Of a stretch of DNA of 64,000 bases, positions 1-64,000 are shown in pieces. How positions within the stretch are numbered: the first letter of the stretch is position 1; each line of letters starts with the position of its first letter. Position numbers and translations under genes: made by a program. Under the pieces are notes generated by a model, which was given only the letters and a program-made list of their open reading frames with translations, made no database searches and was not told the origin of the DNA. The DNA is from Alcaligenaceae bacterium (lineage in GTDB: Bacteria; Pseudomonadota; Gammaproteobacteria; Burkholderiales; Burkholderiaceae_B): positions 62,001-126,000 of the forward strand of contig JACCEP010000002.1 in NCBI GenBank assembly GCA_013416395.1, written 5' to 3'.

Positions 1-708
1 CTTGCGCTGATCGAATGACGCCACCACCTTGCCCTGATCGAGCAACTGCTGCGCGTAGGTGTCGGGCGATGTGATGGAGAGGGGCTGGTCGCACATAAAG
101 CGATGACCCTGCGTATCGCGACCGGCGTTAAGGCCCAACGCCTGCACAGCGATGACGGTGTCGCCCCACAAGGCGATCAGGCCGTGCGCAGGTCGTACGA
201 ACTTGACGCTGGTGACACCGTCGGCCAGTTGGTAACGCATGACTTTTGGTATGGGCAGGTGGGTGAGGGCATAGTCGAGGGCTTCTTGCAGGCCTTCGGC
301 CAGCGCTTTGCCGCGTGCCACGCCTTTTGCGTACAGGTAGTCTTGCTTGCCGTCAGACTCGCGAATGAGCGCCGAGGCAGGCGTGTCTTGCAGGCCTTTG
401 CTGGCGAGCTTTTTGATGAGGGCTGGCGTCATGTTGCCGCTTGCATCGAGGCCGATTTTGGCGGGCATGAGCTTTTCGGTATAGGGCAGGTCAGGCGCCT
501 GGCCCAGTACGGCGTCAAAGTGCACGGCCAGACGGCGTGGCGTGGCAAAGTCAGTGGTTTTGCAGTCGGCGGACAGCAACTGGTGCTGTGCCAGCACCTT
601 GCGCAGCCCTTCGGCAAAGGCCTGCCCCAGCTTGTTCAATGCCTTGGGGGGGAGCTCTTCAGTAAGCAGTTCGATCAGCAGTGGGTGCAGTGGTGTCTCG
701 TTACTCAT
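1..708 (-). CDS. glyS: Glycyl-tRNA synthetase beta subunit, N-terminal part (cut by window start)
   Basis: Beta subunit of the bacterial alpha2-beta2 glycyl-tRNA synthetase, a cytoplasmic enzyme that charges tRNA-Gly. Translating the minus strand from the ATG at 708 gives a start reading [20 protein letters not shown], the typical GlyS N-terminus with its [15 protein letters not shown] signature. The frame stays open through position 1, so only about the first 236 codons are here; the tRNA-binding C-terminal part lies outside the window. The ATG overlaps the glyQ stop codon in an ATGA arrangement, which indicates translational coupling. Full-length family members are near 700 residues. The call is firm; the missing end is a window effect, not a truncation. 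Confidence 0.95.
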
Positions 709-1613
709 TTTGCGGCCTCTGCGGTGGACGGGGCAAGCATGGGGAAATTTAATTGTTCGCGTGAGTCGTAATACGCTTGTGCAACCGCTCGCGACAAGTT
801 GCGAATACGCCCCATGTAGGCCGCCCGCTCGGTGACGCTGATGGCGCCACGCGCATCAAGCAGGTTAAATGTGTGGGCGGCCTTCAGGGTGACTTCGTAG
901 GCGGGCAACGCGAGCGGCACGGCAATCATGCGCTGGGCCTCGGCCTCGTAATCATTGAAATGGGCAAACAGCATGGTGGTTGAGGCATGCTCGAAGTTAT
1001 AGGCTGACTGCTCAACCTCGTTCTGGTGGAACACGTCGCGGTAGTAGATTTTTTGGCCGTGTGCGCCGTCCGTCCAGACCAGGTCGTAGACACTTTCAAC
1101 ACCTTGCAGATACATGGCCAGACGCTCGAGCCCATAAGTGATTTCGCCTGTGGCAGGCGTGCAGTCTAGCCCGCCCACTTGCTGAAAGTACGTAAATTGC
1201 GTGACTTCCATGCCATTGAGCCAGACTTCCCAGCCCAGACCCCAGGCACCCAACGTGGGGTTTTCCCAGTCATCTTCGACAAACCGGATGTCATGTTCTT
1301 TAGGGTTGATGCCCAGCGCTTCAAGCGAGCCGATGTACAGATCAAGGATTTCAGGCGGTGCCGGTTTCAGTACGACCTGATATTGGTAATAATGCTGCAG
1401 CCTGTTGGGGTTTTCGCCGTAGCGTCCATCTTTGGGGCGGCGGGATGGCTGCACATAGGCAGCGCGCCATGGTTCGGGCCCGATAGCCCTAAGAAACGTG
1501 GCGGTATGCGAGGTGCCCGCACCGACTTCCATGTCATAGGGTTGCAGGAGCGCACACCCTTGGCGGTCCCAATATTGCTGTAGCGTTAAAATGATTTGCT
1601 GAAAAGTGAGCAT
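705..1613 (-). CDS. glyQ: Glycyl-tRNA synthetase alpha subunit
   Basis: Catalytic alpha subunit of the tetrameric glycyl-tRNA synthetase. The protein is 302 residues, the normal family size, and begins [20 protein letters not shown], a textbook GlyQ start. It continues with the conserved blocks [38 protein letters not shown] and the later TYFQQVGG stretch of the class II fold. A longer open frame exists upstream, but homology begins at the ATG at 1613, so that start was chosen. It precedes glyS and overlaps it by 4 bp as an operon. The 178-bp gap to the divergent crotonase gene must hold the promoters of both directions. Confidence 0.97.
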
Positions 1614-1791
1614 GAGCGATGGCCAGTAAAGCGAAGTGCCGCAAAAGTGTACGATTTTAACTGGTTCCGCGACAAAGAAGGCCGTTGCCAGGTCTGTGTA
1701 TGTGTGATGCACGCTGTTTGCCTGGTTTTGCTGTGCTTTTTGTATTCCTGTACTTGCCGAATCAGGCGAGCAGATTTCACGAGGATGGTTT

Positions 1792-2559
1792 ATGTCAGAC
1801 TTGGTAAAAACAGAGGTCATCGACCAGATGCTGGTCATTACGCTTAATCGCCCCGAGGCGCGCAATGCCATCAACATGGATGCCGCCCGGCAACTGGCCG
1901 CCGCACTTGACCGCCTCGACAGCGACGATGACATTGTGCTGGGCGTGCTTACGGGTGCCGGCAATACATTCTGTTCAGGTATGGATCTGAAAGCCTTTGC
2001 GCGCGAAGGCCTGCGCCCATACGTGGGCGATCGCGGCTTTGCCGGCATTTGCGAAAAGCCTCCGCGCAAGCCCCTGATTGCCGCCATTGAAGGCTATGCA
2101 CTGGCAGGAGGCTTTGAAATTGCCCTGGCCTGTGATCTTATCGTTGCAGCCAGCAATGCCAGCTTTGGGGTACCCGAAGTCAAGCGCGGTATCGTGCCAG
2201 GTTCGGGCGGCATGCTGCGCTTGCCCAGCCGCATTCCCTACCATATCGCCATGGAGGCTGTACTGACAGGCGAGTTTTTCCCGGCTGATCGTATGGCCGG
2301 TTATGGCTTGGTTAATCGTGTGACCGAGCCAGGGCAGGCGCTTGAAGGCGCACTGGCGTTGGGGCGTATTATTGCGGCCAATGGCCCGCTGGCTGTGCGT
2401 ACGGCCAAGTCGGTGGTGCGTGAGTCGCGCGACTGGCGCGAGTCTGACATGTTTGACCTGCAGCGCCCTCGCATCGCCCATATCTTTACCTCGGCAGACG
2501 CCAAAGAAGGCGCAACCGCCTTCGCCGAAAAGCGCAAACCTGTCTGGACAGGTAAATAA
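1792..2559 (+). CDS. Enoyl-CoA hydratase/isomerase (crotonase) family protein
   Basis: 255-residue single-domain crotonase, cytoplasmic, acting on an acyl-CoA. The oxyanion-hole segments are visible as [12 protein letters not shown] (about residues 58-69) and [16 protein letters not shown] (100-115). Both acid residues of true hydratases appear kept: Glu129 in GVPEVKRG and Glu155 in [10 protein letters not shown], matching the two catalytic glutamates of mitochondrial enoyl-CoA hydratase. That favours hydration over isomerase or dehalogenase chemistry, but the acyl chain cannot be read from sequence. The gene is divergent from glyQ and is followed by fumarase 65 bp downstream on the same strand. 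A purine-rich GAGGA motif sits before the ATG. There is no membrane segment or signal peptide. Confidence 0.9.
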
Positions 2560-2624
2560 CCTTTTTTACATCAGCATCACGGCGGGTCAGGATGGCTCGC
2601 CCTTTTTACGATTGAGCTTATCTT

Positions 2625-4151
2625 ATGACTACCGTTATTAAAGAGAGTGATCTGATCCAGTCTATTGCAGACGCGGTTCAGTTCATTAGTTTTTATCACC
2701 CCGCCGATTTCATCCAGCACCTGGCCCGTGCCTATGAGCGTGAAGAAAACCCCGCAGCCAAAGATGCGATTGCGCAAATCTTGACCAACTCGCGCATGTG
2801 TGCCGAAGGGCACCGGCCAATTTGCCAGGATACTGGCGTTGTTAACGTGTTTTTAAAGGTTGGCATGGGCGTGCGCTTTGACAGTCAGCGCAGCATGCAG
2901 GAAATCTGTGACGAAGGAGTGCGCCAGGGGTATCTGAACCCTGACAACCCCTTGCGGGCGTCTATTCTGACCGACCCCCTGTTTACCCGCAAAAACACCC
3001 GCGACAATACCCCCTGTATTGTCAGCGTCGAGCTGGTCGAAGGCGACAAGCTTGACGTGCAGGTGGCAGCCAAAGGTGGTGGCTCTGAAAACAAAGCCAA
3101 GTTTGTCATGCTTAACCCCAGTGATTCGTTGGTCGACTGGGTGCTGAAAACCGTGCCGACTATGGGGGCTGGCTGGTGCCCTCCCGGCATGCTGGGCATA
3201 GGCGTTGGCGGTACGGCAGAAAAAGCCATGCTGCTGGCCAAGCAGTCGTTGATGGAAGACATCGATATGTACGAACTGCAGCAGCGTGGGCCGCAAAATA
3301 AGATTGAAGAGCTGCGACTCGAGCTGTACGAAAAAGTCAATGCGCTGGGTATCGGCGCCCAGGGTTTGGGTGGCCTGACCACGGTGCTGGATGTCAAGAT
3401 CAATACATTTCCGACCCATGCCGCCTCCAAGCCTGTGGCCATGATCCCCAACTGTGCCGCGACGCGTCACGTGCACTTTGTGCTTGATGGCTCTGGCTCG
3501 GCTGAGCTGACGCCGCCTCCGATGGATACCTGGCCTGATGTGCACTGGGCGCCTGATTACAACAAGTCGCTGCAGGTTGACCTGAACACGCTCACGCCTG
3601 AGCAAGTGGCAAGCTGGAAGCCAGGACAGACCCTGTTGCTTTCGGGCAAGATGCTGACAGGCCGCGACGCGGCCCACAAGCGCATTCAGGACATGTTGGC
3701 CAATGGTGAAAAACTGCCCGTAGACTTTACCAACCGCGTTATTTACTACGTAGGCCCTGTCGACCCTGTGCGTGACGAAGTGGTCGGGCCTGCAGGTCCA
3801 ACGACGTCAACCCGCATGGACAAGTTTACCGACATGATGCTCGACCAGACGGGCCTGATCGCCATGGTTGGCAAGGCAGAGCGTGGCCCTGTTGCCATTG
3901 ACGCCATCCGCAGGCACAAGTCTGCGTATCTGATGGCTGTGGGTGGTTCGGCTTATTTGGTGTCCAAAGCCATTCGTGGCGCGCGGGTGGTCGGCTTTGA
4001 AGACCTGGGCATGGAGGCGATTTACGAGTTTGATGTCAAAGACATGCCTGTGACCGTTGCCGTCGATGCCCAAGGGGTGTCGGTGCATGAAACGGGGCCA
4101 AAACAATGGAAGGCCCGGATTGCCGAGATCCCTTTGATCCCGGTGAATTAA
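2625..4151 (+). CDS. Class I fumarate hydratase (iron-sulphur, single chain)
   Basis: Oxygen-sensitive class I fumarase converting fumarate and malate in the TCA cycle. At 508 residues it is a fused single-chain form with both the catalytic alpha and C-terminal beta regions. Three cysteines sit where the [4Fe-4S] ligands are expected: Cys67 in RPICQDTG, Cys185 in GAGWCPPG and Cys277 in IPNCAATRHVHF. Their spacing is close to that in structurally studied class I fumarases. The C-terminal GPTTSTRMDKF block carries substrate-binding residues. Related class I enzymes can also act on mesaconate or tartrate, and the citramalyl-type cluster just downstream makes mesaconate worth considering, but fumarase is the first choice. 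Confidence 0.93.
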   Translation: MTTVIKESDLIQSIADAVQFISFYHPADFIQHLARAYEREENPAAKDAIAQILTNSRMCAEGHRPICQDTGVVNVFLKVGMGVRFDSQRSMQEICDEGVRQGYLNPDNPLRASILTDPLFTRKNTRDNTPCIVSVELVEGDKLDVQVAAKGGGSENKAKFVMLNPSDSLVDWVLKTVPTMGAGWCPPGMLGIGVGGTAEKAMLLAKQSLMEDIDMYELQQRGPQNKIEELRLELYEKVNALGIGAQGLGGLTTVLDVKINTFPTHAASKPVAMIPNCAATRHVHFVLDGSGSAELTPPPMDTWPDVHWAPDYNKSLQVDLNTLTPEQVASWKPGQTLLLSGKMLTGRDAAHKRIQDMLANGEKLPVDFTNRVIYYVGPVDPVRDEVVGPAGPTTSTRMDKFTDMMLDQTGLIAMVGKAERGPVAIDAIRRHKSAYLMAVGGSAYLVSKAIRGARVVGFEDLGMEAIYEFDVKDMPVTVAVDAQGVSVHETGPKQWKARIAEIPLIPVN

Positions 4152-4161
4152 ACGCAGCCCA

Positions 4162-4307
4162 GCATGCCCGCGCACGTGCGAGCACGAGCAGAAAAAGTAC
4201 AGGGAGTTGATGTCTCTGTCAGGCGTGCTCGCGCAGGTGCGAGCACGGGCAGAAAAGTACAGGGGTTGATGCCTCTGTCAGGCGTACCCGCGCAGGTGCG
4301 TGGACGA
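4162..4307 (+). repeat. REP-like tandem repeat, about 2.4 copies of a 59-61 bp unit
   Basis: After the fumarase stop a unit repeats with starts near 4162, 4223 and 4282. Each copy has a CGCGCAxGTGCG core, then an AGAAAAGTACAGG stretch and a CTCTGTCAGGC end. The second copy folds into a perfect 8-bp stem, GTGCTCGC against GCGAGCAC, with loop GCAGGT; the outer copies pair less well. Units of this kind behave like REP elements or mRNA 3' stabilisers. No second location was noticed in the window. The rest of the 4152-4655 gap holds the transposase remnant and otherwise nothing recognisable. Confidence 0.75.
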
Positions 4308-4421
4308 GAGTGCGGGTAAGCTCAGCCGCGGCCCGCAGCGTCTTTAGCGCTTAAAAACGGTATGAGCGGGCACTACCCCTAAGGCGTTTGGCGATTTGGG
4401 CATAAGGTTAAGCGTAACCCC

Positions 4422-4550
4422 TTAACCTTGCAGGGCTTCATACTGATCTGGCCAGACTCGGCCCAGAGAGGCATGAGGCCCTTTTGCATTGTGGTAAGTT
4501 TCTATGTAGCGCAAAGCACGTATTTTCGTTGCGTTTTGCTGCATGGCCAT
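4422..4550 (-). pseudogene. Remnant of IS3-type transposase, C-terminal end only
   Basis: On the minus strand a 42-codon stretch ends at the TAA at 4422-4424. It reads MAMQQNATKIRALRYIETYH, then NAKGPHASLGRVWPDQYEAL. The YIETYHNxKxPHASLGxxxPxQYE pattern is the C-terminus of the DDE integrase domain of IS3-family OrfB proteins (YIExYYNxxRxHSSLGxxSPxxFE). Upstream the frame stays open for a while but no longer resembles a transposase, and no inverted repeats or OrfA were seen. It is a decayed insertion sequence fragment. Confidence 0.7.
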
Positions 4551-4655
4551 CGAGTGCTTTGGCAGAAGTAAACGGCCTCTTGCAGAAAAACGAATTCCAG
4601 ATTTACGGCGACTCAGGCAATCTATAGCCTGAACTTTTAGTATGCGGAATAAAAC

Positions 4656-5486
4656 ATGACAACACCAGATTTCAGCGCCTGGTTAGGGCGCACCGAGTCC
4701 ACCGAAGACAATCTTGACATCGGGCACGTGCGCAAAGTGGCGCTCGCAATCGGCGAGACGGCCCCCGCTGCAGGCGGCGCGCTTCCTGCTCTCTGGCAGT
4801 GGGCTTTCTTCGTAGAGGGCGTGCCATACGCCGAGATCGGCGAGGACGGGCATCCGCGGCGAGGGGGCTTTTTGCCGCCTATTGAGGGTCGCAACCGCAT
4901 GTGGGCGGGCGGGCGTGTGCATTTTCACCAGCCGCTGCGTGTGGGCACGCCAGCGCAACGCAAGTCAGAAATTATTGCGGTAAAAGAAAAAGAAGGCCGA
5001 ACCGGGAAGCTGCTGTTTGTGACGGTTAACCACCAGTACGTCCAGGACGGCGTGGTGTGCATCAATGAAGAGCAGGACATTGTTTATCGCGAGCCTAGCC
5101 CACCCAAGTTGACGGGCAGCACAGAACCACCTGAGGCGCAGTGGTCTGAATCTGTTACCCCTGACGCGGTCATGCTGTTCCGCTACTCGGCGGTCACCTA
5201 CAACGGCCATCGCATTCATTACGACTACCCTTATGTCACCGAGGTTGAAGGTTACCCGGGCCTGGTGGTGCATGGGCCTTTGCTGGCGACACGTATGTGT
5301 AGCGCTTTTCAGAAGGCACACCCAGAAAAGCGCCTGCAGTCTATGTCTTACCGAGGGTTAAGGCCTTTGACTTCGCCGCGCCCATTTCAAGCCGCTGGCC
5401 GCCTGGAAAGCAACGAAAAAGCTCAGCTGTGGGTTGAGCAGGATGGTACGCTGGCACACCAGGCTGAGCTGATTTTTTCCGTCTGA
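4656..5486 (+). CDS. Mesaconyl-C4-CoA/itaconyl-CoA hydratase-like protein (double hot-dog)
   Basis: 276-residue protein with an N-terminal FAS1-like dehydratase half and a C-terminal MaoC-type hydratase half. The second half carries the hydratase-2 motif RYSAVTYNGHRIHYD (about residues 177-191) with the catalytic Asp/His region, followed by YPGLVVHGPLLAT. This closely resembles the mesaconyl-C4-CoA hydratase family, which also includes itaconyl-CoA hydratases. A CoA-transferase and a CitE-like lyase follow in the same direction, so its likely job is making citramalyl-CoA from an unsaturated C5-dicarboxyl-CoA. The gap to the CoA-transferase is 184 bp. The exact C5 substrate is inferred from neighbours, not visible in the sequence. 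Confidence 0.85.
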   Translation: MTTPDFSAWLGRTESTEDNLDIGHVRKVALAIGETAPAAGGALPALWQWAFFVEGVPYAEIGEDGHPRRGGFLPPIEGRNRMWAGGRVHFHQPLRVGTPAQRKSEIIAVKEKEGRTGKLLFVTVNHQYVQDGVVCINEEQDIVYREPSPPKLTGSTEPPEAQWSESVTPDAVMLFRYSAVTYNGHRIHYDYPYVTEVEGYPGLVVHGPLLATRMCSAFQKAHPEKRLQSMSYRGLRPLTSPRPFQAAGRLESNEKAQLWVEQDGTLAHQAELIFSV

Positions 5487-5670
5487 TTGCCGCTTTGCCC
5501 TTGCGCACCTAATTGCCCGTGTGAGGGCCCCAAGGCCGAGCCAGGCGCGATACCGGCGCGCCGGGCAGGCACACACAGCGCACAAAAGCACAGTTACGCC
5601 GGCAATGTAAACAAGAAGGGTGTGGCGTTGAGCCACGCCCGGTTTCTGAGCTGAATTCTCGAGAATAAAT

Positions 5671-6885
5671 ATGCCAACTACCACTACCAAGCCCGCTCAC
5701 GACGCTCCGCGCCCTCTGGACGGCATTACTGTCATCAGCCTGGAGCATGCCATCGCTGCGCCGTTTTGCACGCGTCAGCTTGCCGACATGGGCGCGCGGG
5801 TCATCAAGGTGGAACGGCCGGGTGTGGGTGATTTTGCCCGAGGCTACGATGAGCGCGTCAAGGGCCTGGCTTCTCATTTTGTGTGGACCAATCGCTCCAA
5901 AGAAAGCCTGACGCTCGACTTGAAACACCCCGACGCGTCGGGTGTTCTGGAAAAACTGCTGGATGAGGCCGATGTGCTGGTGCAAAACCTGGCTCCCGGC
6001 GCGGCAGCACGTATGGGCCTGTCCTATGAGGCGCTGAGCAAGAAGTATCCCCGACTTATCGTTTGCGATATTTCCGGGTATGGGGAAGGGGGCGACTACG
6101 AAAAGAAAAAAGCGTACGACCTGCTTATTCAGAGCGAAAGTGGCTTTTTGTCGGTAACGGGTACGCCTGAAACCCCAGCCAAAGCCGGGTGCTCAATGTC
6201 AGACATTGCTGCGGGCATGTACGCCTACAGCAGTATTCTTTCGGCGCTGCTGTTGCGTGGGCGAACCGGCAAGGGCTCACGTATAGACGTGACCATGCTT
6301 GAAAGTACGGTGGAGTGGATGGGGTTTCCCATGTATTACGCTTTCGATGGGGCCGAGCCTCCTCCCCGAGCAGGCGCCTCACATGCCACGATCTCCCCTT
6401 ATGGGCCTTTCCCGGTGGGTGATGGCAGCGAGGTCATGCTGGGTCTGCAGAACGAACGTGAATGGGCGTCATTCTGCACGACCGTGCTGGGCCAGCCTGA
6501 GCTCATCGACGACAGTCGTTTCAATGCCAACTTCAAGCGCGTTGAAAACAAAGATGCACTGCGGGTGCTTATTGTTACGGTGTTTGCAGCGCTGACGCGT
6601 GAACAGGTTATTGAGCGACTTGAAGCGGCCAGCATCGCCAATGCCAGCGTAAACACCATGGCTGATGTCTGGGCCCACCCCCAGTTGCAGCAACGTGCGC
6701 GCTGGACACAGATAGATAGCGAAGTAGGCTCGCTTCCGGCATTGATTCCGCCAGCCACGAACTCTGAGTTTCAGGCCCGTATGGATAAAGTACCCGCTCT
6801 GGGCGAGCATTCTGCCGCTATCTTGCAGAAATTGGGCTATACCCCCGAGCAAATTCAAACCTACACCGAGCAGGGGATGATCTGA
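5671..6885 (+). CDS. Class III (CaiB/BaiF) CoA-transferase
   Basis: 404-residue cytoplasmic CoA-transferase. It begins with the family start LDGITVISLEHAIAAPFCTRQLADMG and has GARVIKVERPG, then the catalytic aspartate region KAYDLLIQSESGF (Asp150 by count), equivalent to the acyl-carrying Asp of formyl-CoA transferase. Next to a mesaconyl/itaconyl-CoA hydratase and a citramalyl-type lyase, it probably moves CoA onto itaconate or mesaconate, using succinyl-CoA as donor. An intramolecular mesaconyl-CoA C1-C4 transferase is the alternative, since that enzyme belongs to the same family. Its TGA overlaps the ATG of the next gene, so these two are translationally coupled. Confidence 0.9.
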   Translation: MPTTTTKPAHDAPRPLDGITVISLEHAIAAPFCTRQLADMGARVIKVERPGVGDFARGYDERVKGLASHFVWTNRSKESLTLDLKHPDASGVLEKLLDEADVLVQNLAPGAAARMGLSYEALSKKYPRLIVCDISGYGEGGDYEKKKAYDLLIQSESGFLSVTGTPETPAKAGCSMSDIAAGMYAYSSILSALLLRGRTGKGSRIDVTMLESTVEWMGFPMYYAFDGAEPPPRAGASHATISPYGPFPVGDGSEVMLGLQNEREWASFCTTVLGQPELIDDSRFNANFKRVENKDALRVLIVTVFAALTREQVIERLEAASIANASVNTMADVWAHPQLQQRARWTQIDSEVGSLPALIPPATNSEFQARMDKVPALGEHSAAILQKLGYTPEQIQTYTEQGMI

Positions 6886-7715
6886 TGACCAGCGCTGCTA
6901 AATCACTTCGCAGTGCCCTGTTTGTGCCCGCCACCCGCCCCGAGCGTTTTGAAAAAGCGCTGGCGGCTGGGGCTGACGCCGTTATCATCGACCTGGAAGA
7001 TGCGGTAGAGCGCACGGCCAAAACACAGGCCCGTGACCATGTGCGTGAATTTGCTCGTACCGCCGCACCGGCGTCATTTCTGCTACGGGTCAATGATGCG
7101 TCGACGCCGTGGTTTGAAGATGATCTTGCATTGTGTGCGGACTGCGATGCCATTGCCGGCATCATGCTGCCCAAGACTGAGTCGGCGGCTCAGGTCAGCC
7201 GCGTGGCGGCTGTTGGCAAGCCGGTTGTGCCCATTATAGAAAGCGCGCGCGGTGTACTGGCCTTGGCCGAGATAGCCGGTGCAGGTGGCATAGAGCGACT
7301 TTCTTTCGGCTACCTTGATCTCATGCTGGATACGGCCACCACACCCGATACGGCAGGTGCACGACTATTACTGGATCACATTCGGTGCCAGATCTTGCTG
7401 CACAGTGCAGCTCATGCGCTGGCGGCACCGCTGGACGGGGTTTATCCCAATTTTGCTGATGTCCAGGGCCTGGCACAGTTGGCGACACAGGTGCGTGATA
7501 TGGGTTTTGGCGGCATGCTGTGCATACACCCTAAGCAGGTAGGTGTAATTCATACGGTTTTTCAGCCTGCCGAGCAAGAGGTGAGCTGGGCCCGTCGTGT
7601 GCTGGAACAGGCCGACGCCACTGCATCGTCAGCGTTTCAGCTGGACGGGCAAATGGTGGACGCGCCGGTGATCGAACGGGCACGGCGCATAGTGGCGCAG
7701 GTGAGTGAGCAGTAG
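6885..7715 (+). CDS. CitE-like HpcH/HpaI aldolase: probable citramalyl-CoA or malyl-CoA lyase
   Basis: 276-residue TIM-barrel lyase of the CitE family. Recognisable blocks are LRSALFVPATRPERFEKAL, DAVIIDLEDAV (metal and acid residues), FLLRVN, GIMLPKTES, VPIIESARGV and the end motif CIHPKQV. CitE-like stand-alone enzymes cleave (S)-citramalyl-CoA, malyl-CoA or HMG-CoA. Coupling to the preceding CoA-transferase (start overlaps its stop) and nearness of the hydratase point to citramalyl-CoA giving acetyl-CoA and pyruvate, the last step of itaconate breakdown. Citrate lyase alpha and gamma subunits are absent, so it is not part of citrate lyase. The 233 bp after the gene hold nothing recognisable. 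Confidence 0.88.
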   Translation: MTSAAKSLRSALFVPATRPERFEKALAAGADAVIIDLEDAVERTAKTQARDHVREFARTAAPASFLLRVNDASTPWFEDDLALCADCDAIAGIMLPKTESAAQVSRVAAVGKPVVPIIESARGVLALAEIAGAGGIERLSFGYLDLMLDTATTPDTAGARLLLDHIRCQILLHSAAHALAAPLDGVYPNFADVQGLAQLATQVRDMGFGGMLCIHPKQVGVIHTVFQPAEQEVSWARRVLEQADATASSAFQLDGQMVDAPVIERARRIVAQVSEQ

Positions 7716-7948
7716 GCTGTAGTCGTGCCCGCTGGCATGAGTTGCGCGCAATGGCTCGCAATCTACGCTTCGGCGGGCATTGCACAGCAGGAAATCACCG
7801 CTGCGCCCGAAGTGAGTGGATGCGCCTGGCACACGGTGCCACAGCACCGTTGTGGGTATCTATTGCTTTGGGAAACTGTCGGGCCGTTTGCTGCAAAGAT
7901 GCTCAGGCGTTCGCAACGCCAGCAATTCGTCGACCTAATCAAGCATTG

Positions 7949-8452
7949 TTAATTGATACGGTGCAATGCCTGATCGGCGCAGGCTTCAATAAGATCGTGC
8001 AGGCCACCCTGGGCCAGCATTAGCGTGGAATCCAGATCAGCGAGTGGGCGCAGCACAAAGGCGCGTTCATGCATGCGCGGGTGGGGCACACGCAGGTCGG
8101 GCGTATCAATATCTTGGTCGCCGTAAAGCAACAGATCAAGATCCAGCGTACGCGGGGCATTACGGTATGGGCGTTGGCGCCCATGCAGGTGCTCTATGCG
8201 CTGAAGAACAGACAGCAATTCGTGCGCGTCGAGTGACGTGAGAATCTCGGCCACAGCATTGATATAGTCGGGGCCGCTGGCGTCCACGGGTGCACTGCTG
8301 TACAACGGAGAAACCCGCACAAACTCAATGTGGGGCAAACAAGCCAGCTGCTCGATGGCTTGGTGCAGGCTGGCCTCTGCGTCGCCCAGGTTGGCACCCA
8401 GGCCGACATAGGCGCGTACAGGCGGGGCACTGGGGTGCTTAGTGTGTGTCAT
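7949..8452 (-). CDS. folK: 2-amino-4-hydroxy-6-hydroxymethyldihydropteridine pyrophosphokinase
   Basis: HPPK, the folate-pathway kinase that transfers pyrophosphate from ATP to 6-hydroxymethyl-dihydropterin. It carries the N-terminal AYVGLGANLGD motif and the diagnostic RTLDLDLLLYGDQ followed by VPHPRMHERAFVLRPL, which form the nucleotide and Mg sites. The ATG at 8452 gives 167 residues, near the usual 160; an in-frame ATG at 8476 would add eight residues with no homology. It is the last gene of the minus-strand run hda, HAD hydrolase, pcnB, folK. The next folate enzyme, folP, is at the far end of the window. Confidence 0.95.
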   Translation of the reverse strand: MTHTKHPSAPPVRAYVGLGANLGDAEASLHQAIEQLACLPHIEFVRVSPLYSSAPVDASGPDYINAVAEILTSLDAHELLSVLQRIEHLHGRQRPYRNAPRTLDLDLLLYGDQDIDTPDLRVPHPRMHERAFVLRPLADLDSTLMLAQGGLHDLIEACADQALHRIN

Positions 8453-8525
8453 TAGCACCTGGTGCCATCTGAACAAGCCTGTGCGGGTGAGTGATTACCC
8501 GCTTAACCATGCCTTGTGCCATCGC

Positions 8526-9950
8526 TTAGTCTTGTGGTGCGCTGCCGTGGTGTGCGCCAGAGCTGGCCTGCTGCGCACCCGAGTCGCCATCGGTATGTGC
8601 TGATGCAACGTCTGCACTGCGTTTTTTGCGGGGGCGACGGCGTCGTTTGGTGGCGACGGTAGCACCGCTTTTGCGGGTTTGCTCTTGATATGACTCGATC
8701 ATTTCGGCGCGGGTTGAATCGTCGGCATTGGCGAGATCCATCCACCATTGCGCCTGCACGCTGTCAACCTCTTTAGCCTCTGCGCGCAATTGCAGAAAGT
8801 CGGCGGCAGCCCTGAAGCGCGGCTGATCCAGCATGCGCCAGATGGCGCGTGGGTTGACGCGCTCGAAACGGGCCTGCATAAACCAGATTTCGCGCATATC
8901 GGCCTGAAAGCGCCGTTGTATGGCCAGCTTGCGTGTTTGCTGTTCAATAACCGAGTCGGCAGCCTGTACCAGGGCTTGTGACGCCGGTTCGCCTGACGCG
9001 CGTAATTCGTTCCAGCGTCGGTAGACCAGCTTCCAGAGTAGTGCAGCGAAGAGAAAGCTTGGGCTGACGGTTTTACCGCCTCGCACACGCGCATCAGTAC
9101 GTGCCAGGGCAAACTCTACGAACTCTTCGCCGCCTTCTTCAGCAAAAACCTGGTCAATGAGTGGTATTAGCCCGCGGTGCAAGCCTGCTTTCTGCAGCAG
9201 TCGCAGGCAGTCCATGGCGTGGCCGCAGGTTAGCAGTTTGAGGGTTTCATCGAACAGGCGCGAAGCAGGTACATGCTCAATTAGCCCCGCCATGCGCTGT
9301 ATGGGTTCGGCCGTTGCCGGGTCTATGGTGGCGTCGAGCTTGGCCGCAAAGCGCATGGCGCGCAGCATGCGCACGGGGTCTTCACGATAGCGCGCCTCGG
9401 GGTCGCCGATCATGCGCACAACGCGGTTTTTTAGGTCAGCAACGCCCCGGTGGTAGTCAATGACGTATTCGTCGATGGGGTCGTAGTAGAGTGCATTGAG
9501 CGTAAAGTCGCGTCGTGCGGCGTCTTCTTCCTGGCTGCCAAACAGGTTGTCGCGCAAAATGCGACCATGCTCGTCGGTGAATTCGTCACCATTGGCCATG
9601 GCCCGAAATGTGGAGGTTTCGATAATTTCTTGCCCGAACACCACATGCACGAGCTGAAAACGGCGACCAATTATGCGCGCGCGCCGAAACAGTGGTCGGA
9701 CCTGTTCAGGGGTGGCGTTGGTGGCAACGTCGAAATCTTTGGGCTGCAGGCCCACGATAAGATCGCGCACGGCACCCCCGACAATGTAGGCCTCGTAGCC
9801 GGCATTGTGCAGCACTTCGCATACCTTGACGGCATGGCGCGATACTTTGCGCTTGTCGATGCCGTGTTTTTCGGGGGATATTCGCTCTGGCCCGCGAGCA
9901 GGGCCTGCAAAAAGACGCCCGACAAAGTTTTTTATTGTTTGCTTTAGCAT
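8526..9950 (-). CDS. pcnB: Poly(A) polymerase I
   Basis: 474-residue nucleotidyltransferase of the PcnB type, which adds 3' poly(A) tails that speed RNA decay. The catalytic head shows GYEAYIVGGAVRDLIVG and KDFDVATNATPEQVRPLFRRARIIGRR, with the two metal-binding aspartates in the DFDVATN block. The EDPVRMLRAMRFAAKLD segment of the neck domain follows. Arg-rich RRARIIGRRFQLVHV is typical of PcnB and argues against a CCA-adding enzyme. The C-terminus is a basic tail with KRRRRPRKKR, then low-complexity Ser/Ala/Gly/His, as in other PcnB proteins. It lies 9 bp after the HAD hydrolase. Confidence 0.95.
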   Translation of the reverse strand: MLKQTIKNFVGRLFAGPARGPERISPEKHGIDKRKVSRHAVKVCEVLHNAGYEAYIVGGAVRDLIVGLQPKDFDVATNATPEQVRPLFRRARIIGRRFQLVHVVFGQEIIETSTFRAMANGDEFTDEHGRILRDNLFGSQEEDAARRDFTLNALYYDPIDEYVIDYHRGVADLKNRVVRMIGDPEARYREDPVRMLRAMRFAAKLDATIDPATAEPIQRMAGLIEHVPASRLFDETLKLLTCGHAMDCLRLLQKAGLHRGLIPLIDQVFAEEGGEEFVEFALARTDARVRGGKTVSPSFLFAALLWKLVYRRWNELRASGEPASQALVQAADSVIEQQTRKLAIQRRFQADMREIWFMQARFERVNPRAIWRMLDQPRFRAAADFLQLRAEAKEVDSVQAQWWMDLANADDSTRAEMIESYQEQTRKSGATVATKRRRRPRKKRSADVASAHTDGDSGAQQASSGAHHGSAPQD

Positions 9951-9959
9951 TGCGATAGT

Positions 9960-10661
9960 TTAAGACTTTGCGTCCAGCATGTCGCTGAACAGGTCGAGTA
10001 CGGGCCAGCTGCGGGCCTCTGCGATCTTTCGCAGTGCAGGGCTGGGGTTGGTGGCGACAGGGTGCGTAACGACTTCGAGCAGGGGCAAGTCGTTGGGTGA
10101 GTCGCTGTAAAAGAACGAGGCCTCAAAGCTGTCGAGCGTTAGCCCCATTTCGGCCAGCCACGCATGAACTCGCGTGATTTTCCCTGCCTGGAAGCTGGCC
10201 ACGCCCTGTATACGGCCTGTATAGCGACCGTGATGCATTTCGGGCACGGTGGCAATGAGGTGGGGTATGCCAAAAGCCCGGGCAATGGGTTGGGTGACGA
10301 ACTCATTGGTCGCCGTCACAATGGCGCACAGGTCGCCGCGGCTGATGTGTTCGTGCACGAGGGCGCGTGCCGAGGGCAGTATGGCGGGCATGACGACGTT
10401 GGCCATGAAGTCTTCATGCCAGGCATTGAGCTCGGCGGGTGCCGCGCGTGTCAGCAGGCCCAGCATAAACTCGGCCGACTGCTCGGCCGTGAGCTGGCCC
10501 GCGTTATAGCGTTCCATAAGCTCATCGTTACGTCGCTGGGCCTCGGCCGGATCGCCTGCACGTCCGGTGCGGGCGAGGAAGTCGGCCCACTGATAGTCGC
10601 TGTCAAGCGGAAGCAGGGTGTGATCCAGATCGAATAAGGCCAGGCGTTGCGAGCTTGTCAT
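9960..10661 (-). CDS. HAD-superfamily (IB, SerB-like) hydrolase
   Basis: 233-residue phosphatase-like protein. Motif I is LALFDLDHTLLPLDSDYQW (DxDxT, nucleophile Asp near residue 11), motif II is the Thr/Ser of IVTATNEF, and motif III-IV is FFYSDSPNDLPLLE near residues 183-196. It resembles the HAD-IB subfamily that includes phosphoserine phosphatase-like and CicA/YfhB-type proteins, so a small phosphorylated metabolite is the likely substrate. The identity is not resolvable. Its ATG overlaps the hda stop by 4 bp, and it precedes pcnB, a gene order I associate with Bordetella and its relatives. No signal peptide. Confidence 0.88.
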   Translation of the reverse strand: MTSSQRLALFDLDHTLLPLDSDYQWADFLARTGRAGDPAEAQRRNDELMERYNAGQLTAEQSAEFMLGLLTRAAPAELNAWHEDFMANVVMPAILPSARALVHEHISRGDLCAIVTATNEFVTQPIARAFGIPHLIATVPEMHHGRYTGRIQGVASFQAGKITRVHAWLAEMGLTLDSFEASFFYSDSPNDLPLLEVVTHPVATNPSPALRKIAEARSWPVLDLFSDMLDAKS

Positions 10662-11365
10662 GTGTCTTCAGGATGATGGGTTGGGTGGCCAGAGGCCAGC
10701 AGGTCTTTAAGCAGGGGCAAGGTAATGGCCCGATGTTTAGCAAGTGAATAGCGGTCAAGCGCATCAAGCAGCGCACTCAGCATGCGCATGTCGCGTGTGT
10801 AATGGGTAAGAACCCAGGCGACCACCTCGGGCGCCAGACGCAGGCCGCGTTCGGTGGCTTTGGTATTAAGCGCCCGTGCACGGTCGTCATCAGACAATAG
10901 TTCAAGCCGAAACACCAGATCCCAGCCCAGACGAGTGCGCAGGTCTTCACGCAACGGCATGGACAGCGGCGCACGGTCACCTGCCAGCACCAGCATGAAG
11001 CCCTGATCCGCTGTAGCAACCTCACGCCAGCGATTGTACAGGGTGAACAGGGCTGCTTGCCCTGCCTCATCGAGCAGTTCGACATTATCGATGGCGATCA
11101 GGCGATACGTCAGGGTGTCTGAGGTGGCAATGTCGGATAGCACGCCGGGCGGCGAGTCGGCGCCAGAATAATAGGCGTGTTCGCCGCTGGCCATGGCGCG
11201 CAACAGATGCGTGCGGCCTGCGCCGGGTGGGCCCCATAGGTAAATAGCTCGACCGGGCCCGCCGTGCCGAAGCGCATCGAGAACGCCGTCGTTGGCGCCC
11301 ACAACGAAGTTTTCGAGTGAGGGCGGTGGGGGTGGGAGCAGGTCAAGAATCAGTTGTTGTGTCAT
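10658..11365 (-). CDS. hda: DnaA regulatory inactivator Hda
   Basis: 235-residue AAA+ protein related to DnaA without the DNA-binding domain. Together with the DNA-loaded beta clamp, Hda promotes ATP hydrolysis by DnaA to limit initiation. The start MTQQLILDLLPPPPPSLENF contains the QLxLxL clamp-binding peptide right after the initiator. The P-loop is WGPPGAGRTHLLRAM, with Arg where most ATPases have Lys; the same change occurs in Escherichia coli Hda. Sensor and arginine-finger regions follow. A longer frame to 11437 exists, but homology starts at the ATG at 11365. It is divergent from purM with 110 bp between. Confidence 0.92.
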   Translation of the reverse strand: MTQQLILDLLPPPPPSLENFVVGANDGVLDALRHGGPGRAIYLWGPPGAGRTHLLRAMASGEHAYYSGADSPPGVLSDIATSDTLTYRLIAIDNVELLDEAGQAALFTLYNRWREVATADQGFMLVLAGDRAPLSMPLREDLRTRLGWDLVFRLELLSDDDRARALNTKATERGLRLAPEVVAWVLTHYTRDMRMLSALLDALDRYSLAKHRAITLPLLKDLLASGHPTHHPEDT

Positions 11366-11415
11366 GATTTTGTTGTGCAGGGCGAGCGACTTTCCATAGA
11401 ATGCCGCGTTCGTCG

Positions 11416-11421
11416 TAAAAT
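11416..11421 (+). promoter_or_regulatory. Candidate -10 box for purM
   Basis: TAAAAT lies 54 bp before the purM ATG in the short hda-purM divergent gap. The -35 region (TTTCCA, about 19 bp upstream) matches poorly, so this is tentative. Confidence 0.3.
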
Positions 11422-11475
11422 CACCCTTCAAGTTCAACTAAACATGCAATTCTTGCACATCCCACGGCTTTTCTC

Positions 11476-12528
11476 ATGACAAACAAATTTTCCGCTCCCA
11501 TGACCTACCGCGACGCAGGGGTCGACATCGACGCTGGTGAGGCGCTGGTTGATCGTATCAAGCCTCTTGCGGCACGTACTATGCGGCCAGGTGTCATGGC
11601 CGGAATCGGCGGGTTTGGCGCATTGTTCGAGGTGCCGCGCCACCTTAAAGAGCCTGTGCTGGTGTCAGGCACTGATGGCGTGGGCACCAAGCTGCGCCTG
11701 GCGTTCGAATGGAATCGTCACGACACCGTGGGCATTGATCTGGTGGCCATGAGTGTCAACGACATTTTGGTGCAGGGCGCCGAGCCTCTGTATTTTCTCG
11801 ACTATTTCGCCTGCGGCAAGCTGTCCGTCGACACCGCAGCCAGCGTGGTAGCTGGCATTGCAAAAGGCTGTGAGCTGGCAGGCTGCGCATTAATCGGTGG
11901 TGAAACGGCCGAAATGCCGGGCATGTACCCCGATGGTGAGTACGATCTGGCGGGTTTTGCGGTCGGTGCGGTTGAAAAATCACGCATTATCGATGGCAAA
12001 TCAATTGCTGTCGGTGATGTGGTGCTGGGCCTGGCTTCCAGTGGCGCGCACTCCAATGGGTTTTCGTTGTTGCGTAAAATTCTCACGCATGCCAACGCCA
12101 GGCCTGACCAAGAACTCGGCGGCCGTCCGCTGCGTGATGCCGTCATGGAACCTACCCGTATCTATGTCAAGTCAGTGTTGGCCGCGTTGGCCGAACATGG
12201 CAATGCCATTAAAGGCCTGGCGCACATTACGGGCGGCGGTCTGCTCGACAACGTGCCCCGTATTCTTCAGCCCGGTCTGGCCGCACGCCTGCATCGTGAT
12301 GCCTGGCAAATGCCCGAGCTCTTTACCTGGCTGCAGCAAAACGGCGACGTCGACGACGTCGAAATGTATCGTGTATTCAACTGCGGCATTGGCATGGTTA
12401 TTGTTGTTCCGGCTGACCAGGCAGACGCCATAGCCGCTACGCTGACCCAACATGGTGAGCAGGTTAGTCACCTGGGCGAGATCGTGCCCCAGGAAAGCGC
12501 TGACGCACCGCAAACGACGGTCGTTTAA
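11476..12528 (+). CDS. purM: Phosphoribosylformylglycinamidine cyclo-ligase (AIR synthetase)
   Basis: 350-residue AIR synthetase, fifth step of purine synthesis, closing the imidazole ring with ATP. The sequence shows [19 protein letters not shown] at the N-terminus, the glycine-rich [24 protein letters not shown], then [25 protein letters not shown] and [14 protein letters not shown], all PurM hallmarks. Length matches the family (about 345). It is transcribed away from hda and converges on miaA, the two stops being 14 bp apart with a run of seven G between them. In E. coli purM pairs with purN; here purN is not adjacent. Confidence 0.97.
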
Positions 12529-12542
12529 TAATTGGGGGGGGC

Positions 12543-13511
12543 TCAGCGCCAGTGCAGGGCCACTTCGTCTGCGATCTGGGCTGCAGCTGTTGGCGCCAGG
12601 CAATCAACAATCGTTCTTTCTGGTTGCGACCGCAGCCAGGTCAGCTGCCTTTTTGCCAACTGGCGTGTGGCGGCGATGGCACGCTCTATGGCTGCGTCCA
12701 GCGTACACGTGCCATCGAGGTAGTCCCAGATCTGGCGATACCCCACGCAGCGCACCGAGGGCAGCCCTGTATGCAAGTCTGGCCTGACGTGCAGCGCCTT
12801 GACCTCTTCCACTAGCCCGGCCTGAATCATGCTTTGGTAGCGCTCGGCAATGCGGGCATGCAGCGCCAGCCTGTCCGACGGTTCCAGACTAAGCGTAATA
12901 AATGAAAACGGTGTGGCCGTGCGCGGTCGCGACTGCTCCAGCCAATCTGTCATGGTGCGTCCGCTGACGCGATAAATTTCAATGGCGCGTTGCAGGCGCT
13001 GGCTGTCATTAGGTTTTAGCCGCTCAGCGGTTTTGGCGTCAAAGGATGCCAGCTGCTGGTGCATGGCAGGCCAGCCTTGTTCACGGGCTTCCTGATCGAT
13101 TTGCGCACGTAGGGCAGGGTTGGCCTCGGGCAGGTCGCTCAAACCCTCGCGCAGGGCCTTGTAATACAGCATGGTGCCCCCGCACAGCAGCGGGTAGTTT
13201 CCACGCGCGATGATTTGCGGGATAAGCGTGCTGGCGTCGCGCTGGAACTCGGCCGCCGAATAGCTTTCAGCCGGGTCGCGGATATCGAGCAGATGATGCG
13301 GTATTTTGGCCTGCTCTGCTGCGCAGGGCTTGGCGGTGCCTATATCCATGCCGCGATAAATCGTGGCTGAATCAACCACAATAATCTCAACTGGCCAGCG
13401 TGCAGCAATAGCAAGCGTTGCGGCGCTTTTCCCCGAGGCGGTGGGCCCGGCCAGGCAGATAACGGGTAACGTGTCAGAACCAGCAGGCATACTCATGGGT
13501 GATATCGGCAA
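12543..13511 (-). CDS. miaA: tRNA dimethylallyltransferase
   Basis: 322-residue enzyme that prenylates A37 of tRNAs reading UNN codons. The P-loop is [17 protein letters not shown] (about residues 20-36); the substrate loop [18 protein letters not shown] is kept, as are [17 protein letters not shown] and the tRNA-binding [15 protein letters not shown]. The C-terminal segment [14 protein letters not shown] is typical. It lies downstream of mutL on the minus strand with a 93-bp gap, the conserved proteobacterial mutL-miaA order (in many genomes hfq follows, but not here). Confidence 0.96.
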
Positions 13512-13604
13512 GTGTGGTCGAAGCGTAAGTGGTCGGTGCCATGCCCAAAGCGGTGGTGGCAGCGGTTTGCGTCAGGGACGGCAGGCTGGCGGCGTTTCAA
13601 CTGA

Positions 13605-15590
13605 CTACTGGCCGCGCATGAAGAGTCGGTCGAGCTCGGCAATTGGCCATTGCATCCATGTGGGGCGACCATGGTTGCACTGGTCGGCCCGCTCGGTGGT
13701 TTCCATGCGGCGTAGCAGGCCGTTCATTTCGTCCAGTGTCAGACGACGGTTGGCCCTGACAGAACCATGACATGCCATGGTGGATAGCAGCTCGTTGCGC
13801 TGCTCGGTAAGCCGCGGCGACGAGCCCACGCCGGCCAGGTCACGCAATACGCCGCGTGCCAGCGACTCGATATCACCGCCTGCCAGCAGTGCCGGTACGG
13901 CCCGCACAGCGACCGAGGCGGGGCCAGCTGCCCTGATGTCCAGCCCCAGTTCGGACAGCGTATCGGTATATTCTTCGATAAGGCCGATTTCCTTTTCAGC
14001 CACGCTGAAGACCACGGGAACAAGTAGCTCTTGGCGCGGCAGGCTGCGGGTGTCCATGGCCTTTTTGAGTTGCTCATAAACAACCCGCTCGTGTGCCGCA
14101 TGCATGTCGACCAGAACAAGACCGTGCTCATTTTGCGCCAGTATATAAATGCCGTGAAGCTGTCCCAAGGCCATGCCAAGCGGGAACTCTGAATCAGTTT
14201 GAACCCGTGTTTGCGGCTCACCCATGCGTTGCATGGCGGCAGGCAGCGATGTCAGAGGCCCGGCAGCTGCCGTGGTATAGGTTTGATAGGGGGCGGCATC
14301 CAGCCCGTCAGCGTGCCCGGAGAAGGGGCCGGCGCCGGGCGTACTGACATGCAAGGCGTCATCGGCAGGGCGATAAAGCTCGCGCCAGTCGGTACCCGCT
14401 GCGTCATCTGGACGCAGCCGCAGTGGCTGTTGCTGCGGGCGACTGCCAAACGGGAAGGCACCGGGCCTGAGTGCCGGCTGACCTGGAGGGGGGATGCCGT
14501 CTGCTGCGCCCGCCTGGTCGCGCCCTTCAGCGGGCCCCGGTTGCGGCGTGCCGCTGGCATCTGTAGGGGTGGCGTTGCCCTGGGCAGAGTCGAGCATATG
14601 ACCGCCAGCCGCCGCCAGAGCCTCGCCCAGTGTCTGGCTGACAAATCGGTGGATGGCGCCGCTGTTGCGAAAGCGCACTTCGTGCTTGGCGGGGTGTACG
14701 TTGACATCAACGCCCGATGGGTCGGTTGAAAGAAACAACACATAGGCGGGTTGCCGATCGCCGTGCAGCACATCGGCATAGGCCTGTCGTATGGCATGCG
14801 ATACGGTGCGGTCTTTGACGTAGCGCCCGTTTACATAGAGATACTGGCGGTCGGCGCGGCTGCGCGCGAATGTGGGGCGCGTGATGATGCCATGCAGCGC
14901 CACCAGGCCAAGTTCGTGGCTAACCTGTACACCCTGGCTGACAAACTCGGCGCCAAGCACATCGCGTACTCGCTGGCCCATGTCACAGGCGCGCCAGTTA
15001 CGTTGTGGCTTGTCATTGTGAAACAGCCTGAAGGCGATGTGAGGTTGGGCCAGTGCAATGCGTTCGAGCGCGTCGACACAGTGGCCGTACTCGGTAGATT
15101 CGGTACGCAAAAATTTCCGGCGCGCGGGCACATCATCAAAAAGCTGTCTTACGTCTATGGTGGTGCCTACTGAACCAGAAGCGGGCACAGGGGGTTCAAA
15201 CTCGGAAGTAACCTGCCAGGCGTGCGGGGCGTCAGCCGTTCGCGACGTGAGTGTAAGGCGCGACACCGAAGCAATCGAGGCCAGTGCCTCGCCCCTGAAC
15301 CCCATGGAAGCGACCGCCTCGAGTTCGTCCAGCGAGCTGATCTTGCTGGTGGCGTGACGGGTAAGCGCCAGGTGCATTTCGTCGGCAGGGATGCCGCTGC
15401 CGTCATCACTGATGGCAATACGCCGTATGCCGCCACCATCCAGACGAACCTCTATGGCGCGGGCGCCTGCGTCAATGGCGTTTTCGAGCAATTCTTTCAG
15501 GACGGAGGCCGGGCGCTCAACAACCTCTCCTGCAGCGATCTGGCTGATCAGCAGGTCGGGCAGGGCGGTAATGGAGCGTCGTTCATGCAT
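13605..15590 (-). CDS. mutL: DNA mismatch repair protein MutL
   Basis: 661-residue GHKL ATPase acting between MutS and the excision machinery. N-terminal motifs are [36 protein letters not shown] and RHATSKI with [14 protein letters not shown] Pro/Gly/Gln-rich linker covers roughly residues 340-460. The C-terminal dimerisation half keeps [12 protein letters not shown], which fits the DQHA(x)2E(x)4E metal-site pattern of nicking MutL proteins with Met for Gln, plus ACHGSVRAN and CNHGRPT. So it is probably the latent-endonuclease type, unlike E. coli MutL. No MutH was seen in the window. It lies between amiC/dedA and miaA. Confidence 0.96.
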
Positions 15591-15713
15591 GGCGTAAATT
15601 TATCAAAGTAATAAGACTGGGAGAATGGTACGATTTTAGCCCTTGGCAGCCAGGTGGGCGGGTGGGCTTCACCCTCGTCAGTTTCGGGCAGGCCGCTTTT
15701 TCCGGTAGACGCT

Positions 15714-16355
15714 ATGCTTGATTTTTTACACATGATTCTTCATATCGACCAGACTTTGGGTATTTGGGTGGCTGAATATGGAGCATGGATCTACCTGGTT
15801 CTGTTCCTGATTGTATTTGGTGAAACCGGGCTTGTGGTGCTGCCTTTTTTACCGGGCGATTCGTTACTGTTTATTGCCGGGGCATTTGGTGCCAGCGGTC
15901 TGCTTGATCCCGTGTTGTTGGCGGCGTTGCTGGTAGTGGCTGCGGTGCTAGGCAATACGGTTAATTATCATATAGGCCGATATATCGGCCCACGTGTGTT
16001 TACCAGTAATTCACGCTATCTCGACCGCAAAGCCTTGGTGCGCACCCATGCTTTTTACGAGAAGCACGGCGGCAAAACCATAATTATGTCGCGGTTTTTG
16101 CCGGTATTTCGCACCTTTGCGCCGTTTGTGGCCGGTGTGGGCAGCATGAGCATTCTGAAGTTTCAGCTGTTTAATGCCGTGGGTGCGCTGCTTTGGGTAT
16201 GCGGGCTGATTACGCTGGGCTACTTTTTTGGCAACGTGCCCATTATCAAAGAACACCTGAACACCATTGTACTGATTGGCATTGGCGCGGCTGCCGTGCC
16301 TGTGGTTGGTGGTGTGCTTTGGCGCGTGATCAAGGGCCAGACGAGCAAGCCCTGA
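15714..16355 (+). CDS. DedA family membrane protein
   Basis: 213-residue inner-membrane protein of the DedA/SNARE-associated family, which contributes to envelope homeostasis; some members are undecaprenyl-phosphate or phosphatidylethanolamine translocases. It shows the family block FGETGLVVLPFLPGDSLLF near residues 38-56 and the amphipathic SRFLPVFRTFAPFVAGVGSM segment, with several hydrophobic helices including a C-terminal one. The ATG at 15714 (MLDFLHMILHIDQTLG) matches where homologues begin; an open frame of 20 extra codons upstream is GC-rich and unlikely to be translated. It is divergent from mutL and convergent with amiC. Confidence 0.9.
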   Translation: MLDFLHMILHIDQTLGIWVAEYGAWIYLVLFLIVFGETGLVVLPFLPGDSLLFIAGAFGASGLLDPVLLAALLVVAAVLGNTVNYHIGRYIGPRVFTSNSRYLDRKALVRTHAFYEKHGGKTIIMSRFLPVFRTFAPFVAGVGSMSILKFQLFNAVGALLWVCGLITLGYFFGNVPIIKEHLNTIVLIGIGAAAVPVVGGVLWRVIKGQTSKP

Positions 16356-16369
16356 CCCAGGTCGTGTCA

Positions 16370-16393
16370 GGCATGCCGTACCGTCGGCATGCC
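16370..16393. terminator. Inverted repeat between convergent dedA and amiC
   Basis: Perfect 9-bp stem, GGCATGCCG against CGGCATGCC, with loop TACCGT, lying between the two stop codons. It has no clear T-run, so it is a hairpin that may end or protect both transcripts rather than a classical terminator. Confidence 0.55.
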
Positions 16394-16402
16394 ATGCCAT
16401 GC

Positions 16403-17800
16403 CTAGCTGCGCTGAGCGAGCGTCGGGCTAGACTCAAAATAGCCATTGATACCGACCAGAACTGCCCGGGCAATACGGTCTTGGTGGCGGTCGCTGCGCA
16501 GTTTACGCTCTTCTTCAGGGTTGCTGATGAAGGCCGTTTCAATCAGGATGGACGGGATATCAGGCGCCTTCAGTACGGCAAAGCCTGCCCGTTCGACGTT
16601 GCGCTTGTGCAAGGTATTGATCTTGCCGATCTCTCCCAGAATCATATCGCCCACGCGCATGGAGTCGTTAATCTGCGCTGTGGTTGAAAGATCAAGCAGC
16701 ACTTTTGCCACTTGCTCATTGTGCGAGCCCAGGTTTACGCCACCGATCAGATCTGCCTCGTTTTCACGTTTGGCCATCATGCGGGCGGCAGCGCTCGAGG
16801 CGCCATTTTGCGAAAGTGCATACACCGAGGACCCGCGTGCGCTGGGCTTGATCCAGGCGTCGGCGTGCACGGAGATAAACAGGTCGGCCTTTACCCTGCG
16901 GGCCTTTTGAACACGCACATGCAGTGGCACGAAGTAATCGCCATCACGTGTGAGATAGGCGCGCGTATTGGGCTGAGCGTCAATTAATTTCTTGAGCCGC
17001 TTGGCAATGCTAAGCACGATGTCTTTTTCACGCGTGCCGCCACGTCCGATGGCGCCAGGGTCTTCGCCACCATGGCCAGGGTCAATGGCAATCAATAATG
17101 GCTTGCTGCGCTGCCGGGTAAGGCTGGGCGGCGCAGGAGCGGGCTCGTTGGGCTTTGTAGCAATGGGCGGCAACCTGCGGGGCGGCGGAGGCGTACTGGG
17201 CTTTGACGGAAGATTTTGCCCGGGCACGGTTGGCACGGGCGCATCGGCCAGAGGCGCGTTTTGAGCCAGGTCTTCAAGCACCGAGGCCAGCGGGTCACTT
17301 TCAGTGTTGTTCAGGATGGCCAGCAAGGGGTCTTGCGCAATCTTGGGGTACAGGTCGAGCACCAGGCGGTACTTGTATTCGCCTATGGGCTTTAGCGTAA
17401 AAACCTGCGGGGCAATGGGCTGCTTCAGATCCATGACCAGACGCACGACATCGGCCCGGTTCTGGCCAACACGCACGGATGCAATGTACGGGTCGTTAGG
17501 CCTGATCTTGGAAACCAGCTCCTTGATGGTGGAATTCATGGTTACACCCTGAATGTCCACCACAAGTCGATGAGGGTTGTCGAGGGTGAAGTGCTCAGCC
17601 TTCAGCTCGGTGTCCATTTCGAGGGTAACGCGGGTGTATTCGTCAGCAGGCCATGTACGTACCGCAACAATTGTCGAGGCACGTGACAGCGAGGGAATAA
17701 CCTGAAAAGCCAGCAGAACCCCGGTGGACGCTAAGAGGCGTCGCCTGGATCCGTTGGCAGGTTTTGTTTCGGCGCGGGCAGGGAAAGTGTCGTCAGCCAT
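16403..17800 (-). CDS. amiC: N-acetylmuramoyl-L-alanine amidase AmiC
   Basis: 465-residue periplasmic amidase that cleaves septal peptidoglycan during daughter-cell separation. The N-terminus has a Tat-like signal, SRRRLLASTGVLLAFQVIP, as in E. coli AmiC, then an AMIN domain (about residues 40-160), a Pro-rich linker and the zinc amidase-3 domain. Zinc and catalytic residues are visible in IAIDPGHGGEDPGAIG, GTREKDIVLSIA, DLFISVHADAW and SILIETAFISNPEEE. The start overlaps tsaE by 70 bp; the signal motif lies near residue 18, so a later start after that point is excluded. A longer than usual linker separates AMIN and catalytic domains. Confidence 0.94.
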   Translation of the reverse strand: MADDTFPARAETKPANGSRRRLLASTGVLLAFQVIPSLSRASTIVAVRTWPADEYTRVTLEMDTELKAEHFTLDNPHRLVVDIQGVTMNSTIKELVSKIRPNDPYIASVRVGQNRADVVRLVMDLKQPIAPQVFTLKPIGEYKYRLVLDLYPKIAQDPLLAILNNTESDPLASVLEDLAQNAPLADAPVPTVPGQNLPSKPSTPPPPRRLPPIATKPNEPAPAPPSLTRQRSKPLLIAIDPGHGGEDPGAIGRGGTREKDIVLSIAKRLKKLIDAQPNTRAYLTRDGDYFVPLHVRVQKARRVKADLFISVHADAWIKPSARGSSVYALSQNGASSAAARMMAKRENEADLIGGVNLGSHNEQVAKVLLDLSTTAQINDSMRVGDMILGEIGKINTLHKRNVERAGFAVLKAPDIPSILIETAFISNPEEERKLRSDRHQDRIARAVLVGINGYFESSPTLAQRS

Positions 17801-18288
17801 TTTTGTCCTTTTTCGCTATGGGCGGCGAGACAGGCATTGCGCCCGACATCAGCATAGTCAAGCTTGATGTCAAGGTCGGGAGGGGGAAGAAGGCCGCCGG
17901 CCTGCTCAGGCCACTCAATCAAAATTACGGCATCATCTTGGAAAATATCCCTGAAACCTGCATCTACCCATTCACGCGTATCGCTAAATCTATAAAAATC
18001 AAAGTGATAGAAGTATAAGTTAGAAAGATTATAGCTTTCAAGCAGCGCGTAGCTAGGACTTTTAATTCTTCCGGTGATTCCGGCCGCGCGCAACAGGGCT
18101 CGCGCGAAGCTGGTTTTACCCGCTCCCAACTCGCCACGCAAATGAATACGGCCCCCTGCTGACAGGTCGGGGAGGCCAGGATGCGTGCCGCAAAGCATGG
18201 GTGCAAGCGCATTGGCCAATGTTTCAGTGGCCGCTTCGTCGGGTAAATATATATTAATTTGTGGGTAACTGTCGTTATTTGTCGACAT
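17731..18288 (-). CDS. tsaE: tRNA threonylcarbamoyladenosine biosynthesis ATPase TsaE
   Basis: 185-residue small ATPase that works with TsaB and TsaD to make t6A37 of ANN-reading tRNAs. The P-loop is IHLRGELGAGKTSFARALLR (near residues 48-67), followed by IKSPSYALLESY and the YHFDFYRFSDTREWVDAGF block with DAVILIEWPEQ, all diagnostic. It is longer than the E. coli protein (153) because of a C-terminal extension that overlaps the amiC start by 70 bp. The central part (about 17990-18060) is noticeably AT-rich compared with neighbours. The order tsaE-amiC-mutL-miaA is conserved in many proteobacteria. Confidence 0.94.
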   Translation of the reverse strand: MSTNNDSYPQINIYLPDEAATETLANALAPMLCGTHPGLPDLSAGGRIHLRGELGAGKTSFARALLRAAGITGRIKSPSYALLESYNLSNLYFYHFDFYRFSDTREWVDAGFRDIFQDDAVILIEWPEQAGGLLPPPDLDIKLDYADVGRNACLAAHSEKGQKWLTTLSLPAPKQNLPTDPGDAS

Positions 18289-18297
18289 TGTTTCTCT

Positions 18298-19200
18298 CTA
18301 CGTCATTGGCGCAATGGTTAGCCAGAATGGAATTGTGATGATGGAGAACAGGGTGGTGAGCGACATGGTAACGGCAACCAGCGGGCCATTGCCGCCCATT
18401 CTGGCCGCCAGCACGTACGCGGCCGACGAGGCCGGCAAGGCACCAAATAACAACAGTGCCTGACGATCTGCCGGTTGCAGATCAAGCGCCCAGCCAATGA
18501 AAAACGCACCGGCGGGCATGACGAGCAGCCGTACTGCCACGATCCAGCTCATGAGGGGCGCTGACCCGCGACCCCCACGCAGCGACAGCGTTGCACCCAC
18601 GCACATCAGGCCCAAGGCAATGGCACATGCCCCCAAACGCCCCAGTGTTACGTCTATGACATGGGGGATGGGAATACGCAGTAAATTACAGGCCAGAGCC
18701 AGCACGGTGGCAATGATGAAAGGGTTTTTGATGATCTCAGGCAGTATTTTGAGGCCTTGCTGCTGCCGTGCCAGCCCATGAACGGCGGCAATATTGCTGA
18801 TGGGGACGGCAAAACCCACGATAACCGCCATGGCGGTCTGGCCTGAGGCACCTGCCAGGCCAGCGGCCAGTGACAGGCCTATATAGGTGTTGAAGCGATA
18901 TCCGCATTGCGCCACCGAAGCGTGATCCAGACTATTTGGGTGGATGACGGGTACGGCCAGCCAGGAAGCCAACACCCCAAAGCCCATGAGGGCGGCGACT
19001 GCCACAAAAACCAGATAGGTGCTCGATAGCGTAAGTGGGGTTTGTGTGATGGAATGGAACAGCAGGGCAGGAAACAGAATAAAATACACAAGCTTTTCAG
19101 TCCCTTGAAAGAAGCTTGCCGAAAATTTTAGTTTGTGAAATAGCAGCCAACCCATAGCGATTAGCAAGAAATCAGGTAAAACCAGTTGTACGACTGACAT
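18298..19200 (-). CDS. AEC family transporter (auxin efflux carrier-type permease)
   Basis: 300-residue polytopic membrane protein, about ten hydrophobic helices from end to end, in the AEC family. Bacterial members have been linked to malonate or malate export or are uncharacterised. Visible family features are the start LVLPDFLLIAMGWLL, the middle GYRFNTYIGLSLAAGLAG with AVIVGFAVPISNIAAV, and the second-half inverted repeat with ALGLMCVGATLSLRGG and GALPASSAAYVLAARMGG. The stop is 9 bp upstream of tsaE, so it may lead that transcript. It is divergent from the Bug receptor gene. The substrate cannot be inferred. Confidence 0.88.
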   Translation of the reverse strand: MSVVQLVLPDFLLIAMGWLLFHKLKFSASFFQGTEKLVYFILFPALLFHSITQTPLTLSSTYLVFVAVAALMGFGVLASWLAVPVIHPNSLDHASVAQCGYRFNTYIGLSLAAGLAGASGQTAMAVIVGFAVPISNIAAVHGLARQQQGLKILPEIIKNPFIIATVLALACNLLRIPIPHVIDVTLGRLGACAIALGLMCVGATLSLRGGRGSAPLMSWIVAVRLLVMPAGAFFIGWALDLQPADRQALLLFGALPASSAAYVLAARMGGNGPLVAVTMSLTTLFSIITIPFWLTIAPMT

Positions 19201-19412
19201 AAGGTGCGTGTATGTGGGTGGCTTGAGCGCGAACGGGCTTCGGGGGACGGTATTCTGTACTCTTTTGCACAGGCGCCACCATTTTACAGAAATGCACGAT
19301 CTGCCCGCTCAGGTATAGTGGCCGGCTGCATAGGTGTCGTGCGACGTCAGTCGTGGCTTGGCATAATGCCAGACGCCTATTCACAATAATTAATCACGGA
19401 GTCTCCAACAAT

Positions 19413-20402
19413 ATGGCAATTTTCCAAAAGAAATTTATTGCGGCCGCACTTACCCTGGGTGCTGCTTCACTGTTCGGGAGCAGCGTCACTATGGCTGCCG
19501 ACTACCCGTCGAACCCTATCCGGGTCATTGTTCCTTTTGCTCCTGGTGGTTCAACCGACATCGTTGCGCGTATCGTGACGCAACGCATGGGCGCGATTCT
19601 GGGTCAGCCCATGATTGTCGAAAACAAGGGTGGCGCCGGTGGTGCCATCGGAGCGCAAGAGGCCGCACGTGCCAAGCCAGATGGCTATACGCTTTCTATC
19701 GCTACCGTGTCGACCATGGCCGTCAACTCGGCGTGTCGGCCCAAAGACCTGCCCTACGATCCGCTCAAAGACTTCATGCCGGTCACTAACTTTGCCAACG
19801 TGCCTAACGTCATTGAAGTGAACCCCAAGTTTCCTGCAAAAACCTTTAAGGAATTTGTACAGGTACTTAAGGACAACCCAGGCAAGTACACACACGGCAG
19901 TTCGGGCACATGCTCGGTACTGCACCTGTTTGGCGAAGCGTTCAAGCAGGCGACAGGCACTGACGCCATACACGTACCATATAAAGGTTCAGGCCCTGCG
20001 GTTACCGACGCCGTGGGTGGGCAGATCGACAGCATGTTCGATAATGTGCCATCGTCCATGGGCCAGATCCAGGCCGGTAAGCTTCGTGCGCTGGCCGTTG
20101 CATGGCCTGAGCGTCTGAAGGCCTTGCCAGATGTACCTACACTTGCCGAAGAAGGTTACCCTGAGCTTAACCAGCCAGCATGGTACGGTTTGCTGGCACC
20201 TGCAGGCACGCCCGAGGCAATCATTACCACCTTGCGCAATGCGGCAGTCGAGGCGCTGAAAGACCCCAAGGTTATCAGTGCGCTTGAAAAACAAGGTGCG
20301 GCGCCTTCAGGCAACACGCCCGAAGAGTTCGCCAAAGAAATCAAAGAGCAATACGATTGGGCCCGTGACATTGTCGCCAAAGGCCATATTACGCTCGAGT
20401 AA
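19413..20402 (+). CDS. Bug/TctC family periplasmic solute-binding protein
   Basis: 329-residue receptor of the Bug family (tripartite tricarboxylate transporters), many paralogs of which occur in Bordetella and other Burkholderiales. A Sec signal ends near VTMAADYPSNPIRVIVPF; the family motif PFAPGGSTDIVARIV follows, then GGAGGAIGAQEAARAKPDGY and the FDNVPSSMGQIQAGKLRALAV segment. The ATG at 19413 has a GGAG ribosome site; a 20-codon upstream extension is rejected. No TctA or TctB genes are nearby, so it is an orphan receptor, as is usual for the family. Its ligand is unknown, probably a carboxylate. A strong terminator follows. Confidence 0.93.
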   Translation: MAIFQKKFIAAALTLGAASLFGSSVTMAADYPSNPIRVIVPFAPGGSTDIVARIVTQRMGAILGQPMIVENKGGAGGAIGAQEAARAKPDGYTLSIATVSTMAVNSACRPKDLPYDPLKDFMPVTNFANVPNVIEVNPKFPAKTFKEFVQVLKDNPGKYTHGSSGTCSVLHLFGEAFKQATGTDAIHVPYKGSGPAVTDAVGGQIDSMFDNVPSSMGQIQAGKLRALAVAWPERLKALPDVPTLAEEGYPELNQPAWYGLLAPAGTPEAIITTLRNAAVEALKDPKVISALEKQGAAPSGNTPEEFAKEIKEQYDWARDIVAKGHITLE

Positions 20403-20461
20403 AGCGCACTGCTTTTCTACGCTGTAATATAAGCTCGCAGCGTATTTGAGCTGCAATCAGT

Positions 20462-20496
20462 AAAAAAGCCAATACCTTCGGGTGTCGGCTTTTTTA
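20462..20496 (+). terminator. Rho-independent terminator after the Bug receptor gene
   Basis: AAAAAAGCC..ACC pairs with GGT..GGCTTTTTT around a UUCG tetraloop, with a T-run, 60 bp after the stop codon. Confidence 0.9.
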
Positions 20497-20578
20497 TTTG
20501 GTGCGCCTGACGGCATGCACTTGCAAGCGCAAGACCTCTCGTAAGTTGTTCATGTCGAACGAAATGATGCGCAGCGGC

Positions 20579-20622
20579 CTGGGGTAAACGAGTGTGGGAG
20601 CACCCGAGTCGCTTTACCCCAG
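20579..20622. repeat. Long inverted repeat upstream of the transporter operon
   Basis: Ten-base perfect arms CTGGGGTAAA and TTTACCCCAG flank a 24-base centre that also pairs partly (GTGGG..CCCGAG). There is no T-run, so it could be an operator or an RNA hairpin. It lies between the preceding terminator and a promoter-like site. Apart from these elements the 20403-20836 gap holds nothing recognisable. Confidence 0.55.
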
Positions 20623-20673
20623 CGGGTAATCCCGAATAAGCATTTTATGAAGTGCCGCTTAACATAAATAAAA

Positions 20674-20703
20674 TTGACACAAAGTTGTTGCCATTTCTAC
20701 CAT
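20674..20703 (+). promoter_or_regulatory. Candidate sigma-70 promoter
   Basis: A perfect TTGACA -35 is followed after 18 bp by TACCAT as a -10 (4 of 6 matches). It sits in AT-rich DNA before the frameshifted small gene and the transporter operon and is the best promoter candidate for both. Confidence 0.45.
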
Positions 20704-20836
20704 GATCCAGGCAAATAAGAGTGGGCATTGCCTTTGGTAATTTGCTGGCCACTAAGCCTGTCGATTTCTGACTTCTTTCCCCGATCGTGTTTGGACCATG
20801 GAACGATGTTCAACTCAAGTTAATCGGGAAAATAAA

Positions 20837-21258
20837 ATGGCGTTTGGGGCAATAAACGAAAGAAGTATAAAAGCTAAAGATAGCCTGAAAATTAATATTG
20901 TTTGCTCTGACGAGGGGCAATTCGTTAATACGATACTTGGCGTTGCAACCGAAAATACGGCTCTGGCTGTTAATACTGCATGCTCATGGCTTGGCAGCGG
21001 ACGGGCTCAGAAGTCGGTATTTCAGCGACGTGTCTGTTTGGAAAGGGCTCAGATGTCGGTATTTCAGCGGCCGGTCTGCTTGAAACGGGCCGAGGTGTCA
21101 ATATTTCAACGGCAGGTCTGTTTATGAGGCACAGCCAAAAAATCAATGAATACCGGGCTGGGCTTAAATTGAATGGTATCGGGGCTGAAGCCCTGAATCA
21201 GTCCGATGCGAAGCAGTACCGTCTCATACAACCATTATCTACTTCCACGGTTAATTAA
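20837..21258 (+). pseudogene. Unrecognised repeat-rich small gene, apparently frameshifted
   Basis: Two overlapping frames join into one plausible protein. The first, from the ATG at 20837, reads MAFGAINERSIKAKDSLKIN and runs to WLGSG near 21001; the second continues with TGSEVGISATCLF to the TAA at 21258. Stepping back one base at A21001 joins them, as if one A were lost, giving about 140 residues. Three 14-residue repeats (consensus GSDVGISAAGLLET) straddle the join only in the second frame; the first frame read through the repeats gives Cys/Arg-rich sequence. I do not recognise the family. It may be a decayed gene, a sequencing error or a programmed shift. No function is proposed. Confidence 0.4.
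21003..21128 (+). repeat. Three tandem 42-bp repeats
   Basis: Copies start at 21003, 21045 and 21087 with the shared core GGGCTCAGATGTCGGTATTT and the end GGTCTGTTT. The 42-bp period keeps frame and gives 14-residue glycine-rich units. They lie inside the frameshifted small gene; the weaker third copy suggests old duplication. Confidence 0.85.
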
Positions 21259-21332
21259 TAATCGGCGTATTCCGGGTTTCTCTTGGGCCTGGTATCAACG
21301 TTTAAACAGGGAGCAGTTTCATGGCGGGAAGC

Positions 21333-21380
21333 TAGTTGGAAGGTAAGTCGTGTAATTAGCTGGAGGGTAAGTCGTGCAAT
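21333..21380 (+). repeat. Two direct 24-bp repeats before the dehydrogenase start
   Basis: TAGTTGGAAGGTAAGTCGTG and TAGCTGGAGGGTAAGTCGTG open two adjacent 24-bp copies that differ at a few bases. They end 14 bp before the ATG, in the leader, where they could act on translation or regulator binding. Confidence 0.7.
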
Positions 21381-21393
21381 TGAGGAGTCCGAT

Positions 21394-22524
21394 ATGAAGA
21401 TCCGTGCAGCGGTATTGCGTGAAATGGGGCTGCCTGCTCCTTATGCACAAAGTAAACCAATCAAAATCGTCGAAGTGGATCTGGATCCTCCCGGGGAGGG
21501 AGAGGTTCTGGTAAAGATCAAAGTAGCGGGTTTATGCCACTCTGATCTTTCAGTGATCAATGGTGATCGGCCACGGGGTGTGCCCTTGGTGTTGGGTCAC
21601 GAGTCGTCGGGCGAAGTCGTTGCTGTAGGCAAGGGCGTGCATGGGCTGCAGCCAGGTGATCATGTGGTCACCGACTTCGTCCCAACGTGTGGTCATTGCC
21701 TGCCGTGCAGTCAGGGGCGCCCAGCTCTGTGCGAACCTGGTGCTCAGGCTAATACGCAAGGGTCTTTATTGGGGGGCGGTCGGCGTCTGCATATGGGCGA
21801 CGAGTCGCTTAACCACCATGTGGGGGTGTCGTGCTTTGCTGATCACGCCGTCGTGTCACAGCATTCTTGTATCAAGATTACACGGCAGATATCACACCGG
21901 GAAGCTGCCCTATTCGGTTGTGCCGTATTGACGGGTGCCGGGGCCGTCATTAACCGGGCTAATTTCAAGTTGGGTGAAACCGCCGCAATTGTAGGTCTGG
22001 GCGGGGTGGGGCTTAGTGCTCTGTTAGCAGCTGTTGCAGCGGGAGCCCGAAGAATTGTGGCCGTTGATCTTAGTGATGAAAAACTTGAGCTGGCTAAAAC
22101 TCTGGGAGCCACCCACGTTATTAATCCCAAGCACGTGACGACTGATAAGGATCAGCTTGAAGCGGCGGGTGGGGCGGTTGACTACGGTTTTGACATGGCT
22201 GGTGCGGTGGCTGCATTTGAAACGGCGTATAAGCTCACGCGTCGGGGTGGCACCACGATTACTTCAGGCCTGCCAAATCCGAAATCATGCTTTTCGTTGC
22301 CGTTGGCGCAAATGGTGGGTGAAGAACGCGATATACGGGGTAGCTATCTGGGGTCGGGCGTTCCAGCCATAGACATAGCCAAATATATTGATTTGTATTT
22401 GGCCGGAAAATTGCCCGTAAATAAGCTTTTGGGTCAGGCATTTACCCTGGATCAAATTAATGAGGGTTTTGATCATCTGGCCTCGGGGTCAAGTCTGCGC
22501 GATTGCATCATATTAGATAATTGA
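21394..22524 (+). CDS. Zinc-dependent alcohol dehydrogenase, first enzyme gene of the transporter cluster
   Basis: 376-residue medium-chain dehydrogenase. Catalytic zinc ligands are Cys48 (GLCHSDLSV) and the GHE of VLGHESSGEVVAVG; four structural-zinc cysteines lie in PTCGHCLPCSQGRPALC (about 99-113). The Rossmann motif GLGGVGLSALLAAVAAGA ends in VAVD, which favours NAD over NADP. It resembles class III or aryl-alcohol dehydrogenases. The ATG at 21394 follows a GAGGAG site; an upstream 37-codon extension crosses the direct repeats and is rejected. The next gene's ribosome site lies just past its stop. It probably oxidises the imported compound or a product, but the substrate is unknown. Confidence 0.9.
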   Translation: MKIRAAVLREMGLPAPYAQSKPIKIVEVDLDPPGEGEVLVKIKVAGLCHSDLSVINGDRPRGVPLVLGHESSGEVVAVGKGVHGLQPGDHVVTDFVPTCGHCLPCSQGRPALCEPGAQANTQGSLLGGGRRLHMGDESLNHHVGVSCFADHAVVSQHSCIKITRQISHREAALFGCAVLTGAGAVINRANFKLGETAAIVGLGGVGLSALLAAVAAGARRIVAVDLSDEKLELAKTLGATHVINPKHVTTDKDQLEAAGGAVDYGFDMAGAVAAFETAYKLTRRGGTTITSGLPNPKSCFSLPLAQMVGEERDIRGSYLGSGVPAIDIAKYIDLYLAGKLPVNKLLGQAFTLDQINEGFDHLASGSSLRDCIILDN

Positions 22525-22538
22525 CCAAGGAGAAACGT

Positions 22539-23552
22539 GTGAGCGCAGACAAAAATACGATGTGGATGAATCCGCTCGTCAAAAGATTCGCCAGGTTGGA
22601 TCAGCTCACTATTGTATTTTTGCTTTTTATTGTTATTTTTCTAGTATTTACGGCAACACTTCCTGGGTTTTTCTCAACAGGAAATCTGGTGGCCATGCTG
22701 CGCTCGATATCTGTGCTCGGTATCCTGGGTTTTGCGATGGCTATTGTCGTGATTGGGCGTGGTATTGATTTGTCCATGGTTGCAGTCATGGCGGTTCCTA
22801 CGGCGCTCATCATGACACTTGCCGGTTCTGGCATGGGTGTATGGCCTGCTTTACTTATCGGTCTGTTATTCGCGCTGGTAGTTGGTTTGCTCAATGGTAT
22901 TTTCGTTGCCTATGCCGAGATCCCGGCTCTGTTTGTTACCTTGGCGATGGGTTTAGGCTTGGCAGGCTTGGGTCAGGTAGGCATTTTGAAATCTGACATG
23001 GTGCCTTGGCCCGACCAAATGAATGGGCTGCTGTGGTTGGGTGGTGTTGATGTGTTTGGCATCCCCAGCAGCATAGTGGTGGTTATTACTGTTGCCTTGC
23101 TGGTTTGGTTGTTCTTGAATTATACGAAACTGGGTTTGTTCATTTATGCGATTGGTGATAACCCAAATGGAGCACGCACCACGGGTATTCCTGTTCGCCC
23201 GATTATCGTTCTTCAGTATGTATTGGCGGCACTGATCGCTGTTTTGGCCGGCCTGGTAATGGCCTCTTCCAATAGCCTTATAGATACCAGAATTTACAAC
23301 CTTTCTTTAATCTACGACATCATTTTGGTGGTGGTTATGGGTGGCGTAGGTTTGTCTGGCGGCCGTGGCGGTGTCATGAGCGTTGTCGTCGGAACGTTGC
23401 TGGTGGGCACAATTATTAATGGGATGACGATTCTTAACCTGACCCTTGACGTACAAAATTTAGTCAAAGGTGTGGTGCTTTTAATTGCCATTGCACTTGA
23501 CAGCGTTTTAAACCCCCGCAACGAGGAGACCGCACAGCAAGGAGATATTTGA
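22539..23552 (+). CDS. RbsC-type ABC transporter permease (first of two)
   Basis: 337-residue inner-membrane permease of the branched-chain/ribose type (BPD_transp_2). Hydrophobic helices fill most of the length; the family loop reads AMAIVVIGRGIDLSMVAVMAVPTALIM, and the late VVMGGVGLSGGRGGVMSVVVGTLLVG block is typical. The GTG at 22539 is the chosen start because AAGGAG lies six bases upstream; a TTG at 22521 overlaps the dehydrogenase stop but has no ribosome site. It likely forms a heterodimer with the permease half of the fusion protein downstream, both served by the double ATPase at 29179. Substrate unknown. Confidence 0.9.
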   Translation: MSADKNTMWMNPLVKRFARLDQLTIVFLLFIVIFLVFTATLPGFFSTGNLVAMLRSISVLGILGFAMAIVVIGRGIDLSMVAVMAVPTALIMTLAGSGMGVWPALLIGLLFALVVGLLNGIFVAYAEIPALFVTLAMGLGLAGLGQVGILKSDMVPWPDQMNGLLWLGGVDVFGIPSSIVVVITVALLVWLFLNYTKLGLFIYAIGDNPNGARTTGIPVRPIIVLQYVLAALIAVLAGLVMASSNSLIDTRIYNLSLIYDIILVVVMGGVGLSGGRGGVMSVVVGTLLVGTIINGMTILNLTLDVQNLVKGVVLLIAIALDSVLNPRNEETAQQGDI

Positions 23553-23657
23553 TCTCAATTACTCAGCCACAGAGTTCAGCATTCAAAAGTAAATCAAAAA
23601 TTATCATAGATTAAATCAAAGAAACTGAATGCTGATATACATATTTAGGAGACAAAA

Positions 23658-24722
23658 ATGAATGGTTTTCGATTTCTGCGACGCGGTCATCTGGCAAATT
23701 TTCTAGCCACCACGGCTTTGGGGTTGTCAGTCGCCACACTTTCGATTCTGGGTCCGGGCATCGCCGCAGCCCAAGGTGCAGGCGCTATCAAAGATCCTGA
23801 GCGTGCTCGCTACTACGATATTTACAAAGACAAACGCGTGGTTTTTGTGCCGGTGTTCATGGGGCTTGATCTGACCGAAGGCTGGTCTGAGGTCATGAGC
23901 CAACAGGCAAAGCGTCTGGGCTATCAATACGAAGTCAGGAATGCAAATTTTGACACCTCGGCGGGCGTACAGATTCTTACCCAGCTTCTAAATGAGAACC
24001 CCAAGCCCAATGTGGTGGTGATACAGAACCCTGATGTCACCTCTTATGCCAAGATCGAGAAAAAGCTCGAAGAAGCCGGAATCTACGTCATACAGCTCAA
24101 CATGAAAAGCCTGACCATGACAACAGGTTTTGCTGGTGCAGATGCAACCGTTATCGGTGAAACGCAAGCGCAGTGGGTGGTGGACCAGTGTGGCCCGTCT
24201 ACGTCACAAAAGATCATGATTCTGAACGGCCCTACAACCGCTCCCTGGACGGTATATATGCAAGAGGGCTACAACAATATTCTCGATAAACATCCCGACG
24301 TCAAGGTCGTGGCCCGGCAATCTGTGGGCAACTACGAGTCAAGCAAAGCCAAATCCATTACTGAGGTTACGCTTAAGCAGCATCCCGACCTGTGCGCCAT
24401 TATGGGGGTTTGGGATATTCCCGATCTGGCTACAGCCGCCGCTGTCAAAGACGCTGGCAAAACCGGCAAGATACTGGTTTCCACCAGCGGCGGTGGGGGC
24501 GAAGTCGCATGTAAGGGCTTGAAGTCCGGCGGGTTCGATCACTATGTTAGCTACGATGTGCCAGGCCAAAGTCGTGACGTGAACGATCTTATTCAAATGG
24601 CAATGCAAAGCCCCGAAAAGCCGGGCAAGCTCAAAGTGGCGCTGTATACACCTTTGTTTGTTTATACCCAGAAAGATGCCGAAAGCCATCAATGCTGGTC
24701 GGTAGATACCTTGCACCAATAA
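23658..24722 (+). CDS. Periplasmic sugar-type binding protein, copy 1
   Basis: 354-residue receptor of the ribose/galactose-binding (Peripla_BP_4) type. A long signal peptide (start MNGFRFLRRGHLANFLATT) ends near IAAAQGAGAIKDPERARYYD. The body carries VFVPVFMGLDLTEGWSEVM, ILTQLLNENPKPNVVVIQNP, ILNGPTTAPWTVYMQEGYN and the hinge GVWDIPDLATAAAV. Most of its sequence matches the next gene, so the two are tandem paralogs. It begins 105 bp after permease 1, behind an AGGAGA site. Two cysteines (in VVDQCGP and HPDLCAIMG) plus CWSV near the end are shared by both copies and may form disulphides. Confidence 0.9.
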   Translation: MNGFRFLRRGHLANFLATTALGLSVATLSILGPGIAAAQGAGAIKDPERARYYDIYKDKRVVFVPVFMGLDLTEGWSEVMSQQAKRLGYQYEVRNANFDTSAGVQILTQLLNENPKPNVVVIQNPDVTSYAKIEKKLEEAGIYVIQLNMKSLTMTTGFAGADATVIGETQAQWVVDQCGPSTSQKIMILNGPTTAPWTVYMQEGYNNILDKHPDVKVVARQSVGNYESSKAKSITEVTLKQHPDLCAIMGVWDIPDLATAAAVKDAGKTGKILVSTSGGGGEVACKGLKSGGFDHYVSYDVPGQSRDVNDLIQMAMQSPEKPGKLKVALYTPLFVYTQKDAESHQCWSVDTLHQ

Positions 24723-24845
24723 ACCTGCTGTCGTCGAACAGGTTGTTGTTTATATCGGGTACGCGGGGCAGTTCTTGGAATAGCCCTGCGTCCCTGAGTC
24801 GCTGTCGATAAGTAAACGCTTGCCACGGATGTTACGGAGAATATT

Positions 24846-25910
24846 ATGAAAACTGACCGCTTCGCGTACCGCAGGTTTCTGGACCGAAGATTTTCCACCC
24901 TGGCGGCTGGCATGGTGGCGACCATACTGTCGCTCGGTCTGTTTGGCCAAGCGTGTGCACAGGGATCAGGAGCTATTAAAGATCCTGAACGTGCCCGTTA
25001 TTACGATCTTTACAAAGGCAAGCGTGTTGTTTTTGTTCCGGTATTCATGGGGCTTGACCTGACCGAGGCGTGGTCCAAGATTATGCAGCTGCAGGCCAAA
25101 CGCCTGGGGTATGAGTACGAGGTTCGCAACGCCAATTTTGATACGTCTGCGGGTGTACAGATCCTGACTCAATTGCTTAACGAAGACCCCAAGCCGGATG
25201 TCGTCGTAATACACAACCCTGATGTCACCTCGTATGCCAAGATCGAGAAAAAGCTCGAACAGGCAGGCGTGTCTGTGGTGCAGCTAAATATGAAAAGCCT
25301 GCAGATGACAACCGGGTTTGCAGGTGGAGACGCGACGGTCATTGGTGAAATGCAGGCCCAGTCTGTGGTTAAACACTGCGGGCCAGATACTTCACGCAAA
25401 GTGTTGATCCTCAATGGCCCTACAACGGCTCCCTGGACGGTTTATTTACAGGATGGGTACAACAAGGTATTTGAGAAAAACCCCGAAATTAATATCGTGG
25501 CCCGCCAGTCGGTGGGTAATTATGAGTCTTCGAAAGCCAAGTCGATTACCGAAGTAACCCTTAAGCAACACCCTGACTTGTGTGCTGTTATTGGTGTCTG
25601 GGATATTCCAGATATGGGGACGGCTGCCGCCATTGCCCAAGAAGGGAAAACTGGGAAAGTGTTTCTGTCGACCAACGGTGGGTTTAGCGACTATGCCTGC
25701 AAAGCCATAGAAGACGGAAAATTCAGTAATTACATCAGCTTTAATGTGCCGGGCCAGGGGCGTGATGTCAATAATTTGATTCAGATGGCGCTGCAAAGCC
25801 CCGATAAACCTGGAACATTGCAGGTGGCTCTGTACTCGCCCCTGCAAGAAATTACCAAGAGTGATCTGGCCAGTAATCGGTGCTGGACGCTGGACACCGT
25901 GCATCAGTAA
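24846..25910 (+). CDS. Periplasmic sugar-type binding protein, copy 2
   Basis: Also 354 residues and co-linear with the preceding receptor from GAIKDPERARYYD to CWTLDTVHQ without visible gaps, so a gene duplication is clear. Its signal peptide differs (MKTDRFAYRRFLDRRFSTLA), with cleavage near QACAQGSG. Differences cluster in spots likely to line the ligand cleft, for example STNGGFSDYACKAIEDGKF against STSGGGGEVACKGLKSGGF, and PLQEITKSD against PLFVYTQKD. That suggests the copies bind related but not identical ligands. A GGAG site precedes the ATG. A palindromic hairpin follows the stop, which could raise receptor mRNA levels over the permease downstream. Confidence 0.9.
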   Translation: MKTDRFAYRRFLDRRFSTLAAGMVATILSLGLFGQACAQGSGAIKDPERARYYDLYKGKRVVFVPVFMGLDLTEAWSKIMQLQAKRLGYEYEVRNANFDTSAGVQILTQLLNEDPKPDVVVIHNPDVTSYAKIEKKLEQAGVSVVQLNMKSLQMTTGFAGGDATVIGEMQAQSVVKHCGPDTSRKVLILNGPTTAPWTVYLQDGYNKVFEKNPEINIVARQSVGNYESSKAKSITEVTLKQHPDLCAVIGVWDIPDMGTAAAIAQEGKTGKVFLSTNGGFSDYACKAIEDGKFSNYISFNVPGQGRDVNNLIQMALQSPDKPGTLQVALYSPLQEITKSDLASNRCWTLDTVHQ

Positions 25911-25920
25911 TGTAATTTCC

Positions 25921-25940
25921 TCAAGCCCCCAGGGGCTTGA
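25921..25940 (+). terminator. Palindromic hairpin after receptor copy 2
   Basis: TCAAGCCCC and GGGGCTTGA form a near-perfect palindrome without a T-run, 10 bp past the stop. Such a hairpin between receptor and permease genes usually stabilises upstream mRNA or partly attenuates readthrough. Confidence 0.6.
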
Positions 25941-25972
25941 GCTGTCGAACTAAATGGATACCCCATAGAAGC

Positions 25973-28081
25973 ATGGATACGATAAAGAAACTTCGGTATC
26001 GCTATTGGCCCGACCGCGCAATTGGTGAGTTGCTGGCAAAACAATGGATGGAAACGGCGGTACCGTTACTTGTGCTTTTGCTTGTAATTGCAGGCTTTGC
26101 ATCGGTTTCTGAAAACTTTCTTACGTTTAGCTCTATTTCTGTACTGCTGCGGCAATCAGGTGAAATCGGCTTTATCGTATTTGGCATGGCATTGGTGCTG
26201 ATTGTTGGCGGGATCGATCTTAGCGTGGGGTCGATGTATGCAATTTGCAATGTACTGGTTCTGTACTTTATCCACGTTCTTGAATGGTCTATTTTCCCCG
26301 CAATGGGGGTGACCCTGTTGTGCGGTGCGCTTATGGGTGCCGTCAATGGCGTGCTGATCGGGTATCTGAAGCTGCGTGCTTTTCTTACGACGCTGGTTAC
26401 CTTGATTGTTTTTCGCGCCATATTCAACCTCATTCAGTTTAAATGGGCGGTTGAAATTGCGTCGACGATTCCGGACTCTGACTTGTGGGATGAGTTGGGC
26501 AACGGTACTGTGCTTTTTCTGCCGGTTTCTACCTGGATCTTCATCATCGTCGCCATTTTGCTCCACATATTTCTAACTCGCATGCGGGGCGGATGGCACA
26601 TGATGGCAGTGGGCGGCTCTCGTCGCTCTGCATACAATTCTGGTCTGCCGGTTAATCGGATCGCGGCGCAGGCGTATGTCGCTTCTGGCGTGTTTGCCGC
26701 CGTAGCCGCCATTTTGTATGCGGCTCGGGTCGACAGCAGCAGCGCCGACACAGGCATGGGTCTGGAGATCGTGGTGCTCGCAGCGGCTTTGCTGGGCGGT
26801 ATCCGCCTGGGGGGCGGTAAGGGCTCAGTCGTCAAAGCAGTACTCGGTACCCTGATTATTCTGATCGTTACCAATGGCCTTAGGGGGTTGTCTGTTCCTG
26901 CGGGGTATATCCGCATGTCGTTGGCCTTTATCATGATTGCAGCGGTAACCCTGGATATCCGCTGGTTCAAGAATCGTGGCAAGGCGTTAAGCGAGCTGTA
27001 TGTCAGCCCCGGCTATTTGTCCTTGCCATCGGCTCCCGATACGCATGCCGAGTCAAAATCACCTTATTCGGTAAATAATAAGTTTGGTGATACTCAGTTA
27101 ATCGGTCTGGGCATGATCGAGTCCCCCGAAGACGTGATCCTGGACGAGGACGATAACCTTTATTGTGGCACTCGTCATGGCGACGTCATGCGGTTTTTTG
27201 CGCCTGACTATAAGCGTATGGAGCTTTATGCGCATATTGGTGGCCAGCCGCTGGGGATGGCATTCGACAAAAGCGGCAATTTGTATGTTTGCGTGGGTGG
27301 CATGGGGCTTTACTGCATTCAACGCAATGACCGTTCGGTCGTAAAGGCAACCGATGAAACAGGGCGCTCATGGCTATCAGTCGTGGATGACAGCCGCTTA
27401 CGGCTGGCAGATGACCTGGATATTGCCCCCGATGGCCGAATTTTCTTTTCTGAAGCGACCGTACGCTACGAGATGCATGAGTGGCCCATCGACAGCCTTG
27501 AAGGGCGAGGCAATGGCCGTATTATTTGTTATGACCCACGTACCGGCCGCACGCACACTGTACTGAAGAATCTGATATTTCCTAATGGTGTTTGCATTGC
27601 ATCGGATGGCCAGTCACTGCTTTTTGCAGAAAGCTGGGCGTGCCGGATTAGCCGTTATTGGTTTGATGGGCCTAATAAAGGCAAGCTGGAGGTTGTTATC
27701 GCCGATTTGCCAGGTTATCCGGACAATATCAACAGGGCGTCTGATGGTAATTACTGGATTGCCATCATGGGCATGCGCAGCCCGGCTTTCGATCTGGCGA
27801 TGCGTTCACCCGCATTTCGTCGACGTATGGTCAAACGCCTGGGGCAAGATGAGTGGTTAGCCCCGAATATCAATGTGGGTTGCGTGATCAAGTGCAATGA
27901 TAATGGGCAGGTTCTGGAGTCGTACTGGGATCGCAGTGGTAAAAATCACCCCATGATTACTTCTATGCGCGAACATCGGGGTTATTTGTATCTGGGGGGT
28001 ATATCCAACAACCGCATTGGTCGATACAAATTAGAAGCGGCTGACCCCGATTTCATGCAGCATCCCATCGAAAAGGTTTAA
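25973..28081 (+). CDS. Fusion: RbsC-type ABC permease + SMP-30/strictosidine-synthase-like beta-propeller
   Basis: 702-residue two-domain protein. Residues 1 to about 345 are a full permease: VFGMALVLIVGGIDLSVGSMY is the classic RbsC loop, and AAALLGGIRLGGGKGSVVKAVLGTL closes it. After a short polar linker (about 345-380), residues 380-700 form a soluble propeller of the SMP-30/strictosidine-synthase-like type, with ESPEDVILDEDDNLYCG, FPNGVCIASDGQSLLFAESW and GYPDNINRASDGNYWIAIMG, which keep the expected metal-ligand Asn/Asp positions. RbsC-type permeases place the C-terminus in the cytoplasm, so the enzyme would meet substrate as it enters. The ATG at 25973 is preferred to a TTG at 25937. 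The frame is uninterrupted, so it is a real fusion in the sequence given. Confidence 0.9.
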   Translation: MDTIKKLRYRYWPDRAIGELLAKQWMETAVPLLVLLLVIAGFASVSENFLTFSSISVLLRQSGEIGFIVFGMALVLIVGGIDLSVGSMYAICNVLVLYFIHVLEWSIFPAMGVTLLCGALMGAVNGVLIGYLKLRAFLTTLVTLIVFRAIFNLIQFKWAVEIASTIPDSDLWDELGNGTVLFLPVSTWIFIIVAILLHIFLTRMRGGWHMMAVGGSRRSAYNSGLPVNRIAAQAYVASGVFAAVAAILYAARVDSSSADTGMGLEIVVLAAALLGGIRLGGGKGSVVKAVLGTLIILIVTNGLRGLSVPAGYIRMSLAFIMIAAVTLDIRWFKNRGKALSELYVSPGYLSLPSAPDTHAESKSPYSVNNKFGDTQLIGLGMIESPEDVILDEDDNLYCGTRHGDVMRFFAPDYKRMELYAHIGGQPLGMAFDKSGNLYVCVGGMGLYCIQRNDRSVVKATDETGRSWLSVVDDSRLRLADDLDIAPDGRIFFSEATVRYEMHEWPIDSLEGRGNGRIICYDPRTGRTHTVLKNLIFPNGVCIASDGQSLLFAESWACRISRYWFDGPNKGKLEVVIADLPGYPDNINRASDGNYWIAIMGMRSPAFDLAMRSPAFRRRMVKRLGQDEWLAPNINVGCVIKCNDNGQVLESYWDRSGKNHPMITSMREHRGYLYLGGISNNRIGRYKLEAADPDFMQHPIEKV

Positions 28082-28085
28082 CAAC

Positions 28086-29174
28086 ATGCTCAAAAGAATT
28101 AAGCGTGCGCATAATCGTTTTTTTGGGGTGGGTGAGGCCGATACGTCGGTACCTGTATTTGATGGGGCGCTCAAACCCAATCATTTACTCGACACCGCAG
28201 AGGTCTTTCTTGAGCGCCCGGGCCTGGAGGACATGGCCATCGATGGCCAGGGTCGTCTGGTTGTGGCGTGTGGCAATGATATCTTGCGCGTCGAACCCGG
28301 TGGGGCCTTGCAGCCGATTGCCAGTTTGCCTGGGCCCATTCAGGCCCTCGCGTCGTATCGCGATGGCCTGGTTGTGGCTACCCGGGATGGCCTGTCGTTT
28401 GTGACAGGCGCTTTCGACGGAAAACATGTTCAAACACTGGGCGATCAGCCTGCGCAATGCATCAATGCACTGTGTGAAGGCCCCGACGGCACTGTATTGA
28501 TCACCGAGGGGTCGCGCACCATACCCTATGACGACTGGGCTGTAGATTTGCTCAGCGGGGGTAAAAGTGGGCGTCTTCTTATGTACAACCCAGAATCGGG
28601 CAACACCCAAGTTCGTGCGCAAGGCTTGGCCTATGGCTATGGCGTGTGTTACGACGGTGAGCGCATAGTGGCGTCAGAAAGCTGGGCTCATCGCGTTTTG
28701 GTTTTGCGCGAAGACAGCATAGATTCAGGCCCGAGCCAGATACCTGGCTACCCCTCGCGTATTGCTGCCGCTTCTGGGGGCGGTTTCTGGCTGACAATTT
28801 TTGCTCCGCGCAGCCAATTGCTTGAATTCGTGCTGCGGGAAGATGCCTTTCGCGCTGAAATGATGCAAACCGTCGAGCCCAAGTATTGGATTGCGCCCGC
28901 CTTAAGCTCAGGCCAGGATTTTCTGGAACCCCTGCAACAGGGCGGCGTGAGGCAAATGGGCACACTAAAGCCATGGGCACCTGCACGTTCCTATGGCCTT
29001 ATCTTGCGTCTGTCGCAAGACTTAGTGCCGCTGTATTCCTTGCATAGTCGTGTTGGCGGCTTGCACCACGGTATTGTGGCCGCAGCCGAACTCGATGGCG
29101 CCTTGCTGGCCTTGTCCAAGGGTTCAGGACGCATTCTGCGTGTGCCGCTATCTGATCTTGAACTACAGGACTGA
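28086..29174 (+). CDS. Stand-alone SMP-30/strictosidine-synthase-like propeller protein
   Basis: 362-residue soluble protein with no signal peptide, similar in repeat pattern to the propeller half of the preceding fusion and starting 5 bp after it. Blades are marked by LEDMAIDGQGRLVVACG, CINALCEGPDGTVLITEGS, YGYGVCYDGERIVASESWAHRV and GYPSRIAAASGGGFWLTIF. Compared with the fusion, FPNG has become YGYG and PDNI has become PSRI, so two positions that normally hold metal ligands are replaced. It may be catalytically altered or a structural partner. SMP-30 relatives include lactonases and phosphotriesterase-like hydrolases. Substrate unknown; co-translation with its neighbours is likely. Confidence 0.85.
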   Translation: MLKRIKRAHNRFFGVGEADTSVPVFDGALKPNHLLDTAEVFLERPGLEDMAIDGQGRLVVACGNDILRVEPGGALQPIASLPGPIQALASYRDGLVVATRDGLSFVTGAFDGKHVQTLGDQPAQCINALCEGPDGTVLITEGSRTIPYDDWAVDLLSGGKSGRLLMYNPESGNTQVRAQGLAYGYGVCYDGERIVASESWAHRVLVLREDSIDSGPSQIPGYPSRIAAASGGGFWLTIFAPRSQLLEFVLREDAFRAEMMQTVEPKYWIAPALSSGQDFLEPLQQGGVRQMGTLKPWAPARSYGLILRLSQDLVPLYSLHSRVGGLHHGIVAAAELDGALLALSKGSGRILRVPLSDLELQD

Positions 29175-29178
29175 CACC

Positions 29179-30669
29179 ATGACACCGATATTGGAACTTC
29201 ATCAGGCGACCAAGCGGTATGGGGGCGTTCCGGCCATAGAACAGGTCGACTTCACGCTCATGAAAGGGGAAATCCATGCGCTATGCGGCGAAAACGGTGC
29301 AGGCAAATCGACACTGACCAAAGTGATGGCGGGGGTGGTCGACCTTAGCTCGGGCGAGATGAAGATCGATGGCAAACCTGTGTCGTTTCGCAACCCCGTC
29401 GAGGCCTTGTCGGCCGGCGTGGCCATGGTGTTTCAGGAAACCAGCCTGGTACCCACCATGACGGTAGGTCAAAATCTGTTTCTGGGCAAAGAAAAATTCG
29501 TTAATCGCTTGCGGGCTATTTATATTGCTGCACAGCAGTTACTGCAGTCACTTAACTTTAATGTAGACCCCACCCTCATGGTGGCCAATCTTGGCGCTGC
29601 CCAAAAGCAAATGGTTGAGATTGCCCGTGCCGTGCTGCACGATGCGCGCGTCATTATTTTTGATGAGCCCACGGCAACGCTTACACCAGAAGAGAAAAAA
29701 TATTTCTTTGACTTGATACGTAATCTGAAAGCCCGGGGTGTATCTATTATTTTTATTTCCCACGCGTTGGAAGAAGCGCTGGAGCTGTCGGACAGAATCA
29801 CCGTGATGCGGGATGGCAAGCATATTGTGACTGACGATACCGTAAAGTTTAATCGCGACAGTATTGTCCACGCCATGGTTGGTCGTGACCTGGCCAGCAC
29901 GCTGTATGGTCAGAAGACGACGTTGCGTAAGGCGGGAGAGCGGGTGCTTAGCGTACAGAATCTGCGCATGGGGACTATGGTACGCAATACGTCATTTTCG
30001 GTTTTTGCCGGCCAGATCACGGGTGTGTTTGGTCTTATCGGGTCGGGTCGCACCGAAACATTCAAGGTGGTGGCGGGGGTGCTCAAGCGCGACTATACCC
30101 ACGGAGGCAAAATCCTGTTCAAAGACAAGCCTATACGCTACCGGGTGCCAGCACCTGCAGTTGCTGCCGGTATTGCCTACATTACCGAAGACCGAAAGGT
30201 TGATGGTTTTTTTGAAACCATGACTATTTCGCGCAATATCTATGCGGGCTTGCTTGCAAAACTGCGGGGAAAGCGCCAGGTGATGCGGCGTTCTGAAGAA
30301 AAAGCCACAGGTTCACACTGGAGGCAAAAGCTGAATGTGCGTGCAGTAACCGAAAATGCCAAAGTCATTGAGTTATCGGGTGGCAATCAGCAAAAAGTCG
30401 TTATTGCCAAATCTTTGGTTCAAAACCCCGAGTTGGTCATCTTCGACGAGCCTACGCGCGGCGTGGATGTGGGTGCCGTTGCCGAGATCCACGAGATCAT
30501 CCGTGGCCTTGCTGATCAAGGTCTGGCCGTTGTCGTGATTTCTTCTTACCTGCCCGAAATCATGATGCTGTCTGATCGCATATTAGTGTCGCGTCAGGGG
30601 CGTATCGTAGAAGAGTTCACCAATACGAACGTGACTGAAGAGGAGATCATGTATGCCTCCATCCATTGA
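29179..30669 (+). CDS. RbsA-type double ABC ATPase
   Basis: 496-residue protein with two ATPase domains, the form that powers sugar importers with RbsC-type permeases. Domain 1 has Walker A GENGAGKST, an atypical signature NLGAAQKQMVEIARA and Walker B VIIFDEPTA. Domain 2 has the usual degenerate P-loop GLIGSGRTE, a full signature LSGGNQQKVVIAKS and VIFDEPTRGVDVGA. These asymmetries are normal for the family. The ATG at 29179 lies 4 bp after the propeller gene stop; a longer frame from 29050 overlaps that gene and is rejected. It completes the importer. No further same-strand gene follows for about 460 bp before the tRNA. Confidence 0.93.
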   Translation: MTPILELHQATKRYGGVPAIEQVDFTLMKGEIHALCGENGAGKSTLTKVMAGVVDLSSGEMKIDGKPVSFRNPVEALSAGVAMVFQETSLVPTMTVGQNLFLGKEKFVNRLRAIYIAAQQLLQSLNFNVDPTLMVANLGAAQKQMVEIARAVLHDARVIIFDEPTATLTPEEKKYFFDLIRNLKARGVSIIFISHALEEALELSDRITVMRDGKHIVTDDTVKFNRDSIVHAMVGRDLASTLYGQKTTLRKAGERVLSVQNLRMGTMVRNTSFSVFAGQITGVFGLIGSGRTETFKVVAGVLKRDYTHGGKILFKDKPIRYRVPAPAVAAGIAYITEDRKVDGFFETMTISRNIYAGLLAKLRGKRQVMRRSEEKATGSHWRQKLNVRAVTENAKVIELSGGNQQKVVIAKSLVQNPELVIFDEPTRGVDVGAVAEIHEIIRGLADQGLAVVVISSYLPEIMMLSDRILVSRQGRIVEEFTNTNVTEEEIMYASIH

Positions 30670-30884
30670 TGGGTTAATTGCCTGATCCGTGCGCCAAGGT
30701 CTGAACTTGATTAGCCGATAGTTTGGCCAAGCCTTAGATACCCAGGTGGTCCTTCTATGGCGTGTTGCACAAGTAGCTGGCTTAATCAGGCTATCAGTTG
30801 CCGTGCCGTCTGGAATTGCGTCGCGTTGCCAATGTACGCAGGCGGGTGCCATGGTGGTTGGATGCGGCGAGTTCCGAGTAGTGT

Positions 30885-30933
30885 GTTGTTTGTTGTTTGT
30901 TGTTTGTTGTTTGTTGTTTGTTGTTTGTTGTTT
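30885..30933 (+). repeat. Seven perfect copies of heptanucleotide GTTGTTT
   Basis: A 49-bp simple sequence repeat. Since 7 is not a multiple of 3, slippage would change frame in any gene across it. It lies within small open frames of doubtful reality (30746-30994 and 30757-31140, plus strand). Confidence 0.95.
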
Positions 30934-31029
30934 CATATATGGCTGTTGCTGTTGCTGTGGCGGGCCAACTATCTTGGCCGACGTGTCAAGGTAATTTTCG
31001 CTGAACATGTTGCCGTGGTTTATGCCGCA

Positions 31030-31059
31030 TTCAGGCTCGCGGCAACATTGCTTTATAAT
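31030..31059 (+). promoter_or_regulatory. Possible promoter of tRNA-Arg
   Basis: Perfect TATAAT at 31054-31059, 71 bp before the tRNA, with a weak TTCAGG 18 bp upstream of it. Only the -10 is convincing. Confidence 0.35.
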
Positions 31060-31130
31060 GCTAGCCCGGTGTGCTCGGCTTGGCGTTTTTACACGCCTAT
31101 GCAGCTGTGCATCTACTCACCGATATTTGC

Positions 31131-31205
31131 GTCCCTGTAGTTAAATGGATATAACTTTCCCCTCCTAAGGGAAGATTGCAGGTTCGATTCCTGCCGGGGA
31201 CGCCA
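31131..31205 (+). tRNA. tRNA-Arg, anticodon CCU (reads AGG)
   Basis: 75-nt cloverleaf. The acceptor GTCCCTG pairs with CGGGGAC (one G-U), the anticodon stem TTCCC/GGGAA encloses loop CTCCTAA with CCT at the anticodon positions, and the T-arm GCAGG-TTCGATT-CCTGC is perfect. G73 precedes an encoded CCA. tRNA-Arg(CCU) genes are frequent integration sites for mobile elements; no integrase lies beside this one. Confidence 0.95.
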
Positions 31206-31414
31206 AGTCTATTCTGTCAGTCTGCTTGTATCTCCATTAGCGTTCCCTCCCATATCATGCGCGATACGCGACTTGTGCTGGCGTTTTCCCTTTCCTATAA
31301 AACCTTGTTGTTGATCAATTACCAAACTACAGCGTATGATCTTGACGGCAGTCAGTGCCCCGGGTATTTGAGCCCGGTTTTCCTTATCTGCAAGGTATGT
31401 AAAGGAGTTAAAAA

Positions 31415-31543
31415 ATGAAAAAAGCGATTGTTTTGTTGCTGCTGGGGGCGTCCGTTGTTATTGCGGGCTGCAATACAATTAGCGGTGCTGGTAAGGATAT
31501 CGAGCGCGGTGGCGAAAGCATTCAGAAAGCCGCCGACAAATAG
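31415..31543 (+). CDS. Entericidin-family small lipoprotein
   Basis: 42-residue lipoprotein too short for usual ORF cut-offs. It starts MKKAIVLLLLGASVVIAGCN with a lipobox IAGC cleaved before Cys19, followed by an entericidin-type tail: ISGAGKDIERGGESIQKAAD and a final K. A strong AAAGGAG site lies 7 bp before the ATG. Entericidins are outer- or inner-membrane lipoproteins of the EcnA/EcnB toxin-antidote type linked to stationary-phase lysis in enteric bacteria; in betaproteobacteria single copies are common and their function is unclear. Upstream, TTGACG (31342) and TATTTG (31365) are 17 bp apart, and a CCGGG/CCCGG hairpin overlaps that region. Confidence 0.88.
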   Translation: MKKAIVLLLLGASVVIAGCNTISGAGKDIERGGESIQKAADK

Positions 31544-31719
31544 GGCTTAACTCAGCGTGATGGCGCCGGGACAAAACTTCGATGGCTATGAGGTTGTCAT
31601 GTTCCCGAGCGCCATTTTGTTTTTTTGGCATTGCGGTGCATCTGATGATCAGGATGGGGCCGCTGCGGCTGACTCTGTTCCAGCCTCAGAACCCCGGCAT
31701 CAAAACCCCAGTCCCGGCC

Positions 31720-31777
31720 CCAGAGAGCCAGAGAGCCCGAGCCCCAGCCCGAGCCCGAGCCCAGCCTCCGGCCCCAG
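31720..31777. repeat. GAGCCC/CAGCCC hexamer-like low-complexity tract
   Basis: A run of imperfect GAGCCC, CCAGCC and GAGCCCGAG units between the entericidin gene and ybaK. The plus-strand frames across it give Pro/Ser/Glu stretches with no start or homology support, so it is treated as noncoding. Confidence 0.7.
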
Positions 31778-31801
31778 TCGCTGTCATCGCCATAGCGTGC
31801 G

Positions 31802-32296
31802 TTATGCTTTCGCCAGCCCTGCTTCCACAGGTTGTGCGGACAGCAATTGCGTCAGTGCATCAGGCGCAACGCCTATCAGGTAGCCACGCCGGCCTCCGTT
31901 GACATAGATCACGGGGTAATCCAGCAGCGCGGCCTCTACCCATACCGACATCTTCTTGCGCGTTGCAAAAGGCGACGTGCCACCCACCAAATATCCCGAA
32001 TGTTTTTGCGCGGTTTCAACTGAGCAGGGTGCGACGCGCTTGACGCCGATCTGGCGCGCCAGATTTTTGGTTGATACTTCACAATCGCCGTGCATGACCA
32101 CGATAAGCGGTTTGCTGTTTTCGTCTTCCATGATGAGTGTCTTACCCACCTGGTGTGGGTCAAGGCCCAACTGACGCGCCGCTTCGCCTGCACCGCCATG
32201 ATCCACATAGTCATAAGCATGGCCGGTGAACGCAATCTTGTGTTTTTTCAGCAACTGCGTGGCAGGTGTTTCGGAAACGTGTTTTTCTTTGCTCAT
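31802..32296 (-). CDS. ybaK: YbaK-type Cys-tRNA(Pro)/Cys-tRNA(Cys) deacylase
   Basis: 164-residue editing-domain protein that hydrolyses mischarged Cys-tRNA(Pro). Family features are TPATQLLKKHKIAFTGHAY, VGKTLIMED with the conserved Lys (Lys52), VVMHGDCEVSTKNLAR and GYLVGGTSPFATRKKM. A 97-codon in-frame extension up to 32587 overlaps xerD and is rejected; homology begins at the ATG at 32296. It starts 11 bp after the xerD stop and is probably co-transcribed with it. Confidence 0.93.
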   Translation of the reverse strand: MSKEKHVSETPATQLLKKHKIAFTGHAYDYVDHGGAGEAARQLGLDPHQVGKTLIMEDENSKPLIVVMHGDCEVSTKNLARQIGVKRVAPCSVETAQKHSGYLVGGTSPFATRKKMSVWVEAALLDYPVIYVNGGRRGYLIGVAPDALTQLLSAQPVEAGLAKA

Positions 32297-32307
32297 GTCG
32301 TTTGCCT

Positions 32308-33228
32308 TCAAGCGCGCGGGTGATGTTTTGCATGCAGCGCCTTGAGGCGTTCGCGGGCTACATGCGTGTAAATTTGGGTGGTTGAAATGTCGGCATGGCC
32401 CAGCAACATCTGTACGACCCTCAGGTCGGCACCGTGATTTAGCAGATGCGTGGCAAAGGCATGGCGCAACACATGCGGCGACAGCGGCACTTGTATATCG
32501 GCCAGAGCAGCGTATTTTTTTACGATAAGCCAGAAAGCCTGTCGCGTCATGCCTGAGCTGCGGGCCGTAATGAACAGAACATCGCATTGCCTGCGCCCCA
32601 GCAATTCGGGGCGGGCGTTATTTAGGTAGAGGCTTATCCAATGAAGGGCTTCTTCGCCCAGGGGCACGAGGCGATCTTTTCCGCCCTTGCCCATGGTCAC
32701 CCTCACCACCCCTTCTGTCAGGCTGACATCAAGTACGTTGAGGCCTACTAGCTCAGAAACCCGCAAGCCGGTGGCATACAGGGTTTCGAGCATGGCCCGG
32801 TCACGCAATCCCAGGGTGCTGCGTGTGTCGGGCGCCTCAAGTAAATCATCTACCTGGCCCTCAGAGAGTGTTTTGGGAAATCTGGGTGCCTGTTTGGCGG
32901 CGTGCAGCGTAAGGCAAGGGTCTTGCGTAACCTGGCCATGACGCAGCGCCCAAAGATAATAACGCCTCAGCGAAGCCAGCCTTCGGTTGGCCGTTGTGGC
33001 CTTGGTGCTGGCGTGGCGGGCGGCAAACCACGCCTGGATATCGCTGGCGCCGGCCTGTTCCAAAGAGCCTGCCTGCTGCTGATGCAACCACTGTGCAAAT
33101 GCAGTCAGATCACGACGGTAAGCGGCCAGGGTGTTGGCAGCAAGGCCGTCTTCAAGCCAGACAGCGTCCAGGAATAGGTCGATGGAGGCAGGGGGGGTAA
33201 AGAATGTAGGAGGCACGCGGCGTGACAA
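32308..33228 (-). CDS. xerD: Site-specific tyrosine recombinase XerD
   Basis: 306-residue recombinase that, with XerC, resolves chromosome dimers at dif. It has an N-terminal SAM-like core-binding domain (IDLFLDAVWLEDGLAANTL) and a C-terminal catalytic domain. The catalytic set is complete by count: Arg156 in TGLRVSEL, Lys184 in GKGGKDR, His252 and Arg255 in HVLRHAFATH, His278 in LLGHADISTTQIYTH and nucleophile Tyr287. The start and length match housekeeping XerD rather than a phage integrase, even though a tRNA gene is near. It is divergent from modA. Confidence 0.94.
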   Translation of the reverse strand: MSRRVPPTFFTPPASIDLFLDAVWLEDGLAANTLAAYRRDLTAFAQWLHQQQAGSLEQAGASDIQAWFAARHASTKATTANRRLASLRRYYLWALRHGQVTQDPCLTLHAAKQAPRFPKTLSEGQVDDLLEAPDTRSTLGLRDRAMLETLYATGLRVSELVGLNVLDVSLTEGVVRVTMGKGGKDRLVPLGEEALHWISLYLNNARPELLGRRQCDVLFITARSSGMTRQAFWLIVKKYAALADIQVPLSPHVLRHAFATHLLNHGADLRVVQMLLGHADISTTQIYTHVARERLKALHAKHHPRA

Positions 33229-33278
33229 GAAGAGGGTTTGACGACGATCAATATGTTATCGCACGCCGTTTGACGTAT

Positions 33279-33302
33279 CGCTATATACGTATATATATTA
33301 CG
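33279..33302. promoter_or_regulatory. Candidate ModE-binding molybdate box
   Basis: CGCTATATA and TATATTACG form an imperfect palindrome in AT-rich DNA about 200 bp before modA, very like the half-sites CGnTATATA of known Mo-boxes. With modE convergent on the same operon, molybdate-dependent repression of modABC is likely. Confidence 0.6.
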
Positions 33303-33499
33303 GGTATTCGTATCAAATGTATAAATGTATCAATCGCATTAAGGAAACTCTGAAAAAGCGCGAGGTCGAAAAAACAGATTCAATAAAGTCAATCGTTTAC
33401 GACAGCGGATTCAACTGAAAACCGACTTATTAGACCTTCCTTAAACGACGGTCTCATCCCTACATTCTATTCTCGCCTCCCCGGAAAAAGGAAGATTAC

Positions 33500-34255
33500 A
33501 TGAAGCTCAATAAATGGATGGCAGCGACTGCCCTGGTTGCCTTGGGTTGGCAGACGCAAGCGTCTGCCAATGACCTGGTTGTTGCGGCAGCTGCCAGCCT
33601 GACCAATGCCTTTACCGAGCTGGGTGTGCAGTTTCAGCAAGCGCATGCAGGCACCAAGGTGCTGAACAGCTTTGCGGGGTCTGATACGCTGGCCCAGCAG
33701 GTGATCCAGGGTGCCCCCATTGATGTGTTTGCCTCCGCAGACCAGAAGGCCATGGACAAGGCGGTAGCAGCAGGAAGCATTGTAGAAGGCACGCGCCGCA
33801 ACTTTGTGCGTAATGAGGTTGTGCTGATTGTGCCTGCTGATGACCGTATCGGGATTAAGTCAGTCGCTGATCTGCAAAACGGCAAGGTGACACGTATTGC
33901 GCTGGGCAACCCCGCCACCGTTCCGGTAGGGCGTTACACCAAGGCCTCACTTGAGAAGTCAGGCCATTGGGAAAGCCTGAAGCAGCACGAAGTGTTGGGC
34001 CAGAACGTACGGCAGGTGCTTGACTACGTGGCGCGTGGTGAAGTCGACGCAGGTTTTGTATTTGCGACCGACGCCGCCATCATGCCTGACAAGGTAAAAG
34101 TCGTGCAAAAGCTAGAGTCGCCCATTCCAGTTTTGTACCCCATCGCCCTGGTCAAGCGTGATGGCGGCAACCCACAAGCCCGCGACTTTGTCGATTTTGT
34201 TTTTTCCCCCCAGGGTGAACAAACTCTCGCCAAATACGGCTTCTCCAAGCCCTGA
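33500..34255 (+). CDS. modA: Molybdate-binding periplasmic protein ModA
   Basis: 251-residue receptor for molybdate and tungstate. A signal peptide ends near TQASANDLVVAAAASLTNAF. The oxyanion-binding sites fit: AAASLTNAF at the start, SFAGSDTLAQQVIQGAPIDVFASAD, then GNPATVPVGRYTKASLE and DYVARGEVDAGFVFATDAAI with the conserved Tyr. The length is that of the family. It begins modABC, the next gene starting 7 bp downstream. GGAAGAT lies before the ATG. Repression by Mo-loaded ModE is expected from the upstream box. Confidence 0.95.
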   Translation: MKLNKWMAATALVALGWQTQASANDLVVAAAASLTNAFTELGVQFQQAHAGTKVLNSFAGSDTLAQQVIQGAPIDVFASADQKAMDKAVAAGSIVEGTRRNFVRNEVVLIVPADDRIGIKSVADLQNGKVTRIALGNPATVPVGRYTKASLEKSGHWESLKQHEVLGQNVRQVLDYVARGEVDAGFVFATDAAIMPDKVKVVQKLESPIPVLYPIALVKRDGGNPQARDFVDFVFSPQGEQTLAKYGFSKP

Positions 34256-34262
34256 GTAGTAA

Positions 34263-34952
34263 ATGGCCGAGCTGAGCGTTCCGTTATTTTTGTCCCTTAA
34301 GGTCGCTGGCTGGGCCACCTTGTGTGCCATGTTGCTCGGTATTTCCATTGCGTATGGGCTATCGCGCTGGAATTCACGCTGGTGCGACATGGTTGATTCA
34401 CTGCTCACCCTGCCACTGGTTTTGCCGCCCACGGTTATCGGCTATTACCTGCTGGTACTGTTGGGCCGGCGTGGATGGTTAGGAGAGTGGCTGGCTGGGC
34501 TGGGCATTGAACTTGTCTTTACCTGGCAGGGCGCTGTCGTGGCCGCAACCGTGGTGGCGTTTCCCATGGTGCTCAAGGCAGCGCGTGCAGCGTTTGAAGA
34601 CGTCGATCACACGCTCGAAAATGCGGCGCGCGTGCTTGGCCTGAGCGGGCCGGCTATTTTCTTTCGCGTATCCTTGCCGCTGGCCCTGCGTGGCATTGTG
34701 GCAGGCGTATTGCTCGCTTTCGCGCGTGCCTTGGGCGAATTTGGCGCAACGCTCATGATTGCAGGCAGTATTCCAGGCCGCACCCAAACCCTGTCTATCG
34801 CTATTTATGAGGCGGTACAGGCGGGCAATGACAATCTGGCCAATGTACTGGTGCTGGTTACCTCTATAACCTGTGTGACGGTGCTGTGGGTGGCCAGTGC
34901 ATTGGTGCCGCGTCGCGATCGCATTATGGGCCTGCAAGGAAAGCGACGATGA
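34263..34952 (+). CDS. modB: Molybdate ABC transporter permease ModB
   Basis: 229-residue inner-membrane permease with about five helices. The family signatures are LTLPLVLPPTVIGYYLLVLLG and the cytoplasmic EAA loop NAARVLGLSGPAIFFRVSLPLALRGI, followed by ARALGEFGATLMIAGSIPGRTQT, all typical of ModB. It starts 7 bp after modA and overlaps modC as ATGA, so the three are translationally coupled. Confidence 0.95.
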   Translation: MAELSVPLFLSLKVAGWATLCAMLLGISIAYGLSRWNSRWCDMVDSLLTLPLVLPPTVIGYYLLVLLGRRGWLGEWLAGLGIELVFTWQGAVVAATVVAFPMVLKAARAAFEDVDHTLENAARVLGLSGPAIFFRVSLPLALRGIVAGVLLAFARALGEFGATLMIAGSIPGRTQTLSIAIYEAVQAGNDNLANVLVLVTSITCVTVLWVASALVPRRDRIMGLQGKRR

Positions 34953-35686
34953 TACGTCTGGATATTCACCGCAAATTATCTGCAGGCAGCCGTCATTTTG
35001 AACTGAACGTGCAGCTTGAATCGTCAGCGACACGGATCGCGCTGTTTGGCCCTTCTGGTGCTGGGAAGTCGCTGACCATTAATGCAATCGCGGGTCTGCT
35101 GCGCCCCGACCACGGGCATATCTCGGCTAATGATACGGTACTGTTTGATTCGGCCAAAGGGGTTTGCCTGACGCCGCAACAGCGTAGGTTGGGCTATCTG
35201 CAGCAAGATTATGGTCTGTTTCCGCATCTGACAGTTGCCCAAAATATCGTGTTCGGTCTGAGCAAAGGGTGGTTCAACCCGCGTGTTCGCGCCTTGCCCG
35301 ACTCAGCGCAGCAGTGGGTTGATTCGTTTGAACTGGGGCCTATTCTGGGCAGTTACCCCTCTGAAATCTCAGGGGGGCAAAAGCAGCGTGTCGCGCTGGC
35401 GCGGGCACTGGCGGTAAAGCCCAGACTAATGCTGCTCGACGAGCCGCTGGCGGCTCTGGACGCAGGCTTGCGCCATCGTATGCGCGATGAGCTGGCTTTG
35501 TTGCAGCAAAGGCTTGATATCCCCACCATTCTTATTACGCACGATCCGGCAGATGTTGAAAAGCTGGCAGACCAGGTTTTCAGGATTAGAGATGGCCGTA
35601 TCGTGCAGGCTTGCAGCCCAAAAGAGCTGATAAGGTGTCAGTCGGCGACACCCATCATTACACTGGATGCCTTGAAAATAGCGTAG
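34949..35686 (+). CDS. modC: Molybdate ABC transporter ATPase ModC (short form)
   Basis: 245-residue ATPase. Walker A is FGPSGAGKSLT, the signature is ISGGQKQRVALARAL and Walker B is LMLLDEPLAALD with the switch His in ILITHDPAD. E. coli ModC is near 350 residues because of a C-terminal TOBE/Mop regulatory domain; that domain is missing here, so oxyanion feedback on transport is probably absent. The start overlaps modB; a longer frame from 34886 is rejected. The last 49 bp overlap the 3' end of modE on the other strand. Confidence 0.92.
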   Translation: MIRLDIHRKLSAGSRHFELNVQLESSATRIALFGPSGAGKSLTINAIAGLLRPDHGHISANDTVLFDSAKGVCLTPQQRRLGYLQQDYGLFPHLTVAQNIVFGLSKGWFNPRVRALPDSAQQWVDSFELGPILGSYPSEISGGQKQRVALARALAVKPRLMLLDEPLAALDAGLRHRMRDELALLQQRLDIPTILITHDPADVEKLADQVFRIRDGRIVQACSPKELIRCQSATPIITLDALKIA

Positions 35687-36483
35687 GCTTGAACGCCTTC
35701 TTTTAGCCCCAGCGACACCAGCCCGTCGAGGCTGAGCATGGCTGTAATCGTGTGGCCCGAAACCAGTTCAAGGGTTACATCGGCATTGACGGCACCTTTA
35801 ACAATACGCGTAACGTGCCCGTTGATTTGGTTGCGGGCAGAAAGCCGCATGTCGCCACCGGGCGTGCCCACCATGACCGACGAGGCCTTTACAAATGCCA
35901 GGGCACGACGACCAACCACAAGCCCCAGGTTTTGTACGCTCTCGCTGGTAATGCTGGCAATAATATCGAGGTTGTCGGCGATAGACAGTGTGACTTCATC
36001 ATTGACGGCGCCGTGCTTGATTTGGGTGACCGTGCCGAGCAGCCTGTTACGTGCAGAGGTCTGTACCATCATGTGTTGCATAAGCTCCAGGTTGTGGGAC
36101 GATGACTCGCTTGCCACTGTAAGACGCGCCATAAAGCGTTCGTGTTCGCGGTTTAGTACCTCATACAGACGCAGCAGTTCATGTGCCCGCTCACTGAGCG
36201 AAGCGCCGCCGCCGCGTTTGCCACCGGTGGTACGCGTTACCAAAGGCTCGCCGGCCAAATTGTTCATGCCGTCGATGGCGTCCCACGCGGCCTTGTAGCT
36301 TAGGCCGACCTTGCGCGCCGCCCCAGTAATAGAGCCTTCAGTACCAATAGCGGCCAGCAACGCCATGCGGTTTTCACTGCCCCAGTTGCGCCCGCCGGAG
36401 CGAAACGCAATGGAGCCGCTAAGCTCGATATCGGGTGGTTTGGTTGCTGGAGTTTCGACGGTGGGCGTGGTCGGTTCTTTCAT
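35638..36483 (-). CDS. modE: Molybdate-responsive regulator ModE
   Basis: 281-residue transcription factor with an N-terminal LysR-like winged helix (MALLAAIGTEGSITGAARKV, then SYKAAWDAIDGMNNLAGEPLV) and two Mop/TOBE domains. The two ligand domains repeat the pattern SARNxxxGxVTxIxxGAVNxxVTL and end in FKASSVMVG and FKASSVMMGV, as expected for oxyanion binding at a dimer interface. It normally represses modABC and activates molybdoenzyme genes when molybdate is plentiful. It is convergent with modC and overlaps its coding end, an arrangement that could add transcriptional interference between the two. Confidence 0.95.
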   Translation of the reverse strand: MKEPTTPTVETPATKPPDIELSGSIAFRSGGRNWGSENRMALLAAIGTEGSITGAARKVGLSYKAAWDAIDGMNNLAGEPLVTRTTGGKRGGGASLSERAHELLRLYEVLNREHERFMARLTVASESSSHNLELMQHMMVQTSARNRLLGTVTQIKHGAVNDEVTLSIADNLDIIASITSESVQNLGLVVGRRALAFVKASSVMVGTPGGDMRLSARNQINGHVTRIVKGAVNADVTLELVSGHTITAMLSLDGLVSLGLKEGVQAYAIFKASSVMMGVAD

Positions 36484-36573
36484 AGGGTTTAGTTTAAGCG
36501 TTCAGGCAGAATTATGCAGTCTGCCGTTCTCGTTAGAATGGGTCTTTCAGGTTACGCCGCACGTTCTAGGATC

Positions 36574-39456
36574 ATGGAAAACTACGCTACGCTCACTCTG
36601 GACGAGTTGTCACAGCTGGAGGCCCAGCAGGTACTTGTGCTTACCGTCAATAACCGTCACGCCAGGCGTGTATTGTCCGAGCTGCTGACCGGGCTGGACG
36701 ACGCGCGTCGCGTCATGGCGGTGCCCGACATTGTGCCGCTAAGCGGTTGGCTGGCACGTCTGGCCGATCAGCTGGCGTTTTTGCCGGAGTCGGGTCAGGC
36801 CATGCGGACGGTTGACGGCTTTGGTACACAGTGGCTGTGGCAACACGTTATTGACGAGGCCGAAGCCGAGCATGCTTTGCTCGATGCCGCCCAGGCGGCA
36901 CGGCTTGCGGCCGAGGCTGACAGGCTCATGGATGACTGGCGCATACAGGTACAGCCTGACGCCGCAACCCCCGATTACCAGCGCTTTGATGCATGGCGTA
37001 CGCGCTATCGTGCACTGCTGGCAGACAGGGATTTGGACGATGGCAACCTCTCCTATTTGCGCATTATCGAAAGCCTGGAGCAGGGGCTGCTGCCACTTTC
37101 TTTCTCTACGCTCGTGCTGGCAGGCTTTAATGAACTATCTCCGCGCTTGTCGCACCTGCTTTCCTGCCTGGCACAGCAAGGCGTGCAGCTGCGAGTGCTG
37201 GCCCGTGCCGGGCAGCCGGCTACAGCAATCGTGCGTGTTGCGGCCCAAGACCTCGACGATGAGTGGCGACTGGCGGCGCGCTGGGCGGCCGAGCAGCTGG
37301 TCAGTCATCCAGAAGGTCGGTATGCCATTGTGGCTGCCCGGTTGGAGGCAGATGTGGTGCTTGCTCACAGATACCTGCGTACGGCGCTGGGTGGGCAAAT
37401 GCCCTACAACGTGGCCGTGGCCCGTCCGCTGGCTGACTGGCCGATGGTACGGGCGGCGCTTGCGTGGCTGAGGGTCATGGCGACACAGGTACAGCGCAAA
37501 GCGTTTACCCCTGCTGATTTGGGTGCGGCCCTGTTGGCCGGTGGCTGCGTGGCGGCCCGCGATGAGAAGGCGGCGCGCGCCGCTATTGATGCCTTTTGGC
37601 GCCAGCGGGCGGTGGTGTCAGTGCCAGCGGCGGCTTTTCAGGGTTTGCTTGAAAAGTACGCGCCGCAGCTCGCTCAGGCCTGGCTTAGTGTGGTTGCTGC
37701 GTTGGAAGGCCAAGTCGCTGCGGCAGAAGCCGATACCTGGGTGCAGCGATTTCGTATCTTGCTGGAGACACTGGGCTTTCCGGGGCAGGGCGCACTCGAC
37801 AGTCACGCCTACCAGGTTATGGAAGCCTTTGATCGTGTGCTTGATCAAATGGCAAGGTTGGCCTTTGTGACGGGGCCGCTGCGGTTCTCCTCCGCCGTCA
37901 GCCTGCTTGCAAAGTTGGCGCGGGAAACCCCGTTTCAGCCCGAGCGGGACCCTGCCGCACGGCTCGACGTTCTTGGGTTTCTTGAGTCAGAGGGAGGGCG
38001 CTGGGATGGCGTTTGGGTGCTGGGCCTGACCGACGAGGTCATGCCTGCGGCACCACGTCCCAATCCTTTTATCCCACTGGCGGCGTTGCGTGAGGCTGGC
38101 GCGCCACGCGCCACACCAGAACGCGAGCTGCATTGGGCTCATACACTGTATGCCTCGTTGATCGAGTGTGCGCCACAGGTTTGGCTAAGCCACGCCTTGC
38201 ACGAGGGTGAGCGTGAATTGCGGCCCAGCCCTTGCATCGCCGAGGTCCCGTTGGTGGTCATGCCGCAAGGGGGCCAGGTTCATACGCCGTTGGTGGCGCG
38301 CCAGGAATGCACCGAGGCTGCTGCGGCCGAAGTGGCGGTGGCTTCGCTGCAGGCAAGCCCAGGTGGTCGCCCACCGTTGCCTGTTGGTCAGGCGGCGCTT
38401 GAATACGTGGTTGACGAACAGGGCCCGCCACTGAAAAACGGGGCTGTCACACGCGGGGGCATAGGCGTTATTGATACCCAGGCTCGCAACCCTCTGTGGG
38501 CCTTTGTAAAGTACCGGCTGGGCGCCAAGGTGCTGTCAGGCTATGCCGACCTGTTCGACCAGAACGCGCGTGGCTTGCTGTTGCATCGGGCGGCAGAAAT
38601 TATTTGGCGTTTGTTGCCAGGGCAGCAAGCGCTTAAAGCCAGGCATGAACAAGGCAGCCTGGGCATCTTGATAGAAGAAGCGGTCGCTCAGGCGGCTGAT
38701 GAGTTTCTGGCTGATTACGGGCCAACTCTGCGTGCCCTGGAAACGGCAAGGGCTGAAAGCCTGTTGCACGACTGGCTTATGGTCGAGCTGGCACGTACGC
38801 CGTTTCGTGTTCATGATATTGAACAAGAGTACACATGGACGCACGGTTTGCTGTCCTTAAGTCTGCGTCTTGACCGGGTTGATGCGCTTGATGAAGCGGG
38901 AGGCGGCACAGCGTCTGACGAACCGAACGACGACACACTTGTCTCGCAGAGCAGCTACTCTTTGTTCGGTGATGACAGTGTCGCGGGCGCTGCTGCGCCC
39001 AACGGCTATACAGCACCAGGAGTCCCCTCTGGTGCTGACCAGAAGCTGGTGGTTATTGATTACAAAACAGGCGCTGGCAAAATCGACCCCAAATCAGACT
39101 GGATGCGAGAGCGCCCAGTCGGCCTGCAATTGCCGTTTTATGCCTCAGTACTGGCTCAAGAGAACAGCCCGGTGGGTGCTCTGGTGTTATTGAAACTGCA
39201 TGCGCGCGGCATCGAGGCCAGAGGTCTGCAAGATGTTGAGTGCGGCCTCGATGGTGTAGCGGCGCTGTCTGACTGGTCGGCATTTGCGGATTACACCTGG
39301 GAAAGATTGATGCGTGAATGGCGTGCCACCATACAAAAGCTTGCCGAAGAATTCAGCGCGGGCGCGGCCCACAACCGCAGTCTGCGCCCTGACGATCTCA
39401 AATACTGCGACGTGCAGCCGTTTTTGCGTCTGAACGAGGAATACCCCAGTGCCTAG
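36574..39456 (+). CDS. addB: AddB-like PD-(D/E)XK nuclease subunit
   Basis: About 960-residue protein with a divergent helicase-like N-terminal part and a C-terminal PD-(D/E)XK nuclease, whose motif is VVIDYKTGAGKI near the end. It resembles the second subunit of AddAB-type double-strand-break resection enzymes, which replace RecBCD in Bordetella relatives. Middle segments such as RLDVLGFLESEGGRWDGVWV and GLTDEVMPAAPRPNPFIPL are typical. Two starts are possible, 36514 and 36574; the second (MENYATLTLDELSQ) has AGGA just upstream and fits better, but this is not decisive. It overlaps addA by 8 bp. Confidence 0.85.
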   Translation: MENYATLTLDELSQLEAQQVLVLTVNNRHARRVLSELLTGLDDARRVMAVPDIVPLSGWLARLADQLAFLPESGQAMRTVDGFGTQWLWQHVIDEAEAEHALLDAAQAARLAAEADRLMDDWRIQVQPDAATPDYQRFDAWRTRYRALLADRDLDDGNLSYLRIIESLEQGLLPLSFSTLVLAGFNELSPRLSHLLSCLAQQGVQLRVLARAGQPATAIVRVAAQDLDDEWRLAARWAAEQLVSHPEGRYAIVAARLEADVVLAHRYLRTALGGQMPYNVAVARPLADWPMVRAALAWLRVMATQVQRKAFTPADLGAALLAGGCVAARDEKAARAAIDAFWRQRAVVSVPAAAFQGLLEKYAPQLAQAWLSVVAALEGQVAAAEADTWVQRFRILLETLGFPGQGALDSHAYQVMEAFDRVLDQMARLAFVTGPLRFSSAVSLLAKLARETPFQPERDPAARLDVLGFLESEGGRWDGVWVLGLTDEVMPAAPRPNPFIPLAALREAGAPRATPERELHWAHTLYASLIECAPQVWLSHALHEGERELRPSPCIAEVPLVVMPQGGQVHTPLVARQECTEAAAAEVAVASLQASPGGRPPLPVGQAALEYVVDEQGPPLKNGAVTRGGIGVIDTQARNPLWAFVKYRLGAKVLSGYADLFDQNARGLLLHRAAEIIWRLLPGQQALKARHEQGSLGILIEEAVAQAADEFLADYGPTLRALETARAESLLHDWLMVELARTPFRVHDIEQEYTWTHGLLSLSLRLDRVDALDEAGGGTASDEPNDDTLVSQSSYSLFGDDSVAGAAAPNGYTAPGVPSGADQKLVVIDYKTGAGKIDPKSDWMRERPVGLQLPFYASVLAQENSPVGALVLLKLHARGIEARGLQDVECGLDGVAALSDWSAFADYTWERLMREWRATIQKLAEEFSAGAAHNRSLRPDDLKYCDVQPFLRLNEEYPSA

Positions 39457-42400
39457 CAAACAACCCAGTGATGCCGCAGTACGTGCTGCGGCCATTGATC
39501 CCGCCACCTCTTTTCTGATCCAGGCACCGGCAGGTTCCGGTAAAACCGAACTGCTGACAGATCGTATTCTTGCCTTGCTGGCCACAGTAAACCGGCCCGA
39601 AGAGATCGTGGCCATTACCTTTACGCGCAAGGCGGCTTCTGAAATGCATGCCCGCGTGCTGGCCAAGTTGCAGGCCGGCCAAGGCCCATGTCCCGATGAG
39701 CCCCACAAAGTGCGGGGCTGGGAGCTTGCCCAGCAGGCCATGCGCCGTGACGAGGCTCAGGGTTGGAATCTGCTGCAATACCCGGCTCGGTTGGCCATAC
39801 GCACTATTGACTCATTCTGCGCTTACCTTGTGCGGGCCATGCCCTGGGTCAGCGCGCTTGGGGGTATGCCTGCCGTCACCGACAACGCACGCGAACATTA
39901 CGAGGCGGCGGCGATGGCCACCTTGGGCATGGCCGACGACTACCCGTGCGTGGCCAACCTCATTGCCCACCTCGACGTCGATGTACGCACGGCGCGCGAT
40001 CTGCTGGCAGACATGCTGGCCAGCCGCGATCAGTGGCTTCCTCTGCTGGCGCAAGGGGGCATGGCTGATTACCTCATGAACAGCCTGGAGCGCGCCGTCG
40101 AAGCTGACCTTGAGCGGCTGGCAACTGCCATGCCACTGGGCTGGGCTTCGTCACTGGCAGAGCCTTTGCGCCTTGCCACAGAAATGCGCGCGCGCACTGA
40201 TCCCGCGCAAGGCCTCAGCCCTTTGCTCGACTGGGACGGCGAGCCTTTTGACGCCGATATGGCGTCAGTTTCGGCGTGGCAGGCGCTGGCGGCGGCCTTG
40301 CTTACCGACAAAAATACCTTGCGCCGTTCGGTTGACAAGCGCCAGGGCTTCGAAGCCAAGTCTGAGTACAAAGACACCTTTGTCGCCTGGCTGAAGCAGG
40401 CGTCAGGCGATGAACCCTGGGTGGAAGCGCTGGCTGACATACGCTGTGCGCCGAGCGATGGTTATACCGAAGCGCAGCAAGAGGTTTTGGGTGTGCTGAT
40501 CGAGGTGTTGTGGCTGGCGGCAGCACAACTGGGTGTGCGCTTTACCGAGACGGCAGAGGTTGATTTTTCCGAGATTTCTCAGCGTGCGCTACAGGCGCTG
40601 GGCTCGGTGGATGACCCCAGCGATTTATTGCTGTCGCTGGACAACGCCATACGGCATATTCTGGTTGATGAGTTTCAGGACACCAGCCAGACCCAGATTG
40701 AGCTGCTTGAGCTGCTTACGTCAGGCTGGCAGCAGGGAGATGGTCGTACGCTTTTTCTGGTGGGCGATCCCATGCAGTCGATTTATCGCTTTCGAAAGGC
40801 TGACGTGGGGTGCTTTTTGAGGGTTCGCGAGCGAGGTCTGGGCGATATCCCGCTCACCGCACTGGAGTTGCGCGAGAATTTTCGTTCTCAGGCTAACCTG
40901 GTGGAATGGGTTAACCAAACCTGCGGGCCTGTGTTCCCGTCTGAGGTCAACCCGAGCCTGGGGGCGATTGTTTATACGCCATCTGTGCCGTTTAATGATC
41001 CGGAAGAGGGCGTTAGTGCCGAGTTTCATCCGGTCTGGGTACGTAAGTCCAAAAAGGGCCCCCATGGCGGGCCAGATGGGCAGGATGATGATGATGACGG
41101 CGTTGCTGCCGCAGAGGCCGTCGCTGTCCAGTTGGCGGGGCAGGCCTTGCGGCAGCACCCAGACAGCACCCACCCCGTAGCCATTCTGGTGCGGGCACGT
41201 GGTCACCTTGATGGCATTGTGCACCGCCTTACGATGCAAGGCGTGCCCTGCCGGGCCGTTGAGCTGGTGTCATTGCAATCGCGTCAGGCTGTTATTGATC
41301 TGGCCCAGCTGGCCCGCGCACTGTCGCACCCCGCCGACCGCCTGGCCTGGCTGTCTGTGCTTCGTTCGCCACTATGTGGTTTGACGCTTGAGAGTCTGCA
41401 CGCCCTATGTGGCGCGGATCACTTCACGCCCATACCCAGGCTGCTGGCAGCGTGGCTGGCCCGAGCGCCCGCAAGCGACGAGCGTGCCGCCCAGAACGGC
41501 ATCAAGCCAGACGAGGTCGCACGCCTGCGCCTGGCCAGCACGATTTTGCTTGATGACAGCAATGCGTCAGGGTCTATGCCTTTTGCCGCCTGGCTGGAAC
41601 ACACCTGGCAGCGACTGGGTGGGCCTGAAATTTACCGCAACCCCAGTGATGCGGCCGACACCGAGCGTTTGTTCAGGCTGATCGAAGAAATTGCTCCCTA
41701 CGGCAACCTTGACCCGGACGACCTCGAGAGTCGGCTCGAAAAACTGTATGCGGCGCCCGAAAGCAGCGGGCGTGCGGTAGAGGTTATGACGATACACAAG
41801 GCCAAAGGGCTGGAGTTCGACACGGTCATTCTGGCCGGGCTGCACCGGCGACCCAGAGGCGATACGCCTCCGCTATTACGTCTGGAACATCAGGATGGCG
41901 AGTTGCTGCTTGGCCCCATCCGGCACCGGGCATCAGATGAAAACGACCCCGTTTCCGTCTATCTTGCCGCCCGCGAAAAAAAGCGTGCCATGTTTGAAAC
42001 CGACCGCTTGCTCTACGTGGCATTGACGCGGGCCCGCAAGCAACTGCATCTTATCGGTGCCGTAGGGCTTGATGACGATATGAAGCCCAAGAAGCCAGCC
42101 GCCAGCTCACTGCTTGGTCGGATCTGGGAGTTCATGCCCGAGCCCACGCCGCCAGAGTGTTCTGATCTGGAGGCCGACATGCCAGATATGGGGTTTCGTG
42201 ACCCGGTGCAGCGTCTGCTGGTGCGCAGACCGATACAGACGTTGCCCACCCCCGCGCCCGTCACGCGTGCGCCCGGACGGGCCATGCCCTGGAAGTGGCG
42301 TGAAGAAACGGGTGCCGAGGCCATTATCGGTACCGTCGCTCACGCTTGGCTTGAGCGTATTGGCAAAGAAGGCGCCGATGCCTGGAGCCCACAGCGCATA

Positions 42401-42865
42401 GCCTCGTCGCTGCCGGTATTCCGGCGTCAACTCGCACGTGCAGGCCTGCCTGAGGCTGCGCTGGATACGGCTTCTGATACCTTGCGAGATACTCTGGCCG
42501 CTACCGTGGGCAGTGACCGTGGGCAATGGCTGCTGCGTGTGGCGCGTGCACACCGCGAATGGAGTTTGCTGGATATCTCAGGCCGGGTATCAGTGATTGA
42601 CCTGGCGGTGTCCCAGGAAACCGACTGGCTGGTCGTGGACTACAAAACAGGTGTGCCAGGAAAGGGCGAATCGCCAGAACACTTTGTCGAACGAATGCGT
42701 GAGCGATACCGCGAGCAAATTGAGCGCTATTGCGCCTGCGTCAGCGCCCTGGATGGCCGCCCGGCGCGAGGCGCTTTGTATTTTCCTCGGGCAGATATCT
42801 GGGTCGACTATGACCAGGATCAACACGCGGCGCAAGCTAACGTTAGCCCAGGCTCAGTATCGTAG
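39449..42865 (+). CDS. addA: AddA-like UvrD-family helicase/nuclease
   Basis: 1138-residue SF1 helicase with a C-terminal nuclease. Walker A is QAPAGSGKTELLTDR near the N-terminus, motif Ia AITFTRKAA, motif II LVDEFQDTSQTQIELL, motif III LFLVGDPMQSIYRFRKAD, and late motifs include VMTIHKAKGLEFDTVILAG and LLYVALTRARKQLHL. The nuclease motif is WLVVDYKTGVPG. With AddB it processes DNA ends for RecA loading. It has a GTG start inside the addB end. The last residues after IWVDYDQDQ run into DNA that in another frame encodes the modD fragment, so its native C-terminus may have been altered. Confidence 0.92.
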   Translation: MPSKQPSDAAVRAAAIDPATSFLIQAPAGSGKTELLTDRILALLATVNRPEEIVAITFTRKAASEMHARVLAKLQAGQGPCPDEPHKVRGWELAQQAMRRDEAQGWNLLQYPARLAIRTIDSFCAYLVRAMPWVSALGGMPAVTDNAREHYEAAAMATLGMADDYPCVANLIAHLDVDVRTARDLLADMLASRDQWLPLLAQGGMADYLMNSLERAVEADLERLATAMPLGWASSLAEPLRLATEMRARTDPAQGLSPLLDWDGEPFDADMASVSAWQALAAALLTDKNTLRRSVDKRQGFEAKSEYKDTFVAWLKQASGDEPWVEALADIRCAPSDGYTEAQQEVLGVLIEVLWLAAAQLGVRFTETAEVDFSEISQRALQALGSVDDPSDLLLSLDNAIRHILVDEFQDTSQTQIELLELLTSGWQQGDGRTLFLVGDPMQSIYRFRKADVGCFLRVRERGLGDIPLTALELRENFRSQANLVEWVNQTCGPVFPSEVNPSLGAIVYTPSVPFNDPEEGVSAEFHPVWVRKSKKGPHGGPDGQDDDDDGVAAAEAVAVQLAGQALRQHPDSTHPVAILVRARGHLDGIVHRLTMQGVPCRAVELVSLQSRQAVIDLAQLARALSHPADRLAWLSVLRSPLCGLTLESLHALCGADHFTPIPRLLAAWLARAPASDERAAQNGIKPDEVARLRLASTILLDDSNASGSMPFAAWLEHTWQRLGGPEIYRNPSDAADTERLFRLIEEIAPYGNLDPDDLESRLEKLYAAPESSGRAVEVMTIHKAKGLEFDTVILAGLHRRPRGDTPPLLRLEHQDGELLLGPIRHRASDENDPVSVYLAAREKKRAMFETDRLLYVALTRARKQLHLIGAVGLDDDMKPKKPAASSLLGRIWEFMPEPTPPECSDLEADMPDMGFRDPVQRLLVRRPIQTLPTPAPVTRAPGRAMPWKWREETGAEAIIGTVAHAWLERIGKEGADAWSPQRIASSLPVFRRQLARAGLPEAALDTASDTLRDTLAATVGSDRGQWLLRVARAHREWSLLDISGRVSVIDLAVSQETDWLVVDYKTGVPGKGESPEHFVERMRERYREQIERYCACVSALDGRPARGALYFPRADIWVDYDQDQHAAQANVSPGSVS

Positions 42866-43157
42866 CCGGCTAGTCGAAAAGAAAATTGTCATCGAGGCTG
42901 AGACCCTGGAAGAAGCCCAGCAGGCGGTGCGTGCTGGCGCTGACGTTATTCAATTTGACAAGGTCGAACCTGCTCTGCTGGCCCAGTGGTGCCCAGATCT
43001 ACGCCGCCAGTGGCCTGCGCTTGGCCTGCTGGCAGCAGGAGGCATACGTCTTGATAATGTGGCCCAATATGCCGCCACTGGTGTCGATGCATTGGTCACC
43101 AGCAGTCTGTATTTCGGGCCACCGTCCGACGTTGGGGTGCGCGTCACGCCGGGTTGA
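42810..43157 (+). pseudogene. modD: C-terminal fragment of ModD (nicotinate-nucleotide pyrophosphorylase family)
   Basis: An open frame beginning MTRINTRRKLTLAQAQYRSR and ending VGVRVTPG (115 residues) matches the C-terminal third of ModD/QPRTase proteins: EKKIVIEAETLEEAQQAVRAG, DVIQFDKVEP, GLLAAGGIRLDNVAQYAATG and DALVTSSLYFGPPSDV. The phosphoribosyl-binding N-terminal two-thirds, about 170 residues, is missing. Its first 56 bp overlap the addA end in another frame. ModD is often encoded with molybdate transport genes, and modABC/E lies 6-7 kb upstream, so this is probably a leftover of a larger mod locus. Whether any product is made is unknown. Confidence 0.7.
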
Positions 43158-43201
43158 GCGGGTCGCGTCGGCGCAAAAAGCCAAGTCCTGTTAAACTTCC
43201 G

Positions 43202-43302
43202 GATGGTGGGCCCCTTCGCATGGTTCGGCGGTGAACCTGGTCAGGTCGGGAACGAAGCAGCCATAGTCGCTCAGAGTCAGTGCCGAAGTAAGGCTCACCA
43301 TC
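43202..43302 (+). ncRNA. ffs: Small bacterial SRP RNA (4.5S)
   Basis: About 100-nt RNA that binds Ffh and targets membrane proteins. The arms GATGGTGGGCC and GGCTCACCATC pair at the ends. The conserved domain IV core GGTGAACCTGGTCAGGTC, then GGGAACGAAGCAGCC, is present, which is specific for SRP RNA. It lies immediately upstream of dnaX, the usual place in proteobacteria. Confidence 0.95.
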
Positions 43303-43393
43303 TCATTTGGCCGGGTTGTACCCGCCGCCCCCAAGCTGCCCCGAATCCGGTACACTTTTCGTTTATCTCTTCGGTTGGCTTCAGGCTCCCTGC

Positions 43394-45805
<2,412 letters not shown>

Positions 45806-45870
45806 TTGATATACAGGTTTTGCCAACCTGGGTTTTCACCGTTTTCAATTGTTTTTTAGGAATACTCATT

Positions 45871-46197
45871 ATGATGAAAGGTCAGATCGCCGGTTTGATG
45901 CGCCAGGCGCAGGAAATGCAAGAAAACATGAAGAAAGCGCAAGAAGCGCTTGCTGAAATTATCGTGGAAGGCGCCTCAGGTGGTGGCCTGGTAAAAGTAA
46001 CCATGACATGCCGCAACGACGTCAGGCGCGTTACCATCGACCCATCGCTGCTGGCCGATGACAAAGACATGCTTGAAGACTTGGTCGCCGCCGCGTTCAA
46101 CGACGCACTGCGCAGGGCTGAAGCCACCTCACAAGAAAAAATGTCATCGATTACGGCAGGCATGCCTTTGCCTCCCGGGATGAAACTGCCGTTCTGA
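45871..46197 (+). CDS. ebfC: YbaB/EbfC nucleoid-associated protein
   Basis: 108-residue DNA-binding protein of the YbaB/EbfC family, dimeric with a tweezer-like fold. It begins [20 protein letters not shown] with a helical segment and continues with [15 protein letters not shown] and the [15 protein letters not shown] end, all standard. The start at 45871 follows a TTAGGAA site; a 17-codon extension upstream is unlikely. It sits between dnaX and recR, its conserved neighbourhood, and shares their transcript. Confidence 0.95.
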
Positions 46198-46204
46198 CGC
46201 TGTC

Positions 46205-46813
46205 GTGAGTACCCCTCTGCCCGAACCTGAGCCGCTTAAGTCGCTCATTGAGTCACTGCGCTGCCTGCCAGGGGTGGGTGTGCGCTCGGCGCGGCGCATG
46301 GCCTACCACCTGCTGCAGCACAATCCGCAGGGCGCCGAGCGGCTTAGCCGGGCACTGGCGAGCGCGGTCAATGGCTTGCGCCATTGTGTGCGCTGTAATG
46401 GCTTCACCGAAGACGAAGTCTGCGCGACCTGCCTGAACCCTAAACGTGACCAGTCAATTCTGTGCATTGTCGAAACACCGGCAGACCAGAATATGATTGA
46501 ATCGAGTCACGGTTACCGGGGGCTTTACTACGTGCTCATGGGTCGTTTGGCTCCGCTAGAAGGGGTAGGGCCGACGGAGCTGCAGTTTGACCGGCTGCTT
46601 GCGCGCGCCTGCGACGGGTTGGTTAACGAAGTTATTCTGGCTACCAACTTTACCGCCGAAGGTGAGACCACTGCTCACTATCTTTCTGAGCTGTTGCGCG
46701 AACGCGGTCTGAATGTTACCCGGCTGGCGCGTGGCGTACCCGCCGGCAGTGAGCTTGAGTATGTCGATGCTGGCACGATCGCCTGGGCACTAATGGAACG
46801 GCGCAACACCTGA
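46205..46813 (+). CDS. recR: Recombination mediator RecR
   Basis: 202-residue protein of the RecFOR pathway that helps load RecA at gaps. It shows the helix-hairpin-helix [19 protein letters not shown], a four-cysteine zinc finger ([16 protein letters not shown]) and a Toprim domain beginning [22 protein letters not shown]. The ending [13 protein letters not shown] is typical. The start is GTG at 46205, 7 bp after the ebfC stop. Complementary to AddAB, which handles double-strand ends. Confidence 0.96.
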
Positions 46814-47141
46814 TCTGGGGCGCTGCGGCAAGCCTCGCCATTCAAGGCGCAAATAAACATGGCAAACCGTGAAGCTGCCTTTTGAAGGTAACAGAGTGGT
46901 TGCTGATGCCCAATAAATTGGCTTACGATGGGATGCTGTGCGCCGTCAAATGCTAAGGCCAAGTAGGGCGGCAACCACGGTAGTACGCCCTTGCAATCCT
47001 GTTTCTGGATGTCTAGCTTTCCGTCGCGCAGCAGACCGCTGGTGTGGGGTCTGGCGGTAAAAGCCCTGATCGGGGCGGGCAAGGTGTTCTTATTGCTATG
47101 AAATGGCCACCCCTTCAGCAGACAATAATCAGGAGACCATC
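46814..47141. other. Gap without recognisable gene
   Basis: 328 bp between recR and the importer operon. A minus-strand frame (46678-47082) overlaps recR and has no family resemblance. Nothing else was seen except the AGGAGA ribosome site just before 47142. Confidence 0.5.
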
Positions 47142-48182
47142 ATGACACTATCCCGGCGCGACCTGCTCAAGCTAGCAGGTGTAGCAGGTGCCACAACCCT
47201 TGCCCCAGGGTTGGCCCTGGCCCAGAATCTGGAAAAAAAAGATGTCACCATTGCGGTAGGCGGGCAGGGGCTCATCTATTACCTGCCTTTGTCCATTGCC
47301 AATCTCAAAGGGTATTTCAAGGATGAGGGGCTTAACGCCCAGGTTATCGACTTTGCCGGGGGCTCTAAAGCGCTGCAGGCAGTAGTGGGTGGCAGTGCCG
47401 ATGTGGTGTCAGGCGCTTTTGAGCACACCATCTCGTTGCAGTCGAAAGGTCAGTTTTATCGCACCTTTGCACAACAAGGTCGTGCACCCATGATTGTGCT
47501 GGCAGTTTCCAACAAAACCATGCCAGACTACAAATCACCCGAAGACCTCAAGGGCAAAAAAATCGGCGTCACGGCACCGGGTTCATCAACCAATATGATG
47601 GTCAGTTTCTTCCTGGCCAAGCACGGGCTCAAGCCCTCTGATGTTTCATTTATTGGTGTAGGAGGGGGGGCGGGTGCCATCACGGCCATGCGCTCGGGGC
47701 AAATCGATGCCATTGCCAACCTCGACCCTGTCATTGCGACCCTGCAGAAAGAAGATGCCATCAAAATTATCGCCGACACACGTACACTTGCCGTAACCAA
47801 AGAAATTTTTGGCGGCAACATGCCCTCGGGTTGTCTGTATACCGCGCAGGCATTTATCGACGCCAACCCCAAGACCACGCAGGCGCTGGCCAATGCCATC
47901 GTTCGCGCAGACAAATGGATTCACGCGGCGACACCCGCCGACATTGCAAAAGTGGTGCCCGAAGGCTATTTGCTGGGCGACCCCGAACTGTACAAACGGG
48001 CGCTGGCAAGCAACAAAGAGGCTTTGTCTCCTGATGGCATGGTGCCTGCAGATGGCCCGGAAACGGCGCTCAGGGCACTGGCTGCCTTCGATACCAAGCT
48101 GGACGCCAGTAAAATCGACATTTCGCAAGTGTGGACCAACGATTTTGTGATCAAGGCCAACCAAAATTACCCCAATGGCTGA
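47142..48182 (+). CDS. Tat-exported SsuA/NMT1-type substrate-binding protein
   Basis: 346-residue receptor for an SsuABC/TauABC-like importer. The N-terminus MTLSRRDLLKLAGVAGATTL carries a twin-arginine motif, so export folded through Tat is expected. The body has GQGLIYYLPLSIANLKGYFKDEG, GGSKALQAVVGGSADVV, LKGKKIGVTAPGSSTNMM and GGGAGAITAMRSGQIDAIA, the usual NMT1/SsuA pattern. The ATG at 47142 follows AGGAGA at 47131. It overlaps the ATPase gene by 8 bp. The ligand could be a sulfonate, taurine, nitrate or thiamine precursor; no metabolic gene nearby decides it. Confidence 0.9.
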   Translation: MTLSRRDLLKLAGVAGATTLAPGLALAQNLEKKDVTIAVGGQGLIYYLPLSIANLKGYFKDEGLNAQVIDFAGGSKALQAVVGGSADVVSGAFEHTISLQSKGQFYRTFAQQGRAPMIVLAVSNKTMPDYKSPEDLKGKKIGVTAPGSSTNMMVSFFLAKHGLKPSDVSFIGVGGGAGAITAMRSGQIDAIANLDPVIATLQKEDAIKIIADTRTLAVTKEIFGGNMPSGCLYTAQAFIDANPKTTQALANAIVRADKWIHAATPADIAKVVPEGYLLGDPELYKRALASNKEALSPDGMVPADGPETALRALAAFDTKLDASKIDISQVWTNDFVIKANQNYPNG

Positions 48183-48984
48183 TGCTGCGCTTTCGCTGGA
48201 CAACATTACCTGCACGTTTGCCTCGAATGACGGTGCTGGAAACCGTTACGTCGCGGTCAGTCAGGCCACTATTCATGTCGCGCCCGGCGAGTTTGTTTCA
48301 GTCGTTGGCCCGACCGGGTGCGGCAAGTCTACGCTGCTAAACGTGGGGGCGGGCTTGCTCGCGCCCACGTCGGGGCAGGTTCGGTTGTTCGGCAAGCCTT
48401 TGCAAGGCGTTAATCATCGCGCAGGGTATATGTTTCAGGGTGAGGCCTTAATGCCCTGGCGCAGTGCACTAAGTAATGTTACGGCCGGCCTGCAGTTCGC
48501 CGGCGTGGCGACTGACCAGGCCGAGCAGCGTGGGCGCGAATGGATGCGCCGCGTAGGGCTGGGTGGTTTTGAAAACCGTTACCCGCACCAAATGTCGGGC
48601 GGTATGCGCAAGCGAGCGATGCTGGCCCAAACCCTGATCCGCGATCCCGACATCATTCTGATGGATGAGCCTTTTTCTGCGCTTGATGTACAGACGCGGC
48701 AGTTGATGGAAAACGAAGTGCTTGATATCTGGATGGCCAGCCGCAAGGCGGTGCTGTTCATCACCCACGACCTCGACGAAGCCATTGCAATGAGTGATCG
48801 CGTTGTGGTCTTGTCGGCAGGCCCGGGCACGCATCCCATCGGCGAGTTTGAGATTGATCTCCCCCGGCCGCGTGACGTGGCTGAAGTACGCACCAACTCG
48901 CGTTTTGTTGAACTGCACAAAGCCATCTGGGACGTGCTGCGCGAAGAAGTGCTCAAGGGCTACGCCCAACAGAAACGGGCCTGA
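48175..48984 (+). CDS. SsuB/TauB-type ABC ATPase
   Basis: 269-residue ATPase of the nitrate/sulfonate/taurine importer family. Walker A is VVGPTGCGKSTLLNVGAG, the Q-loop MFQGEALMPWRSALSNV, the signature MSGGMRKRAMLAQTL and Walker B IILMDEPFSALDVQTRQ with FITHDLDEAI. It lies between the binding protein (8-bp overlap) and the permease (3-bp gap), one transcription unit. Confidence 0.92.
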   Translation: MADAALSLDNITCTFASNDGAGNRYVAVSQATIHVAPGEFVSVVGPTGCGKSTLLNVGAGLLAPTSGQVRLFGKPLQGVNHRAGYMFQGEALMPWRSALSNVTAGLQFAGVATDQAEQRGREWMRRVGLGGFENRYPHQMSGGMRKRAMLAQTLIRDPDIILMDEPFSALDVQTRQLMENEVLDIWMASRKAVLFITHDLDEAIAMSDRVVVLSAGPGTHPIGEFEIDLPRPRDVAEVRTNSRFVELHKAIWDVLREEVLKGYAQQKRA

Positions 48985-48987
48985 CGG

Positions 48988-49782
48988 ATGGCTACCTCTA
49001 CTCAACATCGCAAGTTGTGGTTACGCTTCTGGCAAATTTTGTTGCTGGTCATTGTGCTGGGTGCCTGGCACATCGCCGCGCGCGACCGGAATTTTGCTTT
49101 TTTCTTTGGCCAGCCGGTCGAAGTGGCCAAAGTTATCTGGGCCTGGTTTGTCACTGATGCCAACATTTACCGCCATCTCGGCATAACCCTGACCGAAACT
49201 TTGCTGGCCTTTGCCATCGGCACGGTGGGTGGGTTGGCATTTGGTCTGTGGCTGGGGCTTTCTCGTGGTGCAAGTGCATTGCTTGACCCCTATATTACGG
49301 CTGCCAATTCCATGCCCCGGGTCATTCTTGCTCCTATTTTTGGCATGTGGTTTGGTCTGGGTATCTGGTCCAAGGTGGCGTTGGCAGTCACCCTGGTGTT
49401 CTTTATTGTGTTTTTCAATGTTTACCAGGGTGTGCGCGAAGTCAGCGCTACCTTGCTCGACAACGCCCGCATGCTGGGCGCCAGCCGCAATCAGTTGCTG
49501 CGCTATGTGTACATACCTTCAGCCACGAGTTGGGTGTTCTCCAGCCTGCATACCTCTGTAGGTCTGGCGTTTGTCGGCGCCGTAGTGGGTGAGTATCTTG
49601 GGTCTGCCGCTGGCGTGGGCTACCTGATTTTGCAGGCAGAGGGCACGCTGGACGTGAACACGGTGTTTGCCGGTATTGTTGTACTGACCGTGTTTGCCCT
49701 GGTGCTGGATGGCATCGTCACTCTGGCCGAAGAGCGCTTTTTGGCCTGGCGCCCAAAAACCGATGATACCGAGAAGCTGTAG
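48988..49782 (+). CDS. SsuC/TauC-type ABC permease
   Basis: 264-residue inner-membrane permease with six or so helices. It has the conserved loop NARMLGASRNQLLRYVYIPSA near residues 152-172 (EAA-like), preceded by NSMPRVILAPIFGMWFGLG, both characteristic of this family. It closes the three-gene importer. Convergent with tal; the intervening DNA contains short tandem repeats. Confidence 0.92.
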   Translation: MATSTQHRKLWLRFWQILLLVIVLGAWHIAARDRNFAFFFGQPVEVAKVIWAWFVTDANIYRHLGITLTETLLAFAIGTVGGLAFGLWLGLSRGASALLDPYITAANSMPRVILAPIFGMWFGLGIWSKVALAVTLVFFIVFFNVYQGVREVSATLLDNARMLGASRNQLLRYVYIPSATSWVFSSLHTSVGLAFVGAVVGEYLGSAAGVGYLILQAEGTLDVNTVFAGIVVLTVFALVLDGIVTLAEERFLAWRPKTDDTEKL

Positions 49783-49791
49783 GGTAAAGTC

Positions 49792-49870
49792 GGCAGCACA
49801 CCCCTGGCAAGGCAGCACGGCCGTTGTAGGTAGCACAGCCATAGTGGGTAGCACGCCCATGGTCGGTTAA
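49792..49870 (+). repeat. About four tandem copies of an 18-bp unit
   Basis: Units GGCAGCACGGCCGTTGTA, GGTAGCACAGCCATAGTG and GGTAGCACGCCCATGGTC (49811-49864) follow a looser 19-bp first copy and end in a partial copy. They lie right after the permease stop. The remaining gap to tal (49871-50135) shows nothing recognisable. Confidence 0.85.
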
Positions 49871-50135
49871 TGGAGAGCGTGTTCGAGACCTTGACGTCTG
49901 GGTTTGTTTAAACCAGACGGTTCACCCGATTTGAACAGCTCCAGATGGGTCGCTAGGCCTACATCTACTATTCCCATTACCATCAGGCCGGGCAAAAACA
50001 AAAAGAGCTGAGCCCTGTGCAAAACAGAACGCAGCCCTGCCAGCCCGATCGTCCAACATTACTAGGCCAATTTAGCGTGCATAGGCTGTTTTGTGCACGC
50101 CGGCCTTCGAGATGGGATCCTTTTTAGGCGTTTTA

Positions 50136-51092
50136 CTATGCCCGAGCCTTGGTAATGATCTCGTCCAGGGCGATAGCGTCGGCGGCAAACTTGCGTATGC
50201 CTTCGGCCAGTTTCTCGGTGGCCATGGCGTCCTGATTTAGCTCGGTACGGAACACGACTTCATTGGCGGCAATCCATGCCGGTGCGTTTTCTTTGGCGTG
50301 CGCCGCATCGAGCTGGCGTGTCAATGGCTGGTCGCAAGCAGCCAGCTCATCAAGCAGATCGGGGCTGATGGTGAGTAGATCGCACCCGGCCAGTGCAAGA
50401 ATCTGGCCAATGTTACGAAAGCTGGCACCCATGATTTCGGTGTCGATGTCATAGGCCTTGTAGTAATTAAAGATGCTGACAACCGATTGCACGCCTGGGT
50501 CGTTGGCCCCGCTGCGTTCCTGTTCGTTCCAGGCGTCACCAGCGTCTTTTTTGTACCAGTCATAAATGCGACCTACAAACGGCGAAATCAGCTGTGCCTT
50601 GGCCTGAGCGCTGGCCACTGCCTGAGCCAGGCTGAACATGAGCGTCATGTTGCAGCGTATGCCTTCGGCCTGCAGCACCTTGGCTGCCTGTATGCCTTCC
50701 CAGGTTGAAGCCAGCTTGATCAGAACACGCTCACGCTCAATACCCACTTTTTCGTACATGGCGATGATTTGACGTGCGCGCTCTATGCTTGCCTGTGTGT
50801 CAAACGACAACCTTGCGTCTACCTCGGTGGAAACCCGTCCCGGAATGATTTGCAGAATTTCGTGGCCAAATGCCACGAGCAGCTGGCTGGCCGTTTCGCT
50901 TAAGGGGGCGTTGCGGTAGTCATTAATGATGCGGTCAAGCAGATATTTATTGCTCTTGTCGTGCACCGCCTTCAGGATGAGCGAAGGGTTGGTGGTGGCA
51001 TCGGTAGGTTGATGTTTGCGCATGACATCGAAATCGCCGGTATCGGCGACGACGGTGGTGAAAGTGCGCAGGGTTTCGAGTTGAGTTGGCAT
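50136..51092 (-). CDS. tal: Transaldolase (TalB type)
   Basis: 318-residue pentose-phosphate enzyme exchanging dihydroxyacetone units between sugar phosphates. It begins [20 protein letters not shown] like E. coli TalB, has [13 protein letters not shown], and the Schiff-base lysine is Lys126 in [37 protein letters not shown] is also conserved. Length matches the family. It is transcribed toward the importer operon and divergent from carA; an AT-rich stretch around 51110-51160 is the likely promoter region. Confidence 0.96.
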
Positions 51093-51221
51093 AATACGCA
51101 GGCTTCTGGATAGGAAAATACGTTTCAGGAATATAGACTAACTGTAGACGATTTTGCACGTAGGTTCAGGCACGAAGCACAAAAACACCACTGTTTGTTT
51201 TAGGCATGGGCCTTCTCAATG

Positions 51222-51227
51222 TATAAT
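51222..51227 (+). promoter_or_regulatory. -10 box upstream of carA
   Basis: Perfect TATAAT, 162 bp before the carA start, with only a weak -35 (TTTAGG). A GC-rich stretch (51250-51300) follows and could form leader hairpins. Confidence 0.5.
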
Positions 51228-51388
51228 CAGAAGGTTTAATTACTGACCACGCGCCGCTGCGTGCGCCAGGCCCTGCGAGGGGCAGGCGCGGCGCGGCAAT
51301 TTTGGGTCTGGCGTTTCGCGCGCTCCCAATAGTGGCTACCAGACGCCGTCGGTCGACGGCGAAAATCACTTTCAATCCGGGGTTTACA

Positions 51389-52543
51389 GTGCTGCCGTCT
51401 ATTTTTTCAGAGGAGCCCAACAGGCCTCCCTCAGCGATTCTTGCCTTGGCGGACGGTACCATCTTTAAGGGTGTCTCAATTGGCGCCGATGGTTATTGCG
51501 TCGCAGAGATCGTTTTCAATACCGCCATGACTGGCTACCAGGAGATCTTGACAGATCCCAGCTACAACGGCCAGATCATCACACTTACCTACCCGCATAT
51601 CGGCAATACCGGCGTCAACGAAGAAGACGTCGAGTCATCGCAGGTGCATGCCGCTGGCCTGGTCGTACGAAATTGCCCGCAGCGGGTATCAAACTTTCGT
51701 GCTACCCAGTCGTTGCCCGACTACCTCAAGGCCGAGGGCGTTGTCGCCATTTCCGAAGTCGACACACGCAAATTAACGCGTATTTTGCGCGACGGCGGGG
51801 CCCAGGGCGCCTGCATTCTGGTGGGTGATGATGTCGATCGCGCCGTGGAGCTTGCCCGTAATTTTAGGGGCATGTCTGGGCAGGATCTGGCCAAAGTGGT
51901 CTCCACCAAGCAAGCTCAAACCTGGACCGAAGGCACATGGCAGTTGGGCAAGGGCTTTAACCACCCTGAAAATGCCAAGTACCATGTTGTTGCGTACGAC
52001 TACGGTGTCAAAACCAATATCTTGCGGCTGCTGGCCGACCGGGGCTGCCGTATTACCGTGGTGCCCGCACAAACGCCGGTTGCCGAGGTGTTCGCGCTTA
52101 ACCCTGACGGCTTGTTTCTTTCCAATGGCCCGGGTGACCCCGAGCCTTGCGACTATGCCATCGAGGCCTGCAAAATCGCCATTGAGCGCAAAATTCCGTT
52201 GTTTGGTATTTGCCTTGGGCAGCAGATCCTGGGTCTCGGGCTCAACGGTAAAACCGTCAAAATGAAAACCGGCCACCACGGGGCCAACCACCCGGTACAA
52301 GATCTTGATACCGGCAAGGTGTTCATTACCAGCCAGAATCATGGCTTCAATGTCGACCCTGACACGCTCCCGGCCAATGTGCGTGTTACGCACCGCTCGC
52401 TGTTCGACGGCACGCTGCAGGGCTTTGAGCTTACCGACGCACCGGCATTTTGCTTCCAGGGTCATCCTGAAGCCAGCCCCGGGCCGCACGACATTGTTGT
52501 GCTCTTCGACAAATTCATCAGCCTTATGGCCGGTCAAAAATAA
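51389..52543 (+). CDS. carA: Carbamoyl-phosphate synthase small subunit
   Basis: 384-residue glutaminase subunit feeding ammonia to CarB for arginine and pyrimidine synthesis. The N-terminal domain has [13 protein letters not shown] and [20 protein letters not shown]; the class I amidotransferase triad is in [14 protein letters not shown] (nucleophile Cys) and [15 protein letters not shown] (His/Glu). No ATG fits the homology; the GTG at 51389 ([18 protein letters not shown]) gives the right length, and the longer frame from 51302 lacks support. It is followed 9 bp later by carB. Confidence 0.93.
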
Positions 52544-52552
52544 TTTATCAAT

Positions 52553-55500
52553 ATGCCAAAGCGTACAGACATACAAAGCATTCTCATTATTGGCGCCGGC
52601 CCTATTGTCATCGGACAGGCCTGCGAATTCGATTACTCAGGCGCGCAGGCGTGCAAGGCCCTCAAGGCCGACGGCTTTCGTACCATACTGGTCAACAGCA
52701 ACCCCGCCACCATCATGACCGACCCGGCAACGGCCGATGTAACCTACATCGAACCCGTAACCTGGCAGGCGGTTGAAAAAATCATCGAACGTGAACGCCC
52801 CGACGCGTTGTTGCCCACCATGGGCGGGCAGACCGCGCTCAACTGCGCGCTAGACCTCGTTCATCATGGTGTTCTGGCCAAGTACGGGGTAGAACTCATC
52901 GGCGCCAACGAGCACGCGATTGAAAAGGCCGAAGACAGGCAAAAATTCAAAGAGGCAATGAACAGCATTGGCCTTGAGTCTGCCAAATCTGGCGTGGCGC
53001 ACAACATGGATGAGGCTTGGGAAGTTCAGCGCGATATCGCTGTTCAGGTCGGCAGCGCAGGTTTTCCGGTGGTTATTCGCCCCAGCTTTACCCTGGGCGG
53101 TACAGGTGGCGGCATCGCTTACAACAGCGAAGAGTTCGAAACCATTTGTCGGCGGGGTCTTGAGGCCTCGCCCACCAAAGAGCTGCTTATTGAAGAGTCG
53201 CTGCTTGGCTGGAAAGAATTCGAAATGGAGGTCATACGCGACTGCGTCGACAATTGCATTATTGTCTGCTCCATCGAAAACCTTGACCCCATGGGCGTGC
53301 ATACGGGCGATTCCATTACCGTGGCACCGGCGCAAACGCTCACCGATAAAGAATATCAAGTCATGCGCAACGCATCCATTGCGGTGCTGCGCGAAATCGG
53401 GGTAGACACCGGCGGTTCCAACGTGCAATTTGCCGTCAACCCCGCCAATGGCCGCATGATTGTCATCGAGATGAACCCGCGTGTGTCGCGTTCTTCGGCG
53501 CTGGCTTCCAAGGCCACAGGCTTTCCCATTGCCAAGGTTGCCGCACGTCTGGCCGTGGGCTACACGCTTGATGAGCTTCAAAACGAAATCACGGGCGGAG
53601 CCACGCCGGCCTCATTCGAGCCATCCATTGATTACGTCGTCACCAAGGTGCCACGTTTCGCCTTCGAGAAATTCCCGCAGGCCGATTCACGCCTCACCAC
53701 ACAGATGAAGTCTGTAGGTGAAGTCATGGCTATTGGCCGCACTTTTCAAGAATCCTTCCAGAAAGCATTGCGTGGTCTCGAAGTGGGTGTTGACGGCCTA
53801 AACCAGAAAACCACTGATCGCGAAAAACTGCAGGTCGAGCTGGGCGAGCCCGGCCCTGAGCGCATCTGGTACGTGGGCGATGCGTTTGCCCAAGGGTTTA
53901 GCCTCGATGAGGTTCACAACCTGACCAGTATCGATCCGTGGTTTCTGGCACAGATCAAAGAAATCGTTGATATTGAGCTGGCGCTTGAGCAGCGTACGCT
54001 GGCCGAGCTTGACTTCGAAACGCTCTGGCAGCTCAAGCGCCGCGGTTTCTCAGACCGTCGTTTGGCATTTTTGCTCGATACCGCTGAGTCCGAGGTGCGC
54101 AAGCTGCGCCACCAACTGGGTGTGCGCCCCGTTTACAAGCGTGTCGACACCTGCGCGGCAGAATTTCCCACGCGTACGGCTTATATGTACTCCACGTACG
54201 AAGATGAGTGCGAGGCGCTGCCTACCGACCGCAAAAAAATCATCGTGCTGGGTGGTGGCCCCAACCGTATCGGGCAAGGCATTGAGTTTGACTACTGCTG
54301 CGTCCATGCCGCGCTGGCCCTGAGCGAAGATGGCTACGAAACCATCATGATCAACTGCAACCCTGAAACGGTTTCTACTGACTACGATACGTCTGACCGT
54401 CTTTATTTTGAGCCGCTCACGCTTGAAGATGTGCTCGAGATCGTGCACATAGAAAACCCGGCGGGCGTAATTGTTCAATACGGTGGGCAGACGCCACTCA
54501 AGCTGGCGCGTGCCCTTGAAGCCAATGGCGTGCCCATTATCGGTACCAGCCCTGAGTCCATCGACATCGCCGAAGACCGCGAGCGTTTCCAGAAGCTGCT
54601 CACCAAGCTGGGCCTGCGTCAGCCGGAAAACCGTACGGCCCGTACCGAAGGCGAGGCGCTGGCTCTGGCTGCCGAGATCGGCTACCCGCTTGTTGTTCGC
54701 CCCAGCTACGTGTTGGGCGGTCGTGCCATGGAAATCGTGCACGAGCAGCAAGATCTCGAGCGCTACATGCGCGAAGCGGTCAAGGTCAGCAATGATTCTC
54801 CGGTGTTGCTGGATCACTTCCTTAACAACGCTACTGAGGTCGATGTTGATTGCATCTGCGACGGCGAAGCGGTCTTCATCGGCGGCGTCATGGAGCACAT
54901 CGAACAGGCTGGCGTGCACTCAGGCGATTCGGCATGCAGTCTGCCGCCTTACTCGCTGTCAGACGAAACCATTGCAGAAATCAAGCGCCAGACATCGGTC
55001 ATGGCGCGTGCGCTCAATGTTAAAGGTCTGATGAACGTGCAGTTTGCCATCCAGAATGGCGACGTTTATGTGCTTGAGGTCAACCCGCGTGCTTCACGCA
55101 CTGTGCCGTTTGTTTCCAAGGCGACGGGTCTTCAGCTGGCCAAGATTGCAGCACGTGTCATGGCGGGCAAAACTCTGGCTCAGCAAGGCATACATCGCGA
55201 AATTGTTCCTGCCTACTTCTCGGTCAAAGAGGCCGTCTTCCCGTTCGTCAAGTTCCCGGGCGTTGACTCCATACTTGGCCCCGAAATGAAATCCACGGGT
55301 GAGGTCATGGGCGTGGGCGAAAGCTTTGGTGAAGCTTTCGTTAAATCGCAAATTGCAGCCAGTGCCTGGTTGCCCGAGACGGGCACGGCGTTTGTCAGCG
55401 TTCGTGGGCAAGACAAGCCCACGGCCGTCGAAATCGCACGTGGGCTTATAGGCCTTGGTTTCAAAATAGTTGCCACGCGCGGCACCGCGGCGGCTATTCA

Positions 55501-55795
55501 GGAAGCGGGCCTTGATGTGCAGGTTGTCAATAAAGTAACGGAAGGTCGACCGCACATTGTCGACATGATCAAAAACCGTGAAATTGCCATAATCATCAAT
55601 ACGGTCGAAGAACGTCGCAATGCCATTGCCGACTCACGCGCAATTCGTATCAACGCGCTGGCGGCAGGTGTTACCTACTTCACCACGATCGCTGGTGCGC
55701 GGGCAGCTGTAGAAGGCCTGCAGTATCTGCGTCATGGTGACGGGCTCAAGGTGTACTCGCTGCAAGACCTGCACGCGAGCTTACCGGCACAGTAG
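52553..55795 (+). CDS. carB: Carbamoyl-phosphate synthase large subunit
   Basis: 1080-residue synthetase with two homologous ATP-grasp halves, the first making carboxyphosphate and the second phosphorylating carbamate, joined by an oligomerisation domain and ended by an allosteric MGS-like domain. Signatures include the start [37 protein letters not shown] in half one, [17 protein letters not shown] in half two and [22 protein letters not shown] in the MGS domain. Length and motifs are canonical. Co-transcribed with carA. Confidence 0.98.
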
Positions 55796-55807
55796 TCAGG
55801 AGCGAAG

Positions 55808-56725
55808 GTGCGGCGCATCTTCATCACCGGGGCGAGTAGCGGCATAGGTGCCGCACTCGCCCTTTATTATGCAAAGCAGGGCGATCAGCTGGCGCTGGTG
55901 GGCCGCCGCGAAGCCGTGTTGCGCGCGCTGCGTGACAGCCTGCCTGTGCCCGCAGCCAACGAGGGTGGTGAGACCCAGGTGGTTGATGGTTCCACCAGAT
56001 CTTTTAGCGACGAGCATGGCGAGGGCCGGGTAGTTGCTGGTCTCAACAGGCCTTTTCGCGACGAGCATGGCGAAGACGCATCGCAGGCATCGACGCAAAC
56101 GTTTACGCATCGTATTTATGTGCTCGATGTGCGCGACCGTCAAGCGCTGCACGCCGCCGCCCACGATTTTCTGCGCGATGGCCCCGTCGATATAGTCATA
56201 GGCTGCGCTGGCATCAGCGTCGGTACACTTACCGAAGAACTCGATGATTTTCAGGTTTTCGAAGCCGTTGTGGCGACCAACCTTAATGCCACGGTTGCCA
56301 CGTTTGAGCCTTTTGTCGCAGCCATGAAGCAGCGCGGGCAGGGCGTGCTGGTGGGCGTGTCCAGTGTCGCGGCCGTGCGCGGTTTGCCGGGTGCGGGCGC
56401 CTACAGTGCCTCAAAAGCCGCAGTACGTGCTTACTGTGAAAGCCTGAGGGTTGAGCTGGGGCCGTCGGGTGTTAAAGTCGTAACGCTTGCGCCCGGGTTC
56501 ATTCAAACGCCCATGACGGCCCACAACCCTTACAAAATGCCTTTTCTCATGCCTGTAGGCGTCTTTGCGGCCAAGGCCGCCCAGGCTATTGACCGTGGCG
56601 TCAGTTACAAGGTCATCCCATGGCAAATGGGCTGGGTCGCCTGGTTGCTGCGCCTGGTGCCTGATTGGCTTTATGATCGTGTTGCCGTGCGTCGCAAGCG
56701 CAAACCCAGATCATCAGAAAAATAA
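55808..56725 (+). CDS. Short-chain dehydrogenase/reductase with an inserted repeat segment
   Basis: 305-residue classical SDR. The cofactor motif is ITGASSGIGAALALYYAKQG (residues 6-25); the catalytic set is Ser185/186 in VSSVAAV and Tyr199-Lys203 in AYSASKAAV. Between beta-strand 2 (LALVGRR) and the VLDVRD segment lies an extra stretch of about 50 residues (48-99) made of two and a bit 17-residue repeats (SDEHGEG/RDEHGED), which ordinary SDRs lack. A GTG start at 55808 follows AGGAG. It ends with a hydrophobic and basic C-terminus, WLLRLVPDWLYDRVAVRRKR, perhaps membrane-associated. Substrate unknown. Confidence 0.88.
   Translation: MRRIFITGASSGIGAALALYYAKQGDQLALVGRREAVLRALRDSLPVPAANEGGETQVVDGSTRSFSDEHGEGRVVAGLNRPFRDEHGEDASQASTQTFTHRIYVLDVRDRQALHAAAHDFLRDGPVDIVIGCAGISVGTLTEELDDFQVFEAVVATNLNATVATFEPFVAAMKQRGQGVLVGVSSVAAVRGLPGAGAYSASKAAVRAYCESLRVELGPSGVKVVTLAPGFIQTPMTAHNPYKMPFLMPVGVFAAKAAQAIDRGVSYKVIPWQMGWVAWLLRLVPDWLYDRVAVRRKRKPRSSEK
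55958..56075 (+). repeat. 51-bp in-frame tandem repeats inside the SDR gene
   Basis: Copies start at 55958 and 56009, with a partial third at 56060. The clearest shared block is CGACGAGCATGGCGA near the start of copies two and three, preceded by CTTTTxGCGA. The period preserves frame. Confidence 0.85.
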
Positions 56726-56908
56726 ACGTAAGCATTGCAGGCGCTGCGCCGTTTGCTCATTGGCGTAAAAATGCGGGCCAGCCATGGTCTACAAGGCGGT
56801 GGGCCAGTGACGGTGCTGGCCCCTCCTGGGCTGGAGGCGCTTGGCTTTACCGAGGCCGATGACGTGGCATTTGAAGAAGGTCGCGTTGCTACGCTACACC
56901 CACCGGTG

Positions 56909-57547
56909 TCACCCCACGTCGTCAAAGGCGACGGTGTCAAGGTGTGCCGTCTTGCCCCATTCTCGCATCACCCATTTTCCACTTTCGTATATCGAAAATT
57001 CATTGATGCTGGTATTTAATATGGGGCCGGGCCGGGGGGCTTCGAGCGTCTGCTGGTCGCACAGGCGCCAGGCCATATCGATGACCCCGCCGTGCGAAAA
57101 CACCAGAATCTTCTGCCCGGCATGTAAGGTGGCGATGTGCTCAAAGGCCTGGCGAATCCGCGTATTGAACTCTTGCAGCGTCTCGCCGTTGGTGATGGGC
57201 GCGTCGGCAGAACGTAAGGCGGCCTGGACGCCGATCTCTTCCAGCTTGGCCCAGTCTTGCCCCTCGTAAATACCGTAGTTGCGTTCTCGCAACGACGCAT
57301 AGGTTTCCACCGGCTTGCCAAGGTGGCCTGAAGCAATGCGCGCCGTTTCTGCAGCGCGACTCAAGTCGCTGCTAATGATGACATCGACGTTTACATCAAA
57401 GCCTGGAGGGTGCAAAGCCAAAGCCAACTGCTCTGCCTGGCGCACGCCTTTGGGATTCAGGGGAATATCAATCCAGCCCTGCAGGCGTCTTTGGGCATTC
57501 CAATCGGTTTCGCCATGGCGGATAAGCCAAAAAGAGGTGTAGTTCAT
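56909..57547 (-). CDS. Histidine phosphatase family protein (phosphoglycerate mutase-like)
   Basis: 212-residue enzyme with the RHG phosphohistidine motif WLIRHGETDWN at residues 8-18 and the second histidine in ILVFSHGGVIDMA. Other conserved pieces are SDLSRAAETARI and RERNYGIYEGQ. It is of the small GpmB/CobC type rather than a true glycolytic mutase, so the substrate is open. The ATG at 57547 was chosen; a 73-codon upstream extension has no family resemblance. Convergent with the SDR gene, whose stop is 183 bp away. Confidence 0.9.
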   Translation of the reverse strand: MNYTSFWLIRHGETDWNAQRRLQGWIDIPLNPKGVRQAEQLALALHPPGFDVNVDVIISSDLSRAAETARIASGHLGKPVETYASLRERNYGIYEGQDWAKLEEIGVQAALRSADAPITNGETLQEFNTRIRQAFEHIATLHAGQKILVFSHGGVIDMAWRLCDQQTLEAPRPGPILNTSINEFSIYESGKWVMREWGKTAHLDTVAFDDVG

Positions 57548-57772
57548 TGTTGCGGTCGCACACGCGAAAAGTAGATGTTTAAAATAATACGCTTGCTTTT
57601 GAGTGTAGCCCGTATGTGTCGGGTCAGCTTTGCGCAGGCGCGCTGTTGCGGGCGGCTTTTTTGGTGTGTTTTGGCAGATCAATGCGGCGGCCCTTGCTGT
57701 ATGGTGCATCCAAACCGTAAACTCTCGCCTCAGCGCATGATTAAATCCTAAAAACAACCAAGGCAAACTCCC

Positions 57773-59095
57773 ATGTCCAATGCTTATTTTCCCCGCTGGC
57801 GCCGCATACAGGGCGATACCAGCGGTGTCGTCGTGCAGCCTGATGAATGTCTGTCAGTGCCGCAGAACATCGCCATGGGTGCCCAGCACGTTGTGGCCAT
57901 GTTTGGCTCCACCATTCTGGCACCGCTGCTTATGGGTTTTGACCCCAACGTCGCCATTTTGATGTCCGGCGTGGGAACGCTGATTTTCTTCCTGTTTGTC
58001 GGCGGCCGCGTACCCAGCTATTTGGGGTCCAGCTTTGCATTTATTGGTGGCGTTATTGCGGTGACGGCGTACTCGGGCAGTGGGCCCAATCCCAACATCG
58101 GTGTTGCGCTGGGTGCCATAATTGTCTGTGGTCTGGTCTATACCTTGATCGGTCTGCTGGTGTGGTGGGCAAATGTTCGCGCCGGCGGCGCATCCGCCTG
58201 GATAGAGGCCTGGATGCCACCGGTCGTCACAGGCGCTATTGTTGCTGTGATTGGCCTGAACCTGGCTCCCATTGCTGCCAGAGGGGCTATGGGCGGGTCA
58301 ACGTTTGAAGCACTCATGGCCTTGATGACGGTGTTGTGTGTGGGTGGTATTGCGGTGTATACCCGCGGCACCACCCAGCGCCTGTTGATTCTCGTGGGGT
58401 TGCTGCTGGCCTGCGTCATTTATGGTGTGCTCACTAACGGGCTCGGCCTGGGCAAGCCCATTGATTTCAGCGTTATTGCTGCTGTGCCGTGGCTGGGCCT
58501 GCCGCACTTTGCGGCTCCCGTCTTCGAGCCACACGCCATCAGTGTGATTGTGCCTGTCGCCATTATTCTTGTGGCCGAAAACCTTGGGCATATCAAAGCC
58601 GTCAGCGCCATGACAGGCCGCAATCTTGACGTGTATCTGGGCAGGGCGTTTGTGGGCGATGGCATTGCCACCATGGTGTCGGGCGCCGTCGGTGGAACCG
58701 GCGTTACCACGTATGCCGAAAATATTGGCGTTATGACTGTAACGCGCATCTACTCCACCCTGGTTTTTGTGATCGCGGGCCTGATTGCCATTTTGTTGGG
58801 CTTTTCTCCCAAGTTTGGCGCGCTGATCCAGGCCATACCGGGGCCGGTGCTGGGCGGTATGTCAATTGTGGTGTTTGGCCTTATTGCGGTTGCGGGTGCG
58901 CGCATCTGGGTAATCAATCAGGTTGATTTCAGTGATAACTGCAATCTTATCGTTGCGGCGGTCACGCTCATTTTGGGTGCAGGCAATTTTTCAGTGCAAA
59001 TAGGTGCTTTCAAGCTTGACGGCATAGGCACGGCCACGTTTGGGGCCATTATTTTGTACGCTTTGTTAAAGCGAGGCAGAAACGCCAGGCTGTAA
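57773..59095 (+). CDS. NCS2 family nucleobase permease (uracil/xanthine type)
   Basis: 440-residue inner-membrane proton symporter with about 14 helices. The start PDECLSVPQNIAMGAQHVVAMFGSTIL is characteristic of UraA/RutG-like uracil permeases; the binding-site motif VAENLGHIKAVSAMTGRN and the GGTGVTTYAENIGVM segment are kept. It most likely brings in uracil or a related pyrimidine, complementing carAB in pyrimidine supply, though xanthine cannot be excluded. It is divergent from the histidine phosphatase gene. A strong terminator lies 125 bp downstream. Confidence 0.9.
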   Translation: MSNAYFPRWRRIQGDTSGVVVQPDECLSVPQNIAMGAQHVVAMFGSTILAPLLMGFDPNVAILMSGVGTLIFFLFVGGRVPSYLGSSFAFIGGVIAVTAYSGSGPNPNIGVALGAIIVCGLVYTLIGLLVWWANVRAGGASAWIEAWMPPVVTGAIVAVIGLNLAPIAARGAMGGSTFEALMALMTVLCVGGIAVYTRGTTQRLLILVGLLLACVIYGVLTNGLGLGKPIDFSVIAAVPWLGLPHFAAPVFEPHAISVIVPVAIILVAENLGHIKAVSAMTGRNLDVYLGRAFVGDGIATMVSGAVGGTGVTTYAENIGVMTVTRIYSTLVFVIAGLIAILLGFSPKFGALIQAIPGPVLGGMSIVVFGLIAVAGARIWVINQVDFSDNCNLIVAAVTLILGAGNFSVQIGAFKLDGIGTATFGAIILYALLKRGRNARL

Positions 59096-59219
59096 ACCAA
59101 GGCGTGGTCAAAGCCGAAATCGTTTTGTAATCAAGCGCTTCCAGGTTTCTTGATTTTAGGCAAGACAAAACTGAGCGGGGACTTGCAATTTTTCCCGACT
59201 TTGCCGACAATGAGCACAT

Positions 59220-59255
59220 ACCCCCGGTTCACAAATTCGGCCGGGGGTTTGTTTT
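59220..59255 (+). terminator. Terminator after the nucleobase permease
   Basis: ACCCCCGG pairs with CCGGGGGT around a 13-base loop, followed by TTGTTTT. It ends the permease transcript. Confidence 0.8.
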
Positions 59256-59424
59256 GGGCTGATCCCGCATTGTTAAATCGATAACAATCAGCAATGCTGG
59301 CGCATCATGCTCACGGGTTGTTTTAAGCCCGGTGTCTTGTCTGGCTAGTTCGCCGCCTTGGGCCTGTATTTACAGCGTCAGGGGGCCATTAACCAGACAG
59401 GACACTCAACTACCTATTGTTTCA

Positions 59425-59451
59425 GGCGCTCCCTGTAAGGAGCGTCTTTTT
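59425..59451 (+). terminator. Terminator-like hairpin in the greA leader
   Basis: GGCGCTCC pairs with GGAGCGTC around CTGTAA, followed by CTTTTT, and ends 20 bp before the greA ATG. As the upstream gene has its own terminator, this probably attenuates greA itself. The rest of the 59096-59471 gap holds no gene. Confidence 0.8.
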
Positions 59452-59471
59452 ACTTTTAATTCAGGAAGATT

Positions 59472-59948
59472 ATGTCCACGATACCGTTGACTGCACGTGG
59501 TGCTGAGCGCTTGCAAGTAGAGTTGCACCGTTTAAAGACTGTAGAACGCCAAGAAGTTATCACGGCCATCGCCGAGGCGAGGGCGCAGGGTGACCTGTCT
59601 GAAAACGCCGAGTACGACGCCGCGCGTGAGCGCCAGGCTTTTGTTGAAGGTCGTATCCGCGAGCTTGAAGGCACACTGTCTAACGCGCAAATCATTGACC
59701 CATCGGCCCTTGATACTGATGGCCGGGCTGTGTTTGGCGCAACCGTCGAAATTGAAGACCTTGAATCGGGCGAGCGCGTTAAATACCAGATCGTCGGCGA
59801 TGTCGAAGCCGATATCCGCTCCAACCTTATCTCGGTGTCGAGCCCTGTAGCACGCGCACTAATTGGCAAGTCAGAGGGTGACGTTGTCGAAGTGCGCGCG
59901 CCTGCCGGCGTGCGCGAGTACGAAGTACTTAGCGTTAGCTACCAATAA
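59472..59948 (+). CDS. greA: Transcript cleavage factor GreA
   Basis: 158-residue factor that enters the RNA polymerase secondary channel and stimulates cleavage of backtracked RNA. The coiled-coil N-terminus carries the tip motif [20 protein letters not shown] with the acidic residues that hold the catalytic metal, and the C-terminal domain ends [24 protein letters not shown] precedes the ATG. It follows a terminator-like leader hairpin and converges on the yhbY-like gene. Confidence 0.97.
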
Positions 59949-60002
59949 TCTGCCAACGCCAACTGTTTTTCTCGCCAACAGGCCTTATACTTCAGGCCTT
60001 AC

Positions 60003-60560
60003 TTAGCGTTTTCCGGCACGGGGCCCACGCCTTGCGCCGGCGCGCAATGACATCGCACTGCCAGATCGGCGAGGTATGCCGTGTGCGTCGCGTTCAGTAA
60101 GAGAGCTGGTTTTGCGTGCACGGGGTGACAAGCTGCCGCCAGTGGCCTCGGGCGATTTGGGTTTAGGTGTACGCCGACGCCGCTTAATGCCTTCAGCCGC
60201 CTGTTTTTTGGGTGTATAGGGCTCGGACGGCTTGCGCACTGCGCGGGTCATGTTTAGGGCTTCGACGGCGGCGCGCTCGGCTGCCAGGTCTGGGCGGTAC
60301 AAAATTAATGTTTTGCCAAGGTGATGCACCGGCGCACACGATAGTGTGTCGCAAATGGTGTCGTACATGGCGGTTCGGGCTTCACGGTCATCGCCGGCGA
60401 CCCGCACCTTGATAAGCTGATGGGCGTTCAGGTTAAGGTCTATTTCTTTTAGAACAGATTCTGACAGGCCGCGGTCGCCGATGAGCACGACCGGACGCAA
60501 AGGGTGGGCCGCGGCGCGAAGTTCGCTGCGCTTGTTTGAGGTAATGTCGAGTTTAGGCAT
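60003..60560 (-). CDS. YhbY/CRS1-YhbY RNA-binding protein with long basic tail
   Basis: 185-residue protein. Residues 1-95 are a YhbY (CRM) domain, with [20 protein letters not shown], the [22 protein letters not shown] loop and [13 protein letters not shown] proteins bind ribosomal precursors of the large subunit. The remaining 90 residues are basic and low-complexity ([13 protein letters not shown], then Arg/Ser-rich), roughly doubling the E. coli length of 97. An in-frame ATG at 60599 would overlap the rlmE start region and is rejected. It is divergent from rlmE with 17 bp between, which is tight for two promoters. Confidence 0.9.
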
Positions 60561-60577
60561 GTTGGAATTGTACGGGA

Positions 60578-61216
60578 ATGGCCAAGAAAAAATTCTCAAA
60601 AGAATGGGTTATGCAACATATTAACGACCCATACGTCAAAATGGCGCAACAGAAAGGGTATCGGGCACGTGCGGCGTTCAAGCTGCTCGAAATTCTTGAT
60701 ACTGAAAAACTGATGCGTCCGGGCGATGTGGTGGTTGATCTGGGGTCAGCCCCGGGCAGTTGGTCGCAAGTGGCTCGCGAACGGCTTGCAGACCCTGAGG
60801 GCATCATACAGGGGCGGGTTATTGCGCTCGATATGCTGCCCATGGAAGCGATTGCCGGTGTGGAGTTCATTTTGGGCGACTTTCGTGAAGATGAAGTGCT
60901 CGAGCAATTGTCAAAAAAACTGGATGGCCAGCAAGTAGACCTTGTAATGTCAGATATGGCCCCCAACTTGTCAGGTGTGAGCTCAGCCGATTCGGCACGA
61001 ATTCAACATGTGTGTGAACTCGCGCTCGAATTCTCCTGTAGCCATCTTAAGCCCGACGGCACGCTTATTGTCAAGGCCTTTCATGGAAGTGGCTTTTCCC
61101 AGATCGTGGAAACCTTCAAGCAGCACTTTCATCGGGTGGTCGAACGCAAGCCTAAAGCATCGCGCGCGAAGTCGTCGGAAACCTTTCTGGTGGCCTCAAA
61201 ATTCAAGCCCCGTTGA
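60578..61216 (+). CDS. rlmE: 23S rRNA (uridine-2'-O) methyltransferase RlmE
   Basis: 212-residue AdoMet enzyme (FtsJ/RrmJ) that methylates U2552 of 23S rRNA in the 50S subunit. It shows [12 protein letters not shown] with the catalytic Lys, [15 protein letters not shown] for AdoMet, [14 protein letters not shown] and [11 protein letters not shown], covering the K-D-K-E set. Located directly before ftsH, its conserved neighbour. Confidence 0.96.
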
Positions 61217-61336
61217 CAGACGGGTTTTACAAACCAGCATTCGATCTATCGGGTAGAATGGCTTAATTGACATACTTGTTTTGCTGCCGTGATTGCGGGG
61301 GTTTGGCAAGCTTAGGTTACAAGTAGGAGATTGGCT

Positions 61337-63232
61337 TTGAACAACTCATTTTCCAAGGTTGCGATCTGGATGGTGATCGCGCTCGTGCTGTTTACAGTGT
61401 TTAAACAGTTTGACGGGCGCCCCGCCACAACAGATACAGTAACTTACACCCAGTTCATGAATGATGCACAGGCAGGCCGCATCAATAAAGTGGACATTCA
61501 GGGCGACACGTTATACGTTACGCCTGATGCCGGGCGACCGTATAGCCTGACATCGCCTGGCGATCTGTGGATGGTGCCCGAACTCGTCAAGAGTGGTGTG
61601 CAGGTGTCCGGCAAGGCGCGCGAAGAGCCGTCTTTCCTGACCAGCATCTTCATTTCGTGGTTCCCCATGCTGTTGCTTATCGGCGTGTGGGTGTTCTTCA
61701 TGCGCCAAATGCAGGGTGGCGGCAAGGGCGGGGCATTCAGCTTCGGTAAATCCCGTGCACGCATGATGGACGAAAACACCAATCACATTACCTTTGCCGA
61801 CGTGGCTGGGTGTGATGAGGCCAAAGAAGACGTACAAGAGCTGGTTGATTTCCTGCGCGACCCCACAAAGTTTCAGCGTCTGGGTGGCCGTATTCCCCGT
61901 GGTGTACTCATGGTGGGCTCGCCCGGTGTGGGTAAAACCTTGCTGGCAAAAGCCATTGCGGGCGAAGCCAAGGTGCCTTTCTTCAGTATTTCGGGCTCAG
62001 ACTTCGTCGAAATGTTTGTCGGCGTGGGCGCGGCACGTGTGCGCGATATGTTCGAAAACGCCAAAAAACAGGCGCCATGCATCATTTTTATTGATGAGCT
62101 TGACGCGGTAGGCCGCCAACGTGGCGCAGGCCTGGGTGGTGGCAACGACGAGCGTGAGCAAACACTTAACCAGTTGCTGGTTGAAATGGACGGCTTTGAA
62201 ACTGGCGTGGGTGTGCTGGTTGTCGCAGCCACCAACCGTCCCGACGTGCTTGACCCAGCGCTGCTGCGTCCGGGCCGTTTTGACCGGCAAGTGGTTGTAT
62301 CGCTTCCTGATATTCGCGGTCGTGAGCAAATTCTTAAAGTTCACATGCGCAAAGTGCCGCTGGCCACTAACGTCGATGCCTTGGTGCTCGCCCGTGGTAC
62401 GCCAGGTTTCTCAGGCGCCGATCTGGCCAACCTGGTCAACGAAGCCGCATTGTTTGCCGCGCGCCGCAGTGGTCGCGTGGTTGACATGAGCGACTTCGAA
62501 ATGGCCAAAGACAAGATCATCATGGGTGCCGAGCGCCGCTCGCTTATCATGCCTGAAGAAGAGCGTCGCAACACGGCGTATCATGAGTCTGGCCATGCTC
62601 TGGTTGCGCGTATGCTTCCCAAAACAGATCCGGTGCACAAGGTAACCATTATTCCGCGTGGTCGTGCACTGGGTGTAACCATGCAATTGCCTGATGGCGA
62701 CCGTTACAGCATGGACAAAGAGCGTTTGCTCAATACCATTGCGGTGTTGTTCGGCGGGCGGATCGCTGAAGAAGTCTTCATGAACCAGATGACCACAGGC
62801 GCTTCCAACGACTTTGAGCGGGCAACTGCCATTGCACGCGACATCGTTACGCGCTATGGCATGACTGACTCCCTCGGCCCCGTGGTTTACGCTGAAAACG
62901 AAGGCGAGGTCTTTCTCGGTCGCAGCGTCACCAAGACGACGCACGTGTCAGAAGCCACCATGCAAAAGGTTGATCACGAAATTCGCAGCATTATCGATGA
63001 GCAGTACACCGTTGCACGTACCATCATCGAAAATAATCGTGACAAAATCGAGGCCATGACGGCGGCGTTGCTTGAGTGGGAAACCATCGACGCAAACCAG
63101 ATCAATGACATCATGGAAGGCCGGCCACCACGTGCGCCACAGCCGCCGTCTGTCAGCAACGAGCCGTCTGACAAGACGCCTCCTGCGGGTCTGGCCAGTG
63201 CTGGTGGCGATACGGCAACCACCCCGGTCTGA
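61337..63232 (+). CDS. ftsH: ATP-dependent zinc metalloprotease FtsH
   Basis: 631-residue membrane-bound AAA protease that degrades misassembled membrane proteins and regulators such as sigma-32 or LpxC. Two transmembrane helices (about 9-25 and 100-123) flank a periplasmic domain. Walker A is GSPGVGKT near residue 194, Walker [12 protein letters not shown], the second region of homology follows, and the zinc motif HESGH lies near 416-420. No ATG fits; the TTG at 61337 ([11 protein letters not shown]) has TAGGAGA at ideal spacing, and a TTG at 61331 is too close. A Pro-rich tail ends the protein. Confidence 0.95.
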
Positions 63233-63253
63233 TAATCTGAACTCTCCCACACA

Positions 63254-64000
63254 ATGAGTTCAGTACTGGTCTGCGGGCGCTTCGAGCTTAGCCTTGAACG
63301 CCCGCTTATCATGGGTATCGTCAACGTTACCCCTGATTCCTTCTCTGATGCCGCGGCCCATTTCGATGCAGATGCAGCGGTGGGCCATGCGCGTATGCTC
63401 ATCAGCCAGGGCGCTGATCTGCTCGATATTGGCGGCGAGTCGACCCGGCCAGGTGCCGTGCCCGTCGGCGCCGCAGAAGAACTCGACCGAATTCTTCCTG
63501 TTATCCACGCGTTACGTAGTGATGGCATTCCGCTGTCTGTAGACACGTTCAAGCCCGAGGTTATGCGCCAGGCCATAGCTGCCGGTGTCGACATGATTAA
63601 TGACGTGTATGGGTTTCGCCGTGAAGGTGCGATTGACGCTGTGGCAGATGCCCGGTGCGCGCTGTGCGTCATGCACATGCAGGGTGAGCCCAAGACCATG
63701 CAGCAGGCTCCCCACTATACCGACGTCGTGGCTGAGGTGGGGCAGTTTCTGGCCCAACGGGCCGATGCGTTGCGACAGGGGGGCGTGGCGGCAAACCGCA
63801 TTATTCTCGATCCCGGCTTTGGTTTTGGCAAAACAGTCGAACAAAATTTTCTTTTATTGCGCCAGCTCGATAGAGTGCAGAACCAGGGGTACCCCTGGCT
63901 GCTTGGGCTGTCGCGTAAATCCATGATAGGTCATGTGGTTGGCCGTAACCCCGGTGAGCGTGTTGCCGGTAGTGTTGCGGCGGCGCTGGCCGGAATCGCC
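63254..64000 (+). CDS. folP: Dihydropteroate synthase, N-terminal part (cut by window end)
   Basis: Folate-pathway TIM barrel that joins p-aminobenzoate to the pterin pyrophosphate made by FolK; target of sulfonamides. The start MSSVLVCGRFELSLERPLIM leads to MGIVNVTPDSFSD, GADLLDIGGESTRPGA, MINDVYGFR, MHMQGEP and ILDPGFGFGKT, the canonical series. The frame is open at position 64000, so roughly the last tenth is missing through the window edge. It follows ftsH by 21 bp, the common ftsH-folP-glmM order. Confidence 0.95.
   Translation, partial: MSSVLVCGRFELSLERPLIMGIVNVTPDSFSDAAAHFDADAAVGHARMLISQGADLLDIGGESTRPGAVPVGAAEELDRILPVIHALRSDGIPLSVDTFKPEVMRQAIAAGVDMINDVYGFRREGAIDAVADARCALCVMHMQGEPKTMQQAPHYTDVVAEVGQFLAQRADALRQGGVAANRIILDPGFGFGKTVEQNFLLLRQLDRVQNQGYPWLLGLSRKSMIGHVVGRNPGERVAGSVAAALAGIA

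Follow-up and report, generated by a model that had tools for sequence, protein, structure and literature searches.

Computational analysis of a 64,000-nucleotide stretch of an Alcaligenaceae genome (GCA_013416395.1, contig JACCEP010000002.1; hereafter the window) revealed a conserved gene cassette that encodes a CUT2-type importer in which one of the two permeases is extended by a C-terminal β-propeller. A second, stand-alone propeller accompanies the fusion. We propose, with a probability of about 0.45, that the cassette imports small branched lactones or hydroxy acids, which would be opened at the exit of the permease and then oxidized.

Organization of the locus

Seven genes, all on the + strand, were identified between positions 21394 and 30669 by the list of open reading frames and a Pfam search (Table 1). 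Their content, order, direction, and domains are those given by the initial annotation. The TTG starts listed for permease 1 and for the fusion were mechanical picks; read by eye, GTG 22539, located after AAGGAG, and ATG 25973 look like better starts. The initial annotation also described the spacing as tight, which holds for the 4-bp gaps that separate propeller 2 from the fusion and from the ATPase gene but not for the surroundings of receptor 1, which is flanked by gaps of 105 and 123 bp. The short gaps would favor co-transcription of the cluster, the two wider ones less so. Neither promoter-like matches (7 versus 11.4 in shuffles) nor terminator-like matches (11 versus 12.2) were in excess in the region.

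Table 1. Features of the locus (positions in the window).
Feature	Position	Strand	Basis and remarks
Island, missing from closest sister genome G102	20496..31016		blastn
Zinc-dependent alcohol dehydrogenase (MDR)	21394..22524	+	Pfam ADH_N and ADH_zinc_N; partner enzyme, not core
CUT2-type permease 1	22521..23552	+	Pfam BPD_transp_2, 8e-30; likely start GTG 22539
Periplasmic receptor 1	23658..24722	+	Pfam Peripla_BP_4; signal-peptide-like N-terminus
Periplasmic receptor 2 (tandem duplicate of receptor 1)	24846..25910	+	Pfam Peripla_BP_4
Permease 2-propeller fusion	25937..28081	+	Pfam BPD_transp_2 and SSL_N/SGL/Str_synth; likely start ATG 25973
Stand-alone propeller 2	28086..29174	+	Weak Str_synth match; AlphaFold2/Foldseek fold; predicted pseudo-enzyme
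Tandem-domain CUT2 ATPase (RbsA/XylG/AraG-like)	29179..30669	+	Pfam ABC_tran, 2 stretches
tRNA-Arg(CCT)	31131..31205	+	Just past the right edge of the island

As initially reported, all parts of a sugar-type importer are present: a Peripla_BP_4 receptor, BPD_transp_2 permeases, and an ATPase with tandem ABC_tran domains form a complete CUT2 set, comparable to importers of the RbsABC, XylFGH, and YtfQRT types. CUT2 importers mostly carry sugars. Unlike these importers, the cassette contains one permease with a C-terminal propeller and a constant second propeller gene, and it reached none of the NCBIfam equivalog cut-offs for ribose, arabinose, xylose, allose, galactofuranose, and AI-2 importers. 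The ATPase gave full-length CUT2 matches, all under the equivalog cut-offs (479 versus 699 for xylose), and the permease scored 142 versus 378 for AraH. The receptors resemble allose, YtfQ, and ribose receptors; the matches are weak and spread over many sugar receptors. Both receptors of the initial annotation were found, but they are tandem copies with 70% identity, and among the loci checked for it the second copy occurs only in the window and in locus L003. It is therefore a lineage-specific duplication, and we rejected the pair of receptors as a hallmark of the system. Likewise, the oxidoreductase previously assigned to the cluster is present without belonging to the core. Its best NCBIfam match is the NDMA-dependent alcohol dehydrogenase (302 bits, under the cut-off of 440), and homologues with at least 50% identity adjoin the cassette in just five other loci (L002, 89%; L004, 75%; L106 and L107, 55%; L047, 53%).

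Conservation of the cassette and its genomic setting

The gene-neighborhood search with the fusion that the initial annotation had proposed revealed a conserved order. The core cassette (permease 1, receptor, fusion, propeller 2, and ATPase) was complete in 73 of 76 places, far more than expected by chance, and was present on 16 plasmid records. Gene calls, made with our own script except for the plasmid loci, identified 71 complete cassettes, to which tblastn added L050 and L134; the three incomplete ones (L046, L086, and L123) are cut by the end of a record or contig. Six duplicate loci (L101 to L105 and L135) were removed before counting, L046 and L047, which are opposite ends of a single plasmid record, were counted once, and the near-identical pairs L015/L017 and L100/L119 are still included. 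In the window as in the relatives, which include independent assemblies and finished plasmids, the fusion is a single uninterrupted open frame, and an artefact of assembly or annotation can thus be dismissed with near certainty. Next to sugar ABC transporters, many genes of this kind are currently labelled "SMP-30/gluconolactonase/LRE family protein", "strictosidine synthase", or "hypothetical protein".

In the window, the cassette sits on a 10.5-kb insertion. Comparison of positions 17000-35000 with the sister genome by blastn revealed that segments 17000-20495 and 31017-31205 match positions just 73 bp apart in that genome. The G+C content was 51.7% in 21394-30669 versus 58.1% and 57.9% in the flanks. 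No integrase was found among the open reading frames listed within the island. A gene located outside it (32308-33228), which reads by eye like a XerC/D-kind tyrosine recombinase, was found in all five genomes of the genus (5/5). A phage- or integrase-borne origin of the island was rejected on these grounds.

The two propellers differ in their metal-site residues

The fusion comprises permease 2 (residues ~37-345; Pfam BPD_transp_2, 68-336) followed by a β-propeller of the SSL/SMP-30 type (residues ~376-714; Pfam SSL_N/SGL/Str_synth, 376-612). The AlphaFold2 model contained helices and then a propeller (pLDDT 74.3, pTM 0.55), with modest confidence for the membrane part. The loops predicted to be inside contain 19 lysine and arginine residues and those outside none, both termini are predicted inside, and the fused propeller would lie on the cytosolic side. 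Both the propeller fold and the Glu/Asp/Asn/Asp metal-site pattern of the SMP-30/SSL families were found in the fusion. The residues occupying the corresponding alignment columns are E398, D492/D493, N550, D596, and N597, which we take to bind metal as in PON1, SMP-30, and Drp35. They align with residues of the Drp35 family, D492 with the position that is changed in the Drp35 mutant D138N. E398, N550, D596, and N597 are kept in 74 of the 75 fusions, the exception being L098, whose fusion has lost metal-site residues; position 492 is D in 63 fusions and N in 11.

By profile comparison, the fused propeller matched the rice SSL protein TGW6 (8kg3, 3.5e-30) and also strictosidine synthases. TGW6 and the strictosidine synthase-like proteins, its nearest relatives in both sequence and fold, are unfused plant enzymes, and in the alignment strictosidine synthases are devoid of the Asn and Asp of the fusion. 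Strictosidine synthases are characterized by Pictet-Spengler activity and a catalytic Glu; no alkaloid-synthesis context was detected for the cassette. The Staphylococcus aureus mevalonolactonase Drp35 (2dg0/2dg1/2dso) matches the fused propeller in its six-bladed-type fold and metal-site positions, although it is free-standing and the sequence match is weak (7.6e-4), as is that of DFPase (0.002). Other fold matches were the β-propeller lactonase RPA3624 (8djf/7ris), SMP-30, PON1, and DFPase, which are soluble and unfused.

Propeller 2 was matched by Pfam Str_synth at an E-value of 3e-4 (21 bits, under the curated cut-off of 25). Its AlphaFold2 model (pLDDT 80.7) gave strictosidine synthase 6s5u as the best Foldseek match (TMt 0.73). 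The metal-site pattern is absent: the Asn column contains N in 6 of 74 sequences, the Asp column contains D in none of the 74, and the column next to the latter is Arg in 71 of 74. Propeller 2 is nevertheless present in all complete cassettes. Since the metal-site residues are kept in the fusion and lost in propeller 2, we rejected the possibility that both propellers are catalytic: the cassette probably encodes one enzyme, a putative metal-dependent lactonase, and one pseudo-enzyme. The initial description of both propellers as lactonase- or hydrolase-like thus applies to the fused one only.

Neighborhoods of the cassette in relatives

A degradative HMG-CoA reductase gene (TIGR00532, 431 bits) was found in seven cassette loci of relatives, directly upstream of permease 1 in four (L050, L136, L137, and L139), in the same run in two (L112 and L131), and ~7 kb away in L132. 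Six of these seven loci also contain an HMG-CoA lyase gene. Among 151 genomes of one family, the reductase was detected above the cut-off in 22, the cassette in 24, and both in 8, of which 6 have the two 2-7 kb apart; the chance of such closeness is ~1e-12 under uniform placement, a figure uncorrected for kinship. In a quickly built tree, with SH-aLRT as the only support measure and uncertain placement of L098 and other long branches, the reductase-linked fusions fall into two clades. Of the 16 reductase loci without the cassette, three (L143, L147, and L151) contain a TTT or TRAP transporter gene and then a gene for a Drp35-family protein with a signal-peptide-like start (L151 versus 2dg0, 2.3e-83). 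For Drp35, the available text of PMC6052127 gives an activity of 478 µmol/min/mg on mevalonolactone, exceeding that on other lactones by a factor of at least 100. A scan of 82 cassette loci revealed no separate gene of the Drp35 kind. In one subgroup of cassettes, the cargo is probably mevalonolactone or mevalonate. For the window, mevalonate is possible but not favored: the island contains no HMG-CoA reductase gene, and the degradative reductase of this genome is encoded on another contig, next to CaiB, enoyl-CoA hydratase, and an apparent branched-chain-type ABC importer. Since the reductase sits elsewhere beside importer-like genes, mevalonate need not be the cargo in the window.

The neighbors of the cassette in relatives are mainly SDR, aldehyde and alcohol dehydrogenase, and CoA-ester enzyme genes; names were assigned through a single scanned member of each sequence cluster, which covers part of the neighbors and may undercount sugar genes. 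L008 and pShin-09, both close relatives of the window version, carry the cassette together with dehydrogenases and a methylsuccinate/itaconate-type module, whose five families (CaiB, MaoC, CoA lyase, acyl-CoA dehydrogenase, and MmgE/PrpD) were assigned at family level. In L008, genes for ALDH, SDR, MaoC-like protein, acyl-CoA dehydrogenase, MmgE/PrpD, CaiB, and CoA lyase follow the cassette in the same direction. The two modules share 33-47% protein identity, except for the dehydrogenase (73%); the MaoC-like protein had no Pfam match at 1e-5, and the pShin-09 lyase scored 156 bits versus 375 for the RipC cut-off. Three of the five families were found nearby in L124 and in L048. The same gene content is assigned to a methylsuccinate/itaconate cluster in the accessible part of PMC12290011. 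These catabolic families are shared with the ict-ich-ccl/methylsuccinate cluster, whose importer IctPQM is a carboxylate TRAP system without a propeller; the module is missing from the island of the window. For the window clade, the probable cargo is a compound that leads to a branched C5 dicarboxylate of the methylsuccinate/itaconate class.

Given that SDR, dehydrogenase, and CoA-ester enzyme genes prevail among the neighbors, some other pathway is more likely than pentose use, in line with the initial annotation, which held ordinary pentose use to be unlikely. Sugar-related genes do occur and speak against this view: an FGGY sugar-type kinase inside the operon run of L111, pentose-phosphate-type genes ahead of the Pantoea cassette (L051), and, in Paracoccus (L053), xylA, located downstream of the ATPase gene at a distance of ~5 kb.

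Proposed mechanism and alternatives

We infer that import, hydrolysis, and oxidation may be coupled as follows. The receptor would pass a small, neutral, sugar-like ligand to a heterodimer of permease 1 and the fusion powered by the tandem ATPase; a branched lactone, in closed or open form, is the most likely ligand. At the cytosolic exit, the fused propeller would open the ring with a divalent metal held by Glu398, Asp492, Asn550, and Asp596, akin to the action of Drp35 on mevalonolactone, and the opened, charged product could not leave again. Metal-less propeller 2 would be a non-catalytic partner with a structural, gating, or substrate-guiding role. The products would proceed from alcohol to aldehyde, acid, and CoA-ester catabolism, the zinc-dependent alcohol dehydrogenase of the window providing the first such step. 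For the window clade, the cargo could be, for example, methyl- or methylene-γ-butyrolactone. Among the compounds named in the initial annotation, the lactone is the option best backed by the data. Against this mechanism, the window itself holds only the alcohol dehydrogenase of the pathway, a Drp35-like gene accompanies few of the cassette-less reductase loci, and the fused propeller is nearer to plant SSL and strictosidine synthase than to Drp35. The loss of metal-site residues in the L098 fusion, the low identity of most module proteins between L008 and pShin-09, and the sugar-type neighbors in L111 and L051 also count against it. A more tentative proposal, on which we place limited weight, is a vectorial lactonase, in which the permease-borne hydrolase opens a neutral ring at the channel exit and traps the charged acid, with propeller 2 as an obligate partner.

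The usual sugar cargo of CUT2 systems and the resemblance of the receptors to allose, YtfQ, and ribose receptors would also fit a sugar or polyol importer feeding an oxidative, non-phosphorylating pathway, in which the SDR or alcohol dehydrogenase makes an aldonolactone and the propeller acts as an aldonolactonase. The propeller fold is also like that of gluconolactonase (4gn7) and xylonolactonase (7plb), the pShin-09 SDR scores above the threshold of subfamily PRK07231, "glucose 1-dehydrogenase" (349 versus 215 bits), and the L111 kinase and the genes ahead of the Pantoea cassette point the same way. We consider this unlikely: among the representatives scanned, nameable neighbors were mainly CoA-ester and HMG-CoA enzymes rather than sugar-acid dehydratases or kinases, and no equivalog cut-off of known sugar importers was reached. 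Slightly less probable still is a heteromeric cytosolic cap, in which the propellers are non-enzymatic and sense the product or regulate the pump. The constancy of propeller 2 despite its missing metal-site residues, the loss of such residues in the L098 fusion, and the fusion to the pump itself are consistent with a cap; the near-invariance of E398, N550, D596, and N597, a pattern of metal-dependent hydrolases, and the pairing with Drp35 in analogous operons argue against it. Finally, the proximity to TGW6 by profile and fold and the plant association of several hosts raise the possibility of an ester or glycosyl-ester hydrolase acting on a plant conjugate. This is improbable, as no conjugate-specific genes were recognized nearby and the mevalonate operons suggest a small free acid or lactone.

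In the literature searched, we found no earlier description of the cassette or of a permease-propeller fusion, no substrate assigned to the cluster, and no bacterial importer of mevalonolactone or mevalonate. If the import of branched lactones or hydroxy acids is correct, uptake and the first catabolic reaction would be performed by one machine, and the cassette would be a candidate bacterial importer for mevalonolactone or mevalonate. A vectorial lactonase would mirror those mevalonate operons whose Drp35-type lactonase is secreted and opens the ring outside the cell, leaving the acid to be imported by a carboxylate transporter. A function would also be provided for many genes labelled SMP-30/gluconolactonase/LRE, hypothetical, or strictosidine synthase near sugar ABC transporters.

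A conserved importer cassette with a permease-propeller fusion

Gene calls and a domain scan confirmed that the seven genes named in the initial annotation lie on one strand and in the order proposed. The two receptors were 70% identical, and none of the seven genes reached the NCBIfam equivalog cut-offs for known sugar importers. The fusion has been named 'SMP-30/gluconolactonase/LRE family protein', 'ABC transporter permease', or 'RbsC' by annotators. A 7-nt unit is present in seven perfect copies directly 3' of the ATPase gene.

Coordinates of the features described in the text.
Feature	Location	Strand	Description
Gene cluster	window 21394-30669	+	Zn-ADH, CUT2 permease, two Peripla_BP_4 receptors, permease-propeller fusion, propeller 2, tandem ATPase
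Island	window 20496-31016		Adjoins tRNA-Arg(CCT)
TctC-type receptor gene	window 19353-20402		Directly left of the island
Stretch with repeats	window 20838-21256		Between the island's left edge and the ADH gene
42-nt repeats	window 21003-21120		Inside the island, before the ADH gene
24-nt repeat	window 21333-21381		Inside the island, before the ADH gene
7-nt tandem repeat	window 30884-30933		3' of the ATPase gene
Drp35-family protein	L143 11085-12119		HMG-CoA reductase operon, alphaproteobacterial-type genome
Drp35-family protein	L147 3100-4191		HMG-CoA reductase operon, alphaproteobacterial-type genome
Drp35-family protein	L151 11393-12442		HMG-CoA reductase operon, alphaproteobacterial-type genome
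HMG-CoA reductase locus	L166 8854-12257 (G000 contig C12)		Degradative reductase with enoyl-CoA hydratase and CaiB, then five genes

The neighbourhood search with the fusion protein that the initial annotation had proposed showed that the cassette recurs. The order permease-receptor-fusion-propeller 2-ATPase was complete in 73 of 76 places, the remaining three being truncated by contig or record ends (six duplicate loci were removed beforehand, and a record split at its origin was counted once). Thus, the fusion is an old and stable architecture, and no accident of the window genome. An additional 534-residue ORF was called between permease and receptor in locus L016. Among the four other genomes of the genus, none yielded the fusion; it was found in 8/200 family, 2/399 order, and 11/398 phylum genomes, each of these three counts including the window's own genome. 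It was also present in 24/151 and 3/195 genomes of two further groups, picked because hits were already there. Scanning of genome contigs revealed 18 relatives (Alcaligenaceae, Comamonadaceae, Marinobacteraceae, roseobacters, Stappiaceae, and others), and 16 plasmid records contained relatives.

The closest sister genome, G102, matched the window up to position 20495 and again from 31017, with the two match ends 73 bp apart in G102, indicating that the whole cluster is a 10.5-kb addition in the window genome. Its G+C content was 51.7% versus ~58% in both flanks. The site comparison covered G102, G052, and G013 (loci compared: L162, L164, and L163); in a further genome, G080, the two anchor genes were ~180 kb apart. 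The flanks were ~150 bp apart in G052, and a different stretch of ~11.6 kb occupied the site in G013. Since two sisters are empty or nearly so and the third holds a different stretch, the site may be an insertion hot spot. The repeat-bearing stretch that precedes the ADH gene inside the island has the look of a repeat-protein gene that is broken or shifted in frame. The TctC-type receptor gene, outside the cluster, is also present in sister genomes.

Only the fused propeller retains the metal-site residues

The initial annotation had described both propellers as lactonase- or hydrolase-like. This description was supported for the fused propeller, in which E398, N550, D596, and N597 (numbered as in the window's fusion) were retained in 74 of 75 aligned relatives, position 492 being Asp in 63 and Asn in 11. 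The one relative to depart from this pattern, L098, a long branch in the tree, is a diverged cassette whose fused propeller lacks the metal-site residues. Alignment via the Drp35-family proteins of L143, L147, and L151 placed D492 at the site of the D138N mutant of Drp35, the Staphylococcus aureus mevalonolactonase, and N550 and D596 at conserved Asn and Asp. We take positions of this type to be metal holders, as in PON1, SMP-30, and Drp35. The description was not supported for propeller 2, in which the Asn column was N in 6/74 and the Asp column D in 0/74 sequences, the following column being Arg in 71/74. The K of KPWAP and the second H of HHG were kept in 74/74. Because the metal-site columns are kept in one protein and lost in the other, the fused propeller looks catalytic and propeller 2 does not.

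The AlphaFold2 model of propeller 2 was a propeller (mean pLDDT 80.7), with strictosidine synthase as the nearest structure. The fusion was modeled as helices followed by a propeller (pLDDT 74.3, pTM 0.55), the membrane part being of modest confidence. Ten membrane helices were assigned, with both ends inside and 19 K+R in inside loops versus 0 outside; this charge count places the fused propeller, by inference, in the cytosol. No signal-peptide-like start was seen by eye at the N-terminus of propeller 2.

Association with mevalonate and other acid degradation genes

A gene for degradative HMG-CoA reductase was located immediately upstream of permease 1 in L050, L136, L137, and L139, within the same run in L112 and L131, and ~7 kb away on the opposite strand in L132. 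HMG-CoA lyase was present in six of these seven loci and absent from L050. In L137, the reductase and lyase scored 431 and 404 bits (cut-offs 260 and 246). In a survey of one family (151 genomes), the reductase exceeded its cut-off in 22 genomes, the fusion occurred in 24, and both in eight. The two genes were 2.2-7.4 kb apart in six of the eight and apart in G974 and G1075; the chance of such proximity under uniform placement is ~1e-12, for loci that form two clades and are therefore non-independent. Downstream of the window genome's own degradative reductase and its companions (L166) lie five genes that, judged by size and weak ATPase matches, may encode a branched-chain-type ABC importer; this would perhaps be a fourth class of mevalonate transporter.

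Neighbors were grouped into clusters, with one member scanned per cluster. They included SDR (21 loci), aldehyde dehydrogenase (17), zinc ADH (13), acyl-CoA synthetase (12), enoyl-CoA hydratase (9), CMD-family protein (9), CaiB (7), acyl-CoA dehydrogenase (7), HMG-CoA reductase (6), HMG-CoA lyase (6), and MmgE/PrpD (5). Contrary contexts were an FGGY kinase inside the L111 run, pentose-phosphate-type genes preceding the Pantoea cassette, and, in Paracoccus, an annotated xylA ~5 kb downstream of the gene for the ATPase. In one clade (L129 and L130, stand-alone; L127, L099, and L125, long ORF), the cassette is flanked by genes for an acyl-CoA synthetase, fused to enoyl-CoA hydratase in L127, and for an AraC regulator, which suggests a further carboxylic-acid cargo.

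The comparison set consisted of 16 HMG-CoA reductase loci without cassette. The reductase adjoined a co-directional TRAP large permease in six (L147, L148, L151, L153, L154, and L156) and TctA in two (L143 and L149). In three (L143, L147, and L151), the transporter was followed by an SGL protein. That of L151 matched Drp35 at 2.3e-83, the other two were 69-85% identical to it, and all three had a signal-peptide-like N-terminus by eye. The activity of Drp35 on mevalonolactone, which yields mevalonate, is 478 µmol/min/mg, a rate that exceeds its rate on other lactones at least 100-fold (PMC6052127). Among 82 cassette loci scanned for a separate Drp35-like gene, the sole matches were the fusions themselves, and weak. 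From this distribution of genes, the two systems seem to be mirror images: a carboxylate transporter pairs with an external-looking lactonase in L143, L147, and L151, whereas the sugar-type ABC importer pairs with an internal-looking, lactonase-like domain in the cassette.

Candidate cargo and proposed mechanism

In the fusion tree, the window grouped with 11 others (L122, L006, L124, L004, L008, L007, L005, L011, L001, L003, and L002; SH-aLRT 99). The fusion of plasmid pShin-09, split at the record's origin and 77% identical to the window's over residues 473-708, was left out of the tree and counted as 13th member. At least two dehydrogenase genes (SDR, ALDH, Zn- or Fe-ADH) lay beside the cassette in 9/13 members; the window has one, and none was recognized there in L001, L003, and L011. 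The L008 cassette continues into ALDH, SDR, MaoC-like protein, acyl-CoA dehydrogenase, MmgE/PrpD, CaiB, and CoA lyase, and pShin-09 has the same families within ~10 kb. The last five families are those of the methylsuccinate/itaconate cluster, where methylsuccinate isomerase is the MmgE/PrpD member (PMC12290011). Three of the five were present in L124 and, outside the clade, only in L048. L008 and pShin-09 module proteins are mostly only 33-47% identical (acyl-CoA dehydrogenase, 73%) and the pShin-09 lyase is far under the RipC cut-off, so that any assignment of one particular acid would be tentative. The gene content would fit an alcohol or lactone oxidised to such an acid, for example methyl- or methylene-gamma-butyrolactone.

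We propose that receptor, heterodimeric permease, and ATPase would bring in a small neutral ring, which the fused propeller would open at the permease exit, trapping the resulting acid inside. ADH and its kin would then oxidise the alcohol end, and CoA-ester enzymes would complete breakdown, propeller 2 acting as a partner without chemistry of its own. Our confidence in the cassette architecture itself is high; the whole chain is tentative, with a probability of about 0.45. Literature searches limited to open-licence papers, together with PMC6052127, PMC13370337, PMC12290011, and PMC12599236, yielded no account of this cassette with its fusion or of an ABC importer for mevalonolactone, an absence that is weak evidence. 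The cluster is real and conserved, a variant of CUT2 importers for which no characterization was found in the literature searched, and an enzyme built into a CUT2 importer is a testable hypothesis.
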